A stretch of DNA of 64,000 nt from Streptomyces sp. NBC_00569. Lineage in GTDB: Bacteria; Actinomycetota; Actinomycetes; Streptomycetales; Streptomycetaceae. The notes beneath the pieces were generated by a model. The model saw only the letters and a program-made list of their open reading frames with translations, made no database searches and had not been told where the DNA came from. Below are positions 1 to 64,000 of this stretch, piece by piece. The position numbers and the translations under genes are program-made. Location: NCBI RefSeq assembly GCF_036345255.1, contig NZ_CP107783.1, positions 8,301,001-8,365,000 of the forward strand, read 5' to 3'. Each line of letters opens with the position of its first letter. Position 1 is the stretch's first letter.

Positions 1-1031
1 TCGATCACGCGCAGTGCGCCGACGCCGAGCGCCTTCGCCACGACGTCGACGAAGGGGCGAGAGCCCTCGTCGGTGATGTGGAGGCCGGACGGATCATCGC
101 CGGGGCGCAGCGTGAAGGTGTGGACGGCGTCCATGATGACCGGGTAGAGCGTGACGATGTCGCGGTCGGCGAAGGTGAAGACGGTGTCCAGGTGCATGGC
201 GGAGCGCAGCTTCGGCATGCCGGCGACGATGACCTGGTCCGCCGCGCCGTTCTCGAACAGGGCGGCCGTCACCTGCGTGATCGCCTGGCGTGAGGTGCGT
301 TCGCTCATGCCCATCAGGACGACGCCGTTGCCCACGGGCATGATGTCGCCGCCCTCGAACGTGGCCTGGCCCCAGTCCCGCTCGGGGTCCCCCCACCACA
401 CGGTGGAGCCGGTGAAGTCGGGGTGGAAGGTGTAGATCGCCTTCATCAGCAGGGTCTCGTCGTGGCGTGCGGGCCAGTACAGCGGGTTGAGGGTGACGCC
501 TTCGTAGAGCCAGCAGGTCGTGTCGCGGGTGTAGAGGGTGTTGGGCAGGGGCGGCATCAGGTACTCGCGTACGCCCGTCGACTCGCGGACCAGGGCGACG
601 TAGTCGGAGCGGAACTCGTCCGGCAGGTCGGTCGTGGCCAGGCCGCCGATCAGATACTCGGTGAGACGGTGCGGGCTGAGCTCGTCGAGGAAGGACCGGG
701 TGTCGTCCATGAGGCCGAGGCCGACCTCGTTGGCGACGATCTTGCGGTCCAGGAGCCAGGCCTTCGCTTCGGGGATCGTCATGGTCTCGGTGAGCAGTTC
801 GTGCAGTTCGACGACGTCGACGCCGCGTCCGCGCAGCTTGCTGACGAAGTCGGCGTGGTCGCGCTGGGCGTTCTCCACCCACATCACGTCGTCGAAGAGG
901 AGGTCGTCGGAGTTGGTCGGGGTGAGCCTGCGGTGGGCGAGGCCGGGCGCGCAGACCAGGACCTTGCGCAGCGTGCCGACCTCGGAGTGGACGCCGAGGG
1001 CCGGCTCGGCCGTGGTGTCGTTGCTGGTCAC
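1..1031 (-). CDS. arcA: Arginine deiminase ArcA (C-terminus outside window)
   Basis: Hydrolyses L-arginine to citrulline and ammonia, the first step of the cytoplasmic arginine deiminase pathway. About 343 residues are visible, of roughly 410 usual for the family; the 3' end lies beyond base 1, so the catalytic C-terminal cysteine cannot be checked. Visible family motifs are [10 protein letters not shown], the WPARHDE block and EGGDIMPVG, which carry substrate-binding and catalytic acidic residues. I chose the GTG at 1031 because GGAAAGG sits about 7 nt upstream and the N-terminus then reads [19 protein letters not shown], typical of ADI. It follows arcD by 40 bp on the same strand, so the two probably form one transcript (arcD first). 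The identification is secure. Confidence 0.95.
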
Positions 1032-1071
1032 GATGTGCCTTTCCAGAGAGTCGGTGTGACGGGCGGGCCGG

Positions 1072-2532
1072 TCAGAGGCTGATCCAGCCGGCCGCCAGGG
1101 CGATGACACCAAGGACGGCTCCGGCCACGGACACCGCGAGGATGACGAGTTCGGCGGGGGAGAACAGGCGCCTGCCCTGTTCGCGGCGGGCCATCACGAA
1201 GAGGACCGTGGCGGGCGCGTAGACGATGAAGGACACCAGGACGAACTTCATCCCGGCCGCGTAGAGAAGGAACGCCGTGTAGACGGTCGCGAGGCCCGCC
1301 ACGACGAGTTCGCCGCGCGAGCCGTTGGCCGCGACCGTGAGTGCGTCCGGCCGCACCGCGATCTTCACGGCGAACGCGGCGGCCAGCAGGAACGGGATCA
1401 GCGACAGGGCGCTCGTCAGATCGAGCGCGAAGTTGAACGCGTCGTCGGAGAACGAGGTGATGACGAGGACGACCTGGGAGAGGGCCGTGGTCATCACGAG
1501 TGCGGGCACGGGAACGTCGGCGCTGCTCGTGCGGGCCAGGAACCGCGGCATGTCACTGTCCCGGGCGGCGACGAGGAGGACCTCGGCCGCCATCAGCGTC
1601 CACGCGAGGTAGGCGCCGAGCACGGAGACGATCAGGCCGACGCTGACGAACACCTTGCCCCAGGTGCCGACCGCCTCCTCGAGGACGCCCGCCATGGACG
1701 GCTGGCGCAGCTCGGCGATCTCGCCCATCGGCAGGATGCCGTACGACACGATCGTGACGGAGGCGAAGACGGCGAAGACGCTCAGGAAACCCAGCACGGT
1801 CGCGCGTCCGACGTCCTCGCGGCGTTTGGCGTGGCGGGAGTAGACGCTCGCGCCCTCGACGCCGAGGAACACGAAGACCGTGGCCAGCATCGTGCCTCTG
1901 ACCTGGTGGAACAGTGAGCCCGCGTAGTCGGCGCCGGCGAAGTTCTCCGCGAAGACATGCGGTTTGAGGCAGAAGAGGGCCAGCAGGACGAAGACGAGGA
2001 TCGGCACGACCTTCGCGACGGTGACGATGCGGTTGATCGTGGCGGCTTCCTTGACGCCGCGCCGGATCAGGAAGAAGAACGCCCACAGCCCCGCGGAGGA
2101 AAGGATGATCGCCAGGGCGGTGTCGCCGTCGCCGAGGGCGGGGGCGATCGCGCCGATGGTCGACATGATCAGTACCCAGTACGTCACATTGCCGACGCAG
2201 GCGCTGGCCCAGTAGCCGAACGCGGAGAAGAAGCCCAGGTATTCGCCGAACCCGGCCTTGGCGTACGCGTACACACCCGCGTCCAGGTCGGGCCTGCGGA
2301 CGGCGAGCTTCTGGAAGACGAAGGCGAGCATCAGCATGCCGGTGCCGGCGATGGCCCACGCGATCAGGGCGCCGGCCACGCCGGTCTCCTGCGCGAAGCG
2401 GCTCGGCAGGGAGAACACGCCGGCACCGACCATGGATCCGACGACCATCGTCGTCAGCGTGAGCAGGGTCAGCTTGGCCGCGGGTGACTGCTCGGGCCGG
2501 TCGGCGGCGAGGGAGCCTTCTGCCTGCGTCAT
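1072..2532 (-). CDS. arcD: Arginine/ornithine antiporter, APC superfamily (ArcD-like)
   Basis: A 486-residue integral membrane protein of the basic amino acid/polyamine antiporter branch of the APC superfamily. About 12 hydrophobic segments are visible. The first carries the signature [17 protein letters not shown], in the substrate-binding unwound helix. Such proteins exchange external arginine for internal ornithine. Its position directly upstream of arginine deiminase supports that substrate. The ATG start is preceded by AGGAAG. It heads a leftward operon with arcA and is divergent from the baeRF-type gene across 186 bp. I see no ornithine carbamoyltransferase or carbamate kinase in the window; they could lie beyond base 1. 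Confidence 0.9.
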
Positions 2533-2718
2533 GTCTTCCTCTGGCCGTGGGGCGTTGGAACCGACAGGGGATGACCATATTCACAAAATGTGCTGTATGT
2601 CCCTTTGAGGGGCGCACGGACGGCAGGGGGAGCAACGCCGCGCGCCGAACGGGAATTTCGGGCATATCGTGCATCGAGGAAGCCTTGTGAAGCCTCACGC
2701 CTCCGGAAAGGCGGTCGC
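2533..2718. promoter_or_regulatory. Divergent promoter region, arcD / baeRF-type gene
   Basis: These 186 bp separate two divergent starts and must hold both promoters. The region is locally AT-richer around 2570-2600 (ATTCACAAAATGTG). I looked for an ArgR-type box with inverted TGAAT halves and for an FNR/CRP-like palindrome and found no convincing match. The only firm signal is the GGAAAGG ribosome site just before 2719. Confidence 0.5.
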
Positions 2719-3810
2719 ATGCAGCCCGAACTGACACCCGCCGTACTCACGTCGCTGCGCCGGCCCCGGCACTATCCGGCGGTGTCGGTCCTCCTGCCCA
2801 CGCACCGGCGCAAGCCGGACAACGCGCAGGACCCCATCCGGCTGCGCAATCTGCTGGCCGGTGCGGCGAAGGAGCTGGAGGCCGATCCCGCGGTGACCCC
2901 GGAGCGCCGCCAGGACGTCGTCCAGCAGCTGGATCTGGCGCTCGCGGAGATCGACCTCGACCACGCCGAGGACGGTCTGGCGATCTTCGCCTCGCCGGGC
3001 GAGCACCACGTGTGGTCGCTGCCGCGCACCGTCCCCGAACGCGTCGTACTCGCCGACACGTATCTGACCCGCAATCTCGTCGCCGCGTACACCGCCGAAC
3101 AGCCCTACTGGGTCCTCGCGGTCTCGGCGGACCGCGCCGCGCTGTGGAGGGGCGACGCGCGGCGCCTGGTGGAGCAGCACACCGCCGGATTCCCGCTGAC
3201 CCGGAGCCTCGACGACCCCGACGCCGAGCGCAAGGAGCGCATCGGGGACCTGCCGAGCACCTACCGCGACGAGCAGACCCGCCAGTTCCTCCGGCAGGTC
3301 GACACGGCGCTCGGCGAGACCCCGGCTCCGACGGGGCGGCTGTACGTCGCCGGTGAGCAGGAGGCCGTCACCCTGCTCAACGAGGTCGGAACCGCCACCG
3401 AGCACGCCGTTCCCGTGGCCCACGGCGGGCTCGCGAACGCCGGCGCGGAAGCGGTGCGCGAGGCGGTACGGTCCGCCGTCACCGCACAGGAGCAGCAGAG
3501 CGTGGCCACCACCATGGCGGACATCGAGCGCGCCCGGGGCTGGAAGGAGTTCGCCGCGGGCGTGGACGAGGTCTGGGAGCACGTCGCCGCCGGGCGGGTC
3601 CGCGCACTCGTCGTCGAGGAGCACTTCCGCACCACCGTCCGGCAGGACGGCGAGCACCTGGTCCCGGCCGAGCCCGGCGACCTGGACGCCCACGACGACA
3701 TCGTCGACGAGATCGTCGAACGGGCCCTGGAGACGGGCGCCGAGGTGCGTTTCGTCCCCGACGCAACCCTCCCGGAGGGGACGGGAATCGTCGGGATCAT
3801 GCGCTATTGA
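2719..3810 (+). CDS. baeRF family (bacterial eRF1-like) protein, probably family 3
   Basis: A 363-residue soluble protein resembling the bacterial homologues of archaeo-eukaryotic release factor 1 (baeRF families), in particular family 3 proteins common in Streptomyces. Features seen: N-terminal PAVSVLLPTHR strand, a long charged helix (AKELEADPAVTPERRQDVV), YWVLAVSADRAALWRG in the centre, and a C-terminal block ending EVRFVPDATLPEGTGIVGIMRY, which corresponds to the eRF1 domain 3-like fold. The start at 2719 is set by CGGAAAGG seven bases upstream; the reading frame extends further 5' but without such a site. Function is unproven in the family; a role in ribosome rescue or stress has been proposed. 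It is divergent from the arc operon. Confidence 0.75.
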   Translation: MQPELTPAVLTSLRRPRHYPAVSVLLPTHRRKPDNAQDPIRLRNLLAGAAKELEADPAVTPERRQDVVQQLDLALAEIDLDHAEDGLAIFASPGEHHVWSLPRTVPERVVLADTYLTRNLVAAYTAEQPYWVLAVSADRAALWRGDARRLVEQHTAGFPLTRSLDDPDAERKERIGDLPSTYRDEQTRQFLRQVDTALGETPAPTGRLYVAGEQEAVTLLNEVGTATEHAVPVAHGGLANAGAEAVREAVRSAVTAQEQQSVATTMADIERARGWKEFAAGVDEVWEHVAAGRVRALVVEEHFRTTVRQDGEHLVPAEPGDLDAHDDIVDEIVERALETGAEVRFVPDATLPEGTGIVGIMRY

Positions 3811-3869
3811 CCTCGCCGGCACCCCCGTCGGAGGTGTCGGAAGAGCCAGAGATTCAAGGAGACGTCTGA

Positions 3870-4514
3870 ATGAGTGCCGGTTCCCCCGGGAAGAAGCCAG
3901 CGCCGCGCCGGCGGCGGTCCATGACGGCCGCCCTCGCGGTGCTCGCCGCCGCGACAGGCGCCGCGGCCCTCGTGTCGTGCAGCACGGACAACGGCAACAA
4001 CAGTTCGTCGAGCGTCAGCCCGCGCCCGACACCCCCCAATACGGCTTCCTTCTCCGGCAGCCCGCCGTCCGCGATGGCGTCGTCCGCCAAGTCGGCCGTC
4101 GCCTCGGCGAAGGCGGAGGCCTCGGCGGCGGCGAGCTCCGCTTCGGCCAGGGCCTCCGAGTTCGAGGCGTCCGTGTCGGCCGAGGTGGAACGGGCCAACG
4201 CCGCGGCCGCCAGCGAACTCATGAAGGTCGAGGGTCAGGGCAACGCCACGGCCGACGTCGCCCTCACCGGCAAGCCGCGGTCCCAGACGGGCGGCGTGTT
4301 CGCCGTCGTCGTCAACATCACCAACCGCACGGACAAGAAGGCGAACTACGCCGTGCAGGTCGACTTCAAGGACCCCGACGGGAAGGTCGTCGAGACCCGG
4401 TACGTCGGCGCGGAGAACCTCGACCCCGGCGAGCGGGCCCAGCCCCTCGCCATCAGCCGCAAGCCCCCGGAGCTGAAGCTGACCGCGAAGGTCGCCAAGG
4501 CTCAGCGCTACTGA
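3870..4514 (+). CDS. Secreted lipoprotein with FxLYD-like C-terminal domain
   Basis: Encodes 214 residues. A basic n-region (KKPAPRRRR), a hydrophobic stretch and the lipobox LVSC at about residues 34-37 mark a type II signal peptide, so the mature protein is membrane-anchored outside the cell. A low-complexity Ser/Ala/Lys segment (about 40-110, rich in AS and SA repeats) acts as a spacer or coiled region. The C-terminal 90 residues (DVALTGKPRSQTGG, VNITNRTDKKANYAVQVDF) look like an Ig-like FxLYD domain. The ribosome site is AAGGAGA. It lies 59 bp after the baeRF-type gene and could be cotranscribed. No specific function can be assigned. Confidence 0.75.
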   Translation: MSAGSPGKKPAPRRRRSMTAALAVLAAATGAAALVSCSTDNGNNSSSSVSPRPTPPNTASFSGSPPSAMASSAKSAVASAKAEASAAASSASARASEFEASVSAEVERANAAAASELMKVEGQGNATADVALTGKPRSQTGGVFAVVVNITNRTDKKANYAVQVDFKDPDGKVVETRYVGAENLDPGERAQPLAISRKPPELKLTAKVAKAQRY

Positions 4515-4558
4515 GACCGAGCGGCGCTGCGGAGAGCACGGCGCCGCGGAGAGGTGTC

Positions 4559-5536
4559 TCAGGGCCGGAGCAACTGCGTGAAGCGCTCGATGTCGACGTT
4601 GCCGCCGCTGACGATCACACCGACGCGGCGGCCGCGCAGCTGCCCGGCCAGGGCGCGCGCGGCGGCGAAGCCGAGGCAGCCCGTCGGCTCGACGACGGTC
4701 TTCATCCGGGTGTGGAAGATCCGCATGCACTCGACGAGCTGGTCGTCCGTCGCGGTGAGGATGTCGTCGACGCCGTCCTTGATGACGGCGAAGGTGTGCT
4801 TGCCCAGGTGTCGTGTCTGCGCGCCGTCCGCGATCGTCTGCGGGGTGTCGATGTCGACGATGTGGCCCTCGCGCAGCGACTGCCTGCCGTCGTCGCCCGC
4901 CTCGGGCTCGACGCCGTAGACCGCGCAGCCCGGGGACAGGGCGCGGGCGGCGAGGATCGACCCGGAGAGCAGGCCGCCGCCGCCCAACGGCACGAACAGC
5001 GCGTCGAGTTCACCGACCTCCTCGAACAGCTCCTTGGCCGCGGTGCCCTGACCCGCCATCACATCCGGGTGGTCGTACGGCGGGATCAGCGTCAGGCCCC
5101 GCTCGGCGGCGACCCGGTGCCCGATCTCCTCGACGTTCTCGGAGTAGCGGTCGTACATCACGACCTCCGCGCCGTACCCCTTGGTGGCGGCCAGCTTGGC
5201 CGCGGGCGCGTCGTGCGGCATGACGATGGTCGCGGGCATTTCCAGGATGGCGGCGGACAGGGCCACGGCCTGCGCGTGGTTGCCGGACGAGTAGGCGACG
5301 ACGCCGGCCCGGCGCTGCTCCGGGGAGAACCTGGACAGCGCGTTGAACGCGCCGCGGAACTTGAAGGCGCCCATGCGCTGGAAGTTCTCGCACTTGAAGT
5401 GGAGGGAGGCGCCGAGTTCGGCGTCGGTGAGGCGCGAGGTGAGTACGGGGGTGCGGTGGGCGTACGGGGCGACGCGCTCGTGCGCGCGCACGACGTCCTC
5501 GTAGGTCGGCAGGTCGGTCGGCGTCAGGTCGGCCAT
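4559..5536 (-). CDS. PLP-dependent threonine/3-hydroxyaspartate ammonia-lyase-type enzyme
   Basis: A 325-residue fold-type II PLP enzyme of the serine racemase/threonine dehydratase/threo-3-hydroxyaspartate dehydratase group. The PLP lysine lies in MGAFKFRGA; SSGNHAQAVA is the asparagine loop; GGGGLLSG is the phosphate-binding loop. There is no C-terminal ACT regulatory domain, which argues against a biosynthetic IlvA. The ATG at 5536 is chosen for its GAGAGG site; 23 extra in-frame codons upstream have no such signal and start inside the regulator gene's end. It lies 65 bp downstream of a YheO/DauR-like regulator on the same strand and is probably its target. The exact substrate (serine, threonine or hydroxyaspartate) cannot be told from sequence. 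Confidence 0.85.
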   Translation of the reverse strand: MADLTPTDLPTYEDVVRAHERVAPYAHRTPVLTSRLTDAELGASLHFKCENFQRMGAFKFRGAFNALSRFSPEQRRAGVVAYSSGNHAQAVALSAAILEMPATIVMPHDAPAAKLAATKGYGAEVVMYDRYSENVEEIGHRVAAERGLTLIPPYDHPDVMAGQGTAAKELFEEVGELDALFVPLGGGGLLSGSILAARALSPGCAVYGVEPEAGDDGRQSLREGHIVDIDTPQTIADGAQTRHLGKHTFAVIKDGVDDILTATDDQLVECMRIFHTRMKTVVEPTGCLGFAAARALAGQLRGRRVGVIVSGGNVDIERFTQLLRP

Positions 5537-5601
5537 GGGGGAATTCCTCTCGATCAGCAGCTGCTCATGTGGCGTCCGGGCGTGCGGGACGGGACATCCG
5601 C

Positions 5602-6225
5602 TCATTTGGCGTCCGCGTACACCGTCGCCCTCGACACACCCAGGTGGTCGGCGACGATGCCTGCCGACCGGCGTACTTCCATGAAGCCCTGGGACTTCAA
5701 CTCCCGTACGAGTTCCCGGCGTTGGGTGGTCCGCAGGGCGCGGGGCGTGGTCGCGCGGTCGGCGGCGAACGCGTCGATGCGGGCGCGGATGGCGTCGCCG
5801 CCCGCCGGGTCGAGCGACTCGGCGGGGGCCGCGGAGCCGTCGGAGCGGCCGAAGTGGTCGAGCACCGTGCCGATGCCGTCGAAGACGGTCATGTCGATGT
5901 TCAGGCAGAGCGCGCCCGCGTAGTGGCCCCGCTCGTCCTTGATGCCGATCGACGTGCTCTTGACCCGGCGGCCGTCCGCGAACCGGTTCGGATAGTTCGC
6001 CACGACCTGCGGGTAGGCGTCGTCGGCCAGCCGTGCGAGCCCGAGTTCGGTGGCGGGGTCGCCCACGGAACGGCCCGACAGGTTGTTCTCGATGGCGACG
6101 ATCGCGTGGTCAGGGTCGTCGAGATCGTGCACGACGACCTCGCAGAACGGCGCGAAGGTAGCCGCGAGGCCCTTGGCGACCTGCTGGAGCTGCTCCATGA
6201 GATGGGTGTGACCGGGTTCGGACAT
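5602..6225 (-). CDS. YheO/DauR-like PAS plus HTH transcriptional regulator
   Basis: A 207-residue regulator. Residues 5-115 form the YheO-like PAS domain (EVVVHDLDDPDHAIVAIENN; STSIGIKDERGHYAGALCLN), a ligand sensor. The C-terminal 60 residues form the family HTH (RRELVRELKSQGFMEVRRS; VADHLGVSRATVYADAK). Family members such as DauR control amino acid catabolism genes, often D-amino acid or hydroxy-amino acid degradation. That fits the PLP ammonia-lyase placed 65 bp downstream. A perfect 7-3-7 inverted repeat lies 20 bp upstream of its ATG, a likely autoregulatory operator. Confidence 0.88.
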   Translation of the reverse strand: MSEPGHTHLMEQLQQVAKGLAATFAPFCEVVVHDLDDPDHAIVAIENNLSGRSVGDPATELGLARLADDAYPQVVANYPNRFADGRRVKSTSIGIKDERGHYAGALCLNIDMTVFDGIGTVLDHFGRSDGSAAPAESLDPAGGDAIRARIDAFAADRATTPRALRTTQRRELVRELKSQGFMEVRRSAGIVADHLGVSRATVYADAK

Positions 6226-6244
6226 GCTGACAGTTTATAAAGAG

Positions 6245-6261
6245 CTGGACGATCCGTCCAG
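6245..6261. promoter_or_regulatory. Candidate operator, CTGGACG-ATC-CGTCCAG
   Basis: A perfect 7-bp inverted repeat with a 3-bp spacer, 20 bp upstream of the YheO-like regulator start and beside an AT-rich TTTATAAA stretch that could be a promoter element. A second short perfect palindrome, CGTGATCACG, lies about 30 bp further upstream at 6289-6298. The position suggests autoregulation; the binding protein is inferred, not shown. Confidence 0.5.
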
Positions 6262-6302
6262 AGAGATCGATTGCCGTGCGGAGAGTTCACGTGATCACGT
6301 CG

Positions 6303-7001
6303 TCACGTGCTCGGAGCCGCCGTCCTGGCCAGCCAGTCGTACGCGGCCTCGGCCGTGAACTCCCGCTGTCCGCCCCGGAACAGCAGCCCCGCCGTGGCGA
6401 ACGCGGGATCGTCGGCCTGCGCGGCCACGTACGGGATCGCGATGCAGCGCATTCCCGCGGCGTACGCGGCGGCGGCGCCCGGGATCGCGTCCTCCATCAC
6501 CGTGCAGTGTGCGGGCATCGCGCCGAGCCGGCACGCCGCCTCCAGGAACACGTCCGGCGCGGGCTTGCCGTGGGCGACCTCGTCCGCCGAGACACAGACC
6601 CTGAGCTGTGCGGCCAGGCCCGTACCCGCCAGGATCGCGTCGATGGCTTCGGGCGACGATCCGGACGCGACGGCCATCGGGACCCCCTCCTCGTGCAGCC
6701 GCTCCACGAACTTCCGCATCTGCGGATAGACCGGCGTGCCGACGCGCGCGAGCGCCAGATAGCGGGTGTTCATCTCCGTGAGCAGCGCCTCCACCGGGGC
6801 CTGGATGCCGTGCTTCCGGCGCAGGATCCCGATGGTCTCCTGGGTGCTGATGCCGACGTACGACTCGTGTTCCCGCCAGGAGAAGTCCGGGACGCCGTGC
6901 TCGGCGAGGGTGCGCCGGCACGCCTCGAAGTAGTTCGGCTCGCTGTCGACGAGGGTTCCGTCGAGGTCGAGGACGACCGCGGTGCTGCCCAGGGTGCTCA
7001 T
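6303..7001 (-). CDS. HAD-superfamily phosphatase/phosphomutase-like hydrolase
   Basis: Encodes 232 residues with the HAD signature DLDGTLVDSE near the N-terminus (catalytic nucleophile and acid/base aspartates), motif II serine in VASGSSPEA, and motif III/IV in GKPAPDVFL and VMEDAIPG. The helical cap between motif I and II is of the C1 beta-phosphoglucomutase type. The substrate is unknown. It ends 77 bp before the YheO-like regulator gene and begins 25 bp after the Lrp gene; all four leftward genes could share transcripts. Confidence 0.85.
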   Translation of the reverse strand: MSTLGSTAVVLDLDGTLVDSEPNYFEACRRTLAEHGVPDFSWREHESYVGISTQETIGILRRKHGIQAPVEALLTEMNTRYLALARVGTPVYPQMRKFVERLHEEGVPMAVASGSSPEAIDAILAGTGLAAQLRVCVSADEVAHGKPAPDVFLEAACRLGAMPAHCTVMEDAIPGAAAAYAAGMRCIAIPYVAAQADDPAFATAGLLFRGGQREFTAEAAYDWLARTAAPST

Positions 7002-7026
7002 GTGCTCCAGGATGACAAGGCCGCGG

Positions 7027-7509
7027 TCAGCGGCGCTCGGCGGCGGCCCGGCCGATCGCCTCGACGAGCGGCAGGACCCGGTGCGGCACCCGCTCGCGCA
7101 GCGCGACCTCGGTGCGGGTGCGGACCACGCCGGGCAGCCGGTTGAGCTGCTGGACGATGTCCTCCAGATGGCCGTTGTCGCGGGCCACCACGCGGGTCAG
7201 GAGGTCTCCGCCGCCGGTGATCGAGAAGGCCTCGATGATCTCCGGCACACCGGCGAGCCCGTCGCTCACGTCTTCGAGATGGCCCTGGGTGACCTCGATG
7301 TGGACGAACGCGAGGACCGGGTGCCCGAGCGCCGTGGGGGAGAGGGCCGGGCCGGTGCCGGTGATCACACCGTCGCGCTCCAGCCGGTCGAGCCGCGCCT
7401 GGAGCGTGCCGCGGGCCACGCCGAGGATGCGGGCGTACTCGCGCACACTCGTACGCGGCTGCTCCAGGAGGAGACGCAGGATGCGGGTGTCCAACTCGTC
7501 CACGGCCAT
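7027..7509 (-). CDS. Lrp/AsnC-family transcriptional regulator
   Basis: A 160-residue regulator with an N-terminal winged HTH (LDTRILRLLLEQPRTSVREYA, GVARGTLQARLDRLE) and a C-terminal RAM/ACT-like effector domain (AFVHIEVTQG; GGGDLLTRVVARDN). Members bind amino acids and act as octameric regulators. It is divergent from icd over about 227 bp and is followed by the HAD gene. The target is not evident; either the local amino-acid genes or a distant operon is possible. Confidence 0.92.
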   Translation of the reverse strand: MAVDELDTRILRLLLEQPRTSVREYARILGVARGTLQARLDRLERDGVITGTGPALSPTALGHPVLAFVHIEVTQGHLEDVSDGLAGVPEIIEAFSITGGGDLLTRVVARDNGHLEDIVQQLNRLPGVVRTRTEVALRERVPHRVLPLVEAIGRAAAERR

Positions 7510-7538
7510 GGGCTGCGGCCTCCTTCGCGGGGCGGTGA

Positions 7539-9959
<2,421 letters not shown>

Positions 9960-9992
9960 GCACTTCGGGCAGCGCTCCCGGCGTGACGCGTT

Positions 9993-10024
9993 CCGCCCCG
10001 GTCGGCACCAGCCGACCGGGGCGG
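9993..10024. terminator. Terminator hairpin downstream of icd
   Basis: A perfect 13-bp GC-rich stem (CCGCCCCGGTCGG paired with its complement) closed by the 6-nt loop CACCAG, starting 33 bp after the icd stop. No U-tract follows, as is usual in Streptomyces terminators. Confidence 0.85.
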
Positions 10025-10215
10025 TCCCGTATGCGCGGTTCGGGTGGAACGATGTCCCGCACCTCACCTCACGCATTTCTCCGAGTGGTTGCGGCCGGGC
10101 GGATCACCGCCGCCGGTCATCCCTCAACCGTATGAGGGTGCGCGGCGCAGGGGGTGTGCCACAGGGGCAGGCCCGGGAGGCACAGGATTTCGCGCGAGGA
10201 TTTCAGCCCCTGGCC

Positions 10216-11103
10216 TCAGAGCTCCAGCGCCGCCGCCAGCCGCCGCCACTGCTCCCGGGGCAGGCCGGCCCGGTCCTCGCCTGGGGCCAGCACCTGGACG
10301 GCGACATGGTCCGCGCCCGCGTCCAGGAAGGCGTCGATCCGCTCGCGCACCCGCTGCTCGTCACCCCAGCCGAAGAGGGCGTCGACGAGCCGGTCGCTGC
10401 CGCCGTTCGCGAAGTCGTCCTCGGTGAAGCCGAGGCGCAGCCAGCTGTTGGTGTAGTTGGCCAGCTGCAGATAGAGCGCGAGCGTCTCGCGGGCGGTCGC
10501 CCGGGCGCGGTCCGGGTCGGCCTCCAGGACCACGGTGAACTCCGGCGCTAGCAGCGGCCCCTGGCCGAGCGTCTCACGGGCCTGAGCGGTGTGCTCCGGG
10601 GTGACCAGATACGGGTGGGCGCCGGCGGCACGGTCCCGGGAGAGCTCCAGCATGCGCGGGCCGAGCGCGGCCAGCACGCGGCGGTCGGCCGGGACCCCCG
10701 CGGCGTCCAGCGCGTCGAGGTAGTCGACCATGGCGCCGTACGGACGCTTGTACTGCGCGGTGAGCTTCGCGTGGCTGACGCCGAGGCCGAGCAGGAACCG
10801 GCCGGGGTGGGCGGCCTCCAGGGCGGCCCAGCGGTCGGCGGTCTCCCGCGCCTCGTGCTGCCAGATGCTGAGGATGCCGGTCGCGACGGTGATCTTCGAG
10901 GTGGCCTCGATCAGTGGGGCGGCGTGTTCGATGCCACTACTGCCGCCGAGCCAGAGCGCGCCGTAGCCGAGCTGCTCCAACTCCACGGCGGTTTCGGCGA
11001 GTTCGGCCGCGCGAGCAGGGTCCGGGTCGCGCAGCCCGGAGTTCCACAGGCCGTACCTGCCGATCGCGGATGTCTGCGTGCTGCTGCTGTCGCTGAAGCT
11101 CAT
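10216..11103 (-). CDS. LLM-class (luciferase-like) F420-dependent oxidoreductase
   Basis: A 295-residue luciferase-like monooxygenase-family protein of the F420-linked type common in actinobacteria. Seen: ALWLGGSSG early strand, ITVATGILSIWQHEA, RFLLGLGVSHA, and a C-terminal DHVAVQVLAPGED. The ATG at 11103 has GGGAG seven bases upstream. It is a single gene between icd and the GMC oxidoreductase operon. The substrate is unknown. Confidence 0.88.
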   Translation of the reverse strand: MSFSDSSSTQTSAIGRYGLWNSGLRDPDPARAAELAETAVELEQLGYGALWLGGSSGIEHAAPLIEATSKITVATGILSIWQHEARETADRWAALEAAHPGRFLLGLGVSHAKLTAQYKRPYGAMVDYLDALDAAGVPADRRVLAALGPRMLELSRDRAAGAHPYLVTPEHTAQARETLGQGPLLAPEFTVVLEADPDRARATARETLALYLQLANYTNSWLRLGFTEDDFANGGSDRLVDALFGWGDEQRVRERIDAFLDAGADHVAVQVLAPGEDRAGLPREQWRRLAAALEL

Positions 11104-11238
11104 GAGCTGTCTCCCGCTGCCAGGTGGATCGATGTCCGACGTCTGCCGCAACCCTCGTAGGCGATCTTGTATTCCATCACTGCAACGCCGTGCGCGAGGG
11201 CCGCGCCGGCGGGCCGCACCGTCGACACACTCCCCGGA

Positions 11239-12783
11239 TCAACCCGCCTTGATCATGTCGGCGCACTTCTCGCCGATCATCATCGTCGTGATGCACGGAT
11301 TGACGGCAGGCAGGAACGGCATGACTGACGCGTCGGCCACCCGTAGCCCGCTGACCCCCTTGACCCGCAGTTGCGGGTCGAGCGGCGAGTCCGCGTCGGA
11401 CGCCGAGCCCATCCGGACTGTTCCCGCCGGGTGATACACCGTGTTGTGGGTCTCCTTGATGTACGCGAACAGCTCGTCGTCGGACTGAGCGGCCGGGCCG
11501 GGGGCGAGTTCGGTCCCCGCCCACGCGGCCATTGGCGCCTGCGCCGTGATCTCCCGTGCGAGCCGAAGCCCGTGGATCATCACCCGGATGTCGTGCTCAT
11601 CCGTGAAGTACCGCGGGTCCACCCTGGGCTTGTCGCGGAAGTCGCGGGTGCGCAGCCGCACCGTGCCCATGGACCGGGCCCGGGTGACGTTCGGCGTGAG
11701 ACAGAACGCGTTGTCCGTCGTCGGGTAGCCGTGCCGGTACGTGTTCATGTCGAAGGGCACCGAGCCGTAGTGGAACATCAAGTCGGGCCGGTCCAGGCCT
11801 GGTTCGGTTCCGGTGAAGATGCCGATCTCCCACCACTGCGTGGACCTCGTGACCATGGGCTGCTTCGCCTCCCACATGATCACACCCTCCGGATGGTCCT
11901 GGAGATGCGAGCCGACCCCGGGGGAGTCCACCCGCACGTCGACGCCGCAGTCGCGCAGGTCCCCGGCCGGGCCGATGCCCGACAGCATCAGCAGCTTCGG
12001 CGAGTCGATGGCCCCGCAGCTCACGATGACTTCACGCCGCGCCGCGACCGAGCCGCTGTGAATGGTGTCGGGCTCCAGGTATTCGACACCGGTGCAGCGA
12101 TGGTTGCCGTCGAACAGCAGCAGCCTGGCCTGGAGGCCGGTACGGATCTCCAGATTCGGCCGGCTGTCGAGAATCGGATGGAGATACGACACGGACGCGG
12201 ACGAACGGGTGCCGTCCTCACGGGCGTTGATCTGGAACCAGTGCGCGCCGCGCACCACCGTGGAGCCGGTGTTGAACGGCGTGGTGGGAATGCCCGCGTC
12301 GGCGCAGGCGGCCAACAGGGCTCTGCCGCACGGGTCGTGGGGCGGGATCGTGCGGATGGTCACGGGACCGGAGCGGCCATGGTGGTCGCCGGGCGCGTCG
12401 TTGGTCTCCAGGCGCTGGTAGAGCGGGTAGCAGTCCGCGGCGCTCCACCCCGTACAGCCCAGCGTCCCCCACTCGTCGAGATCCTCGGCCGGCGCCCAGA
12501 ACGCGATGCAGGAGTTGTGCGACGAGCAGCCGCCGAGGACCTTGCCACGGGCGTGCCGCAGGAAACTGTTGCCGTTCTCCTGCGGCTCCACCGGGTAGCC
12601 CCAGTCGTAACCGGACTCCAGCAGGGCCATCCACCGCTCCAGCCGCAGGATGCTGTCGTCGCCGACGTCGGAGGGACCGGCTTCCAGCACACAGACAGTG
12701 ACGGCCGGGTCCTCGCTCAGCCGCGCGGCCACGACCGCCCCGGCCGTACCACCGCCGACCACCACGTAATCGAACTCATCCAC
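11239..12783 (-). CDS. GMC-family FAD oxidoreductase (choline dehydrogenase/alcohol oxidase-like)
   Basis: Encodes 514 residues. The N-terminal VVVGGGTAGAVVAARLSE is the FAD Rossmann loop with LEAG following; GGCSSHNSCIAFWAP is the GMC substrate loop; the C-terminal YHPAGTVRMG carries the catalytic histidine and VNPCITTMMIGEK is the closing motif. The GTG at 12783 is chosen because GAAGGAG precedes it by about 8 nt. It is the last gene of a leftward operon with an APC permease (20 bp upstream) and an aldehyde dehydrogenase, which together would oxidise an imported alcohol to an acid. Choline to glycine betaine is the obvious model, but the substrate is inferred. Confidence 0.88.
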   Translation of the reverse strand: MDEFDYVVVGGGTAGAVVAARLSEDPAVTVCVLEAGPSDVGDDSILRLERWMALLESGYDWGYPVEPQENGNSFLRHARGKVLGGCSSHNSCIAFWAPAEDLDEWGTLGCTGWSAADCYPLYQRLETNDAPGDHHGRSGPVTIRTIPPHDPCGRALLAACADAGIPTTPFNTGSTVVRGAHWFQINAREDGTRSSASVSYLHPILDSRPNLEIRTGLQARLLLFDGNHRCTGVEYLEPDTIHSGSVAARREVIVSCGAIDSPKLLMLSGIGPAGDLRDCGVDVRVDSPGVGSHLQDHPEGVIMWEAKQPMVTRSTQWWEIGIFTGTEPGLDRPDLMFHYGSVPFDMNTYRHGYPTTDNAFCLTPNVTRARSMGTVRLRTRDFRDKPRVDPRYFTDEHDIRVMIHGLRLAREITAQAPMAAWAGTELAPGPAAQSDDELFAYIKETHNTVYHPAGTVRMGSASDADSPLDPQLRVKGVSGLRVADASVMPFLPAVNPCITTMMIGEKCADMIKAG

Positions 12784-12803
12784 CTCTGCTGCTCCTTCTC
12801 GAC

Positions 12804-14372
12804 TCAGGCTCCGCCCTGGGCCGGCGCGGGCTCCGGGGGTTCTCCGACGGCGTGTTCGGCGATCACGCCGGTCTTCTTGCGCTGGACGAACCAGTAGTAG
12901 GTGAAGCCCGCGGCCGCGACGACGCCGACGAACAGGACGCCGCCCCAGCGCAGATACCAGTGCTGGGGTCCGGTGGCGTTGTAGACCGCGGCGCGCGGCC
13001 ACAGCAGGTTGACCGACATCGCGGCGCCCCAGAGCACCGCCAGGATGTTGACCGGCAGGCCGAAGCGGCCCAGTGAGAAGCAGCCGGGCGCGGGCGTCCA
13101 CTCGCCCCGCAGCCGCTGGACCAGCATCGGCCCCGTGACCAGCAGATACGCGATGTAGATCATGATGATGGCGATGCTGGTGACGACCGAGAAGATCTGC
13201 GGTTGTTTGACGTTGACGACGAGGATGGCGATCGCCACGATCCCGATCAGGCACGTGGCGACCACCGGTGTCCTGAACCGCGGGCTGATCCTGGCCAGTC
13301 GGGAGCCGGCCGGCAGGTTGTTGTCACGGGCCATCGCGAACGCCATGCGCAGACCGGCGGTCTGGACGGACAGGGCGCACACCGTGATGGCGATGACGAC
13401 GCACCACAGCACGGCCAGGCCGACCGTCTCGCCGAGCGTGGCCTTCACCACGTACTGCAGACCGTCCACCGACAGCTCTTTGGCCTGCAGATCAGGGGTG
13501 GCGAGCAGCGCGAAGAGCAGGATCAGGCCGCCCAGGACGAAGGAGGCGATGAGCGCGCGCAGGATGGCGCGCGGAGCGTTGCGGGCCGGATCGATGGACT
13601 CCTCGCCGAGCGAGGAGGCGGTGTCGAAGCCGTACATCACGTACGCCGAGGCGAGCGACGCGGTCAGGAACGCGCCGAGGTAGCCGAGCGGCTGGCCCTG
13701 TCCGTGGCCGCCGGTGTCGAGGAGCGCGCTCGGACCGCGGGTGATGTGCGCTGCCAGCAGGCACACCAGCACGACCGCGGCGATCAACTCGATGAAGACC
13801 CCGGCGGAGTTGATGGTGGCCATCAGTTTGACGCCGAAGGCGTTGACCAGGGTGGTGAAGAGGATGAGGATCGTGCCCAGGAGCACGGCGTTGGCGGCCG
13901 CGTCGTACTGTCCCGTCCCGTCGCCGATCACTTGGAAGACGCTCGAGATCTGAGGCAGCGTCAGCTGGTACGCGAGGGCGACGGCGGCCAGCGACACCAT
14001 GGTCGCGATCGTCATCATCCAGCCCGCCAGCCAGCCGATGTGCGGACCGCCCGTGTGCTTGGCCCAGTTGTAGACCGACCCCGCGACGGGGAAGCGCCCC
14101 GCGAGTTCACAGAAGCTCAGCGCCACCATCAGCTGGCCGATGAAGACCATCGGCCACGACCACCAGTAGGCCGGCCCGCCGAAGCTGACGCCGAAGTAGA
14201 ACAGCTGGAAGGTGCCGGTCAGGATGGAGATGTAACTGATTCCGGCGGCGAAGGTGTGGAAATTGCCGAGGGTGCGCTTGAGTTCGGGCTTGTAGCCCAG
14301 CTCCGTGAGCGCGGCGTCCTGGTCGTGACCACTCGCGGCGTGACCAGGTCCGTCAGGCGGAATGTCCGGCAT
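12804..14372 (-). CDS. APC-superfamily amino acid/amine permease
   Basis: A 522-residue permease with about 12 membrane helices and a hydrophilic N-terminus (LTELGYKPELKRTLGNFHTFA). That block and GSVYNWAKHTGGPHIGWLAGW are typical of the ACT/BAT1 GABA-choline permease branch. SLGEESIDPARNAPRAI is the conserved loop of that branch. It sits between the aldehyde dehydrogenase (42 bp upstream) and GMC oxidase genes and probably imports their substrate. The C-terminal tail (EPPEPAPAQGGA) is cytoplasmic and unconserved. Confidence 0.88.
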   Translation of the reverse strand: MPDIPPDGPGHAASGHDQDAALTELGYKPELKRTLGNFHTFAAGISYISILTGTFQLFYFGVSFGGPAYWWSWPMVFIGQLMVALSFCELAGRFPVAGSVYNWAKHTGGPHIGWLAGWMMTIATMVSLAAVALAYQLTLPQISSVFQVIGDGTGQYDAAANAVLLGTILILFTTLVNAFGVKLMATINSAGVFIELIAAVVLVCLLAAHITRGPSALLDTGGHGQGQPLGYLGAFLTASLASAYVMYGFDTASSLGEESIDPARNAPRAILRALIASFVLGGLILLFALLATPDLQAKELSVDGLQYVVKATLGETVGLAVLWCVVIAITVCALSVQTAGLRMAFAMARDNNLPAGSRLARISPRFRTPVVATCLIGIVAIAILVVNVKQPQIFSVVTSIAIIMIYIAYLLVTGPMLVQRLRGEWTPAPGCFSLGRFGLPVNILAVLWGAAMSVNLLWPRAAVYNATGPQHWYLRWGGVLFVGVVAAAGFTYYWFVQRKKTGVIAEHAVGEPPEPAPAQGGA

Positions 14373-14414
14373 CGCCGTTCTCCTCTCCCGCGCGGGTGGT
14401 GGCGTGCCCAGGGC

Positions 14415-15884
14415 TCACTCGAACCACCGCTGCGGCCGTGACGCGGTGTTACGCCAGATGTGCTTGGCCTCCCGGTACTCCGCGAGGCCGGTCGGACCCA
14501 GCTCCCGGCCGACGCCGGACTGCTTCATACCGCCCCACTCGGCCTGCGGTACGTAGGGGTGGAAGTCGTTGATCCATACGGTCCCGGCGTTCAGCAGGGA
14601 CGCGACCCGCTCGGCTCGCTCGGCGTTCTGCGTCCAGACCGCACCGGTCAGGCCGTAGACGGTGTCATTCGCGAGGGCGACCGCCTCGGCCTCGTCGCGG
14701 AACCGCTCGACGGTCAGGACCGGTCCGAAGGACTCGTCGCGCACCACCGACATGCCCGCGGTGCACTCGGTGAGGACGGTCGGCGGATAGAAGTAACCGT
14801 CCCGAAGCGCCGGGTCGTCGGGCCGGACGCCACCGCAGCGCAGCACCGCACCCTCCGCGACACCCGCGGCCACATACGCCTCGACCTTGTCGCGGTGGGC
14901 GGCGGAGATCAGCGGACCCGTGCGGGCGTCCTCGTCGAACGGGCCGCCCATCGGGATCGCCCGGGCCCGCGCCACCAGGTCCTCGACGAACCTGTCGTGC
15001 AGCCCGTCCTGGACCAGCAGCCGCGCCCCGGCCGAACAGACCTGACCGGAGTGCAGGAACACGGCCATCAGGGCGTAGTCGACAGCCGTCTCGTAGTCGG
15101 CGTCGTCGAACACGATGTTGGGATTCTTGCCGCCGAGTTCCAGAGCCACCTTCTTCACGGTGGCCGCGGCCGCGGCCATGATGCGCCGTCCCGTGACGAG
15201 ACCACCGGTGAACGACACCATGTCGACCCGAGGGTCCTCGGTGAGCGGTGCCCCCGCGTCCGGACCGGTGCCCAGGACGAGATTGGCGACCCCGTCGGGC
15301 AGCCCGGTCTCGGCCAGCAGCCGCATCAGGACGATCGCGGTGTGGGGAGTGAGCTCGCTGGGCTTGAGGACGAAGGTGTTGCCCGCGCCGAGCGCGGGGG
15401 CGACCTTCCAGGCGGTCTGCAGCAGCGGATAGTTCCAGGGAGTGATCAGCGCGCACACACCGACCGGCACGTGCACCACCCGGCTGTCCACGCCGGGGGT
15501 GCCGGTGTCGACGATCCGGTCGGTGCCCCCGGAGGCCACCAGATTGCCGAAGTAGCGGAAGCAGTTGGCGATGTCGTCCATGTCGTACTCGCTCTCCGCG
15601 AGCCGTTTCCCGGTGTCCAGGGATTCGGCGCGGGCGAGTGCGTCCTTGTCACGCTCGATGAGGACGGCCACGCGCAGCAGCAGCGCGCCGCGCTCGGCCG
15701 CCGGTGTGGCGGGCCACGGTCCGCGGTCGAAGGCTTCACGGGCCGCGGCGACCGCCGCCGCCGCGTCCTGCGGACCCGCCTCGTCGACCGTGGCGACCAG
15801 CGTGCCGTCGGCCGGGCAGCGGATCTCGCGCACCCGCCCGTCGACGGCGGCGATCCACCTGCCACCGATGAACAGCTCAGGCAT
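14415..15884 (-). CDS. Aldehyde dehydrogenase, betaine-aldehyde-dehydrogenase-like
   Basis: A 489-residue NAD(P)-dependent aldehyde dehydrogenase. The general base Glu249 is in LELGGKNPN, the catalytic Cys283 is in HSGQVCSAGA, and the cofactor motif is in SFTGGLVTG. The ATG at 15884 has a strong GGAGGAG eight bases upstream. It is first in a leftward operon followed by an APC permease and a GMC oxidoreductase. The order and partners suggest alcohol to aldehyde to carboxylate oxidation, for example choline to glycine betaine as an osmoprotectant or carbon source. The ALDH call is firm, its substrate is not. Confidence 0.92.
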   Translation of the reverse strand: MPELFIGGRWIAAVDGRVREIRCPADGTLVATVDEAGPQDAAAAVAAAREAFDRGPWPATPAAERGALLLRVAVLIERDKDALARAESLDTGKRLAESEYDMDDIANCFRYFGNLVASGGTDRIVDTGTPGVDSRVVHVPVGVCALITPWNYPLLQTAWKVAPALGAGNTFVLKPSELTPHTAIVLMRLLAETGLPDGVANLVLGTGPDAGAPLTEDPRVDMVSFTGGLVTGRRIMAAAAATVKKVALELGGKNPNIVFDDADYETAVDYALMAVFLHSGQVCSAGARLLVQDGLHDRFVEDLVARARAIPMGGPFDEDARTGPLISAAHRDKVEAYVAAGVAEGAVLRCGGVRPDDPALRDGYFYPPTVLTECTAGMSVVRDESFGPVLTVERFRDEAEAVALANDTVYGLTGAVWTQNAERAERVASLLNAGTVWINDFHPYVPQAEWGGMKQSGVGRELGPTGLAEYREAKHIWRNTASRPQRWFE

Positions 15885-16199
15885 GCAGACTCCTCCGGGT
15901 CGGACGTTCGGTCCAGCTCCCGAGCACGACCGGTCCCCCGACCCTGCTCCCGGGCACGCGGTGTGGTGCTCCGTCAACCGACAGTAAGTACGCGGCGTCG
16001 TCGGCGCAGCACCACGGGGGCCGGCGGTGAGGTGAGAGGCGTCCCGTTGCCGGCCGTCAGGCGCGACCACCCGGCGGTGCTCGTGCCATGTCAGGGAAGT
16101 CGGCGGGTCCCAGTGAGGCGGCTCGCGGGCGGGCGGCTCGCCGGCTGTGTTCGCCCGCCGGTTCGGAGGCCGGCGGTGCGCCGTCCCGTGCGTTGTGGT

Positions 16200-16285
16200 C
16201 CATTGGTCCCCTCCCGGCCCACGCGTGGAGCGCCTGACTGGGCCATTGGCCCAAGGCATTCGCCTGCTGTTGATCCATAGGCCCT
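16200..16285. promoter_or_regulatory. Three repeats CCAT(T/A)GG(T/C)CC before the truncated FUSC gene
   Basis: Copies begin at 16200 (CCATTGGTCCC), 16243 (CCATTGGCCC, inside the perfect palindrome GGGCCATTGGCCC at 16240-16252) and 16275 (CCATAGGCCC). Spacings of 43 and 32 bp are near whole helical turns, as for operator arrays. They lie between the divergent aldehyde dehydrogenase operon and the FUSC remnant. The rest of 15885-16294 holds GC-rich sequence with no gene. Confidence 0.4.
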
Positions 16286-16294
16286 TGAGATGCT

Positions 16295-16798
16295 GTGATG
16301 TTTCCGTCGATGGCGCTGCGGGATCTCCGCGGCGCCTTTTTCATGCGGAGTTTCGCGGTGACGCGGAAAGGGTGGGCGGCTGTGCTGAAGAGGGTGTTCG
16401 TGGCTCCGGATCCGGGGCGGCTGCGGCTGCGCTTCGCGGCCCGTGGCGTCCTCGGAATCGGCCTTGCGGTGGCCCTGTGCGGGCTCGCCGGACACTCGCT
16501 CGTCGCGGCCATCACCGGTGGCCTGGCCGCGCTGCTCGCCCTGTTCACGGTGACCGACGCGACGGTGCGCGGACAGGCCGTGACGACCGCGCTGCTCCCG
16601 GCCGTCGGACTCCCGGTGCTCGGGCTCGCGGCCGCGCTGCACGACGTGCCCGTCGCCCGTGACCTGGCGTTCCTCGCGGTCGTGGGCGCCGGCGTGTACG
16701 CGCGGCGGTGGGGGCCGCGCGGGCACTCCCTCGGCGTGTTCGCGTTCATGACCTTCTTCGCCATGTCAAGGGCGCGACAGGCAACCAGTCCCGTATAG
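16295..16798 (+). pseudogene. N-terminal fragment of an FUSC (fusaric acid resistance-like) membrane protein
   Basis: The frame encodes a basic start and four hydrophobic segments (GVLGIGLAVALCGLAG, LVAAITGGLAALLALF, TALLPAVGLPVLGLAAAL, DLAFLAVVGAGVYA) followed by RRWGPRGHSLGVFAFMTFF, the typical N-terminal membrane half of FUSC proteins, which normally run to 600-750 residues. Homology stops abruptly after FAFMTFFAM at about 16764 and the frame ends 11 codons later. A GTG at 16382 could be the true start. The break marks the left edge of the decayed island, so this is read as a gene truncated by deletion or insertion. Confidence 0.75.
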
Positions 16799-17099
16799 CC
16801 GGTGTTCTTGCTGGTCGGAGCTGTGCTGGGGTGCACTCGGCGAGCCGCATGTGTGGCCACGTGTTGTCGGGTGAATCAGGGTGCGTGCTGACCACTTGCT
16901 GACTTCCCTGACGCACCGTTAGGTGACGGTGTGGGTGCGCGTTCTGTGGTGAGGCCGGTGACCGTGCGGACCGAGTGGCGGGGCGGAACAGGTGCTCCAA
17001 AGAGCCGAGCCCGAAGCGGCGGATCAGAGTCGCCAGCAGTATGGCGCCCGCGACGAAGGTCAGGGACGCCGGCAGCGCTGCCCGGGCTTCGCCTCGAAT

Positions 17100-17479
17100 G
17101 GTGGACCCGGCCCGCCCGGCTCAAGAGGAGGCCTGGGACGCCCTGCGCCGCGCTTTCGACGTGATCGCCGAGCCCTAGACCGGCGAGCCCGGACCTCCGA
17201 TGGGCATGATGCGGCTGCTCAGCGACGCCTGCACGTTGATGACGCGGCACTGGGAGAAGACGCAGGGCTGGCAGAGCATGCTGGCGCCAGAGATCTCCCG
17301 TCGGCTCGGCGGGCCGGATCCCGTCATCGACATGCGGGCCAACGCACTCGCGGCGGCCGCGATCTCGTGCCTGGACGCGGCCGCCGATGCTGGACCGCAA
17401 GCGGCGGGACCCCTCGATGCCGGACCTCGTGGACCAGGCGATGGGCATCCTGCGGGAACCGGGCGACGTTTCCGGATAA
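17100..17479 (+). pseudogene. TetR-family regulator, C-terminal remnant with in-frame stop and frameshift
   Basis: Reading QEEAWDALRRAFDVIAEP, then TAG at 17176-17178, then in the same frame TGEPGPPMGMMRLLSDACTL and QGWQSMLAPEISRRL, then AALAAAAISCLDAAADA-type helices. Around 17390 the frame must shift to continue PSMPDLVDQAMGILREPG to a TAA at 17477-17479. This is the ligand-binding C-terminal half of an actinobacterial TetR regulator; the N-terminal HTH is missing. It is a clear pseudogene. About 300 bp to the left (16799-17099) show only scraps, including a possible reverse-strand membrane-protein tail around 17000-17070 (LTFVAGAILLATLIRRFG). Confidence 0.7.
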
Positions 17480-17603
17480 CGCATCACGCCCGCGTGCTTG
17501 GGCCTCCCCTACGGCCGTACCTCGCGCAAGGCAGGGGCCAGGCGGCGAGCACAGGCAACTGCCTTGCCGTAGCGGTGCCTAATCGACCGCGCCGCTGAAC
17601 ATC

Positions 17604-18164
17604 GTGCCATTCCGAGCAGCGGCACGATCCCAGGAAGGACAAATCACGAAACTTACTGCTATCGGTGCTGGCGCCATCGGGGGCAATCTGGCCTGCAAGC
17701 TTGCCGCCGCCGGTCACGACGTACAGGTGGCCGACGCCAGGGGCCCCGAGGCCGTCCCGGCTGACGTGCTGGAGCCCGGCGCCCGCGCCGTGCCCCTGGA
17801 CTCTGCTGTACGGGACAGGGACGTGATCATCATGTCCATCCCCTTCGAGCGTGCCCCAGAACTGGCCGACGTGCTCGCCCTGGTCTCCGACGAGACGGTG
17901 GTCATCGACACAACCAACTACTACCCGCACCTCAGCGGGCCCATCGAGGCAGTGGACAGCGGGCAGGTGGAAAGCGTGCGTAACGCCGAAGCCCTGGGCC
18001 GGCCGCTGGCCAAGGCATGGAACGCCGCCCTGGCCGAGACCCCCCGGATGCACGAGGGTCCGGAGCCGTCTCCGCGTCAGCCGAGGCGCTGCTGGCGCGC
18101 CCACGCGTCGACTTCGGAGACCTTGAACTGCAGCTTTGCGTTCCGGCCGGCGCCGAACTTGTAG
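17604..18164 (+). pseudogene. F420-dependent NADP reductase-like Rossmann protein, truncated
   Basis: The protein ITKLTAIGAGAIGGNLACKL, then DVLEPGARAVPLDSAV, VIIMSIPFERAP and ETVVIDTTNYYP is an NADPH:F420 oxidoreductase/NAD-binding fold (GxGxxGxxLA). Homology ends near 18040 after KAWNAALAET, where about 210 residues would be usual, and the frame runs on into unrelated DNA opposite the excisionase-like gene. The natural start position (AGGAAGGA at 17632-17639 followed by ITKLTAIG) carries ATC rather than ATG at 17643; otherwise translation must begin at the GTG at 17604. Confidence 0.7.
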
Positions 18165-18262
18165 ACGGCCAAGCCGAGGCGGGGTGCGTCGCGATAGACC
18201 CAGGTGAGAGACATGTTGAGGTACTCGGCGGTCTGCTTGGCATCCATGAAGCGCGGGGGCAT
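18077..18262 (-). CDS. Excisionase-like / MerR-type helix-turn-helix protein
   Basis: A 61-residue protein, MPPRFMDAKQTAEYLNMSLT, then WVYRDAPRLGLAVYKFGAGR, KLQFKVSEVDAWARQQ. This is the excisionase-type winged HTH (helix_turn_helix_17) that normally sits beside a tyrosine integrase in actinobacterial integrative elements. GGAGGT is only 3 nt from this ATG; an in-frame start at 18409 (110 residues) is possible but lacks a good site. No integrase follows: the sequence to the left is the truncated F420-reductase-like gene, so the integrase was probably deleted. Confidence 0.7.
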   Translation of the reverse strand: MPPRFMDAKQTAEYLNMSLTWVYRDAPRLGLAVYKFGAGRNAKLQFKVSEVDAWARQQRLG

Positions 18263-19087
18263 CCGACCTCCAATACTTGTGCGGGAGATCAGTGTCAGCA
18301 CGGGATGCGACTTGGTGAGGCCGTAGGAGGCCTGGTACGAGTTCGTCATTCCGTTCGGGAGGGCGGATCGTTGCCCGGGATCGTCGAAGCGGACGATCTG
18401 GGTACTCACGTCATGAAGTTGTCTACCGCGTCGCGCTGACCTGGAGCGATGCAGCTTCAGTCGCCTCTGGCCAGCGCAGATCAGTCTTTGAGGGTCTGTC
18501 AGAGTGCGTGCCGTCTTATGCAGTCGATGCTCCCCAGCAGCGCTGATCCTCCCCAGATTCCCCCCAGGGAAGGCCGCCGTGACGGACGGCGAGAGACGAA
18601 ACTTGGCGCTGTCGCTGGCACGGTGAGTGACTGTAGCGGGTGCTCAACCGGCATCCCGGGGGTGATCTCGGCTCCAAGATCTCCGCCCTGTGCGTACCCG
18701 TCGCTTCGAAGGCACTGCGTCCGGCCACTGATAGCGAGGCGGCTGCCCGCCCTGAGCCGTGACGGTCCCACATGGCACAGGTAGTCGGAACCGTCTTCTG
18801 ACGTCCACGTGGTCCAGTTCGACGCCGTTCACGCAGGTTTGGTCTTGGTGGTTCAGGTGCGTCGACGCTGTTGGTGACACGGACGTGACAGAGGTTGACC
18901 CTCGTCGGCCTGCGGGGCCGCTGGCGCGGCGCTGGTGGGCCGCGGCCTGGGAGTGGATGCTTCCGGTAGGTCGGGGCATGCCCAAGAACTCGAACAGCTG
19001 TAGGCATCGTGGCGCGGGATGACTACGATCGCAGTCGTTCGCTCGTGACCTGTTGTGGGTGCAAATTGCGCAGCGAGAGGGCGGCGG
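18263..19087. other. Region without a recognisable gene
   Basis: About 825 bp with stops in all frames or only unsupported open frames. No family resemblance was seen on either strand. It holds the promoter of the excisionase-like gene and presumably part of the lost element. Confidence 0.5.
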
Positions 19088-19213
19088 GTGGCCGATGTGG
19101 AGCTATCCGGGGAGGCGGTCGACGATCGCACGAGTGTCCGTACTAGCCTTGCCGTTCGTTTGGACGCGCTTCCGTGTCTAGGGCCGGTTGAGGTCCGTTG
19201 GCTTTGTTGTTGA
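19088..19213 (+). CDS. Possible 41-residue small ORF upstream of an unknown gene
   Basis: GTG at 19088 is preceded by GAGAGGG at a fair distance and opens VADVELSGEAVDDRTSV to a TGA at 19211-19213. It is rich in acidic residues and has no Cys until its end. It partly overlaps the earliest TTG start of the next gene. No family is recognised; it may be chance. Confidence 0.25.
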   Translation: MADVELSGEAVDDRTSVRTSLAVRLDALPCLGPVEVRWLCC

Positions 19214-19307
19214 GGCTGCTTCCGGTGGCGCGGGGCAAGCGGTAAGGATGAGCGCGTACAGCCCTGCTGGGGAGAGCGTCGGGTGCAGGACGAGAGCGGG
19301 TTGGTCG

Positions 19308-19925
19308 ATGGCAATCGCGGCACGAGAGCCCTTGGGTGTGGTTGCGGGAGCGCTGGCTCCCGGCGATCTCGTACCCCGTGATGCGAACCTGGCGGTTGTT
19401 GAAGCCGAGGGGGCGAAGGTCGTTGCGGCCTACCGAGTCGAGGCGCGAGAGCGGGAGCGACGGGCGGCTGCGGGTATGCCACCCCTGACGCGGCCGGATG
19501 CCCTGAACCTCTTGATGGCGCTGCCGCTCGGCGAGCCTGTTCCTGCCGGATCACTGAACGGCAGGGAACGCCGAGCGTTGAAGTGCCTGCCGAAGGGGGC
19601 GGTGGTCCGACGCGACGGATTGATTACCCGTCTGGCAGCCCAGCCGGTCCACGTCGACATGGTGTTCGTGCCCGGACGCAGCTGGGAATCGGCGATGGAG
19701 CGGGCCGAGCGGTTCACGCCATTCACTGCTCGTTCCGTATTGATCGATGGCGCGTTGCGGCGCAAGAACGAGGCGGTGATGCGCGCTGACTTCTACGGCA
19801 TCGGATTGCTCCACGTCCAGGGTGATGCGGTCGAGGTTGTTGTGCCACCCAGCCCCTTCGTGCGCAAGCGCCATACGGTTGCTGGCTGGAAATTCTTGGA
19901 AGACGTCCACCGTCAGCTCCCCTGA
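19308..19925 (+). CDS. Hypothetical protein, unrecognised, convergent with the TGT-like gene
   Basis: About 205 residues from the ATG at 19308; in-frame alternatives are ATG 19248 and TTG 19188, none with a strong ribosome site. Visible: AAREPLGVVAGALAPGDLVP, a basic helix RVEARERERRAAA, PLGEPVPAGSLNGRERRALK, a block PVHVDMVFVPGRSWESAMER and an ending GDAVEVVVPPSPFVRKRHTV. No signal peptide or membrane segment. Codon use is Streptomyces-like and the frame is clean over 600 nt, so it is probably a real gene. It ends 14 bp from the stop of the TGT-like gene. I recognise no family. Confidence 0.55.
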   Translation: MAIAAREPLGVVAGALAPGDLVPRDANLAVVEAEGAKVVAAYRVEARERERRAAAGMPPLTRPDALNLLMALPLGEPVPAGSLNGRERRALKCLPKGAVVRRDGLITRLAAQPVHVDMVFVPGRSWESAMERAERFTPFTARSVLIDGALRRKNEAVMRADFYGIGLLHVQGDAVEVVVPPSPFVRKRHTVAGWKFLEDVHRQLP

Positions 19926-19939
19926 GCGGGTGCATCCGG

Positions 19940-21103
19940 CTACTGAGCGACGGGCAACGTCGCCCATGCTTTGAGCGGCGCGGGTACTTGGAACCCGGAC
20001 TTGGGACTCGCACCCACCCCGATGCGCTGGTTTTCCAGTGCGTAGCGGTCGACGGCTGCAGCGCATTTGTTGCGCCACCACGTCTTACGCTCGGAGCCGG
20101 CTCGGTGGCTTGCCATGTCGCTGACCCATGCGCCCCAGGTGTGGATGTTGTGGTTCTCGGCTTCACGCCGCGTTTCACCGTCGGAAAGGTAAAAGCTGTC
20201 GAGGCTGCGCCCGTCGCACTCCTCGCAGTCGCAGGTTGCCGGATCGGCATTGCCGTAGACCTTGGAGAAGAACTCGGCGCCCTTGAAGCACATCAACTGC
20301 GGCATCAGGATGTGCGGGTACGTGGGGCCGCCACCGCGCTTGCCTATCTGGGCCTTCTCGTCGGGTGGTATCGCGTGGCGGAGCGAGCTCTGGACGCCGA
20401 TTCCCGCGCAGAGGGCGCCGTGCGCCATCACGTCGAGAGCTGCGAGGTCTGTGCGCAGCAGTGACATGTGCTCGACCTCGGTGAACAGCCTGCGCAAGTT
20501 GGCCGGGATGTCCTTCGTCTGTCCCAGTGGGTCGAACTGGCAGAAGAGGATGACTGCCTTCGGGTGACGGATCTTGTCACAGACCGAGATCAGTTGGCCG
20601 ATGTTCTCCCGGCTCAGCCAGGTGACATCGATCGGAAGGGAGACCAGCGTGTCTGCTCGCTCGATGCGGTTGGCTTCCCGCATTACCGCTTTGAGGGCGC
20701 GGGAGTTCGCCGGCGGTATGTAGCCGGTGGGTGTCAGTGCTGCGGTTGCACCTCGAGCCTTCTGGAAGTTCAGCGAGGTGTCCACGGCGGCGAACAGTTC
20801 GTCGGGAGGAGCCATGAACGGCTCCTCCGCCGTTGCCGTGTACGTGGTGTACACGGCGCTGTCGATCAGCAGAGTGCCCTGGTAGCCGACGTCGGCGCGG
20901 AGCTGGAAGGCGCGTGCGTCGGCGTTGGCGCCGGTCATGACCACGCCGCTCAGGCCGTCATCGAGGGCCGGGCGAGGTCGGGGAGTGTACTGGGCATGTT
21001 CGTGCAGTAGTACCCGGCCTTGCAGGAGCGGCACCGCTGCCACGGTGTGGTCGAGCGTCTTCACGGCGGGCGGTCGCCGCCTCGGATCGGGAGCGTTGCT
21101 CAT
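19940..21103 (-). CDS. tRNA-guanine transglycosylase-like (DpdA/TGT-superfamily) TIM-barrel protein
   Basis: A 387-residue protein. The C-terminal third carries C291-x-C293-x2-C296 followed by H318 or H321, matching the zinc site of TGT enzymes (CxCxxC and a histidine about 25 residues on). Near the N-terminus GYQGTLLIDSAVY (Asp81-Ser82) matches the TGT active-site block usually written DSGGFQ. Between them, alternating strands and helices (VSLPIDVTWL, AVILFCQFDPLG, GIGVQSSLRH) fit a TIM barrel. I do not find the usual second catalytic aspartate motif (VDMFDC), so chemistry may differ. It starts 3 bp after the XRE-ImmA/IrrE gene and must be cotranscribed with it. It could modify tRNA or DNA bases or be a non-catalytic relative. 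Confidence 0.6.
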   Translation of the reverse strand: MSNAPDPRRRPPAVKTLDHTVAAVPLLQGRVLLHEHAQYTPRPRPALDDGLSGVVMTGANADARAFQLRADVGYQGTLLIDSAVYTTYTATAEEPFMAPPDELFAAVDTSLNFQKARGATAALTPTGYIPPANSRALKAVMREANRIERADTLVSLPIDVTWLSRENIGQLISVCDKIRHPKAVILFCQFDPLGQTKDIPANLRRLFTEVEHMSLLRTDLAALDVMAHGALCAGIGVQSSLRHAIPPDEKAQIGKRGGGPTYPHILMPQLMCFKGAEFFSKVYGNADPATCDCEECDGRSLDSFYLSDGETRREAENHNIHTWGAWVSDMASHRAGSERKTWWRNKCAAAVDRYALENQRIGVGASPKSGFQVPAPLKAWATLPVAQ

Positions 21104-21106
21104 GAA

Positions 21107-22219
21107 TCACCTCGCAGAAGGGTCCGGCACGTCCTTGTGTCCGGACGGAGAAGAAGCGCACAAGTAGATCTCGTGGAACTCCTCACGACCCAGCCCCGCC
21201 AGATGCGCGGTCTCGGTCGCACTGAGGTGGTGCTGCCCCTCAAGCCAGGTGACGGCCTGAGCGATATGGCGCGGGGTCTCGCGCCGGATGACGATTGGTT
21301 CGTTGGTGCGGTAGCCGAGTGCGGACAACTCGACCATGAGCGTGCGGTACTGCCATTCGCTGATCACGCCCAGGTCCACGGCCCGCCGGATGAGAGCGGC
21401 CATGGAGACCCCCCAGCGGGCTTTGAGATCCATGAGGCGGGCGACGTCGATGCCGGGCTTCAACTCGCCCAGGATCACCTCGTGCGGCATGAGGAACTCG
21501 GCGGCGAACCGGTCGGCTTGGGACTCCTGTGTACGTCCCTCGCCTGGCTCGCGGTGCATGATCAGATGGCCCAGCTCGTGAGCGAGGCTGAAGCGTGAAC
21601 GGTCGCCAGGGGCAGTGGAGTTGATGAGTATCAGCGGCGCCCGGTCGTGCGGCCACTGGCTGACGGCGTCGAGTTCGGTGGTGCCCAGATCGCGGACTAC
21701 GACCAGGGCGCCGGCGTGTTCGAGCAGCGCAACCAGGTCGTCGATGGGGCCGGTGGGAACGTTCCACTCTTCGCGCAGCGTCTCCGCTGCGTCCGCGGGT
21801 GTGTCGAAGTCGTTGACCTCAATGTGCCTGAACCGGTGGGGATGACGAAGGGCCGCCGCCCGCGCTACCGCTTCGACCTGGAGGCGGGTGAGGGCCAGCG
21901 TGGCATGGATTCGGCGCAGCGCGGGGGCTCCCAGTGAGGCCCGCTTGCGGTGGTGTATCAGCCCGATGCCTGCCCCGGCCGTATCGGCGGTCTGGCACAG
22001 CATTTCGGGTGTGAAGCGAAGCGCGGCGGCGAACAGGAGGACCCGCTCGGCCCGGACCGGGATGCGTCCGGCTTCGGCCCGGCTTACGTACCCCTGCGTG
22101 ATGCGGTTGTCGTCCACGTGCGACATCTGCTCGGCAAGCTCGGACTGGGTCCATCCTCGAGAGTCGCGCGCCAGGACGAGCATGGCGGGATCCGCGAGCA
22201 ACTCCTCTTGATCACTCAC
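21107..22219 (-). CDS. XRE-family HTH fused to ImmA/IrrE metallopeptidase
   Basis: A 370-residue protein. Residues about 12-75 form an XRE HTH (SRGWTQSELAEQMS; ITQGYVSRAEAGRI). Residues about 150-290 form the ImmA/IrrE peptidase with the zinc motif HELGH and a downstream ESQADRFAAEFLMP block that supplies the third ligand. Such proteins cleave or antagonise repressors in mobile elements and stress responses, or act as antitoxin-like partners. It is the first gene of a two-gene leftward unit with the TGT-like protein, 3 bp apart. It probably represses its own promoter through the HTH. Confidence 0.9.
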   Translation of the reverse strand: MSDQEELLADPAMLVLARDSRGWTQSELAEQMSHVDDNRITQGYVSRAEAGRIPVRAERVLLFAAALRFTPEMLCQTADTAGAGIGLIHHRKRASLGAPALRRIHATLALTRLQVEAVARAAALRHPHRFRHIEVNDFDTPADAAETLREEWNVPTGPIDDLVALLEHAGALVVVRDLGTTELDAVSQWPHDRAPLILINSTAPGDRSRFSLAHELGHLIMHREPGEGRTQESQADRFAAEFLMPHEVILGELKPGIDVARLMDLKARWGVSMAALIRRAVDLGVISEWQYRTLMVELSALGYRTNEPIVIRRETPRHIAQAVTWLEGQHHLSATETAHLAGLGREEFHEIYLCASSPSGHKDVPDPSAR

Positions 22220-22699
22220 GGTCCGCCTCCATCCCTGACAAGCCTCAACTCCACTGAGGGTACACGGTTTTATCCCTCAAAATATTCCGTACGTGATCCG
22301 TAAGGTGTCATGCCTTCAGGGATACCACGCGCCCCTGGCAGTCCAACTGTCTGTCTGGTGACCGTTGTTGGGTGGGAGAGGGCTTCACGTGCATCATCCG
22401 CCCGAGACATCGCTGCACAGATCAGGAGGTCGCTCCGCGGTGGAACACAGGGTTGCCGCATCGTGTTCGTCACGGCTGTATCTCTCGCACGTTCGCCGCC
22501 ATCAACGAACATCAATTGCCGCATAGGTGCGGTTGGCGGTCGAGTTTGAGCACGTCGGGTTCGGGTGTTGTGGGGGCGGGAGGATGGGTGGGTGCTGTCC
22601 CTGCTCTGGGGTCTGACTCCTGACATCTCTGACCAATGTGTCCTGGTCTCACAGTGTCGGCCGTGGGCCGGGGATGGTGCGTTGTCGGTGCCGGGCTGG
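22220..22699. promoter_or_regulatory. Promoter region of the ImmA/IrrE unit and gene-free DNA
   Basis: The first 110 bp are unusually AT-rich (around 22260-22300, TTTTATCCCTCAAAATATTC) and include two CCGTA direct repeats 11 bp apart, plus GAGGG/CCCTC halves flanking an AT stretch. These are plausible XRE operator elements. The remaining roughly 350 bp show no supported gene. Confidence 0.4.
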
Positions 22700-23083
22700 C
22701 GGGGTGTGTACCGATAGACATCTCAGCGAGCTAAGAAGTCAAGTGGCAGCCGTGATCATCGGCGGAGGTGGCACCTCGATCCCGTCGATGGACGTTCTGT
22801 TCGACACCCCCCGCTGCAACGTCATCACCGGCGTCGGCGGCCCGGAGCCAACGGCAAGAAGACTCCGGTCTACGTGACGGAGGACGCGCCGTGGTCCGCG
22901 GTCCGAGACCGGGTCAACCCCTACGGTTTCGTTGCCTTCACAGTCGATCCGGGTACCCATCCGGGCGGCCGTACGACGATGGCTGTGACGTACTACGCCG
23001 TCACCGGTCTGTACGGCCAGGCGGAGCCGGTCGACACCTTCACCCTGCAGCGCAACCGAAATGACCGCGCACCCGAACGGTGA
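22700..23083 (+). pseudogene. Metallophosphoesterase, C-terminal remnant with frameshift
   Basis: One frame reads DRHLSELRSQVAAVIIGGGG, SIPSMDVLFDTPRCNVITGV and GPEP, then hits a stop. Shifting by one base near 22850 continues as GKKTPVYVTEDAPWSAVRDR, VNPYGFVAFTVDPGTHPGG, TYYAVTGLYGQAEPVDTFTL. Together they form the C-terminal part of a Streptomyces calcineurin-like/purple-acid-type phosphoesterase. The catalytic N-terminal domain is absent. A single-base deletion plus 5' truncation makes this a pseudogene. Confidence 0.75.
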
Positions 23084-23159
23084 ACTCAGATGCGCTGCAA
23101 CTGCTGCTTTGTGACGGCGACTTCTGATACACCCGTGCTCGCCTGCCAGTTGGGGACGC

Positions 23160-23400
23160 ACCGCCGCAACGGCCTCGCCTGATCCGTAGTGGGCTTCAGG
23201 TACTCAACGGCACAGCCCGACAGGTCCGGGGCCGACGTGGCGGTGATCGTGACGAACGGCAGAGTCACCGCGTCGGCTGTGGCCTTCGCCAAGCAGCAGC
23301 GGCTGCTCGTGGTCGACCGCCACACCCTCGGAGTGTGGGCATCCGGCTCCCGCCCCCTGGGGAATCTCCTCCGGGTTGTCCCCGCCCCCTCGCAAACCAA
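23160..23400 (+). pseudogene. Mrr-type restriction endonuclease C-terminal remnant, frameshifted
   Basis: One frame gives GLQVLNGTARQVRG, typical of the Mrr/endonuclease VSR-like fold core; a second frame takes over at about 23225 as GADVAVIVTNGRVTASAVAF, then AKQQRLLVVDRHTLGVWASG and SRPLGNLL. This is the end of a restriction_endonuclease (Mrr, PF04471-like) domain. The N-terminal half with the catalytic D-ExK is lost. It is a remnant of a defence gene. Confidence 0.65.
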
Positions 23401-24020
23401 CAACCCTCTCCCGAGCAGGTCCTCCGGTCCACTCTGCGTCAGGGGGCGGCGCTGCAGCGAGGCGACCAAGACGTTCAAGGCGGCGGGTCATAGTGCGCAA
23501 GCTGAGCGCGGAGTGCCCATCACGAACCGGCTGCGCATCGTCACGTTTCCAGCAATGACACGAAACCGTTCCGGCAGGGCGCCGTGTGCTGGCCGACGGT
23601 TCAGTCGTTGACTTCGGCTCACCGGGTCTTATAGGCCGTGGTCGGTGCTCAGGACTGGTAGCGCAGACGGGGCAGAGCTGCACGCCCAGGGTGTCGGGGT
23701 GCTGCTTGAGGTGGTACGGCGGGTGCAGGGGATGGGCCTGCTCGGCGCTGCGGGCGGCCGGGTGCGTGGATGGAGGGCTGCCGCTCGGCTCTTTCCGCGG
23801 AGGGGTCGAGATCGATGAGAGCGCACCTTCCGTACCCTCGGCCGTCGCTGCGGCGGAGACTTGAGCGGTGGCCTGCCCTTACGCGGGGAGCGCTCACCGG
23901 CAGTGGATACCCGCCCCGGGCAGATACCTGCGCGTTCACCAACCTTGATCGGCTACGTCACTCGGTGGGACGTCACCGGTGGCGGCAGCCGCCACCGGTG
24001 AGGAGCTACCGGCGGCCGCG
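23401..24020. other. Region without a recognisable gene
   Basis: About 620 bp of gene-free DNA between the Mrr remnant and the doxX stop. A reverse-strand scrap near 23640-23700 reads HPDTLGVQLCPVCATSPEHR with a CxxC pair, but it has no start, is short, and matches nothing I know. No other signal was seen. Confidence 0.4.
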
Positions 24021-24491
24021 TTACGCGTCCGCCGCGGCCCGATCGGCGACCGCCGCCCGTCGCGGCTCCTTCCGCGTGGTCGACCGCAGCCGCTCCAGCG
24101 CCCAGGGGCCAGGACCAAAGGCGGCGAACATCAAGAAGATCCAGGCATACAGGGCAGAGGGCTCACCGTTGTTCTCGATCGGCAGCAGGCCGGTCGGCTG
24201 GTGGACGGTGAAGTAGGCGTACGCCATTGATCCCGAACAGATCAGCGCCGTCGGCCGGATGAACAGGCCGAGTGCCACGAGGATGCCCCCGACCAGTTGG
24301 ATGACGGCCGCCCACCATCCGGGCCACGCGCCAAGCGGAACGCTCCCGCCATGCGTACCAACGGCTCCGCCCATCACGCCGAACAGCGAAGCGGCGCCGT
24401 GGCAGGCGAAGAGGAACCCGACGACGATACGGACCAGTGATTGCATGGAACCGGCAGCCTTGGTCCCGACGGATTCGACAGAGCGGTACAT
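24021..24491 (-). CDS. DoxX-family membrane protein
   Basis: Encodes 156 residues with four hydrophobic segments (VRIVVGFLFACHGAASLFGV, WAAVIQLVGGILVALGLFI, TALICSGSMAYAYFT, YAWIFLMFAAFGPG), the standard four-helix DoxX fold with the N-terminal R-x-x-x-G-F-x-F-x-x-H-G pattern. Members are linked to redox and thiol stress membrane complexes, but most are uncharacterised. The C-terminal tail is basic and Ala-rich. It is a leftward single gene divergent from the prpF-like gene. Confidence 0.88.
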   Translation of the reverse strand: MYRSVESVGTKAAGSMQSLVRIVVGFLFACHGAASLFGVMGGAVGTHGGSVPLGAWPGWWAAVIQLVGGILVALGLFIRPTALICSGSMAYAYFTVHQPTGLLPIENNGEPSALYAWIFLMFAAFGPGPWALERLRSTTRKEPRRAAVADRAAADA

Positions 24492-24925
24492 GAGCCTCAG
24501 TCCTTCAAAGCGTGTGGGGCAATGGGGAAATGCGGTTGCGGATGTACGGCGTGGGGGAGGATTCGGCCGCGGAGAGCGGTACCCGAACGGCGATGCGGGA
24601 CGCTATATGCCCCCGCTCGCAGGTGGGCTGCCAATTGGCGAACAGTCAGCCAACGCTGGAAGCAGGCCAGTTCAGAGGGGTCGCCGCAGCGCAACCCGGC
24701 ATCTGTGCGAAGCGGTAGGCGCGTTGTGATCGTGATCACCGGCCGCCGCTCTACCTGGTCGAATGCGCGGTTTCCCTCTCGTTTGCCAGGTAGTCGTTGT
24801 GAGCCGGAGTGCGCCCGTACAAGCTGCAAGCGGCCCGCCCCACTCGGGTGAATCGCCGCCGGCCGGCTCCCGCGCCGACGACGCTGTCCGAGGGCCATGG
24901 CAGACACCAGCTATGGAGGGACCGG
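24492..24925. other. Divergent intergenic region, doxX / prpF-like
   Basis: About 430 bp holding both promoters. It contains the palindromic stretch GTGATCGTGATCAC near 24726-24740. No supported gene was found on either strand; a reverse frame of 136 codons lacks a start signal and family resemblance. Confidence 0.4.
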
Positions 24926-25942
24926 ATGATCGGCCATCTTTGCTACACGGCAGGAAAGAGCGACCCCACGCTCGTGCTGGACCGCAGGGCGATGCCCGCG
25001 GACGAGCGGGTACTCATCAACACGCTCCTCGTGGCGCGTGACTGGCTGGCCGATCACTACGCGGCCGATGTCACGACCATCGCCATGATCGAGCCGTCCG
25101 CCGACCCGAATTCCGACCTTGACCACCTGTTCGCCCAGTACGTGCCCGGCACACTGCCGCGTTTCGCTCTGCGCGGCAGCTGCGGGAACTCGATCCTGTC
25201 CTCCGTCGCCGTGGCACACCGCCTTGCCTGGCTGCCCCGCCTCACCGAGGGCCGCCGATGGCACGTCAACGTCCTCAATACCGGTGACCGAGTCGCCTGC
25301 GAGGTCAGCGGAACCAGCCGTACTGCGGCGTTCGCCGTGGAATTCGCCTACGACCCCCCTCGCCGACTGCGTGACCTGCTGCCCGCCGGAACGCCGCAGA
25401 CCGAGCTCGAGGGCGTACCGGTGTCCCTGGTGTCCGCCGGCAATCCGTATGTCTTCGTCGATGCCGCCGAGCTCGGTCTGCCGGATCAGGAGGCCCTGTT
25501 CGCGGCCGGTTCGGCGGTGCGAGAGCGGCTGGCCGGCATCCGCCGTGCCGCCGCGGGCCGCCTGGGCCTACCGGAGAGCAGCGTGTTACCAAAGATTGCC
25601 GCCGTGGGCCAGTACCAGTACCGGCGTCTGGCGGTTCTGACACTTCCGGCGCCGGTCCCGTCCGCTCCGATTGCGCCGGCCGACGCCATCACTGTGGCCG
25701 CCGCCGCGGTGATCGACGGCACGATCCCGCAGCGGCTGGCCCTCCAGGGCTGGAGCCGGACGGACGAACTGGTCATCGACACCCCAGGCGGCACCACGGT
25801 CGTGCGGCTCTCCGTGTCGGGCACCACCCTGCAGGACACCCTGGTCCGCGCAGGCGTGCGCCGCGGGACCGTCCGGTATGACGGTCCCGTCTTCCTCGAG
25901 CCGCTGCGCGACCTGATGCTCACTCCCGCCCACATCAGCTGA
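24926..25942 (+). CDS. PrpF-family protein (DAP-epimerase fold isomerase), with a TTA codon
   Basis: A 338-residue protein of the PrpF (2-methylaconitate isomerase) family. The key loop GSCGNSILSSVA is the cysteine-containing active-site motif, and the repeated half carries AGNPYVFVDAAELGL. ATG 24926 has GGAGGG about 5 nt upstream. PrpF normally works with AcnD in propionate metabolism, but here it precedes an exporter and an indigoidine synthetase. A TTA leucine codon lies at 25586-25588 (codon 221); in Streptomyces TTA is read by the bldA tRNA, so expression may be delayed to development. Its role in the pigment cluster is unknown. Confidence 0.8.
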   Translation: MIGHLCYTAGKSDPTLVLDRRAMPADERVLINTLLVARDWLADHYAADVTTIAMIEPSADPNSDLDHLFAQYVPGTLPRFALRGSCGNSILSSVAVAHRLAWLPRLTEGRRWHVNVLNTGDRVACEVSGTSRTAAFAVEFAYDPPRRLRDLLPAGTPQTELEGVPVSLVSAGNPYVFVDAAELGLPDQEALFAAGSAVRERLAGIRRAAAGRLGLPESSVLPKIAAVGQYQYRRLAVLTLPAPVPSAPIAPADAITVAAAAVIDGTIPQRLALQGWSRTDELVIDTPGGTTVVRLSVSGTTLQDTLVRAGVRRGTVRYDGPVFLEPLRDLMLTPAHIS

Positions 25943-26000
25943 CGCTCCAACAAGCGCCGCTCCACGTAACTCACTTCCTCCACACACAGGCGGTTCACGT

Positions 26001-26969
26001 ATGCCTTCTGCCCTGCGCGTTTGTCCATCAACTCCCGGACGGGCCCAGGCTTGCGACGTGTTGCTCACGGCGCTGGCCCCGGCGGTGTGGGGCAGCACCT
26101 ACTTGGTGACAACGGAACTCCTCCCACCGGGCAGGCCGTTGCTGGCGTCCGCAGTGCGGGCGCTGCCCGCCGGGCTGGTCCTGCTCGCGATCGGCCGGAG
26201 GCTCCCACACGGCGCGTGGTGGTGGCGTGCTGCGGTGCTGGGGGCGTTGAACATCGGCGTCTTCTTCTATCTGCTGTTCGTGGCCGCCTACCATCTGCCC
26301 GGCGGGGTGGCCGCGCTGGTGGTCGCCGTCCAGCCGATGATCGTTCTGCTGCTCGGGGCCGTGCTGCTGAAGGAGCCGATCCGTCCCGCGCAGGTCACCG
26401 CCTGCGTACTCGGCGTGGCAGGGGTGGCGCTGCTCGCCCTCACACCCCGCGCCGACATCGACGCCACCGGCATCGTCGCCGGTCTCGCCGCCGCGGTCAG
26501 CATGGCCGTCGGCATCGTGCTCACCAAACTCTGGGGACGGCCTGCGGGCATCGGCGTCCTGACGTTCACCGGCTGGCAGCTGACCGCAGGCGGCCTGCTG
26601 CTCGCGCCGGTCACCCTGGCTGCCGAAGGACTGCCCACCCGTGTCACCGCCGGCAACATCGCAGGCTTCGCGTATCTGTGCCTGATCGGGGCACTGCTCG
26701 CCTACGCCGTCTGGTTCCGCGGAATCGCACGGCTACCGGCCCTGGCGGTGTCGATCCTGGGTTTCGCCAGCCCACTCACCGCAACCGCTCTCGGATACCT
26801 CGTCCTCGGCCAGGGCCTGACACCCCTCCAACTCGCCGGTTCCGCGGCGGTCGTCGCCTCCGTCGCCCTGGCACAGACCTCGCAGCCGCCACGCGCCGGG
26901 ACACCGGCTGACGGCACGTCATCGACACCGACTCACGACCACGCACCCGCAGCCAAGGGGAAACCATGA
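26001..26969 (+). CDS. EamA-family (DMT superfamily) exporter
   Basis: A 322-residue membrane protein with ten hydrophobic segments in two EamA repeats (ALAPAVWGSTYLVTTELLPP at the start of repeat 1; GLAAAVSMAVGIVLTKLWGR at repeat 2). Such proteins export amino acids and metabolites. Its stop codon overlaps the next gene's start in ATGA, so translation is coupled to the indigoidine synthetase. It may export a glutamine-derived precursor, the pigment, or excess amino acid. The tail (PADGTSSTPTHDHAPA) is hydrophilic. Confidence 0.88.
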   Translation: MPSALRVCPSTPGRAQACDVLLTALAPAVWGSTYLVTTELLPPGRPLLASAVRALPAGLVLLAIGRRLPHGAWWWRAAVLGALNIGVFFYLLFVAAYHLPGGVAALVVAVQPMIVLLLGAVLLKEPIRPAQVTACVLGVAGVALLALTPRADIDATGIVAGLAAAVSMAVGIVLTKLWGRPAGIGVLTFTGWQLTAGGLLLAPVTLAAEGLPTRVTAGNIAGFAYLCLIGALLAYAVWFRGIARLPALAVSILGFASPLTATALGYLVLGQGLTPLQLAGSAAVVASVALAQTSQPPRAGTPADGTSSTPTHDHAPAAKGKP

Positions 26970-29900
26970 CCACAGCACAGCCCACCGTACGTTCCACGAC
27001 CCGCGCCCACGGCCTCCGCCTCGGCGGAAGCCTGCCCGAACTGCTGCAAGAGCAGGCCGCCGTACAGCCCGCCGCCACCGCAGTCACCAGCGACGGCGAA
27101 AGCCTCAGCTACCAGGAGCTGGCAGTAGCCGCCGCCCGACTGGGCAGCCACCTGAACGAGTTGGGCATGGCCCGCGACGACTGCGTCGGCCTGTACGCCG
27201 AGCCGTCCCTGGACTTGATGACGGGCGTGTGGGGCATCCTGTTCTCGGGCGCCGCCTATCTGCCGCTGTCCCCGGAGTACCCCGAGGAGCGGCTGCGCTA
27301 CATGATCGAAGACAGCCGCACCGACGTCATCGTCACGCAGGACCACCTCGCGGCCCGACTGCATGACCTCGCCCCGTCCGGCACCCGCATCGTCACGCTC
27401 ACCGAGGCCGCGCAGAGCCCGGCCACCGGGCTGTCGGCGCCCGCGCCCGGCAACCTCGCCTACGTCATCTACACCTCCGGCAGCACCGGCCGACCCAAGG
27501 GCGTCCTGATCGAACACCGCAGCATCCTGAACCAGATGCAGTGGATGCAGATGTGCGGGCATCTGGGTCCGCGTACGACCGTGCTGCAAAAGACGCCGAT
27601 GAGCTTCGACGCGGCGCAGTGGGAGATCCTCGCCCCCGCCCTCGGCGCTCGTGTGGCGATGGCAGCGCCGGGCAGCTACCGCGACCCTGAGGCGCTGATC
27701 AACACCATCGCCGCGCACGAGGTGACCACTGTGCAGTGCGTGCCCACGCTGCTGCAGGCACTGCTCGACACTGAGCGGCTCGGCTCCTGCACCACGCTGC
27801 GCCGGGTGTTCTCCGGCGGCGAGGCACTCTCCCGGCAGCTGGCCCGCACCTTCCTCGACGAGGTTCCGTGGGCATCGCTGGTCAACCTGTACGGGCCGAC
27901 CGAGTGCACCATCAACGCGACAGCCCACCTGGTCGACCCGGACGCGCTGGGCGAGGGCACCGGATCGGTCCCTATCGGCGTGCCGGTCGACAACACTCAG
28001 TGCTACATCCTCGACGAGAACCTGGCACCGGTGGACATCGGGGAGAGCGGTGAGCTGTACATAGGCGGCGTCCAGCTGGCCCGCGGATACCTGAACCGGC
28101 CCGAGCAGACGAAGGAGAGATTCGTCCCCTCGCCGTTCGTGCCGACCGAGCGGCTGTACCGGACGGGCGACCTGGCGTACTGGCACCCCGACGGCACGAT
28201 CCAGTTCACCGGCCGCACCGACAACCAGATCAAGCTGCGGGGCTACCGCGTCGAACTCGACGAGATAGCCCTGGCCATCGAGGAGCACACTTGGGTGCGC
28301 CGCGCCGCCGCGATCACCGCCGAGGACCCGCGTACCGGCTCCACCAATCTGCTGGCGTGCGTCGAGCTCAACCCGAAGGAAGCCGCCCTGATGGACCAGG
28401 GCAACGCCGGCACCCACCACCAGTCCAAGGCCAGCAAGCTCCAGGTGAAGGCGCAGCTGTCGAACCCGGGCCTGCGGGACGCGGACGAACTCGACGGCAG
28501 GCACGTACTACCGCTGCCGGGCCGGCAAGAGACCGTTCGGCAGCGGCGAGAGACATTTGCCCGCAAGACCTACCGGTACTTCGACGGCGGACAGGTCACT
28601 CGCGACGACATCCTCGCCCTGCTCGCCCCGCGCCCGACCGGCGCACACTCACGTCCGCTGTCAGACCTGACGTTCCATCAACTCGGCGAGTTGCTGCGCT
28701 GGTTCGGCCAGTTCCGCAGCGAGGAGCGGCTCCTGTCGAAGTACTCCTACGCCTCACCCGGAGCCCTGTACGCCACACAGCTGTACCTGGAGGCCGGTGG
28801 TCTGGATGGCCTGGACGCCGGCGTGTACTACTACCACCCCGCCGACCACACCCTGGTGCGGATCGCCGAGGCCGCGCAGACTGCCGACCCGCGGCTGTCG
28901 GTGCACCTCATCGGCAAGAGGCGGGCCATCGAGCCCGTCTACAAGAACAACATCCGCGAGGTGCTCGAGTTCGAAGCCGGTCACATGCTCGGCGTCTTCG
29001 AGGAGATACTCCCCGAGTACGGCCTCACGATCCGCCCCGCTGCCCACCGGCCCGCCGTGCAGGACACCCTGGAGGTCGCCGCCGAGGACTACTACCTGGG
29101 CACCTTCACCATCGATTCCCACGACGGCGTGCCCCCGCACGACCCCACCGACATCTATGTACAGGCTCACCCGGGCTGTGTGCACGGCCTGCCGGCTGGC
29201 CAGTACCGATGGACCGGCCGCGACCTGACCCCCATCTCCGACGCACTCGTCCTGCCCAAGCATGTGATCGCCATCAACCAGCAGGTGTACGAGCGGGCGA
29301 GCTTCGGTATCACCGCGGTGAGCCGCACGGGCGACGAGCGACTGCAGTACATCGCGATGGGCACCACGCTCCACCACCTGCAGCGCAACGCCCGGCGCAT
29401 CGGTCTGATGTCGTCCGGCTACAGCTCCAAGACCGGCCACCCACTGCCCGCCGCACGGCGCGTGGACGACATCCTCGCCTCCTGCGCGCTACCCACCGGT
29501 CCCTCGTACTTCTTCCTTGGCGGCAAGGTCAGCGAGGAGCAGCTCCGCAGCGAGGGCATGAACGAGGATGCGGTCCACATGAAGGGCCCGGCCGAGATGA
29601 TCCGGGACGACCTGGCGGAGCGACTGCCCGACTACATGATTCCGGGCCGCGTCCTGGTGCTCGAACGGATGCCCCTCACCGCCAACGGCAAGGTCGACGT
29701 CAAGGCACTGGCCGCCGCCGAGCAGGTCCGCTCCGCCGACACCGGCCGGTCCTACGTCGCCCCCGCCAACCCGGCCGAGCAGTGGCTGGCCGACGCGTGG
29801 GCGAAGGCACTGAAGTACGACGAAGTGTCCGTGGAAGACGACTTTTTCGCCTCCGGTGGCAACTCGCTGATCGCGGTGGCGCTCGTCAACCGCATCAACC

Positions 29901-30805
29901 GTGAGTTCGGACTACGCCTGCCGCTCCAGGTCGTTTTCGAGCGCCCCAAGCTCGCCGATCTCGCAGCGCGCATCGAGGACGACGGGGCCGCGCCCTCTTC
30001 ACGGCTCGTCCCGCTGCACGGCGAGAGCACCGGCCGCCCGATCTTCTGCTGGCCGGGCCTCGGCGGCTACCCGATGAACCTGCGCCTGCTCGCCCACACA
30101 GCTACTACCGGCCGGCCGTTCTTCGGTGTCCAGGCGCACGGCATCAACGCCGGCGAGAGGCCGTATCCGACGATCCGCGACATGGCGGCCGCCGACGTGG
30201 CCGACATCCTACGCACCCAACCCGAAGGCCTCCACAGCCTATGGGGCTACTCATTCGGCGCCCGCGTCGCCTTCGAGGCCGCCTGGCAGCTCGAGCAGTC
30301 CGGCCACCGGGTCGACCACCTGCTGCTGATCTGCCCCGGCAACCCCAAGGTCCGCGCCGCAGGCGCCGACCGGTTCGGCCGCGAGGCCTCCTACCGCAAC
30401 CCCGTCTACGTCTCCATCCTGTACTCGGTCTTCGCCGGCGCCGTCAGCGGCCCCGACGTGGATGCGTGCGTCGCGGCCACGCAGGACGAGGACAGCTTCG
30501 TGAGCTTCGTCCACGACCGGCTGCCCGGCCTGGACGAGCAGCTGATCCGCCGCATCACCCACATCGTCGCGGAGACCTACGAGTTCGAGTACACCTTCCG
30601 CGAACTCACCGAACACCAACTGAACACACCCGTGACCATCATCAAGGCCGCCGGTGACGACTACTCCTTCATCGAGGCACACTCCGGCTACTCCAGCGCC
30701 CCACCGACGATCGTGGAGCTGACTGGTGACCACTACAGCGTCCTGAAGGAACAGGGCATCGCGGAACTGGCCACGGCGATCCGCGGACTCGCCGACCTCC
30801 GGTGA
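26966..30805 (+). CDS. indC: Indigoidine (blue pigment) synthetase, single-module NRPS A-Ox-T-TE
   Basis: A 1279-residue enzyme, almost the same length as BpsA (about 1283). It activates L-glutamine, oxidises and cyclises it, and two units dimerise to indigoidine. Domains: adenylation with A3 YVIYTSGSTGRPKG at residues 166-179, A5 NLYGPTECTIN, A7 YRTGDLAYW and A8 GRTDNQIKLRGYRVELDE; an FMN oxidase inserted before A10, about residues 500-860 (KYSYASPGALYATQ; SSGYSSKTGHPLPAARR); A10 PLTANGKVDVKAL near 903; a thiolation domain with phosphopantetheine Ser967 in ASGGNSLIAV; a thioesterase with Ser1096 in WGYSFGARV. Coupled to the upstream exporter by ATGA. It needs a PPTase, not found here. The usual partners indA and indB are absent. 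Confidence 0.96.
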   Translation: MTTAQPTVRSTTRAHGLRLGGSLPELLQEQAAVQPAATAVTSDGESLSYQELAVAAARLGSHLNELGMARDDCVGLYAEPSLDLMTGVWGILFSGAAYLPLSPEYPEERLRYMIEDSRTDVIVTQDHLAARLHDLAPSGTRIVTLTEAAQSPATGLSAPAPGNLAYVIYTSGSTGRPKGVLIEHRSILNQMQWMQMCGHLGPRTTVLQKTPMSFDAAQWEILAPALGARVAMAAPGSYRDPEALINTIAAHEVTTVQCVPTLLQALLDTERLGSCTTLRRVFSGGEALSRQLARTFLDEVPWASLVNLYGPTECTINATAHLVDPDALGEGTGSVPIGVPVDNTQCYILDENLAPVDIGESGELYIGGVQLARGYLNRPEQTKERFVPSPFVPTERLYRTGDLAYWHPDGTIQFTGRTDNQIKLRGYRVELDEIALAIEEHTWVRRAAAITAEDPRTGSTNLLACVELNPKEAALMDQGNAGTHHQSKASKLQVKAQLSNPGLRDADELDGRHVLPLPGRQETVRQRRETFARKTYRYFDGGQVTRDDILALLAPRPTGAHSRPLSDLTFHQLGELLRWFGQFRSEERLLSKYSYASPGALYATQLYLEAGGLDGLDAGVYYYHPADHTLVRIAEAAQTADPRLSVHLIGKRRAIEPVYKNNIREVLEFEAGHMLGVFEEILPEYGLTIRPAAHRPAVQDTLEVAAEDYYLGTFTIDSHDGVPPHDPTDIYVQAHPGCVHGLPAGQYRWTGRDLTPISDALVLPKHVIAINQQVYERASFGITAVSRTGDERLQYIAMGTTLHHLQRNARRIGLMSSGYSSKTGHPLPAARRVDDILASCALPTGPSYFFLGGKVSEEQLRSEGMNEDAVHMKGPAEMIRDDLAERLPDYMIPGRVLVLERMPLTANGKVDVKALAAAEQVRSADTGRSYVAPANPAEQWLADAWAKALKYDEVSVEDDFFASGGNSLIAVALVNRINREFGLRLPLQVVFERPKLADLAARIEDDGAAPSSRLVPLHGESTGRPIFCWPGLGGYPMNLRLLAHTATTGRPFFGVQAHGINAGERPYPTIRDMAAADVADILRTQPEGLHSLWGYSFGARVAFEAAWQLEQSGHRVDHLLLICPGNPKVRAAGADRFGREASYRNPVYVSILYSVFAGAVSGPDVDACVAATQDEDSFVSFVHDRLPGLDEQLIRRITHIVAETYEFEYTFRELTEHQLNTPVTIIKAAGDDYSFIEAHSGYSSAPPTIVELTGDHYSVLKEQGIAELATAIRGLADLR

Positions 30806-30809
30806 ACGC

Positions 30810-30843
30810 CGGCCCCGCCGCCGTGCCCGCGGCGGTGGGGCCG
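30810..30843. terminator. Terminator hairpin downstream of the indigoidine synthetase
   Basis: A GC-rich stem of about 12-13 bp with one G-U pair (GGCCCCGCCGCC against GGCGGTGGGGCC), loop GTGCCCGC-like, starting 5 bp after the stop. No U-tract. Confidence 0.8.
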
Positions 30844-30892
30844 TCACTCGGCCGGGTGTGTCAATTTAACGCTGATCTTGATTGTTGAGTGG

Positions 30893-31048
30893 TCAGTTGT
30901 TGCTCGGGGTCAGGCGGCCCTCAAAGGCGATCTGGAACGCGTTCAGGGGTGCCTTCCAGCGCATGGTCCACCTGTTGCGGCCCTTCCCCGTCGGGTCCAG
31001 GCTCATCAGGGCCATGTAGATGCACTTGAGGGCGGCGGCTTCGTTGGG
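30893..31048 (-). pseudogene. IS256-family transposase, C-terminal fragment
   Basis: The last 51 codons read NEAAALKCIYMALMSLDPTG, then RNRWTMRWKAPLNAFQIAFE, GRLTPSNN, the ending of IS256/mutator-type transposases. The catalytic part is absent; the frame continues upstream into a different transposase fragment. An IS end probably lies near 30850-30890. Confidence 0.75.
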
Positions 31049-31249
31049 GGCCAGGACCAGCAGAGCCTGACGGCCTGGCGTGACGCGGCGCCACCGGGTG
31101 CCGATCTCGCGACGGCGAACCGTGAGATGCCCAGCGAGGTGGCGCAGGTGGGCACTGGACAGATCGATCGCCGATGGATAGACAAGCACACGAAGCTCCT
31201 GGTCGGCACGGGTGATCTTGGTCGTGAACCCGTCTACCAGGAGCTTCAT
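31049..31249 (-). pseudogene. IS5-type (DDE_Tnp_4) transposase, N-terminal fragment
   Basis: Reads LVYPSAIDLSSAHLRHLAGH, then LTVRRREIGTRWRRVTPGRQ, ALLVLA: the first 46 residues of a common Streptomyces IS5-group transposase. It is fused in frame to the IS256 C-terminal fragment, so a deletion or recombination joined two elements. A matching C-terminal piece of the same transposase type lies at 40386-40575. Confidence 0.72.
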
Positions 31250-31601
31250 CGGTTCGTACAGGCCGCCAACCTCCAGGCAACGCCGTCAGGTTGGAAAGGG
31301 CTCCGTAAGTGCAAGAGCCACCAAGCTCGGTGGAAGGCTGCCGCCGTTGTCGGGCCCTTGGACGAGGTCAACCCCACGGCGAAGGCGGTGCGGCCGGCAA
31401 TCTACGGCCGGTGCCGCTCACGTTTGTACCGGTCCGGCGGGGGTCCGCCTCGCCTGTGCCGGGATGCCGGTGACGATGGTGGGGCCTCGCCGGTCACCGG
31501 GCCTGCGAGCGGGCTCGAAGAGCAGAGCGCGCAGGCTGAACGCCACGTAGGCGTCGGGCAGGGCCTGCCCCTGGGTCGGGTTACTGATGCCGAAGTCACG
31601 C
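31250..31601. other. Region without a recognisable gene
   Basis: About 350 bp between the transposase remnant and the SpoIIE-type gene stop. A reverse frame reads ISNPTQGQALPDAYVAFSLR but has no start and no recognised family. Nothing else is seen. Confidence 0.4.
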
Positions 31602-34448
31602 TCACAGCGCTGTGTCATCCCAGGTGTCGAGGATGATCTCGCCGAGGTCCTCCCCCGCCGGGACAGCACCGTCGTGGAGGTTTTGCTCGGTCCAGAGGGT
31701 CTTTCCTGTGGGTGTGTAGCGAGTGCCCCAGCGCTGGGCGAACTGAGCGACCAGGAACAGACCTCGGCCGCCCTCGTCGGTGCTTTTGGCTCGGCGCAGG
31801 CGGGGTGAGGTGCTGCTGCCGTCGGAGACCTCGCAGATCAGGGTGCGGTCGTGCAGCAACCGGACAGTGATGGGCTCGCCGCCGTAGCGGATGGCGTTGG
31901 TGATCAGCTCGCTGAGGATGAGCTCAGTCGCGAACCCGATCTCCTCCAGACCCCAGTCCGCCAGCTGGCGGGCGCAGGAGTTGCGGACCGGGGCTACCGC
32001 CGACGGCTCGCAAGGCACGTTCCACTCGGCGACCTGGGCGGACTCCAGCCGGCGGGTGCGGGCCACCAGCAGCGCGACATCGTCGCTGGGCCGGGAGGGC
32101 AGCACCTCCTCGATCACCGCGGCGCAGGTGGCCTCGGGGGCACAGTCGGACCCAGCCAGGGCGGTGTGCAGGGCCTCCAGGCCGGTGTCCAGGTCGCGAT
32201 CGCGGGCCTCGACCAGCCCGTCGGTGTAGAGCACCAGCCGGGACCCCTCAGGCAGGGTCAGCTCGGCGCTCTCGAAGGGCAGCCCGGCGCCCAGGCCCAG
32301 GGGCGGGGAGATGGGTAGCTGGGGGAACGACACACTGCCGTCGGGATGGACCACTGCCGGCCCCAGATGGCCTGCGGTGGCAGCTGCCACCCGCCCGGAG
32401 ACTGGATCGTAGATCGCATACAGACAGGTGGCCCCTGTGATCCTCTGCCCGTCCTCCTCGCCGGTGGACTCGGCGGCGTCGATGTGGTCCACCAGTTCAT
32501 CCAGATGGGCCATCAGCTCGTCGGGAGACAGGTCTAGGGCGGAAAAGTTGTGAACCGCGGTACGTAGCCGGCCCATAGTCGCTGCGGCGTGCAGGCCGTG
32601 GCCGACGACATCGCCGACCACCAGGGCCACCCGCGCGCCGGGCAGCGGGATGACGTCGAACCAGTCCCCACCCACCCCCTCCTTGGCGGGCAGGTAGCGG
32701 TAAGCCACCTCAAGGGCGGTCTGCTCTGGCACCCCCCGGGGCAGCAGGCTGCGCTGCAACGTCACCGCCACTCCATGCTCGCGGGTGAAGCGCCGGGCGT
32801 TGTCGATGCACACCGCGGCCCGGGCGGCGAGCTCCTCGGCGAAGGACACGTCCTCATGTTCGAACGGCGGGGAGGACTCCGCCCGCCAGAAGGCCGCCAT
32901 CCCCAGCACCACTCCCCGGGCCTGGAGCGGCACGACAAGCAGGGATCTAATGCCGTACTCCAAGACCCGCTGGGCACGTTCGGGGTCCTGGGCCCGCCAT
33001 CCATCGGCTGCGTCCAGATCCGCCGTGAGGACAGCGCGGCCGCTGGCGATTCCGGCGGCAACGGGGCTGGTGGCACCAAACTGGACCAGTTCGCCGACCG
33101 GGTAGAGAGGATGGTCCGCCTCCAGGCCGACGACGGCCGTGCGACGCATCTCGGTGTTCGCCCCGGACGGTTCCTCGCCGCGCAGGACCGGGTCCATCAG
33201 CTCGACGGTGACGACGTCGGCGAATCGGGGAACGGCGACCTCCGCCAGCTCTTCGGCGGTGCGTGTCACGTCCAGGGTGGTCCCGATCCGTACCCCGGCG
33301 TCGTAGAGCAGATTCAGCCGCTCGCGCGTCTTCTCGGCCCTGCCGGAGAGCGCCCGCAACTCGGTGGTGTCCCTCATCGTCACCACGCCGCTGGCAGGCC
33401 CATAGGGGTCGGTAGGGCGCTTGTTGACTGCCAGAAGACGGTCGGCCGCAAGATGGACTTGGTCGGTGGCCGTGCGGTCTGAGGCGAGCAGCTCGGCAAG
33501 GCCCGCATCAAGACCCAGGTCGGTGATGTGGCGCCCTGCCGCGTCCGCCGGAAGGTCCAGCAGCCGCTGGGCCTCGTCGTTGGCCAGCAACAGTCGGCCG
33601 TCACCCCCGGTGATCAGTACTCCCTCGCGCACGGCATGCAGAACCGCGTCATGGTGTTCGTACATCCGTGTCATTTCGACCGGGCCCAGCCCACGCGTCT
33701 GCCGCCGCAGACGATGGCTCACCAGCCCTGCCCCGCCCGCGGCAAGGGCAAGCGCCGCTGCAGCGCTCCCGAACAGCACCGGGAGCTGTCGGTTCAGCAC
33801 GCCCTGCACCTCCTGGACCGTGACCAGGGAGGAGACAATGCCGACGACCGATCCGTCAGAGTCCCTGACGGGGACCGCCGAGATCACGGACGGACCCAAA
33901 GTCCCCTTGAAGGTCCTCGTGAAGGCCCTGCCTGCCGCTGCATCCGCGTACGGCCCGATGACGCGATTCCCAATCTGCTTCGGGTCGCTGTCGGCGAGGA
34001 TGATCCCGTCCAGCCCGTACACGATGACGGCATTGACGCGGGCGGCCTTCCGAGCCGCCTCGGCGCGCGGCTGCAGCACCGCGGTCGGGTCGGTGCTGTC
34101 CAATGCCTTCACGGTATCCGGAGAGGTCGCAAGCGTGCGGGCTGCGGCAAGCGTCTGGTCCCGGGCACCGGACGTATTATCACGCCGAGCCTGGACCACG
34201 AGAGCCAGCAGTGCGGCGGCTACGAGCAGCACCACGACCGCCAGCTGCAGAAGGAACATCTGGCCGGCGAGGCTGTGCACACTCAGCAGGGAGCGCCTGC
34301 GCTCCCGGCGCGACGTCCCTTGATGAGGCTGGGAGTGCCCCTGGTTCCGCGGGTGGCCATACGACAGACGAGGAGACCGACCGGGCGTACCGAGGTTCCT
34401 CGCCCAGCGAGCCAACCTATGCCCGACCCGACCCAGAACTCTGCACAT
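31602..34448 (-). CDS. SpoIIE-family serine phosphatase with Cache-like sensor, PAS, GAF and HATPase domains
   Basis: Up to 948 residues. Order: membrane helix (MFLLQLAVVVLLVAAALLAL, near residue 64), extracellular Cache/PAS-like domain (DSDPKQIGNRVIGP), second helix (LFGSAAAALALAAGGAGLV), PAS (VLITGGDGRLLLANDEAQRL), GAF (LLVVPLQARGVVLGMAAF), PP2C/SpoIIE (GGDWFDVIPLPGARVALVVG, DVVGHG, LYTDGLVEARD metal-binding aspartates), and a C-terminal RsbW-like HATPase (ELITNAIRYGGEP; GGRGLF). It probably dephosphorylates an anti-anti-sigma factor and may also act as the kinase, linking an external signal to a sigma factor. The start is uncertain; a start near the GTG before HSLAGQMFLL would remove about 55 residues with no clear signal. 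Confidence 0.88.
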   Translation of the reverse strand: MCRVLGRVGHRLARWARNLGTPGRSPRLSYGHPRNQGHSQPHQGTSRRERRRSLLSVHSLAGQMFLLQLAVVVLLVAAALLALVVQARRDNTSGARDQTLAAARTLATSPDTVKALDSTDPTAVLQPRAEAARKAARVNAVIVYGLDGIILADSDPKQIGNRVIGPYADAAAGRAFTRTFKGTLGPSVISAVPVRDSDGSVVGIVSSLVTVQEVQGVLNRQLPVLFGSAAAALALAAGGAGLVSHRLRRQTRGLGPVEMTRMYEHHDAVLHAVREGVLITGGDGRLLLANDEAQRLLDLPADAAGRHITDLGLDAGLAELLASDRTATDQVHLAADRLLAVNKRPTDPYGPASGVVTMRDTTELRALSGRAEKTRERLNLLYDAGVRIGTTLDVTRTAEELAEVAVPRFADVVTVELMDPVLRGEEPSGANTEMRRTAVVGLEADHPLYPVGELVQFGATSPVAAGIASGRAVLTADLDAADGWRAQDPERAQRVLEYGIRSLLVVPLQARGVVLGMAAFWRAESSPPFEHEDVSFAEELAARAAVCIDNARRFTREHGVAVTLQRSLLPRGVPEQTALEVAYRYLPAKEGVGGDWFDVIPLPGARVALVVGDVVGHGLHAAATMGRLRTAVHNFSALDLSPDELMAHLDELVDHIDAAESTGEEDGQRITGATCLYAIYDPVSGRVAAATAGHLGPAVVHPDGSVSFPQLPISPPLGLGAGLPFESAELTLPEGSRLVLYTDGLVEARDRDLDTGLEALHTALAGSDCAPEATCAAVIEEVLPSRPSDDVALLVARTRRLESAQVAEWNVPCEPSAVAPVRNSCARQLADWGLEEIGFATELILSELITNAIRYGGEPITVRLLHDRTLICEVSDGSSTSPRLRRAKSTDEGGRGLFLVAQFAQRWGTRYTPTGKTLWTEQNLHDGAVPAGEDLGEIILDTWDDTAL

Positions 34449-34939
34449 AACCCATTTCTACACGCTTAATCGGTTTCTACCGCCTCTGGGCTGCTGATCA
34501 CGGGCGATTGGAGCCGGGCTGGGCCGAAGTACTGGCGCCGCACTCCGGCCGACAGGGCGCCCTCCGTCAAGGGTGTCATCCACGACCAAAGCGGCGTCCC
34601 GGTCAACAAGGTGCCCGGCCACCCCCTACGTATGGGCAAGCGCCGACTCCTGCGGATCCGATCTGGAATCAGTGCCCGAAACCTAATAGAACTGGACGAA
34701 AGCCCGGGTGGTGCGCCTGGCAGGGGAAGCGCTATGGCGTTCCGGCCATGTCCCCTGTAATGGTGTAATCGCGTCGGCTCGAACTTCCGCCGGAGGGTAG
34801 ATCGAGTCCATGCCGCCCTTGGGTAGGAAGCTTCGCGGAAAGGCGATCCATTCGTCGTGCACCTCGATGAGGACGGCGGTGGTGAGCCGTTCGAGAGCAG
34901 GTAAATTGGGAAAGATCTGGCCTCAACCTGGGTCAGGGG
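34449..34939. other. Region without a recognisable gene
   Basis: About 490 bp, visibly less GC-rich than neighbours (AACCCATTTCTACACGC near 34447; GTAATGGTGTAATCG near 34755). It contains the promoter of the phosphatase gene. No gene or structural element is recognised. Confidence 0.4.
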
Positions 34940-35285
34940 ACGTGGAGTTGGATTGTTCCGGACGGGCTATGGGAGATCGCCAGGCCGTTGATTCCAGCGG
35001 ATCGGGTGCGGCCGCAGGGTGGCGGAAAGCAGAACTCGCCTGATGAGACGCTGTTCGCCGCGATCATCTACGTACTGGTCAGCGGTTGCGCCTGGCGGGC
35101 GTTTCCGCCCTGTTTTGGGGTGTCGAAGTCGACGGTGCACCGGCGGTTCATGATCTGGTCGAGAGCCGGTGTGTGGGGTCGGCTGCACGAGGCGGTTGTG
35201 CACCGGCTGGACGATGCCGGCCTCGTCGATGTCTCCCGTGTCCTGCTGGACTCCGCGCACGTGCGGACAAAAAAGTGCCCCTATG
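34940..35285 (+). pseudogene. IS5-family transposase, N-terminal fragment
   Basis: Reads TWSWIVPDGLWEIARPLIPA, then DRVRPQGGGKQNSPDETLFA, YVLVSGCAWRAFPPCFGVSK, STVHRRFMIWSRAGVWGRLH, LDSAHVRTKK. This is the N-terminal DUF4096 part plus the first catalytic Asp region (DSAHVR) of an IS5-group transposase different from that at 31049. Homology stops at 35285, where an IS110 remnant begins on the other strand. The expected ATG before TWSW is missing. Confidence 0.8.
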
Positions 35286-35455
35286 GTTTTCGTCAAGCGG
35301 CGGTACTGGTTGCAGACTCGTAGAACGTGCCGGCAGAGCATCGCGAAGAGCACGTCAATGCGGCGTCGGGCGAGGCAGACGATAGCGGCGACGTGGTGTT
35401 TTCCCTCGCGTCGTTTCTTGTCGTAGGAGGCGCGGGAATCAGGCTGGGACAGTAC
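35286..35455 (-). pseudogene. IS110-family transposase, C-terminal fragment with frameshift
   Basis: Reverse strand reads SRASYDKKRREGKHHVAAIV, CLARRRIDVLFAMLC, and after a one-base shift GTFYESATSTAA then stop (around 35292). This is the characteristic C-terminus of IS110/IS1111 transposases. The N-terminal RuvC-like catalytic domain is absent. Confidence 0.75.
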
Positions 35456-35489
35456 TCGCCGATTCGCCCGGTTTTCGCGAGCTGAGGTG

Positions 35490-36629
35490 TCAGCCCGATA
35501 GGGTCTTCACCCAGTCTCGAATGATCGCTGCTCTAGCCTTTTCGATCTGCGCGTCTGTGGGAAACTCGGGCGTGCCCTCAACAATCGGCAGCTTTGATGC
35601 GGCGACCTTATCGAGGGTGCCGTTCTTCTCCATAACGTCCATCAGCACCGGGCGAGCGTAACCGTCGAGCCGGAGGTTCTGACCCTCGGGACTGAGGAGC
35701 CACTCCAGCCACAGGCGCGCGGCCGCTGGGTGCGGGGCGTCCCTATTGATTCCCTCCGCATAGTACTGGGCGAAGCTGCCGTCGAAGGGGATGGAGACCC
35801 GCCATTTCACGCCCTTACTGCGTAGCTCGCCGGTGTAGGTTAGATTTGTGAAATCGAAGCCGATTGAGATGGGTGTCTGACCGTTTTCGATCGTGGCTAC
35901 GGAAAGCGGGACAGAATTAACGTTACCCATCTTCTTGAGCTTGACGAAGAAGTCAATTCCGGGGTTGATGTCGTCGAACGAGCCCTTGTTCGCAAGGGCC
36001 GCAGCGTAAACAGTGGCGAACCCGGGAACGTATCCGGTGGGGTCGGTGACCGAGACTTTACCTTTGTACCGAGGCTTCAGTAGATCGGCGAAAGTCTGGG
36101 GACACTCCTCGACGCGGGCGGCGTCGCAGCCGATGGAGATGTAGCCGCCGTAGCTGTTAGCCCAGCGGGCATTCGGGTCCTTCTGGTTATTCGGGATCAC
36201 GTTGTACGCGGCCACCCTGTACGGAGCTAGTAGGTGCTGACGAGCTGCCGCCCGCATGGACGCGTCATCGGCTCCGATCACGTCGAGGGCGTTGGCCTGG
36301 CCTTTCCGGCTCTTCACACCGTTAATCTGGTCCGAGACTGTAGCCCACCACGGGTTCTCGTCCCTCACATCGATCCCGTATTTCTTCTCGAAGCCATCGA
36401 TCAGAGCTCCGTAGCCGGCCCAGTCGCGTGGGAGCCCCATCAGATTGAGCTTGCCCTCCTGTTTAGCGGCGGCGATCAGTGCGTCCATGCCGCCTACGTT
36501 CGCAGCGGATGTGGCCACCGATGGCTTCGCGGGTGTGCCGGTGGGGCTCGCGCCGCAGGAAGTCAGGACCAGTGCCGAGAGGGCAAGGCAGCCGAAGAGG
36601 GCGATTGCTCGGGCATGCAGTGCGGTCAC
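35490..36629 (-). CDS. Extracellular solute-binding lipoprotein of an ABC importer (orphan)
   Basis: About 379 residues from GTG 36629; the frame opens further at 36695. Signal: TALHARAIALFGCLALSALV then lipobox LTSC, so the protein is lipid-anchored. The mature part is a type-II substrate-binding fold of the PotD/iron-spermidine type (GKLNLMGLPRDWAGYGALID; DVIGADDASM; GYVPGFATVYAAAL; PAAARLWLEWLLSPEGQNLR). Base use is clearly less GC-rich than neighbouring genes, with A/T-ending codons, a sign of transfer. No permease or ATPase follows: the downstream side is cut by the IS110 remnant. It is probably a stranded gene of a deleted ABC operon; the substrate is unknown. Confidence 0.82.
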   Translation of the reverse strand: MTALHARAIALFGCLALSALVLTSCGASPTGTPAKPSVATSAANVGGMDALIAAAKQEGKLNLMGLPRDWAGYGALIDGFEKKYGIDVRDENPWWATVSDQINGVKSRKGQANALDVIGADDASMRAAARQHLLAPYRVAAYNVIPNNQKDPNARWANSYGGYISIGCDAARVEECPQTFADLLKPRYKGKVSVTDPTGYVPGFATVYAAALANKGSFDDINPGIDFFVKLKKMGNVNSVPLSVATIENGQTPISIGFDFTNLTYTGELRSKGVKWRVSIPFDGSFAQYYAEGINRDAPHPAAARLWLEWLLSPEGQNLRLDGYARPVLMDVMEKNGTLDKVAASKLPIVEGTPEFPTDAQIEKARAAIIRDWVKTLSG

Positions 36630-36973
36630 GGGCGTTCCAGGGGCGAGGGACGGGGATGAATTGATAACCGGTATCATCAAGGAACACGTCGTCACTCGGG
36701 GCGTCTCGTGTGGCCCGTCGCTGTGAGTGGCGTATTGTGTCGACGCAGCAAATTCGGAAATCCTGGAAACCAGAGTAACTCAGCCGCCTCTCAGGCGGGG
36801 TTCCCCGACCGATGCCGTCTGAGCCCGGATCCACCGGCCTACTTCGCGAGTGATCGTTTTCGGTGATCGGGGCGATGCGTCTGGCGGCGGGCATGGGGTG
36901 GCCGCTGGTCTGCCCAGCTTTTCCACCTGTCGACAGCTCTCGGGCCCCGGCGGGCGGGTTGGATACGACCTGG
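36630..36973. other. Leader of the binding-protein gene and IS1380 left flank
   Basis: About 340 bp between the binding-protein start and the stop of the IS1380 transposase. It holds the promoter (AT-rich TTGATAACCGGTATCATC near 36660). I found no clear copy of the IS1380 terminal motif here. Confidence 0.4.
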
Positions 36974-38355
36974 TCAGGCTGATTGGGGCGGGGTATGCAC
37001 GGCGTGGAAGAAGGCTTCGAAGGCCTCGTGCCAGGGCCAGTGTTCCGGCAGGTGCAGGGTGAGCCGCCGGGCCGAACGGGCCAGCCGGGCGGGCACGTTG
37101 ATGAGGTGGTCGCGCATGTCGCGCGGGCGTGGACGGTGCCGGCGAGCGTCCCGCAGGCGCGGGTCAGGTTGAAGGCGAGGGCGGCCAGCGCGAGCCAGGC
37201 CGCGTTCGCCTGGAAGTTGCCCGAGGGGGCGTGCGCGAACGGTCCGTTCTTCAGCTCACAGATCACCTGTTCCACGATCGCGTGCTGCCGGTGGTCACGC
37301 TCGGCGTCGATGAGCGGCAGCGTGCTGTCGGTGAATGCGGCGTGGTAGCGCCAGGTGGTGAACAGCTCACCCTGGCCCTCGGGCACCGCCGCCGGGTTGA
37401 GCCGTTTCACGCGGCGCACGATGAGGCGGGCGGTGACCTGCTGCTTCTTCGGTTTCGAGGTGAAGGCGGTGTAGGGGATCTCGGCGATTTCGGCGTCCGA
37501 TATCCAGCGTTCCTCCTCATCGTCCCAGACCGCCTGGGGATACTTGATCGCTCTCCAGGCCGTCTCGTCGATGGCGGCGATGGCCTGCTTGATGGAGGCG
37601 TTCATCCGCACGGTGACCGAGAAGCGGGCGCCGGCGGCCCGGCAGGCGGCGATCACCTCGGCGGCGTAGTAGGCCGAGTCGGCCCGCACGATCAGCATGC
37701 CCCTCGCACCTGATGCGCGGGCGGTGCGGATCGCCTCGGCGGCGAACGACCCGGCTCCGCGCACCGAGTTCACGCCGCCCTTGCGCAGCCGCGTTGCGGC
37801 GATCACCGGGGCGGCCAGCGGCGTGCACAGTGTCGCGATCAGCGCGTTCAGGCCCTTGACCGTGTTGTAGCCGTAGCCCACGCCCTGCTTGGCATAGCCG
37901 TGGACTGGCTTGATCGTGTCGTCCAGATCGAGGTAGGCGACCGTTCCCGCGCCGGGCAGCAGCGGAGTGCGCGAGGCCAGCCGGGGCAGGAACCGTCGGG
38001 CCACGGCGGCCAGTTGGTGGACATGCCCGTGGGTGAAAGAGCGCAGGAAGCTGCCCAGCGTGGACGGGGCGCGCACCCCGGTGAACAGTCGCCGCATCGC
38101 GCCGTGCCGCAGCCGGTCCATGTCGTCGATGCTGTCCGCGCCCGCGGCCATGCCCGCGATCAGCGCCATCGCCTTGGCGGACGGGAAAGCGCCGGTGCCG
38201 TTCTTCGAGGCCGGCAGCCGCACCAGTTCGCCGATCAGACCCGGCAACCCGCACCGCTCGGCCAGGCGCACCAGCGGCGCGAGCCCGCCGTACGCGACCA
38301 GATTCGGATCATCGAACCGTGCGGAGACCTTCGCCGCGGCATGGGAAGATTGCAT
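36974..38355 (-). pseudogene. IS1380-family transposase with a frameshift near its C-terminus
   Basis: The first 420 codons give a normal IS1380 DDE transposase (ARFDDPNLVAYGGLAPLVRL; VAYLDLDDTIKPVHGYAKQG with the first catalytic Asp; MLIVRADSAYY with the second; QHAIVEQVICELKNGPFAHA with the Glu). Near 37100 the frame is lost after TRACGTLAG; the true ending HLINVPARLARSARRLTLHL, PEHWPWHEAFEAFFHAVHTP continues in another frame to a TGA at 36974-36976. The shift removes the final 60 residues from the protein, so the element is probably inactive. Confidence 0.85.
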
Positions 38356-38390
38356 CTCAGAAGTGCCTTGCTGATCGTGCGTGCTGGAAG

Positions 38391-38430
38391 CCTAGAGAAC
38401 TCCCATCATCGCAGGTCACAAGGTACTTCC
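38391..38430. repeat. IS1380-type terminal motif, copy 1
   Basis: CCTAGAGAACTCCCATC followed by ATCGCAGGTCACAAG. It lies 35 bp upstream of the frameshifted IS1380 transposase start and matches copy 2 at 40151 in 25 of 30 positions. Likely marks the right end of the first element. Confidence 0.6.
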
Positions 38431-38551
38431 TCGTTCCCGGCGGTATCACGGCCGGACATCAACCGGTGGATCCAGGCTGAGACCACGCCAGGATCCCTGC
38501 CGGCTGGGGCAGCGTTGTCACAGTCGGCTGGTCGGCCAAAATCGTCTTTCC

Positions 38552-40167
38552 GGTGGGCGCTAATAGGACTCCGTTAGCCTCGAAGTTTCGTGACGGTCCG
38601 CCGACGGAGTCGGTGGACCGTTTTCGTGTCGTGGGCTGAGGCTGTGCAGGCCGAGGGCCAGAGTGTCGTCTCGGGGTGGCGCCGGATTCCACTGCTCCGG
38701 GTGTTGGGGTGCTGTCGAAGGGACGGGGAATCCGCTGGTCAGCCAGGGTCGGGCAGTTGGGTGAGCCGGTCGAGGCCTGCGGTGATGTGACCGGTCCAGG
38801 GCCAGTGCCGGGCCAGGCGGAGGATCCGCCGACGGCCGGTGGTCACGAGCTGTCCGGCCGCGGTGAACAGGCGGAGCCGCAGTCGGCGGGGTTCCCAGAC
38901 ACGGGCCTTGCCTGTCAGGGCGAGCATCGGCATCCAGGCCAGCAGGTCGAGAGCGATCTGCACGATCTCCAGCCAGATCCGGTTCTGGGCTGTGCGGTGC
39001 AGGGGCAGGTTCCGCAGGCCGGTGGCCCGGGCGTTTCGGATGCGGTCCTCGGCCAGGGCCCGCAGCCGGTGACGGAGCTCGAGCTCGGCGATCGGCCGGC
39101 CCGAGGTGTTGGTCGCGAAACAGGTCAGCCGCATGCCGTCCGCATCCGTGAGCCGCAACTGGGCCCCGGGGTGCGGTCGTTCCTTCCTGACGATCAGCCG
39201 CATGCCCTTGGGCCAGCCGTCCAGAACGTCGCCGGTGAGTTCGGCGGCCCAGGCGCCGTCGCGGATCCCGCCGTCCGCCTCGACGGCCGCCGTCCAGGCC
39301 GATGCCGGAACCTTCATCACATGCTGGTGGACCTGCTCGGTGATCACCATGCCTACCGAGTAGGACAGCCACCGTCCCCGCTGAGCGAGCCAGGCGACGA
39401 AGTCGTGGGTGCCGCCCGCGGAGTCGGTGCGGATCAGGGTCCGGCGCCCGCGTCGGTACTTCTTCGGCAGCTGGGCCAAGGCCAGCCGGGTGGCGGTGAT
39501 GTGGTCGGCCGCCGTGTTCGATCCCGCGTTGCCTGGTCTGAGCAGGGCCACGACCGGTTCACCCGTGCCGCCCGGTCCGTGGTCGACGAACCCCATCAGC
39601 GGGTGGTGGCCGTAAGTTCGCTTCCACGTGGGTGCGGCGTCCTCCTTGTCCGAGTGCGCGATCACCAGCACACCATCGAGGTCCACGGTCACCGTCCCGC
39701 CCGCGTCAGGCGCTTCCCGGCCGGCCAACCGCCAGACACGTCGGCGGACTTCAGCCCGCGCGGCACGGATGGCCCGCAGGGCCTTCTCCTCGGAGGCTGC
39801 GAGGGTGTCGACGAGGCGGGAGACCGTCGGGTCGGAGGCCACCGGCCCGAACACGGCCGACTCGGCCCGCAGCATGGCGACATCCGCGAGGCAGTCCCCG
39901 CCCAGCGCGACCGCCAGGGCCACGTCCAGCAGGATCTTGCCCGGATCGTGCACCGCCCGAACCTTCCGCCACGGCGTCAGCGCTGCTGATATCGCGGCGT
40001 CCAGGCCGGCCTTGCGGACTGTCTCGACCAGCAGCACACCCCCGGCCTGCGAGACCACCGCCCGGCCGCCGCCCTCGATGCGGACACGCGGGTACGACCC
40101 GATACGCTTCTTCACCTGGAGAGTGCTTCTTTCCGTGCAGCCAACAGGACCCTAGACAAGTCCCATC
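38552..40167 (-). mobile_element. IS1380-family insertion sequence, apparently intact
   Basis: About 1.6 kb with one transposase gene. Imperfect terminal inverted repeats can be aligned: left GGTGGGCGCTAATAGGACTC (from 38552) against the reverse complement of 40143-40167, GATGGGACTTGTCTAGGGTC, sharing TGGG, TAGG, CC and TT positions. Boundaries are approximate and no target duplication was established. Confidence 0.6.
38739..40115 (-). CDS. IS1380-family transposase
   Basis: A 458-residue DDE transposase, full length for IS1380. Seen: SQAGGVLLVETVRKAGLDAA, VALGGDCLADVAMLRAESAV, catalytic GGTVTVDLDGVLVIAHSDKE, RTLIRTDSAGGTHDFVAWLA, a C-terminal NRIWLEIVQIALDLLAWMPM. The frame is uninterrupted. 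It belongs to a different subgroup from the neighbouring broken IS1380 (36974), though both share a terminal motif. ATG 40115 is preceded by GAAAGAAG at moderate distance. Confidence 0.92.
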   Translation of the reverse strand: MKKRIGSYPRVRIEGGGRAVVSQAGGVLLVETVRKAGLDAAISAALTPWRKVRAVHDPGKILLDVALAVALGGDCLADVAMLRAESAVFGPVASDPTVSRLVDTLAASEEKALRAIRAARAEVRRRVWRLAGREAPDAGGTVTVDLDGVLVIAHSDKEDAAPTWKRTYGHHPLMGFVDHGPGGTGEPVVALLRPGNAGSNTAADHITATRLALAQLPKKYRRGRRTLIRTDSAGGTHDFVAWLAQRGRWLSYSVGMVITEQVHQHVMKVPASAWTAAVEADGGIRDGAWAAELTGDVLDGWPKGMRLIVRKERPHPGAQLRLTDADGMRLTCFATNTSGRPIAELELRHRLRALAEDRIRNARATGLRNLPLHRTAQNRIWLEIVQIALDLLAWMPMLALTGKARVWEPRRLRLRLFTAAGQLVTTGRRRILRLARHWPWTGHITAGLDRLTQLPDPG

Positions 40168-40190
40168 GTTGCAGGTCAGAAGCACTCTTT
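40151..40190. repeat. IS1380-type terminal motif, copy 2
   Basis: CCTAGACAAGTCCCATC followed by GTTGCAGGTCAGAAG. It sits 35 bp upstream of the intact IS1380 transposase start, the same spacing as copy 1 at 38391. A 14-nt part, TTGCAGGTCAGAAG, recurs at 56279-56292 without a transposase. Confidence 0.6.
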
Positions 40191-40255
40191 GCTTATTTGA
40201 TCAAGCATCGGACACTCCACCTCGTGAAAGCGCGAGGCTAGGTCTTTCGGCTCGG

Positions 40256-40372
40256 CCTCTGCTCAAGGGCCTACCCGAAGCCGTGGAGGCTGTCTGGCCT
40301 CGCACGATTGTCCAGACGTGTGTGGTTCACCTCCTGCGCAATTCGTTCCGTTACGCAGCCCGCCAGGACTGA
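40256..40372 (+). pseudogene. IS256-family transposase, internal fragment
   Basis: Reads LLKGLPEAVEAVWPRTIVQT, CVVHLLRNSFRYAARQD then stop. This is the region around the second catalytic aspartate of IS256 transposases, on the plus strand. Both sides are missing. A C-terminal piece of the same family lies at 30893 on the other strand. Confidence 0.75.
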
Positions 40373-40385
40373 GCCTTTTCCAACC

Positions 40386-40575
40386 TCACGTTGATGCGTG
40401 GTGAAGGACGAGGACGGCCTTCACGAAGTTGGTGATGCGGTTCGTGCTGCACCGGAGTTTCCGTAGGAGGCGCCAGCCCTTGAGGGTGGCCATGGCCTGC
40501 TCGCCGAGGCAGCGGATCTTGGCGTGTGTGCTGTTGTGCCGGCGCTGCCACCGCTTGAGGCGACGGCCGCGCGTT
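40386..40575 (-). pseudogene. IS5-type (DDE_Tnp_4) transposase, C-terminal fragment
   Basis: Reverse strand: RRLKRWQRRHNSTHAKIRCL, GEQAMATLKGWRLLRKLRCS, TNRITNFVKAVLVLHHAST then TGA (40386-40388). This is the end of the same IS5-group transposase whose N-terminus is at 31049-31249. It contains the last catalytic Glu region (LGEQAMATLKGW). Confidence 0.75.
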
Positions 40576-40579
40576 CGCG

Positions 40580-40831
40580 CCGGGCGAGGTGATGCAGATC
40601 GACTCCCCTCCGCTGGATGTGCTGGTCCACCTGGACGACGGAGTGGTGGGCAAGGTCGAGCTGACGGGCATGATCGATGTCGCGTCCAGGACGGTGACCG
40701 CGGCGGTGCTGCGGCCGACGACGAAAGCGGTGGATGCCAGCGTGCTGCTGGCTCGCACGGTCACCCCTGAGCTGATGCGGCCGGGCTGGGTCGATGCGCG
40801 AATACGACAGTTCGGCGTGCGGCACGGATGA
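40580..40831 (+). pseudogene. Mu/TniA-type integrase-transposase catalytic-domain fragment
   Basis: Reads MQIDSPPLDVLVHLDDGVVG, KVELTGMIDVASRTVTAAVL, RPTTKAVDASVLLARTVTPE, LMRPGW. This is an rve-type catalytic core start (QIDSPPLDV carries the first Asp, ELTGMIDVASR the second strand) as in Mu-like transposases of actinobacteria. N- and C-terminal parts are absent; the ending RIRQFGVRHG is not native. Confidence 0.7.
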
Positions 40832-40888
40832 GCGCACGGACCATGCGGGAGATGCTTGCGCGCGGCTTCACCACCGTCCGGGCAGGGC

Positions 40889-41566
40889 AGTTACGCATCC
40901 GTCGGGGTGGCGCTCGCCCACAATGCGGCACTGTGCGGCGACGACGTCGTCCACATCTGCGACCCCGCGAACCTCGTCAACACCCTCGGCAGACTCCAGG
41001 AGGACGATCTACTGATCGCCATCAACTGCTGGCAGATCTACACCTCGACCGTCGAGGCCCTGAACGCCGCTGCGGAGAAGGGCGTCGGCGCCGTGTTGAT
41101 CACCGACTCGGGGGCACCCCTGCTCGGCACGAAGGCGACGCTGCAGATCGCCGTGCCCTCAGAGGGGGTTGGCTTCTTCCCGTCCCTGATCGCGGCACTG
41201 GCTGTCGTGCAGAGCGTCGTCGTGGAACTGTCCGCGATGGATCCGAACCAGACGCGCCGCGCCCTGGCGAGCGCCGAGCACGAGTGGCAGCGCTTCAAGC
41301 TGCTGAGCTATCACCGCTCGGTGAGCGGCGGTTGCCTGGGCCGCTCACTGGTGACGCGCGCGGGGTCGTCGGCGCGGCTGGGGGCGAGCTCCGAGGCTGT
41401 GCGTTCCTGGAGGACGAGGAGAGGGCGCCGGCGTCGCTTCCCCGGAGGCCCGGCTCGGCCGAGCGCCGGGGCCTCTGGCATGTCCCCAGGCGCCTGCGCA
41501 GCACGCGCCTTCCCGCACGTCTGGGAATCATGGGTGCTCGCGACAGTGTTCGACCTGTCACCATGA
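40889..41566 (+). pseudogene. RpiR-family regulator, SIS-domain remnant without HTH
   Basis: From 40889 the frame encodes SYASVGVALAHNAALCGDDV, QEDDLLIAINCWQIYTSTVE, GVGAVLITDSGAPLLGTKAT, EGVGFFPSLIAALAVVQSVV, RALASAEHEWQRFKLLSYH, the sugar-phosphate-binding SIS domain and end of a MurR/RpiR regulator. The N-terminal HTH is missing and the left edge abuts transposase debris; after LLSYH (41315) the frame runs on 80 codons without homology. Treated as a truncated gene. Confidence 0.7.
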
Positions 41567-41606
41567 GCGCTTGATGGGCCGGTCCGGGGGAGTGGGGAGG
41601 AGACCT

Positions 41607-43307
41607 ATGGTGAGAAAGCAGGAGGGGCTACCCGCTCCCTTTCCCGGGTCGCGGCGGTGGTTGCAGCCGGTGAACGGGTCGGGCAGTGGGAGTGACCCCG
41701 AGTTCTTCGCCTCGCGGCCTGATTTGGTGCTGGTCGCCCGGCGGGCGGCACGCGCACTGCCCGGCCGGAGTCTTCGCTATCTGGACATCACCGGGAACAC
41801 GGTGCGCCGCGTGAGTCTCGACGTGCCGGACTCCGGTCGTGGTGTGGTGCGTCTCGACGTGTGCGACACCGAAGTGCCGTTCGGTCTCACCGTCCGTGAG
41901 CTGGAGGTCGCCACCTGTGTGGCCGGAGGGCTGGGAAACCCGGAGATCGCCGCGGTGCTGGCCTGCTCCCGGCGTACCGTCGCCACGCACCTCGAGCATG
42001 TCTTCGCCAAGCTCGGGGTGCGGGCCCGGGCGTCCGTGGCCACCCTGATCGCCGCGGAGGATGCGTACGTCGCTCCGTTGCCGAGCCCCGACCTCGTCCT
42101 GCCCCCGGCGCTGCTCGGCGTTCTCGGGGAGCAGGAGCCGGTGTCGCGGCCGGCGGTGTCCCGGGCGCCGCTGCGGCGGCCTGCGGTGCTCGCCTCGGTG
42201 TACCCGGCGGACAGCCTGGCTGGTGGTTCCGTCCTCGAGATGCGGCGGGGCGCCCGGCTGGCGGTGCGGGACATTTCGGCGAGTGGGGGTGTGTCCGGTC
42301 GCGAGATCGAGCACCTGGCCGTGTCCGTGACTCCTGAGCAACTCCTGGGAACCGTAGGAGACTTGGCGGACCGTGGGGTGGACGGCATCCTGTTCGGGAA
42401 CTTCCCGCTGCCGGTCGCGCTGCCCGCGCTCGCCGCCGCCAACGCGTCCGGCACTCCGGTGTTGCACAGCATGACTGGGAAGGCGTTGTCCGAGCGGGTG
42501 CGCGCGGACCCGGCCGGGCTCGGCGCGGTCTTCCAGGTCTGCTCCACCGAGTCCGCGTACGTGCCGGGCCTGTTGCGCACGGTCCGGGACCTGGAGGACA
42601 GTGGCGCGTTCCTGCCGCGACGTCGGCGGCTCGCCGTGCTGCAGCGGGCGAGCACCTTCGATGCGGGTGTCGTCGAGCGCGTACAGCGACAGTCCGCCGA
42701 AGCCGGCTGGGATCTGGTGTTCCTGGAGTCGGTGTCCGACGACGCGCTGGACTTCGCCGACGTCGTCGGCCGCCTTGAGATGGCGGATCCCGACCTGGTG
42801 TCGTTGTCGGTCTTTCCGGAGCCGACGCTGCGGGCGTTCCTGGAGGCTACTGCCGGGATGCGGGACAGTGCCACGTTCCATGCGGCGTGGTCGCCGGCGG
42901 CCCCGGAGTTCGCCTGGCGGCTCGGAGAGCTGAGTGAAGGCCTGCTCTGGTCGACGGTGATCGGCAACGTGGACAGCCCGCTGTGTATGAGGTTCGAACA
43001 GCGTTTCCGCGCCATGTTCGGCGCCGACCCGGGACCCGCCGCCGCAGCCGTCCACTACGACATGGTCAATGTGCTGGCGCAGGCGTGGAGCCGGGTCAGC
43101 CGGCCGTGGGACTTCGCCGCCGTACGGGAGCAGTTGCGTACGTCGACGTCGTTCGGAGTGACGGGGGCCCACCAATTCGTGGGGCGGGGCCAGCGCGGGC
43201 TGAGCTATCCGGACGAGACGCGCGACCCTGCCCGCGGCCACCCGCACCTCATCTACCGGATCACCGGTGGCGCCAACCAGCGGCTGGCGCCACCCCTGGT
43301 GAGCTGA
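41607..43307 (+). CDS. LuxR-type HTH fused to a periplasmic-binding-protein-like sensor
   Basis: A 566-residue soluble protein. Residues about 95-155 form a LuxR/GerE HTH (FGLTVRELEVATCVAGGLGN; ILACSRRTVATHLEHVFAKL-type helices; GVRARASVATLI). Residues about 190-550 resemble the type-1 periplasmic binding fold (Leu/Ile/Val or AmiC-like): RPAVLASVYPADSLAGGSVL, GVDGILFGNFPLPVALPALA, CSTESAYVPGLLRTVRDLED, FHAAWSPAAPEF, AAAVHYDMVNVLAQAWSRVS. No signal peptide or membrane segment, so the sensor is cytoplasmic. GGAGGAG is 5 nt before ATG 41607. It converges on the catabolic operon (8 bp between stops) and likely senses that pathway's substrate. HTH before sensor is an unusual order. Confidence 0.75.
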   Translation: MVRKQEGLPAPFPGSRRWLQPVNGSGSGSDPEFFASRPDLVLVARRAARALPGRSLRYLDITGNTVRRVSLDVPDSGRGVVRLDVCDTEVPFGLTVRELEVATCVAGGLGNPEIAAVLACSRRTVATHLEHVFAKLGVRARASVATLIAAEDAYVAPLPSPDLVLPPALLGVLGEQEPVSRPAVSRAPLRRPAVLASVYPADSLAGGSVLEMRRGARLAVRDISASGGVSGREIEHLAVSVTPEQLLGTVGDLADRGVDGILFGNFPLPVALPALAAANASGTPVLHSMTGKALSERVRADPAGLGAVFQVCSTESAYVPGLLRTVRDLEDSGAFLPRRRRLAVLQRASTFDAGVVERVQRQSAEAGWDLVFLESVSDDALDFADVVGRLEMADPDLVSLSVFPEPTLRAFLEATAGMRDSATFHAAWSPAAPEFAWRLGELSEGLLWSTVIGNVDSPLCMRFEQRFRAMFGADPGPAAAAVHYDMVNVLAQAWSRVSRPWDFAAVREQLRTSTSFGVTGAHQFVGRGQRGLSYPDETRDPARGHPHLIYRITGGANQRLAPPLVS

Positions 43308-43315
43308 TCCAGTGG

Positions 43316-44029
43316 TCAGGTGACCCAGTTCGGTGCGGTCAGTGTGCCGATGCCGTCGCCGCCGTCGACCGGAACGGTCCGCCCGTTGACCCAGTTCGCG
43401 TCCGGCCCGAGCAACCAGCACAGGACCGCGGCGATGTCGTGGGGGCGCCCGACCCGCCCGCGTACGGAGGCATGCGTCAGCGCATCCACATACGTCCGAG
43501 GGACGGGGTTGACGGCCGACTCCACGTCGACGAAGCCCGGTGCCACCGCGCAGCAGCGGATGCCGTCGCGGCCGTGCTCCAACGCGATACCGCGCACCAG
43601 CGCGTCGAGCGCCGCCTTGGACGCGGCGTAGACGGTCGTCCCGAGCCGGGCGCGGGTGGCGGCCCCGCTGCTGACGAAGAGCAGCGTCCCGGGCCGGCCT
43701 GCGGCGCGGCAGCGGCGCACGAACTCCGCTCCGGCGCTGAGCGCCGAGCGCGTGTTCACACCCATGACCCGGTCGAAAAGCTCCTCGTCGCTGTCCACGA
43801 CCGGTACGGCGGGAAACACGCCTGCCGCGTGCACCAGCGCGTCGAAGCCGCCCTGCTCGGCCCAGAGCCGCGCCACGTGATCCGCCACCACGCCGCCGCG
43901 GGACAGGTCGATCTCCGGAAGATCCGTCCCCGTGACCGACCAGCCGTCCGCCCTGAGCCGGTCCACCACGGCGCGGCCGATGCCCCCGTTCGCGCCGATC
44001 ACGAGCACCGTACGTCCCACGGCCGTCAC
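43316..44029 (-). CDS. SDR-family oxidoreductase
   Basis: Encodes 237 residues. TVLVIGANGGIGRAVVDRL is the NAD(P)-binding glycine loop; VHAAG replaces NNAG; catalytic Ser in LLFVSSG and YAASK carries Tyr and Lys. The C-terminus NWVNGRTVPVDGGDGIG is typical. The GTG start at 44029 overlaps the stop of the upstream deacetylase gene in GTGA (4 nt), so it is the last gene of the operon. The substrate is unknown. Confidence 0.9.
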   Translation of the reverse strand: MTAVGRTVLVIGANGGIGRAVVDRLRADGWSVTGTDLPEIDLSRGGVVADHVARLWAEQGGFDALVHAAGVFPAVPVVDSDEELFDRVMGVNTRSALSAGAEFVRRCRAAGRPGTLLFVSSGAATRARLGTTVYAASKAALDALVRGIALEHGRDGIRCCAVAPGFVDVESAVNPVPRTYVDALTHASVRGRVGRPHDIAAVLCWLLGPDANWVNGRTVPVDGGDGIGTLTAPNWVT

Positions 44030-44862
44030 ACCCCGACCAGCGCGGGCCGGACCCGGCGCGCCACGTCGACGCACCGCTCGAATGTCACGTCCAGGGTGCG
44101 GCAGCCGGTGATGAAGCTCTCCAGGGCCGACATCCGCGCACCCCGCCCCACCACTTGCGGGTGCAGCGTCACCGTCACCACTCCGTCGGGCACGGTCTCC
44201 GTCATATATCGCACATCGCGCAGGAACCGGTCGAACATCGCGTCGGCGTCCTGGAGTCCGGGCATCACGATCTGCGAGGTGCGGACGTACTCCAGGTGCG
44301 GATAGTCGTCCAGCGTCCAGGACACCGGGAGTTCGACCACGGCCGAGTCCGGTCCGAACCGGAACGGCCCGTCGGCCGGGCAGCGGTCGCCGGAGCGCGC
44401 GAGGTAGGGCTCGAAGTCGGTGCCCATCAGCGACGAGTCGTAGACGATGCCGAGTTCGGTGAGGATGTCGACGGTGTGCTCGGTGAAGTCCCAACTGGGG
44501 GTGCGGTGTCCGGCGGGCGGGGTGCCGGTCAGCTTCTCGATCAGCGCCGCCGAACGGCGGTTGACCGCCAGCTCGGTGACCCGGTCCAGCGTCGACACCG
44601 GCTCATGGGCATACCCGTGCAGCGCGATCTCGTGTCCCGCCTCGGCGACGGCGGCGCTCTGTGCGGGGTACGTCTCCAGTGTGTGCCCCGGAATGAAGAA
44701 CGTTGTCGGCACCTCGGCGCGGCGCAGCAGGGCCAGGATGCGATCGATGGCGTACGCGCCGAACTCGCCGCGGGAGACCGGGCCCGGGGTGGTCTGGCCG
44801 CGGGCCATCCACAGGGATATCGCGTCGAAGTCGAAGGTCAGACAGACGGTTCCGCGGCTCAT
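44026..44862 (-). CDS. Polysaccharide-deacetylase-fold (CE4/PuuE-like) hydrolase
   Basis: A 278-residue cytoplasmic protein, no signal peptide. Catalytic motif 1 is TFDFDAISLW (acidic pair), motif 2 is HGYAHEPV (metal histidines, H-x3-H), then GHRTPSWDFTEHTVDILTE (Arg/Pro/Trp motif) and a C-terminal VTLHPQVVGR histidine. The intracellular form and FDFDA motif resemble PuuE allantoinase, cyclic imide hydrolase and HpPgdA rather than secreted chitin deacetylases. GAGGAG precedes ATG 44862, which overlaps the upstream stop in ATGA. It probably hydrolyses a C-N bond of the imported compound. Confidence 0.85.
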   Translation of the reverse strand: MSRGTVCLTFDFDAISLWMARGQTTPGPVSRGEFGAYAIDRILALLRRAEVPTTFFIPGHTLETYPAQSAAVAEAGHEIALHGYAHEPVSTLDRVTELAVNRRSAALIEKLTGTPPAGHRTPSWDFTEHTVDILTELGIVYDSSLMGTDFEPYLARSGDRCPADGPFRFGPDSAVVELPVSWTLDDYPHLEYVRTSQIVMPGLQDADAMFDRFLRDVRYMTETVPDGVVTVTLHPQVVGRGARMSALESFITGCRTLDVTFERCVDVARRVRPALVGV

Positions 44863-46061
44863 GCGGGTATCTCCTCGCTCTGGGTGGTCGGGGCGGCCAG
44901 GGTGTCCTCCGGGAGGAACTCCAGGGGCTTCGGGGCCGGGTCGTCGAACAGGGTGTCCAACTCCCAGCGGGCGTAGCCGTGCCGGCTCGGCGGGCCCGGC
45001 GCGATCCACAGCACGCGGTCGGTGAGGTCCGTGACCACGGAGTAGACGGTCGCGTTGCGCTCGCCCTCCGGGACGTCGGGGTCGGGGTGACGGCAGATGC
45101 CGTCCGGGAAGGACCACTCGTCGCGCAGCGTCGCCACGAGGTCGGCGACGCCGACCCGGCGCTCGTCGAGCGCGGGTTCCAGCAGATGCCGGGCCCGCGC
45201 CGGGCGCAGGAGGGTGAGCGCGCTGGTCGCCGCCTTCTTGTCGCGCAGCGGCAGCGACGTCTCGAAGTGGTTAGCGTGGGCGATCAGCCCGTTCTCGGGC
45301 AGCAGCGTCCCGAAGACGTCCGGCGCCAGTTCGAAGTCGACGGCCTCGCCGCCGGTGCCATCGGCGAGCAGCACATTGCCGGACGAGATCCGTTCGACGG
45401 GCAGCAGCTTCTTGTGGGCGCCGGACATCGTCCGTGCCTGCAAGGCCCCACGCAGCAGATAGTGGTACGGGACTCCGGCGCCGCCCCGGTCCCGGTCGGA
45501 CACCAGCAGGTTGGCGCACACCCCGAGCCCGGCGGAGTTGAGGCCACTCTTCGCGAGCATGCCCGCCTCGGCCAGGGACAGCACGCTGAACCCGGTCTCG
45601 TCGCGGGTGGCGAGCAGGAAGGTGACCTCCGCCTGCTCGGGGTGCCAGTCCCAGTTCTGGGCGAGCAGGGTGTGCCCGTTGCCGGTGTACCGGGGCAGCA
45701 CCGACAGGGAGGTGCAGCCCTCGTCGCGGTAGCCGGTGCCGTACAGCATCTCGGTGCGTGCGTTGAGCGCGGCAAGCCGGTGGGCGGGCTGACGCGAGCC
45801 GGTCGCCATGCCGTCGAGCATCGCGGCGATCTCGGGGGAGTACGACGCGGCGATGTCCAGGTAGATCCGTCCCCAGCGCTCGATGTCGGCGTCGCTGAGC
45901 CCGGCGTCGTCGCGGAACCGGCCCACGTAGGTGTCGAGGCTGCGGGCGATGAGGTCGGCGGTGGCCTGGCCGAGGTCCTCGCCCATCTGACGGTAACTGC
46001 CCTGGACGACGATCAGCCGCGGGTTCTGGGGAGTCGCTGCGGACACGGTGGTATCTCTCAT
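44859..46061 (-). CDS. C45-family peptidase / acyl-CoA:6-aminopenicillanate acyltransferase-like protein
   Basis: A 400-residue Ntn-hydrolase fold protein. YRDEGCTSLSV carries Cys116, the expected autocatalytic cleavage site and nucleophile; AQNWDWHPEQ follows, as in penicillin acyltransferase and C45 members; GLNSAGLGVCANLL and ANHFETSLPLRDKK are later family motifs. Residues 1-115 would be the alpha chain. No signal peptide. The ATG overlaps the MFS stop in ATGA and its own stop overlaps the next start. Likely role: hydrolysis or transfer at an amide bond of the imported substrate. Confidence 0.85.
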   Translation of the reverse strand: MRDTTVSAATPQNPRLIVVQGSYRQMGEDLGQATADLIARSLDTYVGRFRDDAGLSDADIERWGRIYLDIAASYSPEIAAMLDGMATGSRQPAHRLAALNARTEMLYGTGYRDEGCTSLSVLPRYTGNGHTLLAQNWDWHPEQAEVTFLLATRDETGFSVLSLAEAGMLAKSGLNSAGLGVCANLLVSDRDRGGAGVPYHYLLRGALQARTMSGAHKKLLPVERISSGNVLLADGTGGEAVDFELAPDVFGTLLPENGLIAHANHFETSLPLRDKKAATSALTLLRPARARHLLEPALDERRVGVADLVATLRDEWSFPDGICRHPDPDVPEGERNATVYSVVTDLTDRVLWIAPGPPSRHGYARWELDTLFDDPAPKPLEFLPEDTLAAPTTQSEEIPA

Positions 46062-47368
46062 TTCAGTTCGGTCCGGTAGGTCTCGGGCATGCGGCACACG
46101 GTGACGAAAGTGATGAGGGCCGCGATCGTCGGCAGCAGGGCCACGAGGACGGCGTTGCCGGTGCTGTCGACGATCAGCGTCGCGATGAAGCCGGCCGTGC
46201 CGCCGAAGGCCATGACCGAGAAGTTGTAGCCGATGCCCAGCGCCGAGTAGCGGACGTTGGTGGGGAACAGTTCGGCGAGCGCTGCAGGTCCCGGCCCGGA
46301 GAACGCCGCGATGATGAGCCCGATGAGAATCTGGCCGAGGAAGACGCCTGCCGTGTTTCCGGTCTGGAACACCAACATGGCGGGGAAGCTCAGGAGCACG
46401 AGTCCGCCGGAGCCGATCAGCAGCAGCGGCTTGCGGCCGATCCGGTCGGACAGCACACCGAACCCGAAGATGGCCACCGTCAGCACGACCAGGCCCACGA
46501 TGTTCGACGCCTCGACGATCCCGGGGGCGATGCCGGCCTCCTGGCGCAGATGCGTCGGCAGATACGTGAGGAAGAAGAAGTAGGCGACGGTCCAGCTCAC
46601 GGTGAAGAAGAAGCCGCGTGCCATGGCGCCCTTCTGCGTGCGCAGTGCCAGCCGCAGCGGGCTCGCGCTGGTCTCCCCGGCGGCCTCCTGTTCGCGGAAG
46701 GCGGGAGTGTCCTCCAGACCGAAACGCAGCAGCAGAGCGACGACCGCGGTCACCGCGCCGACGAGGAACGGCACCCGCCAGCCGAACTCCCGCATGCCCT
46801 GCTCGCTCCAGAACAGCGAGTTCAGCGCCACCACGCCGGCGGCCACCAGGAAGCCGGCAGCGGTGCTGACCTGGTTGAGGCTGCCGTACCTGCCGCGGGC
46901 GCGCGGGGTCGCGTACTCCACCAGCATGGCTGCCGACCCGGCCCACTCACCGGCGACGGCGAAGCCCTGGAACAGCCGCAGCACCACCAGGAGCACAGGG
47001 GCGGCGACGCCGATGGTCCGATAGCCGGGCAGCAGCCCGATCAGGACGGTTGCCGCGCCCATGAGGATCACGCTGGCCAGCAGGGCGGGCCGGCGCCCCA
47101 TCTTGTCGCCGATGTGCCCGAAGAAGACCGTGCCGAGCGGCCGGGCCAGAAAGCCCACGGCGAAGACAGCGAAGGTCGACAGCAGCGACGACACAGAGCC
47201 GCCACTGGAGAAGAACGCGGCGCTCAGATACACCGTCGAGTAGGCGTAGACGAGGTTGTCGTACTGCTCGAGCAGATTGCCGATGCTTCCGGAGACGACC
47301 GCCCGCAGCTTGAGGGCCTCTCTGGGGCCGGTGTCGGTGACCGGTGCCTCGGTCGTTGATGCCTTCAT
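46058..47368 (-). CDS. MFS transporter, metabolite:H+ symporter (MHS) family
   Basis: A 436-residue protein with about 12 membrane helices. SGSIGNLLEQYDNLVYAYST matches the MHS signature (GxxLExxD in helix 1), and GHIGDKMGRRPALLASVILM is the loop 2-3 motif. MHS members (ProP, ShiA, KgtP, CitA) import carboxylates, betaines or shikimate with protons. It precedes and overlaps the C45 gene (ATGA), so it is probably the importer for that pathway. The upstream SDR gene ends 64 bp away. Confidence 0.9.
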   Translation of the reverse strand: MKASTTEAPVTDTGPREALKLRAVVSGSIGNLLEQYDNLVYAYSTVYLSAAFFSSGGSVSSLLSTFAVFAVGFLARPLGTVFFGHIGDKMGRRPALLASVILMGAATVLIGLLPGYRTIGVAAPVLLVVLRLFQGFAVAGEWAGSAAMLVEYATPRARGRYGSLNQVSTAAGFLVAAGVVALNSLFWSEQGMREFGWRVPFLVGAVTAVVALLLRFGLEDTPAFREQEAAGETSASPLRLALRTQKGAMARGFFFTVSWTVAYFFFLTYLPTHLRQEAGIAPGIVEASNIVGLVVLTVAIFGFGVLSDRIGRKPLLLIGSGGLVLLSFPAMLVFQTGNTAGVFLGQILIGLIIAAFSGPGPAALAELFPTNVRYSALGIGYNFSVMAFGGTAGFIATLIVDSTGNAVLVALLPTIAALITFVTVCRMPETYRTELK

Positions 47369-47432
47369 GGTCTCTCTTCTCGCGAGGGGCTCTTGACGGG
47401 ATACAGGGGAGGGCATGGCAGGTGACAGGTCG

Positions 47433-48167
47433 TCAGGCAGCGGCGAGATAGCCGCCGTCCACGGGTAGCAGCACCCCCGTGACGAACGAGGACTCGGGTC
47501 CGGCGAGGAACGCGAGGGCGTGTGCCAGTTCATCGGTCTCGCCCGGCCGCGCCAGCGGGGCGCCGTTGACGCGGGCCCGCAGGGCCTCTGGTGGCAGGTG
47601 GTCCAGGAGCGCGGTGCGGAAGACCCCGGGCAGTAGGGCGTTCACGCGGATACCGCGCGGGGCGAGCTCGACCGCGGCCACCTTGGTGAGCTGGTGCACG
47701 GCGGCCTTGCTCATCTGGTACGCGACCGAGGACGGGACCGTGCCGTCCCCGGTGGGAGGGGTGGTGACCCCGTAGATCGAGCCGATGTTGACAATGACGC
47801 CTCGGGTCCTGGCCAGGTCGTCGGCGAAGGTCTTGATACCTCGCCACGGGCCGAACGCGTTCACCGCGAGCACCCGGGTGAAGTCCTCGTCACTCGTGTC
47901 GAGCAGGTCCGCCCGGGCGCTGACGCCCGCGTTGTTCACCAGTAGGCCGACCGGTCCGAACTCTTGGCGGACGATGTCACGCAGCCGATCCCACGACGCG
48001 GGGTCGGTGACGTCCAAGCGCACTCGACCCGTCCCGCCGGCGTCGTCCGCGTACTGGACATCGGCCCGCACCACGACGGCACCGAGATCTGCCAGCCGGT
48101 CGGCCGCCGCGGCCCCGATGCCGCCAGCTGCGCCCGTCACCACCGCGATTTTGCCGTCCAGGCCCAT
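47433..48167 (-). CDS. SDR-family oxidoreductase (3-ketoacyl-reductase-like)
   Basis: Encodes 244 residues with VVTGAAGGIGAAAADRLADL (cofactor loop), NNAGVSA, catalytic Ser in NIGSIYG and Tyr/Lys in YQMSKAAVHQL, and the ending FVTGVLLPVDGGYLAAA. ATG 48167 has GGGAGTGAAG upstream. It is the first gene of the leftward five-gene operon (SDR, MFS, C45, CE4, SDR). Two different SDRs in one operon suggest sequential oxidation of an alcohol released by hydrolysis; that is inference. Confidence 0.92.
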   Translation of the reverse strand: MGLDGKIAVVTGAAGGIGAAAADRLADLGAVVVRADVQYADDAGGTGRVRLDVTDPASWDRLRDIVRQEFGPVGLLVNNAGVSARADLLDTSDEDFTRVLAVNAFGPWRGIKTFADDLARTRGVIVNIGSIYGVTTPPTGDGTVPSSVAYQMSKAAVHQLTKVAAVELAPRGIRVNALLPGVFRTALLDHLPPEALRARVNGAPLARPGETDELAHALAFLAGPESSFVTGVLLPVDGGYLAAA

Positions 48168-48407
48168 GGACTTCACTCCCTTCGGTGTCGTTGAAGGGGG
48201 ACAGTAGGTCTGGTCGCGGGCCGCGACATCGGTCATCTGACCGATGTGGGGAGGCGGGGTGATTGCTGGGGACTTCTCGGTGGGGACAAGCTCTTCCGTC
48301 GGTGTCGGCTCTCAGCGGACTGCGGCCGGATTGGCCACGGATTGCCCACGTTCCTCAGACCCGAACCGCGCCTGACCGGTCCGGTTCGTACCTGTAGACG
48401 CCGGGGC

Positions 48408-48672
48408 TCACCTCATCGGACCGCGCGAAGGCAACCGATGCCAGCGCAGCAGGCCACCGAGTTTGCAAGTTCCAGGTTGCTCCGGACGGAAGACGCATAC
48501 CCACGGTTTCAGGAAATGCGTTCCCATCAAGTCCGCGCCGGTCAGGTCCGCGCCGCGCAGGCTGGCGCCGCGCCGGTCAGGCCCCCTTCGTTCAGGTTCG
48601 CGTCGTTCAGGTGCGCGCCGGTCAAGTCCGCGTCGTTCAGCTGCGCTCTGGTCAGATTCGTGTTGGTGCGTT
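48408..48672 (-). pseudogene. Pentapeptide-repeat protein remnant, frameshifted
   Basis: One reverse frame reads NLTRAQLNDADLTGAHLNDA, NLNEGGLTG; after a shift near 48580 another continues ASLRGADLTGADLMGTHFLK, PWVCVF. These are A(D/N)LxG pentapeptide repeats. There is no good start and the frame is broken, so only a scrap survives. The rest of 48168-48400 holds the promoter of the SDR operon. Confidence 0.6.
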
Positions 48673-48757
48673 GCCACGCTCGATGTCCCGCACCACACCG
48701 CCGAGTTCCTCGCCCGGCTGCTGGCTGCCCACCAGCGGCGGTTGCGCACCCCGTGAC
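48672..48757 (+). pseudogene. Possible transposase N-terminal scrap
   Basis: Reads TLDVPHHTAEFLARLLAAHQ, RRLRTP then stop, similar to the beginning of a DDE-type transposase family (VPDHTVxFLAxLLAAHRRxLGTP). Only 25-28 residues, so the call is weak. Confidence 0.3.
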
Positions 48758-48875
48758 CTCTGACCCCCGCCGATGCCTTCGAGGCATGCCGTCGAACCCC
48801 CATTGGTCTTCGACGGCAGCACCGCGCGTCCCCAGAATGCGGGCACCACCACTTCGCATTCCCGAGGAGTTCACC

Positions 48876-50690
48876 GTGTCCCTCTTGTACGCCCGGCGCC
48901 GCTGTACCGTGCTGGCCCTCCTCGTACTGGCCCTGGCCCTCGTGCCGGTCTCGCCGCTGGCGGCGAGACCCGCGTACGCCGCGACCGCTGTACCCGGTGA
49001 TCCGCTCACCGGCAGCGGCGCCGTGACCAGGTCGGTGCTGACCGCCGCCGACCTGACCAGCGGCGCGGCCACCGGCACCGTCACCGACGACGCCTTCGCG
49101 CTGCCCGCGGCGGCCGCCGCCCCGAAGCACACCTTCGAGGGCACCCTGACGCTCAACGGCGTGGCCACCGCTAGAGGCTTCAGCACCATTAAGGACACCT
49201 ACCACTACGCGGCCACCGCCGCGCTCAAGCACCTGCCGCCGGTGAGCATCGACCTCGTGCAGAACGGCAGCCACGTCATCCCTGCCGTCCGCGGCCTGCA
49301 GATCACCGGGAGCGCGTACTGGAACCTGATCGTCGGGGGCGGCCGCGCCTGGAACGAGAACGGCGACGGCGGCCGCACCCGCGTCTCGCTGCCCTTCGCG
49401 CTGGTCGAGCGCAACGCCAACTGCGTGCACAACGGCCTGCTGACCTTCCTCTTCGACGGCAGCACGATCTCCCGGGTCCGCTACCAGATCGTGCACGAGA
49501 CGTGCGAGTACTTCCAGTTCGACATGTGGGGCCAGGTCGGCGCGACCTACTCCCGGCACACCGTGACCGGTGGCACCGGCCTGAAGAACGCGTACGCCGC
49601 CGAGGTCGCCAACCGCATCCCGACCAAGCCGATCAGCGCGCTGAGCACCGACCACCCGAACGCCGGCATCGACACCAGCGCGTTCGGCAGCGGCATCACC
49701 GCCTCGGCGCTGAGTACGTACGGCGTGTCCTACGGCGGGGTGAACTACGTCGGCGCGTGTCAGACCCGGCAGGGCGCGTACCCGTACTGCAACCAGATGG
49801 TGCTGCCGTCGTACTCGCTGGCCAAGACGATGTTCGCCGGCATCGTGCTGATGCGGCTGACGCAGGTCTACGGCTCGTCCGTGCCGTCGCAGCTGATCCG
49901 CGACTGGGTCAGTGAGGCGGACACCTCCGCCTGGACCGGCGTCACGTTCCAGGACACCGCGAACATGGCCACCGGCAACTACACCTCCAGCGCCTTCGAG
50001 TCCGACGAGTCCGGCAGCGGCATGACGGCGTTCTTCGACGCCGAGGCGTACGGGCCGAAGATGGCCGCCGCGCTGGCCTTCCCGCACTCCGCCGCGCCCG
50101 GCACGCAGTGGGTCTACCACTCCTCCGACACCTTCGTGCTGGCTCGGGCGATGCAGAACTACCTGGTGTCCAAGGCCGGCGCTGGCAGCGACATCTACCG
50201 CTGGATCCGCGACCAGGTGCTGGTCCCGCTGCACCTGAGCCCGGACGTGCTGACCACCGAGCGCACCGACAACAGCGCCACCGGGCAGCCGTTCGGCGGG
50301 TACGGCCTGTTCTACACGCAGGACGACATCGCCAAGGTCAGCCGGTTCCTGAACGCTGACGGCGGGAAGATCGGCGGCGTGCAGAAGCTCGACCCGACGA
50401 TGCTCGCCGACGCGATGCAGCAGAACCCGGCGAACCGCGGCCTCACCACGACCGCCGGCACGACCGGCAAGACCTACAAGTACCAGAGCGGCCTGTGGGC
50501 CCGGCAGTTCACCTCGGCGGACAACTCGGTGTTCACCAGCCCGGTGTACGTGCCGTTCATGTCCGGCTTCGGCGGCATCACCGCGGCGATGCTGCCCAAC
50601 GGCGCCACGTACTACTACTTCAGCGACAACAACGAGTTCGACTGGTCGGCGGCGGCCGCGCAGGCGTACAAGCTGCCCGCCACCGGCTGA
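48876..50690 (+). CDS. Secreted serine hydrolase of the beta-lactamase/penicillin-binding fold
   Basis: A 604-residue protein from GTG 48876 (GAGGAG 6 nt upstream). The Sec signal peptide is RRRCTVLALLVLALALVPVS followed by an AYA cleavage site. The catalytic S-x-x-K is in PSYSLAKTM (Ser314, Lys317), the second motif probably in WVYHSSDTF, and the C-terminal region has GGITAAMLPNGATYYYFSDN. The N-terminal 300 residues are a separate beta-rich domain (TLTLNGVATARGFSTIKDTY). Its role may be peptide or ester hydrolysis outside the cell. An in-frame extension after the TGA encodes the start of another domain (next entry). Confidence 0.82.
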   Translation: MSLLYARRRCTVLALLVLALALVPVSPLAARPAYAATAVPGDPLTGSGAVTRSVLTAADLTSGAATGTVTDDAFALPAAAAAPKHTFEGTLTLNGVATARGFSTIKDTYHYAATAALKHLPPVSIDLVQNGSHVIPAVRGLQITGSAYWNLIVGGGRAWNENGDGGRTRVSLPFALVERNANCVHNGLLTFLFDGSTISRVRYQIVHETCEYFQFDMWGQVGATYSRHTVTGGTGLKNAYAAEVANRIPTKPISALSTDHPNAGIDTSAFGSGITASALSTYGVSYGGVNYVGACQTRQGAYPYCNQMVLPSYSLAKTMFAGIVLMRLTQVYGSSVPSQLIRDWVSEADTSAWTGVTFQDTANMATGNYTSSAFESDESGSGMTAFFDAEAYGPKMAAALAFPHSAAPGTQWVYHSSDTFVLARAMQNYLVSKAGAGSDIYRWIRDQVLVPLHLSPDVLTTERTDNSATGQPFGGYGLFYTQDDIAKVSRFLNADGGKIGGVQKLDPTMLADAMQQNPANRGLTTTAGTTGKTYKYQSGLWARQFTSADNSVFTSPVYVPFMSGFGGITAAMLPNGATYYYFSDNNEFDWSAAAAQAYKLPATG

Positions 50691-50867
50691 GGCGGCGGGG
50701 GCGGCCGGCCGTGCACGGCCGGCCAGCTGCTCGGCAACGGCGGCTTCGAGACCGGGACGGCGTCGCCATGGACGGCGGACGACAAGGTCGCGTCCAACAA
50801 CGCGCGGGAAGTGCCGCACGGCGGCACCCGGTTCGCCTTCATCGGGATCGAAGCCAGCGGCCGGTAA
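50691..50867 (+). pseudogene. In-frame continuation after the stop: truncated secreted C-terminal domain
   Basis: Directly after the TGA the same frame reads GGGGGRPCTAGQLLGNGGFE, TGTASPWTADDKVASNNARE, VPHGGTRFAFIGIEASGR, then TAA. A Gly-rich linker followed by QLLGNGGFETGTASPW is the usual opening of the roughly 130-residue accessory domain found at the end of Streptomyces secreted proteases. Only about 45 residues remain, so the domain was cut by both a nonsense codon and a 3' truncation. Confidence 0.6.
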
Positions 50868-50996
50868 TCGAGCCTGGGCCTCTGCATCCCCTTGCTCGAC
50901 TGCGTGATGCGCGGGTGTCCAGTGCCCATGGTCAGAAGGACCCCAAGGCCGGGAACATCATCCGCGGTTGACGTCCCCCACTGGCGACTCGTGGGG

Positions 50997-51022
50997 GGGG
51001 GCCCGGCATGTGCCGGGCCCCC
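50997..51022. terminator. Terminator hairpin
   Basis: Perfect 12-bp stem GGGGGCCCGGCA paired with its complement, loop TG. It lies 64 bp beyond the stop of the leftward TPR-like gene and could terminate transcription from both sides. Confidence 0.75.
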
Positions 51023-51085
51023 TCCCACGCTCCTCTGCCGTCAAGAGCTGTCCGCCCGCCGTGCCGAGGGGCGAGTCCCCGCAAC

Positions 51086-52042
51086 TCACACGCCGGTCCC
51101 GCTCCTGATCCGCGCCTTCTCGAACTCCGACACCGGGTCGCCTCCGACGCTCCAGGGCCAGGCCGCGACCGTACCGTTGATCGCCTCGAAGACCGGACGG
51201 GCCTCGCCGCGCCGCTCGGCGGCCATCAGCGCGTAGGCCAGCAGGTTCAGGTCGGCGACGGCTGCCGCGTGGTGGAAGAACCCGGGCCGGGCCCAGGTGC
51301 GTGCCGCACGGTCGAGGGCCTGGGCGGCCGACGCGTGGGACCAGTGGGTGCGTGCCATCAGCGCCTCGACTCCGCCACGGGCGAGGACTGACTGGTACTG
51401 CAGAACCTCGGCGGTGAGCTCGGTGGCCGCGCAGGGCGCGATTGCGGGCGTGCTGGCGCGAAGCGCGTCGACGAAGTCCAGTACCTGGACGCGCGATCCC
51501 ATCTCCTCCGGCCCCAGATAGCGCAGCATGCTCAGGTACGCCTCGCGGTTCCAGCGGTCGCGGGTCAGTACCTCGTTCCACAGGCCGAACACCTCCGGCT
51601 GACTGCGGCGCTCCAGCCGTGACAGACCCAACAGGACCACCCAGGGAGTGGGATCCTCCGGCGCCAGTTCGGCGGCGCGCAGACAGCTGTCGGCGATGCC
51701 GGCCGCGTCCTGCGGACGTCCCTGGGAGCGTCCGCGTTCGAGCTGCGCCCATGCGGAGAGGACGAGCGCGCTCGCGTTGCGCGGCTCACGAGTGGCCCAG
51801 GCACGGGGCCCGTGCGATGCGGACAGGCGGAACGCCAGCACGGAGAGCTGGTGGGTGCGGCGGTCCCAGTCAGCCCGGCTCTGGTCCAGGAGACGGGATA
51901 TCTGGGCCATGCACAGGTCCGTCGTCGCGATCGTGCCCGTACTTGTTGTCGCCTGGAGGGACTTCAGCAGCCGGCCGAGGGCAGCGTCGTCGAGCTCCAG
52001 GACGAGACGTGCCCGTCTGCGGCGACTTGAGAGAAATGCCAT
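51086..52042 (-). CDS. TPR-like helical hypothetical protein
   Basis: A 318-residue protein rich in Ala/Leu helices: RLVLELDDAALGRLLKSLQA, AGIADSCLRAAELAPEDPTP, WVVLLGLSRLERRSQPEVFG, WNREAYLSMLRYLGPEEMGS, EARPVFEAINGTVAAWPW. The PEDPTPWVVLLGLSR and alternating helix pattern fit tetratricopeptide-like repeats. No signal peptide or catalytic motif. ATG 52042 has GAGG upstream. A conserved Streptomyces type, but I know no function. It lies 288 bp downstream of the LysR gene on the same strand. Confidence 0.65.
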   Translation of the reverse strand: MAFLSSRRRRARLVLELDDAALGRLLKSLQATTSTGTIATTDLCMAQISRLLDQSRADWDRRTHQLSVLAFRLSASHGPRAWATREPRNASALVLSAWAQLERGRSQGRPQDAAGIADSCLRAAELAPEDPTPWVVLLGLSRLERRSQPEVFGLWNEVLTRDRWNREAYLSMLRYLGPEEMGSRVQVLDFVDALRASTPAIAPCAATELTAEVLQYQSVLARGGVEALMARTHWSHASAAQALDRAARTWARPGFFHHAAAVADLNLLAYALMAAERRGEARPVFEAINGTVAAWPWSVGGDPVSEFEKARIRSGTGV

Positions 52043-52329
52043 GCATACCTCGTTGAGGACTTGGTCGTGCCCGCCAGCGTTCCCGAGGCCGCGGCGACTG
52101 TCCTGCGCACGGTCCGCGAGCTGCTGCGCCAGCCTCTCGGGCCGGCAGCTGATGCGGGATATCGCCGCATGGTGGGGCGCGCCGGGGCCGCCGTCCAATG
52201 CCTGCCCGATCTGGTCAGGCTGCCTGCCGGGCATACCTCCAGCTCTCCTTGGCCTGTCGGCCGTCGGGTCGGCGTGCGCTCACCCCTCGCGTCGTGGTGA
52301 GGGCCGTGGTCTGCAGTCGTCGCTGCAGT

Positions 52330-53226
52330 TCATAGGCGGGCGGCGACCTGTGGCCCGTACCGCTCGACGCAAAAACGTGACAAACCGGCCGCGAATGCCT
52401 CGATGCTGTGCAGCGCGTAGTGGCCGGCGTCCCACGCCGCGTGGAGGTGGATCTGCAGCGGTTCGCCCGTGCTGTCGAGGATCAGCAGCGGGTGCAGGTC
52501 GAAGCGGGGATCGTCGGAGACCACCGCGACGCCATGGCCCGAGGCCGCCATGGCCTGTACGACGTGCGGGGTGTCGCATTCGAGCACGATGTCGTACGAG
52601 GCGTCCGCGTCCTGCACGGCGTTGTCCAGGATGCGGCGGGTGCGGTGCGCCGCGGTGAGGACGATGAGGGGCTGCGCGGCAAGCTCCCTGATGGTGACGT
52701 GGTCCCGGTCCGCCCAGGCGTGGTCGGCACGGACGTAGGCCCACAGCGGCAGGCGGGCCACCGGGAGGCCGGCGAATCGACTCCTCGGAGGTGCTGAGGA
52801 GACGGCTACGTCGGCGCCCCTGGCAAGGGCCTGGTACGCATGTGCCGGACTCTCCGCCTGCACGGTGACGAGCGGATCTTCCGGTCCCCAGGTGGCCAGG
52901 AACGGCGCGATCACGTCGGTGATGGTGGTGGGCGGTGCCGCCACGGTGATCCGCATGGCACGACCGGCGGCCAGCGCGCCGACCGCGGCCTCGGCGGCGT
53001 CCGCGCGGGCGACCAGGTCGCGGGCCAGCGGAAGGAAGCGCCGGCCGGCCGCCGTGAGGACCATCTGCTTGCCGCCGCGGTCGAAGAGCGTCATCCCCAA
53101 GGTCCCTTCCAGGCCGCGCAGTTGGCGCGACAGCGAGGGCTGGGCGACGCGGACCACCTCGGCAGCCTTGGTGACGGAACCGGTCTCCACGATGGTCAGG
53201 AAGTAGCGCAGCACTCGGATTTCCAT
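52330..53226 (-). CDS. LysR-family transcriptional regulator
   Basis: A 298-residue LTTR: winged HTH at residues 1-60 (EIRVLRYFLTIVETGSVTKA; VAQPSLSRQLRGLEGTLGMT) and a periplasmic-binding-like effector domain (RITVAAPPTTITDVIAPFLA; PLIVLTAAHRTRRILDNAVQ). It is divergent from the nitrilase/permease pair over 194 bp and is the obvious candidate to control it. The shared region contains a T/C-rich block with GCCTCAAAGGCATGATAG near 53270 (GCATGA repeated). Confidence 0.92.
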   Translation of the reverse strand: MEIRVLRYFLTIVETGSVTKAAEVVRVAQPSLSRQLRGLEGTLGMTLFDRGGKQMVLTAAGRRFLPLARDLVARADAAEAAVGALAAGRAMRITVAAPPTTITDVIAPFLATWGPEDPLVTVQAESPAHAYQALARGADVAVSSAPPRSRFAGLPVARLPLWAYVRADHAWADRDHVTIRELAAQPLIVLTAAHRTRRILDNAVQDADASYDIVLECDTPHVVQAMAASGHGVAVVSDDPRFDLHPLLILDSTGEPLQIHLHAAWDAGHYALHSIEAFAAGLSRFCVERYGPQVAARL

Positions 53227-53420
53227 GGCGGTGGTCCTTCGGGAGACGGAGGAGGCATGACACCTTCATGCCTCAAAGGCATGATAGTCAACCCTGCCAA
53301 GTATTTGAGGCTATGGCTGACTGGCTGCATTCTTGTCCCACCGGAATTCCTGGTGATCGGCACCCGAATCTCCGTCGACTTTTCCTCGTACAACAATCCT
53401 TTCGATTGGCTGGTTCCCGC

Positions 53421-54299
53421 ATGGCCCGCCCCCTGCCCCTGATCCTCGCCCAGGCGCCCGGCCGCCCGGCCGACGACCTCACAGGCTTCGCCGCCGACGT
53501 GGAGCGGCGCGTGAAACTGCGCGCACCCGGCGCCCTCGTCGTCTACCCCGAACTGCACCTCGGCGAGAGCGCCCCCGGCGTCCCCGCCGCCCCGGCGGAG
53601 GCCGCCGAGCCGCTCGACGGCAAACGCGATGCGGCCTTCGCCGAGCTCGCGGGGGACCTGGGCATCTGGCTGGTACCCGGCAGCGTCTACGAGCGAGGCA
53701 CCGACGACCGCGTCCACAACACGACACCGGTCTATTCACCACAGGGTGAGCGCCTCGCCGCGTACCGCAAGATCTGCCCGTGGCGCCCGTACGAGACGAC
53801 CACACCCGGCAACCGGTTCGAGGTCGTCGACCTCCCCGGGGTCGGCCGCATCGGCCTGTCCATCTGCTACGACACCTGGTTCCCGGAGATCTCCCGCCAT
53901 CTGGCCTGGATGGGCGCCGAGCTGATCGTCAACGTGGTCCGCACGTCGACGAGCGACCGCGCGCAGGAAGTCGTCCTCAACCGCGCCAACGCCATCACCA
54001 ACCAGGTCTTCGTCGCCAGCGTCAACTCCGCCGCCCCCTCCGGGACCGGCCGCAGCCTCGTCATCGACCCCCAGGGCACGGTGCGCGCCGAAACCGTCGA
54101 TGCCGGCGACTCCACCCTCACCGACGTGATCGACCTCGACGAGGTCAGCAACGTCCGCCGCTACGGCACCGCCGGTCTCAACCGGGTCTGGGACCAGTTC
54201 CGCCCCGGCGACCCAGCTCTCGAGCTCCCGCTGTACGGGGGCCGCATCGACCCCGCCACCTGGAACCCCGCCCACACCACCGAGGAGCCGCGATGTTGA
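53421..54299 (+). CDS. Carbon-nitrogen hydrolase (nitrilase superfamily amidase)
   Basis: A 292-residue enzyme with the complete catalytic triad: Glu44 in YPELHLGE, Lys117 in YRKICPW, Cys149 in SICYDTWFPE. The size and motifs fit the amidase/N-carbamoyl hydrolase branches rather than true nitrilases. The ATG at 53421 is the most likely start although no strong ribosome site is visible. Its last codons overlap the next gene's start by 7 nt, so it is coupled to an APC permease. Together with the divergent LysR gene this looks like an inducible amide or carbamoyl-amino-acid utilisation unit. Confidence 0.88.
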   Translation: MARPLPLILAQAPGRPADDLTGFAADVERRVKLRAPGALVVYPELHLGESAPGVPAAPAEAAEPLDGKRDAAFAELAGDLGIWLVPGSVYERGTDDRVHNTTPVYSPQGERLAAYRKICPWRPYETTTPGNRFEVVDLPGVGRIGLSICYDTWFPEISRHLAWMGAELIVNVVRTSTSDRAQEVVLNRANAITNQVFVASVNSAAPSGTGRSLVIDPQGTVRAETVDAGDSTLTDVIDLDEVSNVRRYGTAGLNRVWDQFRPGDPALELPLYGGRIDPATWNPAHTTEEPRC

Positions 54300-55675
54300 A
54301 CAGCGAGACCACACAGAGCACAGAGAGCACCATGAGGCTGAGGGGCGACCTGAGTCTCCTCTCCGTCGTCCTGTTCGGCCTGGCCTACATCTCGCCCGGC
54401 ATCGTCGTCACGATGTTCGGCGTGGTCGCCGCCACCAGCGGCGGCGCGGCCCCGACCGCGTTCGCCATCGCCACCGTCGCGATGCTGCTCACCGGGCTGA
54501 GTTACGCGAAGATGGCGCGCGCCGTGCCCGGCGCCGGGTCCGTCTACACCTACGCCCGCAAGATGCTCGACAGCCGCATCGGTTTCCTGTCCGGCTGGGC
54601 GATGCTGCTCGACTACTTCTTCATCCCGATGGTCGGCTGGCTGATCACGGCGATCTACTTCAACGCCCAGTTCCCCGAGATCCCCAAGTGGGTCTGGCTG
54701 ATCGTCTCGGTGGGCATCACCACCGCCATCAACGTCTTCGGCATGAAGCTCGCGGACCGCGTCAACAAGGTCCTGATGTTCATCGCTCTGGGGTCGCTGG
54801 TCCTCTTCGCCACCCTGTGTGTCGTCTTCCTCGGCAAGCACGGCTCCTCCGCCCCCGCCACCAACGCCCTGTGGAACTCAGGCACTTCGATCGGCGCGGT
54901 CACCGCGGCCGCCGCCATCGCCGCGTACTCCTTCCTCGGCTTCGACGCCGTCTCCACGCTGGGCGAGGAGGCCAGGGGCGGGGCCAGGACGATCGGCCGC
55001 GGCATCATCGGCTGCGTCATCGCCGCCGGAGCGATCTTCATCGTGCTGTCCTTCGTGATGCAACTGGTCCACCCCGGCGCGAAGTTCGCCGACGTCGACG
55101 CGGCCGCCTACCACCTGAAGGTCCAGGTCGGCGGCGAGACGTACGCCGAGATCATCAACTTCGTCACCATCGCCGGATCCATCGCCTCCTGTATCGCCCT
55201 GCAAGCCTCCGCCGCCCGCCTCATGTACGTCATGGGACGCGACGGCGCCCTGCCCAAGGCCATCTTCGGCAACCTGTCGAAGAAAACCGGCACGCCCGTC
55301 CTGAACCTGCTGCTGACCGCGGCCGCCGGTGTCATCGCCATGAAACTCGACCTGACCACAGCCACCTCATTCATCAACTTCGGCGCCTTCCTCGGCTTCA
55401 CCCTGGTGAACGTCTGCGTGATCGCCCACCTGGTCCGAGAGCGCAGACACGGCCGCACCCCCAACCTCTTCTCGTACCTGGTGATGCCGGCCATCGGCGC
55501 CGCCGTCTCCCTCTACCTGCTCACAAAGCTCGGTCACGTCGCACTCCAGATCGGCGGCGTATGGCTGGCGATCGGCGTCGCCTACCTGGCCGTCCTGACC
55601 AAGGGCTTCCGCCGGCCCGCACCGGAGATGACCTTCGACGACGACACCGCGGCCACGGACCCAGTCACCGCGTAG
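54293..55675 (+). CDS. APC-superfamily amino acid permease
   Basis: A 460-residue protein with 12 hydrophobic segments. LFGLAYISPGIVVTMFGVVA is the helix-1 substrate loop, and GFDAVSTLGEEARGGART is the loop motif of the APC/putrescine-type (PuuP-like) branch. ATG 54293 has GAGGAG just upstream and overlaps the amidase gene's end. It probably imports the amidase substrate. Highly hydrophobic except for the acidic tail (EMTFDDDTAATDPVTA). Confidence 0.9.
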   Translation: MLNSETTQSTESTMRLRGDLSLLSVVLFGLAYISPGIVVTMFGVVAATSGGAAPTAFAIATVAMLLTGLSYAKMARAVPGAGSVYTYARKMLDSRIGFLSGWAMLLDYFFIPMVGWLITAIYFNAQFPEIPKWVWLIVSVGITTAINVFGMKLADRVNKVLMFIALGSLVLFATLCVVFLGKHGSSAPATNALWNSGTSIGAVTAAAAIAAYSFLGFDAVSTLGEEARGGARTIGRGIIGCVIAAGAIFIVLSFVMQLVHPGAKFADVDAAAYHLKVQVGGETYAEIINFVTIAGSIASCIALQASAARLMYVMGRDGALPKAIFGNLSKKTGTPVLNLLLTAAAGVIAMKLDLTTATSFINFGAFLGFTLVNVCVIAHLVRERRHGRTPNLFSYLVMPAIGAAVSLYLLTKLGHVALQIGGVWLAIGVAYLAVLTKGFRRPAPEMTFDDDTAATDPVTA

Positions 55676-55972
55676 CTCCCCTCCCTCGCCCGGGCTCATC
55701 GTTGCCCAGCACACCAACGAAGGCTGGCCGTTGCGCGTGATCCCGGTCGTAGTCCCTTGCGGCAGGACGAGGGGCGAATGCTGCCGTGCTCCTGATCGGA
55801 TCGTCGAGCGGTCCTGCGAAAATCAGCGGTGTGGGGCCTTCTCGTGCTGTCTGCCATGAGATCCACGGTCAGCCGACGGAGGGGCCAAGTGTAGGGAACG
55901 CGGGGTCGTGCGCAGGAGTTCCTGCGGGAACGTCGGAGTCCGCGTGTGATGAGCACTGCCTGTGGCGGCTGA

Positions 55973-56275
55973 TCATGAGCAGAAACCGGCACCAGGAAAT
56001 CTAGTGCGGTCACTGCGAGTAGCGGCGATGCCGCCGTGCCGGCCGGTGAGGCCGGTCCCCGCGCGGACGGCGGCGGCGAGGCGCTCGGCGTCCTCGTACA
56101 CCGCGAGGTCATCGGAGGTCGCCACGAATAATCCATGTTCCTTCAGGAACGGCAGGAAGGTGTTGCTGCTGGTCACGGGCTGGTGCCCGTGACCAGCAGC
56201 ACGGACGACGAGTGCCCGCCGGGTGTCACTGGTCAAGGTCTTGCACACTCCTATCGGCGCCGTGCGCACAGGCAC
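55973..56275 (-). CDS. Small hypothetical ORF, possibly a gene fragment
   Basis: A 100-codon reverse frame reading GVCKTLTSDTRRALVV, GHGHQPVTSSNTFLPFLKEH, GLFVATSDDLAVYEDAERLA. The composition looks protein-like, but no family is recognised and a 17-bp perfect inverted repeat lies inside it. It has no strong ribosome site. It could be a 3' remnant of a larger gene. The remaining DNA from 55676 holds nothing recognised. Confidence 0.3.
   Translation of the reverse strand: MPVRTAPIGVCKTLTSDTRRALVVRAAGHGHQPVTSSNTFLPFLKEHGLFVATSDDLAVYEDAERLAAAVRAGTGLTGRHGGIAATRSDRTRFPGAGFCS
56164..56201. repeat. Perfect 17-bp inverted repeat, 4-nt loop
   Basis: TGCTGCTGGTCACGGGC, loop TGGT, then the exact complement. 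It lies in the convergent gap between the APC permease and the GH42 gene, about 165 bp after the GH42 stop. It may be a terminator for the leftward glycosidase operon or a stable RNA hairpin. Confidence 0.85.
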
Positions 56276-56364
56276 GGCGGTTGCAGGTCAGAAGATCGAG
56301 AGCACAACAGGTCCTGATGAACGGGTGTTGCCGCCGCTCATCAGGCCGGCCCCGGCGTGTCAGG

Positions 56365-58434
56365 TCAGTCGCGTTCCGTGAAGACCTTGACGTCCCACGG
56401 GCCGAGTTCGATCGTGCGCCCGGCTGCGTATGTGGTGTGGGTGAGGATGTCCTCCACGGCAGTGGGGAGTGAAACGGACACCGGGTCCCATGACCAGTTG
56501 TGCAGGAAGCGGACGCGACGGCCGTCCGGGGCCGTGGCCGAGGTGGCCGTGACGCTCGGATACGGGAGGCGCCACGCCCCGGCCGGGGCGGCCGCCCAGC
56601 CGAACAGTGCCTCGGCGAAGGCCGGGTCGGGCACCGTGCCGACGTAGGTGATGCGGCCCTCGCCGCAGCGGCGGGTCGTAGTCGCGGGCCAGCGTTTGAG
56701 GTGCGGGTCGTCGTAGGTGGCCAGCACGTCCGCTCCGTCCGGGACGAGAGCCTCCGCCCAGTGCAGGGCGTCGGCTCCGGCCGGCAGCGGGAGTTCCGCG
56801 CTGCCGTGCACCCGTACCGCCGTGTCCAGGTTGGTGAATTCGTCGTAGGAGACCCCGGCGGCCCGGGCGAGACGGGCCGGCTGGATGTCGGTGCGGGCCC
56901 GGGCTTCGGGGTCCGCGTACCCGGTGCGGGGGCCTATCACCAGGTGTCCGCCGGATTCCGCGTAGGCGAGCAGCCGGTCCAGCGTCGCGTCGTCCGCGAT
57001 GTAGAGCGCGGGCACGACGAGCAGCGGCGGCAGGTCCGCCGTGTCCAGTTGGCCGGGGTGGACCAGGTGTGCTTGCAGGCCCGCGTCGAACGCGCCCCGG
57101 TAGAAGGCGTCGAAGATCGTGGCGTGGGAGCGCGTATCCGGTGAGCCGTCCGGCTTGGCCAGTGGGGGCTGAGCCCCCAGGGCCCATTTGCTGGGCAGTG
57201 AGTAGAGGAAGGCGACGTCCGTGTCCGGGGTGAGCGAGGCGACCAGGTCACCGGCCGCCTCCAACTCGGCGCCCAGAGCGGCGAGTTCGCGGTAGATCCG
57301 GCCCGGCCGTCCGCTGTGCGGGAGGATGCCGCCGACGTAGGTCTCGGTGCCGACGTGCAGGGTGTGCCAGTGCCAGTACTCGATCATTGAGGCGCCGCGG
57401 GAGATCAGCGCCCAGGCGGCCTGGCGCCACTGCCCGTCGTAGGCGGGTTTGTTGTTCCAGGATCCGCCGATGGTCTGGGCGTTGGTCTCGGTGACGAGGA
57501 AGGGTTCCTGTCGGGAGGCGTAGAAGCGGTCGGCGATGCGGTAGAGCGCCCAGGTTCCCTCGTTGGCGGCCGCGCTCTGGCGCGTGGGGTGCGGGTTCGG
57601 CAGGGTGAGTGCGTCCTGCATGGGGTAGTAGGGGTTGCCGGCGGTGACATCGAGGTTGCGGGTGAGCGCGTCGTCCTCGATGCCCGGGCGGTCGTAGGCG
57701 ATGCAGGTGGTGACGAACTGGTCGGGGCTCGCGTACTCGCGGACGATGCCGGCCTGCCACTCGATGAACTCGGTGGTGAGAGCGGCCTGGAAGCGGCGCC
57801 AGGCCAGGTCGTACTGTGGCTGGCTGTTGCCGTCGGGCGTCCACAGGTCGGCCCAGGTGGACAGGCGGTGCGACCAGTAGGTCAGGCCCCACTCGCGGTT
57901 GAGGGTGTCGACGTCGCCGTAGGTGTGGCGCAGATGGTCGACGAAGCGCTGGAAGACGCCGTGGTTGTGGAACAGTTCCAGGCCGGGCTCGTTGTCGACC
58001 TGGAATCCGATGACGGCGGGGTGCTCGGCGTACCGGGCGACGACCTTGCGGATGACGCGCTCGGCGTGGAAGCGGAACGCCGGGTGCGTGTAGTCCACTT
58101 CCTGCCGCGCTCCCCAGCCGATGCGCTGCCCGGTGCCGCGTTCGCCGGCTATCTCCGGGTACTGGCGGGCGAGCCACGGGGGTATCGCGTAGGTCGGGGT
58201 CCCGAGGATCACGGCGATGCCGCGCTCGTGCGCGCCGTCCAGGACCGGCTGGAGCCAGTCGAGTTCGAAGCCCCCGTTCTCGGGCTCCCAGGTCGACCAC
58301 ACGGATTCACCGACGCGGATGACGTTGAAGTGCGCCTCGGCCATCAGGTCGAGGTCGTCCTTGAGGCGCTCGTAGGGCTGGTACTCGTAGTAGTAGGCGG
58401 CGCCGAACAGGACGCGCCGGGGCGGCTGGAACAT
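56365..58434 (-). CDS. GH42 beta-galactosidase
   Basis: A 689-residue glycoside hydrolase family 42 enzyme. TIM-barrel domain (residues 1-380): FGAAYYYEYQPYERLKDDLD, VIRVGESVWSTWEP, GFQVDNEPG with acid/base Glu149, PFLVTETNAQ with nucleophile Glu316, ASMIEYWHWHTLHVGTETY. The trimerisation domain follows (about 390-600: PALYIADDATLDRLLAYAES, GHLVIGPRTGY) and a small C-terminal beta domain. No signal peptide, so it acts in the cytoplasm. ATG 58434 has GGAGAG upstream. It starts 47 bp after the GH5 gene; both probably digest imported oligosaccharides. Confidence 0.95.
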   Translation of the reverse strand: MFQPPRRVLFGAAYYYEYQPYERLKDDLDLMAEAHFNVIRVGESVWSTWEPENGGFELDWLQPVLDGAHERGIAVILGTPTYAIPPWLARQYPEIAGERGTGQRIGWGARQEVDYTHPAFRFHAERVIRKVVARYAEHPAVIGFQVDNEPGLELFHNHGVFQRFVDHLRHTYGDVDTLNREWGLTYWSHRLSTWADLWTPDGNSQPQYDLAWRRFQAALTTEFIEWQAGIVREYASPDQFVTTCIAYDRPGIEDDALTRNLDVTAGNPYYPMQDALTLPNPHPTRQSAAANEGTWALYRIADRFYASRQEPFLVTETNAQTIGGSWNNKPAYDGQWRQAAWALISRGASMIEYWHWHTLHVGTETYVGGILPHSGRPGRIYRELAALGAELEAAGDLVASLTPDTDVAFLYSLPSKWALGAQPPLAKPDGSPDTRSHATIFDAFYRGAFDAGLQAHLVHPGQLDTADLPPLLVVPALYIADDATLDRLLAYAESGGHLVIGPRTGYADPEARARTDIQPARLARAAGVSYDEFTNLDTAVRVHGSAELPLPAGADALHWAEALVPDGADVLATYDDPHLKRWPATTTRRCGEGRITYVGTVPDPAFAEALFGWAAAPAGAWRLPYPSVTATSATAPDGRRVRFLHNWSWDPVSVSLPTAVEDILTHTTYAAGRTIELGPWDVKVFTERD

Positions 58435-58481
58435 GACTCTCCGTAAGTTGTCGAGTGGCCGGCCAGGGCCGGGGCGATCCG

Positions 58482-59906
58482 TCAGCCGTTCGCGAGCAGG
58501 TCCAGGTGCTGGTCGCGCGAGACACACCGCTCGAGTGCGAAGGAGTCGGCCAGGGCGAGTACGTCGTCGTCGCCGAGGCCGCGGAAGAGCTCGGCGTACT
58601 CCTGGATCAGCGGCTGGCCCAGCATGACGTGCCGGATGATGACGTCGAGCCACTGGCGGGTGCTGAATGGCTGCCCGCAGAAGCCGGGGAACTCGTCGGC
58701 GACGAGTTGTTCGAGCGGCTTGATCAGGTCCAGGGCGGCGCCTTCGGGGGAACCCCAGGCTTCCGCACCCAGGCGGTGCTTCTTCGCCATGAACGCGCCG
58801 AAGTGCCGGTCGTAGGCGCTGCCAGGGGCAAGGTGGACGAGCCCTTGCAGGCCGACGTCCTTGTATGTCCAGATGGTCCAGTTCGCTTCGTGGCGCCGGT
58901 AGATCTCCAGTTGGTCGGCGAGCAGTTGGGCGCATTGCTCGTCCCGCACGGGGTCGCCGGTGTAGACGGGACCGAACTCGCCGACCCAGATGGGGGTGTT
59001 GGTCTTGCGCATGTACGCGGTGCGACGCAGGAAGGAGTCCTCGACCTGGTCCCTGTCGATCCAGACGCCGTCGGTGTGGCCGGGGTAGCCGGTGCTGCGG
59101 GCGAACCCGGCGCGCGCGTAGTCGTGGCAGGTGTAGACGGTGTTGTCGATGGGGTCGCCGAAGATGTCGAACTCGGCGGAGTAGTGGTTGCCGTCGAGGA
59201 AGAGGATGTGGTGCGGGTCGACCGCGCGGATCGCGCCCGCGAGGCGGTCGTAGAAGGCGGGGAGCACCTGCCCGGAATCGTCGGCGGGCTCGTTGATCGG
59301 GTTGTAGCCGGCCACCCACGGGTTGTCCTTGTAGCGGTCGGCGATGACTTCCCACAGGTGGACCACCCGGTCCTGGAAGTGCGGGTGGGTCCAGAAGAAC
59401 GACAGGTGCGTGGGGTTGTCCGAGTGCCACTGGTGGTTCTGATAGCCGGGCAGGGAGTGCAGGTCGATGATGGTGTAGATGCCGTACCGGGCGCACAGTT
59501 CCACCACGCGGTCGAGGTGCGCGAAGCCCTCCTCGCGTATCTCGAACGGTCGGGCGTCGTCCTCGAAGTGACGGTAATTCACGGGCACACGCAGGCAGTT
59601 GAGACCCTTGGACGCAAGGAGCGCGGCGTCGGCCTCGGTAAAGAAGACGGTCAGCAACCGGTCGAAGAACAGCTCGTAGCGGCGCTCGCCGAGGACGTCA
59701 CGTACCGCTGAACGCATGGCGTCCTCATTGCCCGGATAACCGGTGATGAAGTTCTCCATGTTCATCCAGCCACCGAGCCCGGCGCCGCGAAGCCGGACCG
59801 GAGTGCCGTCGCGGGTGGCCAGGCCGGTGCCGGAGGTCTTGAGCAGGGGGTTCGAGTCCGGGAACGAGTCGTGGGAGCTGGGCGCGGATGGTGTCGTGAT
59901 CAGCAC
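58482..59906 (-). CDS. GH5-family glycoside hydrolase, intracellular
   Basis: A 474-residue glycosidase. VRLRGAGLGGWMNMENFITG is the N-terminal exo-glucanase-like block; LNCLRVPVNYRHFED, IYTIIDLHSLPGYQN, YNPINEPAD with acid/base Glu206, and PIWVGEFGPV with nucleophile Glu310. The architecture resembles exo-1,3-beta-glucanase/galactanase GH5 subfamilies. There is no signal peptide. GTG 59906 is chosen for GAAGGA upstream and no further in-frame start. It is followed by GH42 in the same operon; it would trim imported glycosides. The substrate is not determined by sequence. Confidence 0.9.
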   Translation of the reverse strand: MLITTPSAPSSHDSFPDSNPLLKTSGTGLATRDGTPVRLRGAGLGGWMNMENFITGYPGNEDAMRSAVRDVLGERRYELFFDRLLTVFFTEADAALLASKGLNCLRVPVNYRHFEDDARPFEIREEGFAHLDRVVELCARYGIYTIIDLHSLPGYQNHQWHSDNPTHLSFFWTHPHFQDRVVHLWEVIADRYKDNPWVAGYNPINEPADDSGQVLPAFYDRLAGAIRAVDPHHILFLDGNHYSAEFDIFGDPIDNTVYTCHDYARAGFARSTGYPGHTDGVWIDRDQVEDSFLRRTAYMRKTNTPIWVGEFGPVYTGDPVRDEQCAQLLADQLEIYRRHEANWTIWTYKDVGLQGLVHLAPGSAYDRHFGAFMAKKHRLGAEAWGSPEGAALDLIKPLEQLVADEFPGFCGQPFSTRQWLDVIIRHVMLGQPLIQEYAELFRGLGDDDVLALADSFALERCVSRDQHLDLLANG

Positions 59907-60175
59907 GGGGGATCCTTCGCTGTGTGGTGGCGGGCTGGGAGCGATGGCGGATCAGGGGGAGTTGGACGGCCGGGCTGTTGGGAGGGACCTGCGGTGCGGC
60001 TTCGCAGGCCGTGGGCACCACACCGGCGGCGGTACGACGATCCTCATACGCTCGGCGCCGAGCCCGCGCGAGCAGGATCGGGCAAGGGAGTCCGGGCCCC
60101 CTTAAAGGGGGTCGGGGACGGGACGGAGGCTGCCGGGCAACCGGGGACGGCGCCCCCCAGGGGCAGCCGCCCGGA
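59907..60175. promoter_or_regulatory. Intergenic region between the LacI gene and the glycosidase operon
   Basis: About 270 bp. It contains the palindrome CCCCCTT-A-AAGGGGG at 60097-60111, 65 bp downstream of the LacI stop, which could end LacI transcription. No GAAA-N4-TTTC site is seen here, unlike the divergent promoter at 61262. Confidence 0.4.
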
Positions 60176-61204
60176 TCAGTCGTGCGGTGGCCGGGTGGAT
60201 TCTCGTACGACCAACTGGGTTGCGAGCTCGACATGGTGGGAGTCGATCTTCTCCCCGGCGGCCAGTTGCAGGGCGGTACGCAGGGCCACGGCCCCCATCT
60301 CGCGGACGGGGCCGTGGATGGTGGTCAGCGGTGGGGAGGTGACCTGGGCGAGCGGTGTGTTGTCGAAGCCGACGACGCTCAGGTCGTCGGGTACGCGCAG
60401 GCCGCACCGCCGGGCGGCCTCGATGGCCCCGGCGGCCAGTTCGTCTGAGGCGGCGAATACCGCGGTGGGCGCCGGGTTCACGGCGAGCAGGCGCGCCCCA
60501 TGGTCGACGCCCTCGGCGGCGTGGAACGTACCGGCGTGGCGGATCAGTTCGGTCGGCACCTGCGCGCCTGCCGCATCCATCGCACTGCGGAAGCCGTGCA
60601 GGCGAGCCTGGTTGGAGCCGGCGTGCTCTGTGCCGCCGAGGTAGGCGATGCGGCGGTGGCCGAGGGACAGCAGGTGCGTGGTGGCGGCGTGGCCGCCGGA
60701 GAAGTTGGTCGCACCGACGCTGACGATCGAGTCGTCGGGCAGTGATTCCGGGTCGAGCAGCACCAACGGCATACGGACCCGGTCCAGCGCCTCGCGGGCC
60801 GTGGACGACAGGGTGTTCGCCGTCACCGCGATGACGGCACGCCGTCCTGCGGCGGCCAGGTCGCGGGCCCAGGAGGCAGGATCGGCCGTCGGATCACGGT
60901 CGCCGCGCCTGCCCACCACCACCGCGATGCCCTCATCCGCTCCGGCGTCCACCACGCTCTGAATGATCTCGGTGTGGTAGATGCTCAGTCGCTCGAACCC
61001 GAAGAAGAGCTCCACAGTGGGGTGTGAGCGCAGATCATCCCGGTAGCCGCCATAGTTGTAGCGGCGCAACAGCTCCAGGACCTTGTCGCGCGTCTGCTGA
61101 GCCACGTCACGGCGACCGTTGATGACCTTCGAGACGGTGGCCACCGAGACGCCGGCGGTCTCAGCGACCTTCGCAAGGGTGACGCGTTGAGGATCGGATG
61201 CCAT
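60176..61204 (-). CDS. LacI-family transcriptional regulator of the sugar locus
   Basis: A 342-residue repressor. HTH: VTLAKVAETAGVSVATVSKV (residues about 8-27). Sugar-binding domain: ELFFGFERLSIYHTEIIQSV, FSGGHAATTHLLSLGHRRIA, YLGGTEHAGSNQARLHGFRS, PDDLSVVGFDNTPLAQVTSP. It stands between the glycosidase operon and the divergent ABC transporter and probably represses both until the sugar is imported. ATG 61204 is preceded by GGGAGAG. Confidence 0.93.
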   Translation of the reverse strand: MASDPQRVTLAKVAETAGVSVATVSKVINGRRDVAQQTRDKVLELLRRYNYGGYRDDLRSHPTVELFFGFERLSIYHTEIIQSVVDAGADEGIAVVVGRRGDRDPTADPASWARDLAAAGRRAVIAVTANTLSSTAREALDRVRMPLVLLDPESLPDDSIVSVGATNFSGGHAATTHLLSLGHRRIAYLGGTEHAGSNQARLHGFRSAMDAAGAQVPTELIRHAGTFHAAEGVDHGARLLAVNPAPTAVFAASDELAAGAIEAARRCGLRVPDDLSVVGFDNTPLAQVTSPPLTTIHGPVREMGAVALRTALQLAAGEKIDSHHVELATQLVVRESTRPPHD

Positions 61205-61261
61205 GGCTCTCCCGGGGCGTGACGGCGGGCGGTTGGCCCGACTGCCCAGCACCGTAGCATC

Positions 61262-61273
61262 GAAATTTTTTTC
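61262..61273. promoter_or_regulatory. Candidate LacI operator 1 (GAAA-N4-TTTC)
   Basis: GAAATTTTTTTC, a GAAA/TTTC inverted repeat with 4-bp spacer inside CGAAA...TTTCG, 58 bp upstream of the LacI start. A second copy with the same spacing lies at 61381. Confidence 0.45.
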
Positions 61274-61380
61274 GTGAATCCCTTGAGTCAAGGTGGTTGC
61301 AGAACAGGAAAATTGGCCGTGCGGCAGGTATTGACGGGCTTGTTTGCCGCACCTAGCGTTCACCGCCAGCACGCCAGATA

Positions 61381-61392
61381 GAAACAAGTTTC
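61381..61392. promoter_or_regulatory. Candidate LacI operator 2 (GAAA-N4-TTTC)
   Basis: GAAACAAGTTTC, a GAAAC/GTTTC palindrome about 90 bp before the binding-protein start and 119 bp from copy 1. Presumed site for control of the ABC operon. Confidence 0.5.
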
Positions 61393-61480
61393 GAACTCGC
61401 AGGGCATGTTCTTTCGGTCCTGTGCGATGGCGGCTCTTCAGGCGATGTCGACGCCACCGACCCAAAGGGGCAGACCCGAG

Positions 61481-62818
61481 ATGACACGAATCCACGTGAA
61501 GGGTTCAGCAGACCCGACCGGCACCACCACGGGACCTTCCCGGCGCGGCTTCCTTCTGGGAGCGGTCGGCGCCGGTCTCGCCACTACGTCACTGGCGGCC
61601 TGCAGTTCCGGCGGCTCGGGCGGCTCGGGCGGCTCGGAGATCGTTTTCATGAACCAGTCCCGCGGTCAGGCCTCGACGCTGAAGAAGCTGGCCCAGCAGT
61701 ACACGAAGCAGACCGGCGTGAAGATCAGGATCGACGACGTCGGCCCTGCGGACTTCGTGACCAAGCTTCAGTCGAGCTCCCAGTCCCGCAACATGCCGGA
61801 CATGTACTCAGTGGTCGACGGCCATACCATGGCCCCCTACTACAAGGCCGGCTGGGCGATGGACCTGACCGAGAAGATGAAGGGCAGCTGGGGCGACAGC
61901 TTCCGGCCCGCCACACTGAAGACGACGACGTTCGCGGCGGACAATCCGCAGGGCGTGAAGCCGGGTGTCTACAGCGCACACTGGGAGACCCCGGCCCTGG
62001 GGGTCTTCGTCAACGCCGGGATGTACAAGGCCGTCGGGCTGAACCCGGACCAGGCGCCTGCTTCCATGGGCGAGTTCATCGATCAGATGCGCAAGATCAA
62101 GAAGTCTGGGAAGGGTCCCTTCTGGTTCGCAGCGAGCCTGTCCAACCAGGTGATCCAGTCCTACGCCTCCAACTACATGACCGACGAGGAGCTCAACGCC
62201 ACCTTCGTGGGCGACAACAGCTGGAAGAGCGAGGGCTGGCGCAAGACGCTGCAGCTCGTGGTCGACCTGCGAGACGCCGGCGTGATCGCCACCGGCTCGC
62301 TGCCGAGCGGCAACACCGACAACCCCAACGTGGAGAAGGCCTTTTTCAACACCCAGGGCGTCGCGGCCATCTTCGACGGCACCTCGGCCGTCGGCGTGGC
62401 CCGCGCGACCGCCCCGGACTTCACCGACTTCCGCTCCTTCCCGCTTCCCAAGGCCGATGACGGCACCCAGACCCCGCGCCTGGTCGGCGGCGCGGCCAAG
62501 GGCGCAGCGGTCAACCCCCGCAGTAAGAAGGCCGCCGAGGCGCTGAAGTTCCTGAAGTGGCTGACCGCCGCCGACCAGCAGCAGACATGGGCCACCGGGG
62601 TCCCGCTGATCCCCTCCGCGCGTGCCGTGTCCGGCAAGAACATCCCCAAGCAGCTGACCGGCATCGCCGCGGACACCTCCCACATCCAGCTCGTCCAGAA
62701 CCAGATTCTGGAGCAGGTCAACACCGCGCTGCAGAAGGGCACTCAGGCCCTCGTCCTCAAGGAACGCTCGGTCGACCAGGTCCTCGGCGACCTCGACGCG
62801 GCGCAGAAGAGCGCGTAA
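61481..62818 (+). CDS. Sugar ABC transporter substrate-binding lipoprotein, Tat-type signal
   Basis: A 445-residue binding protein. Signal: twin-arginine SRRGFLLGAVGAGLATTSLA followed by AC lipobox, so probably Tat-exported and lipidated. The mature protein is a family-1 carbohydrate-binding fold (EIVFMNQSRGQASTLKKLAQ; GWAMDLTEKMKGSWGDSF; PALGVFVNAGMYKAVGLNPD; AAEALKFLKWLTAADQQQTW). The start ATG 61481 is 14 nt after AAAGGGG. It is first in a rightward ABC operon; its stop overlaps the next start in TAATG. The ligand is presumably a beta-glycoside oligosaccharide. Confidence 0.93.
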   Translation: MTRIHVKGSADPTGTTTGPSRRGFLLGAVGAGLATTSLAACSSGGSGGSGGSEIVFMNQSRGQASTLKKLAQQYTKQTGVKIRIDDVGPADFVTKLQSSSQSRNMPDMYSVVDGHTMAPYYKAGWAMDLTEKMKGSWGDSFRPATLKTTTFAADNPQGVKPGVYSAHWETPALGVFVNAGMYKAVGLNPDQAPASMGEFIDQMRKIKKSGKGPFWFAASLSNQVIQSYASNYMTDEELNATFVGDNSWKSEGWRKTLQLVVDLRDAGVIATGSLPSGNTDNPNVEKAFFNTQGVAAIFDGTSAVGVARATAPDFTDFRSFPLPKADDGTQTPRLVGGAAKGAAVNPRSKKAAEALKFLKWLTAADQQQTWATGVPLIPSARAVSGKNIPKQLTGIAADTSHIQLVQNQILEQVNTALQKGTQALVLKERSVDQVLGDLDAAQKSA

Positions 62819-63735
62819 TGCAGCGCGTGATGAGGCGGCGCAGTCGCGTGCCCGCGGCCTGGCTGTTCCTGGCGCCGGCACTCGCCATGATCGGCCTGTT
62901 CACGGTGGTCCCCTTCGTGCAGGGCATTCTCCTGAGTTTCCAGTCCTGGGACGGGGTGAGCCTGGACACGCCGTACATCGGGCTCGACAACTACCGCTAT
63001 GTGTGGCATGACACCCAGTTCTGGGGCTCGATGAAGAACGCCGTCCTGTACGGCGCGGTCGGTCTGGTCGTCGCCAACGCGGTCTCGATGGTGATGGCCC
63101 TTGCCGTGCACCGTGCCCGCCGCGGGTCCGCGTTCTTCCGCACCGTCTTCTACCTCCCTGGGGTGTTCTCCACGGTGGTGGTGGGCGTGATGTTCTCGTG
63201 GTTCCTCGACCCGAACATCGGGATCGTCAACCAGGCACTCAAGGCCGTCGGCCTCGACGGACTTCAGCACAACTGGCTGGGTGACCCCAAGACGGCCGTG
63301 ATCGCGGTCGCCGCCGTGTTCGTCTGGTACCACTGGGGCTTCGGCTTCATCCTCTTCCTCGCCGGCCGGCAGGACGTGCCCAAGGAGCTGTACGAGGCAT
63401 CATCCCTGGACGGGGCCCGCGGCTGGGCCCAGTTCCGCTACGTCACCTGGCCCGGGATGTCGCACGTCACCGGCATCGTCAGCGTACTGACCCTGCTCAG
63501 CGGACTGCAGATCTTCGGCACGGTCCAGGTCCTGACCGGCGGCGGCCCCGCAGGCCACACCGAGGTTCCCACCCTGCACATCTACCAACAGGCTTTCCAG
63601 TACAACGAGTACGGCCGCGCGGCCGCCATGTCCGTCATCTTCGGGCTGTGCCTGATTGCCCTGGCCTGCTTCCAGCTGTGGGTCTCCCGCAGGCTCGGCG
63701 GAAGCACCGACCCCCGGACGGAGAAGGGAAGGTGA
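62818..63735 (+). CDS. Sugar ABC transporter permease 1
   Basis: A 305-residue membrane protein with six hydrophobic segments (WLFLAPALAMIGLFTVVPFV first). The EAA motif is EASSLDGARGWAQFRYVTWP, typical of MalF-type permeases. It starts in the stop of the binding-protein gene (TAATG) and its own stop overlaps the next gene. It forms the channel with the following permease; the ATPase (often shared MsiK in Streptomyces) is absent from the window. Confidence 0.95.
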   Translation: MQRVMRRRSRVPAAWLFLAPALAMIGLFTVVPFVQGILLSFQSWDGVSLDTPYIGLDNYRYVWHDTQFWGSMKNAVLYGAVGLVVANAVSMVMALAVHRARRGSAFFRTVFYLPGVFSTVVVGVMFSWFLDPNIGIVNQALKAVGLDGLQHNWLGDPKTAVIAVAAVFVWYHWGFGFILFLAGRQDVPKELYEASSLDGARGWAQFRYVTWPGMSHVTGIVSVLTLLSGLQIFGTVQVLTGGGPAGHTEVPTLHIYQQAFQYNEYGRAAAMSVIFGLCLIALACFQLWVSRRLGGSTDPRTEKGR

Positions 63736-63737
63736 CC

Positions 63738-64000
63738 GTGAACACTCTTCTCGACCCGGCACCGAAGTCAAAGACGGCGCCGACACCGACGCAGAGCGAG
63801 CCGCGAGGCCGTCGAAACCGTCTGCGCGGACCACGGGTAGCCCTGTACGCGCTGCTGATCGCCGGAGCACTGGAAGCGCTGGTGCCGATCCTGTGGGTGC
63901 TGAGCGGTTCCCTGCAGAGCGCGAAGCAGCTGTACAAGGGAACCGACCCCATCCCGCACCCCTTCGAATGGGGCAACTTCGCCACCGCCTGGAACGAGGG
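63738..64000 (+). CDS. Sugar ABC transporter permease 2 (partial, runs off window)
   Basis: The 5' part of a MalG-type permease. From GTG 63738 (GGAAGG 5-6 nt upstream; the alternative GTG 63732 overlaps the upstream stop) it reads NTLLDPAPKSKTAPTPTQSE, then RVALYALLIAGALEALVPIL, WVLSGSLQSAKQLYK, the first membrane helix and periplasmic loop. The remaining helices and EAA motif lie beyond 64000. Confidence 0.85.
   Translation, partial: MNTLLDPAPKSKTAPTPTQSEPRGRRNRLRGPRVALYALLIAGALEALVPILWVLSGSLQSAKQLYKGTDPIPHPFEWGNFATAWNE

Follow-up and report, generated by a model that had tools for sequence, protein, structure and literature searches.

The TGT-like protein encoded in the window (the whole 64,000-nt stretch of Streptomyces sp. 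NBC_00569 DNA that was analysed) and a convergently encoded protein, W3, were shown by comparison of homologous loci to form a near-constant core, with the two genes placed tail to tail. From sequence, we read this core and the neighbouring XRE-ImmA/IrrE gene as a horizontally spread conflict module, for defence or element stability, in which an RmrA-type protein would serve as the switch and the TGT-like protein would act on a nucleic-acid base with W3; we put the probability of this reading at roughly 0.45. The features are as follows.

18077-18409: excisionase-like gene
18763-22490: shared DNA block of ~3.7 kb, common to L003-L007 in differing surroundings
19308-19925, plus strand: W3, convergent gene, ~205 aa (longer ORFs possible from 19248 or 19188)
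19940-21103, minus strand: TGT-like protein, 387 aa
20150-20152, minus strand: codon of H318, predicted fourth zinc ligand, invariant in 40 sequences
20216-20233, minus strand: codons of C291-x-C293-x-x-C296, predicted zinc ligands, invariant in 40 sequences
20447-20455, minus strand: codons of R217-T218-D219 (R-x-D), with R217 and D219 invariant
20861-20863, minus strand: codon of D81 (LLIDSAVY), invariant, counterpart of the Asp in TGT DSGG(F/Y)Q
21107-22219, minus strand: XRE-ImmA/IrrE (Peptidase_M78) protein, 370 aa, GTG start, matched by Pfam and by PADLOC RmrA
21566-21580, minus strand: HELGH metallopeptidase motif, intact
22255-22279: candidate XRE operator ahead of the ImmA gene, palindrome TGAGGG-N13-CCCTCA

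The initial annotation described a two-gene unit of the XRE-ImmA/IrrE and TGT-like genes, which indeed lie on the same strand with a 3-nt gap by their ORF coordinates, but it overlooked the most constant partner of the TGT-like gene. The start of W3 was set by where its homologues begin, and in the window 14 nt separate the 3' ends of the two genes. Of the 44 distinct loci, 42 have a recognisable W3 adjoining the TGT-like gene, at a median gap of 6.5 nt and with an overlap in 11 of the 42; L047 and L049 have no recognisable W3. The cassette genes gave dN/dS values of 0.12-0.28 against six relatives (0.14-0.27 for W3), indicating that the coding is real and that the genes are under purifying selection. 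Using blastn of positions 15000-27000 against L003-L033, we placed the W3-side border of the shared block at 18759-18764 in all five relatives L003-L007, and the ImmA-side border between 22349 and 22633. Since L003, L004, L006 and L007 have a further ~90-130 bp in common on the W3 side, these four may descend from one single insertion. The initial annotation placed the unit in a decayed island with the excisionase-like gene; the shared block begins to the right of that gene, and tblastn (E 1e-3) found no match to it in L003-L033.

The comparison covers 48 loci (the window, L003-L033 and L035-L050), of which L036, L040, L042 and L046 duplicate L024, L027, L015 and L029, leaving the 44 distinct loci. 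They were gathered with one peptide pattern across genome contigs, loci without the pattern being missed, and their ORFs came from a codon-bias script, so false genes are possible in the neighbour lists. Four entries (L034, L054, L055 and L056) are repeat copies, and the fragments L051 (with W3), L052 (without W3), L053 (unconfirmed by profile) and L057 stand outside the 48. The linkage of W3 to the TGT-like gene was also seen among 200 genomes of the same family, where the TGT-like gene occurred in 20 (three as fragments only), W3 in 18 and both in 16 (Fisher p 4e-18). The evolutionary distances of the three proteins correlate over 21 loci (r 0.97-0.98, with none of 2000 permutations as high), which can also be explained by the shared ancestry of linked DNA.

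W3 belongs to no known family: 29 members had no credible match in Pfam, PADLOC or NCBIfam, and sequence searches of the PDB returned nothing credible for it or for the TGT-like family. MmcB (PF06319), considered as a possible relative of W3, was found in none of 149 genomes; our impression is that W3 may resemble a PD-(D/E)XK protein without its catalytic residues. W3-like proteins covering 53-68% of W3 occur on 14 Streptomyces plasmids, where no TGT-like gene was found, and one genome has a W3-like protein without a TGT-like gene close to a contig end. Ahead of W3, some loci carry a small putative DNA-binding gene, either winged-helix-like or AbrB-like.

Scoring of 8000 candidates returned 67 homologues of the TGT-like protein at E ≤1e-3. 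Across 40 homologues down to 27% identity, D81, Y85, C291, C293, C296 and H318 are invariant, as are R217, D219 and R242. Both the LIDSAVY block and the CxCxxC pattern reported in the initial annotation are present in the 387-aa protein, as is the later histidine, H318, 22 residues past the third cysteine. The nucleophile Asp of TGT sits after the last barrel strand; the family has no conserved counterpart of it in the 40 sequences, in which the stretch from G236 to C291 contains no invariant Asp, D219 is the only invariant Asp besides D81, and D159 is nearly invariant. This agrees with the earlier remark that the second catalytic aspartate is missing. Searches of Pfam, PADLOC, NCBIfam and PHROGs with the TGT-like protein gave nothing at E up to 1, and at the same limit Pfam assigned PF01702 to none of 33 members. 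NTP_transf_3 matched 10 of these 33 members (best 3.6e-5), with 23.9-25.6 bits in the four checked, below the cut-off of 27, and was taken as chance. No relatives were found in viral contigs, searched with two peptide patterns, or in phage records.

To assess the proposed kinship to TGT, we aligned family profiles with a tRNA-TGT profile. Three sub-clade profiles, A-C, scored 32.4, 37.4 and 29.4, all aligned at the DSGG(F/Y)Q block, with 0, 0 and 1 of 200 shuffles scoring as well, and the segment after this block (Q...GA) is also common to them and tRNA-TGT. A fourth sub-clade scored 20.5, aligned at CxCxxC instead, and the profile of all 40 scored 26.5, aligned elsewhere and inside its own shuffle range; the sub-clade profiles omit two of the 40 rows (P0071 and L033). 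The spacing from the Asp to the zinc site is 207-215 residues in the TGT-like family and 211-221 in 25 tRNA-TGTs picked by motif from 30 loci, whereas the Cys-His spacing is 20-22 (31 with an insertion) versus mostly 26 in tRNA-TGT. Because three sub-clade profiles align at DSGG(F/Y)Q and the Asp-to-zinc spacing matches, the TGT-like protein is probably a distant member of the TGT superfamily, in line with the likeness first noticed from the motifs. Against 11 phage DpdA proteins, the TGT-like profiles scored 13.6-20.0 in hhalign, and shuffling the all-40 profile 60 times gave scores of up to 21.0; phage DpdA itself scored 20.4 against tRNA-TGT, below sub-clades A-C.

The XRE-ImmA/IrrE protein matches Peptidase_M78 (E 2e-23) and HTH_31 (E 5e-7) in Pfam and, over residues 10-352, the PADLOC RmrA model PDLC03949 (E 6e-65). 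It scored 99.9 bits with the NCBIfam antitoxin model spr1629, far under the cut-off of 335, and P0002 matches CapP (7t5t) at E 7e-5. Among 21 ImmA partners, HELGH is found in 20 and HEIGH in one. Single-stranded DNA switches on related ImmA-type proteases, PprI and CapP among them (PMC10904395). The candidate operator palindrome has one match at two mismatches in the window, where 0.01 are expected, with a consensus derived from the same region. It has two mismatches in L003 and L005, three in L006, four in L004 and L008, five in L007 and five to seven in the remaining ImmA-bearing loci, and 300 random pieces gave four to eight (nine pieces with four), so that it falls to chance level beyond close relatives. 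The W3 and TGT-like promoters contain no match to it with two or fewer mismatches.

In 26 of the 43 judgeable distinct loci, the gene immediately preceding the TGT-like gene is an ImmA gene; these counts refer to the adjacent gene, absence across a whole genome being shown for G003 only. L015, at a contig end, was excluded from the count, and a second contig of that genome, L057, carries ImmA. For L035-L050, ~1.5 kb upstream was available, and less for L041, L044 and L048, which have ImmA. The other 17 loci lack an adjacent ImmA, and in 15 of these the TGT-like gene is a single uninterrupted frame. On a 43-row tree, which omits L015, L042, L031, L032 and L048 and includes three duplicate rows, the ImmA label requires six changes, at least four of these forced by well-supported branches. 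As clades without ImmA sit inside groups that carry it, ImmA was probably lost repeatedly while the TGT-like gene and W3 stayed. The partnership put forward in the initial annotation therefore holds in part: it recurs in several actinobacterial families and on a distant Arthrobacter plasmid, yet homologues without an adjacent ImmA/IrrE gene, which the same annotation had named as evidence against its proposal, make up those 17 loci. The Arthrobacter plasmid has all three genes in the same layout, with the TGT-like protein at 25% identity, ImmA recognised by profile match and an unannotated convergent frame related to W3. By this sequence comparison, the pairing of the TGT-like protein with ImmA is old.

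How far ImmA defines the system bears on an alternative that we consider unlikely, namely that the locus is a RosmerTA-type pair with the TGT-like protein as a new RmrT toxin, ImmA as its antitoxin and W3 as a mere frequent neighbour. The RmrA match, the 3-nt gap and the age of the pairing speak for such a pair; relatives of the ImmA protein elsewhere adjoin other putative effectors (patatin, HNH), and RmrA is described with diverse toxins in RosmerTA pairs (PMC10440598). Its probable repeated loss, however, counts against ImmA as an obligate antitoxin, and W3 is more constant than ImmA. Neither the TGT-like protein nor the 29 W3 members matched PADLOC at E up to 1, although PADLOC may not cover all RmrT toxins, which are diverse. 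Alternatively, W3 could be the real effector and the TGT-like protein a pseudoenzyme of TGT fold that, like eukaryotic QTRT2, binds nucleic acid without acting on it, and that controls W3. We regard this as distinctly improbable: the canonical nucleophile is lost and W3-like proteins do occur with no TGT-like gene found beside them, but D81, R217, D219 and R242 are invariant, as an active site would be.

The initial annotation also raised the insertion of 7-deazapurines, and both Dpd and the BREX-related BRC systems do include TGT homologues (PMC12839542). The source genome, however, has no PF01702 TGT, whereas control genomes were positive in 14 of 14 cases, and its QueC is one weak partial match (67 of 210 positions, within a 555-aa frame) of 21.7 bits, or 25.7 with its neighbours, at a cut-off of 22. 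With neither a Pfam TGT nor a convincing QueC, 7-deazapurine insertion by the TGT-like protein is unlikely, and a Dpd- or queuosine-type modification of DNA or tRNA is highly doubtful despite the likely TGT kinship, given the nucleophile without a conserved counterpart. The companions of phage DpdA (QueC, GTP cyclohydrolase or queuosine-precursor transporter) were likewise absent from the 20 neighbours scanned. A role as an accessory enzyme of metabolism or tRNA maintenance, outside any conflict, would suit the metabolic neighbours in the window and the alcohol dehydrogenase beside L032; this seems quite improbable for a gene that is patchy (20 of 200 genomes), moves as a block with an RmrA-type switch and is plasmid-borne in distant members. 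The conflict role suggested earlier fits the RmrA-type regulator and some defence-type neighbours. Neighbourhoods were compared for the rows outside the Nocardiopsis sub-clade, which makes up 14 of the 40, and the neighbours are commonly of other kinds: ten upstream ones were tested and gave one defence-type match above cut-off, Vsr adjoining L037, and one below, an AAA/NACHT match adjoining L046. One W3-less member has a weakly BrxC-like protein divergent from it and a PglZ match ~6 kb off, and the Arthrobacter member has annotated zeta-toxin and RES genes nearby.

Within the reading of a switched conflict module, the XRE domain would repress the TGT-like operon through the palindrome, and the ImmA protease would lift this repression in response to foreign or damaged DNA. 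The TGT-like protein would then attack or exchange a base in RNA or DNA in a zinc-braced active site, with catalysis through D81 and possibly D219. W3, always at its side in this reading, would be a subunit of it or would hold it in check, and ImmA would be an old, replaceable switch rather than part of the core. More tentatively, the locus may represent an undescribed actinobacterial conflict system, in which a TGT-fold effector without the canonical nucleophile and a dedicated convergent W3 act on a nucleic-acid base, with two facing operons tail to tail that can each carry a DNA-binding switch (XRE-ImmA on one, winged-helix-like or AbrB-like on the other).

Among open-licence PubMed Central papers, none combining a TGT with ImmA/IrrE or RosmerTA was found, and no title among the matches listed describes the pairing. 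The cassette shares with RosmerTA the ImmA/IrrE antitoxin family, whose members often have an HTH at the N-terminus, and a variable adjoining partner, but here that partner is TGT-like and matches no PADLOC model, a second and more constant partner is convergent, and a sizeable share of the loci have no ImmA. Like tRNA-TGT (PF01702), the TGT-like protein has a DS..(Y/F) block, CxCxxC...H and a nearly equal Asp-to-zinc spacing, whereas it lies below Pfam detection and differs at the nucleophile. DpdA/Dpd and BRC systems likewise have a TGT homologue in a context of mobility or defence, but the cassette has no 7-deazaguanine genes among the neighbours scanned and no profile match to phage DpdA. 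CapH/CapP and PprI/DdrO follow the same logic of an XRE repressor and an ImmA-type zinc protease, but in this cassette a single chain carries the two domains, and the neighbouring gene encodes the TGT-like protein. If the proposed module is real, a base-exchange fold would join the partners of RmrA-type proteases, outside queuosine and Dpd modification, in a conflict module whose core of TGT-like protein and W3 separates from its switch. It would also help to explain the role of a TGT relative in a genome where neither a TGT nor a queuosine route was recognised, and W3 would offer a new family with a defined neighbour that is open to testing.

The window sits in a single-contig genome of 10.3 Mb, whose closest named relatives belong to Streptomyces, and carries the following genes of interest.

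21107-22219, minus strand: protein with XRE-HTH and Peptidase_M78 domains (Pfam), here called ImmA
19940-21103, minus strand: TGT-like protein of 387 aa, starting 3 nt after the ImmA gene
19308-19925, plus strand: W3, ~205 aa, with 14 nt between its end and that of the 387-aa gene
18077-18409: excisionase-like gene (HTH_17 match of 24 bits, below the cut-off of 27)

The 387-aa protein had no match in Pfam, PADLOC, NCBIfam or PHROGs. Between the window and the homologous loci L003-L008, dN/dS was 0.12-0.28 for ImmA, TGT-like and W3; by this comparison, all three are real genes under selection. The initial annotation had proposed a two-gene unit of ImmA and the TGT-like gene. Their adjacency is present, but W3 had been overlooked, and the pair makes up two thirds of the module.

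W3 is the constant partner. The 48 loci sampled (the window, L003-L033 and L035-L050) include four second copies of the same contigs, leaving 44 distinct loci. In 42 of them, W3 and the TGT-like gene meet tail to tail, with a median gap of 6.5 nt and an overlap in 11 of the 42; the two exceptions, L047 and L049, both belong to the same deep, long-branched clade of the TGT-like tree. Across 200 same-family genomes, the TGT-like gene was found in 20 (as fragments only in G087, G158 and G161), W3 in 18 and both in 16 (Fisher p 4e-18). Pairwise distances among the ImmA, TGT-like and W3 proteins correlate over 21 loci with r of 0.972, 0.980 and 0.975, values that none of 2000 permutations reached. 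Seven loci (L014, L017, L021, L023, L029, L031 and L044) carry a conserved ~105-aa gene ahead of W3 and in the same orientation, in some of them overlapping it; none was found in the window. The copies share 37-65% identity, and by eye their products look winged-helix-like. With this gene on one arm and ImmA on the other, each arm can carry a small regulator, but TGT-like plus W3 form the core of the module.

Further copies were seen elsewhere. The window's own genome holds a second TGT-like gene (L033, 2.307-2.326 Mb; ~8977-10065, minus strand; 37% identical), which has a convergent W3 of its own and lacks an adjacent ImmA. It also holds a short W3-like stretch interrupted by a stop (L123, ~138819-138980), possibly a decayed third copy. 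W3-like proteins occur on 14 Streptomyces plasmids (L162-L165 and 10 more records; 53-68% of W3 covered), DUF6247 genes following in three of four inspected regions; with the TGT-like protein as query, no Streptomyces record matched in the plasmid search. Genome G155 has three equal-scoring W3 copies and one partial copy, and at L155 an orphan W3 adjoins an 891-aa gene, helicase-like by eye, 11 kb from the contig end.

A conserved ImmA partner had been anticipated in the homologues. Among the 44 distinct loci, one ends too early to judge; ImmA is present in 26 of the other 43, counting L020 (only a C-terminal remnant inside the TGT-like frame) and L048 (two frames), but none is adjacent in 17. 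On the TGT-like tree, whose 43 rows comprise 25 with and 18 without ImmA (three rows are duplicates), the label needs six changes, of which well-supported branches force at least four; ImmA-less clades are nested among ImmA-bearing ones. Whether ImmA was gained or lost cannot be read from the tree alone, but losses are favoured by the L020 remnant and by an Arthrobacter agilis plasmid. There, a TGT-like protein with 25% identity is encoded after an annotated ImmA/IrrE gene (368-codon open frame; 316 bits with the ImmA profile). Genes annotated as zeta-toxin and RES lie nearby, and a convergent 204-codon open frame missing from the record's gene table (L166:5789-6400, minus strand) ends exactly at the TGT-like gene. 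A Tsukamurella plasmid relative, with no annotated ImmA, is overlapped by 26 nt by a convergent 207-aa gene, before which stands a gene annotated as AbrB/MazE. The convergent proteins of the Arthrobacter and Tsukamurella plasmids are related to each other (27% over 157 residues, E 6e-11). A profile built from both matches the W3 family at a score of 28.5, which none of 100 shuffles reached (maximum 21.8), though the W3 profile alone gave the Tsukamurella protein a weak 5.6-6.6 bits and did not pick up the Arthrobacter frame. The three-gene layout is thus ancient; ImmA is an old and common member but not an obligatory one.

The module spreads as a block. DNA common to the window and L003-L007 starts on the W3 side at 18759-18764 in 5/5 and ends at 22349-22633; beyond it, nothing else in window 15000-27000 matches these loci. 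L003, L004, L006 and L007 share ~90-130 bp extra on the W3 side and may thus represent a single insertion. The excisionase-like gene, previously placed in the same island, lies outside the block and has no match in L003-L033. To the right of the block, at 22609-23419, short stretches (~110-310 bp) are 74-88% identical to DNA in many genomes of the genus, which suggests that remnants of mobile or repeated genes lie there.

Membership of the 387-aa protein in the TGT superfamily is likely but unproven. Invariant residues in 40 TGT-like sequences include D81, Y85, R217, D219, G236, R242, C291, C293, C296 and H318, and the D81-to-C291 spacing is 207-215 residues versus 211-221 in 25 actinobacterial tRNA-TGTs (motif-selected out of 30 fetched loci). 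The profiles built from sub-clades A, B and C (10, 6 and 8 rows), which are mutually related and so not independent tests, scored 32.4, 37.4 and 29.4 against tRNA-TGT, equalled by 0, 0 and 1 of 200 column shuffles, with the best alignment on the same part, starting just ahead of DSGG(F/Y)Q. With the same TGT profile, ImmA scored 13.1 and W3 16.3, and as a yardstick the phage DpdA profile reached only 20.4. One homologue's UniRef label begins 'tRNA-guanine famil'. Against this, the fourth sub-clade (14 rows) scored 20.5, aligned at CxCxxC, the all-40 profile scored 26.5 in a different region, inside the shuffle range (maximum 26.6 of 60), and comparison of the TGT-like profiles with 11 phage DpdA yielded no match. 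The absence of the second catalytic aspartate motif is borne out: no conserved residue of the 40 sequences corresponds to the canonical nucleophile, D219 being the sole invariant Asp besides D81.

The suggested 7-deazapurine insertion, for which TGT likeness speaks, is unlikely. PF01702 has no match in the genome itself (controls 14/14 positive) and QueC only a single weak, partial one, which disfavours Dpd- or queuosine-like activity. No relatives of the TGT-like protein were found in viral contigs (two peptide patterns) or phage records.

ImmA matches PADLOC RmrA over residues 10-352 (E 6e-65), pointing to common descent. In RosmerTA phage defence, as outlined in PMC10440598, RmrA antitoxins pair with different toxins; PprI and CapP are described as proteases for which ssDNA activates cleavage of their repressors (PMC10904395). 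The region upstream of the ImmA gene contains the palindrome TGAGGG-N13-CCCTCA, which only some close relatives keep. Of 101 same-family genomes, 18 encode ImmA relatives at E up to 1e-20; ten of their neighbours gave one patatin, one HNH protein, one with sub-threshold AAA/SMC matches only and seven with no Pfam family. The ImmA relatives beside the patatin-like phospholipase and the HNH protein (L137, L144) form candidate further RmrA-type pairs.

The module's neighbours in the window are metabolic genes; at other loci, 2 of 10 neighbours tested were of defence type (Vsr beside L037; sub-threshold AAA/NACHT matches beside L046). In genome G122, a W3-less member and three small ORFs are flanked by an NPPY-motif protein, putatively methyltransferase-like by eye and with no PDB match, and a divergent 1303-aa protein with weak PDB matches to a putative conjugative transfer protein (E 3e-4) and BrxC (E 8e-4, 2e-3); a PglZ match lies ~6 kb away (36.1 bits, cut-off 25). 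At L025:2608-9249 (minus strand), a 2213-aa neighbour has an N-terminus that looks TIR-like by eye, along with an HSP90/HtpG-like region.

Sequence comparison shows the unit, its partners, the selection on it, its spread as a block and its RmrA kinship, and makes TGT kinship likely. Most economically, this is read as an RmrA-switched conflict module of the TGT-like protein and its constant partner W3. De-repression would run through ImmA, the TGT-like protein would perform base-directed chemistry, and W3 may be its subunit or restrainer.
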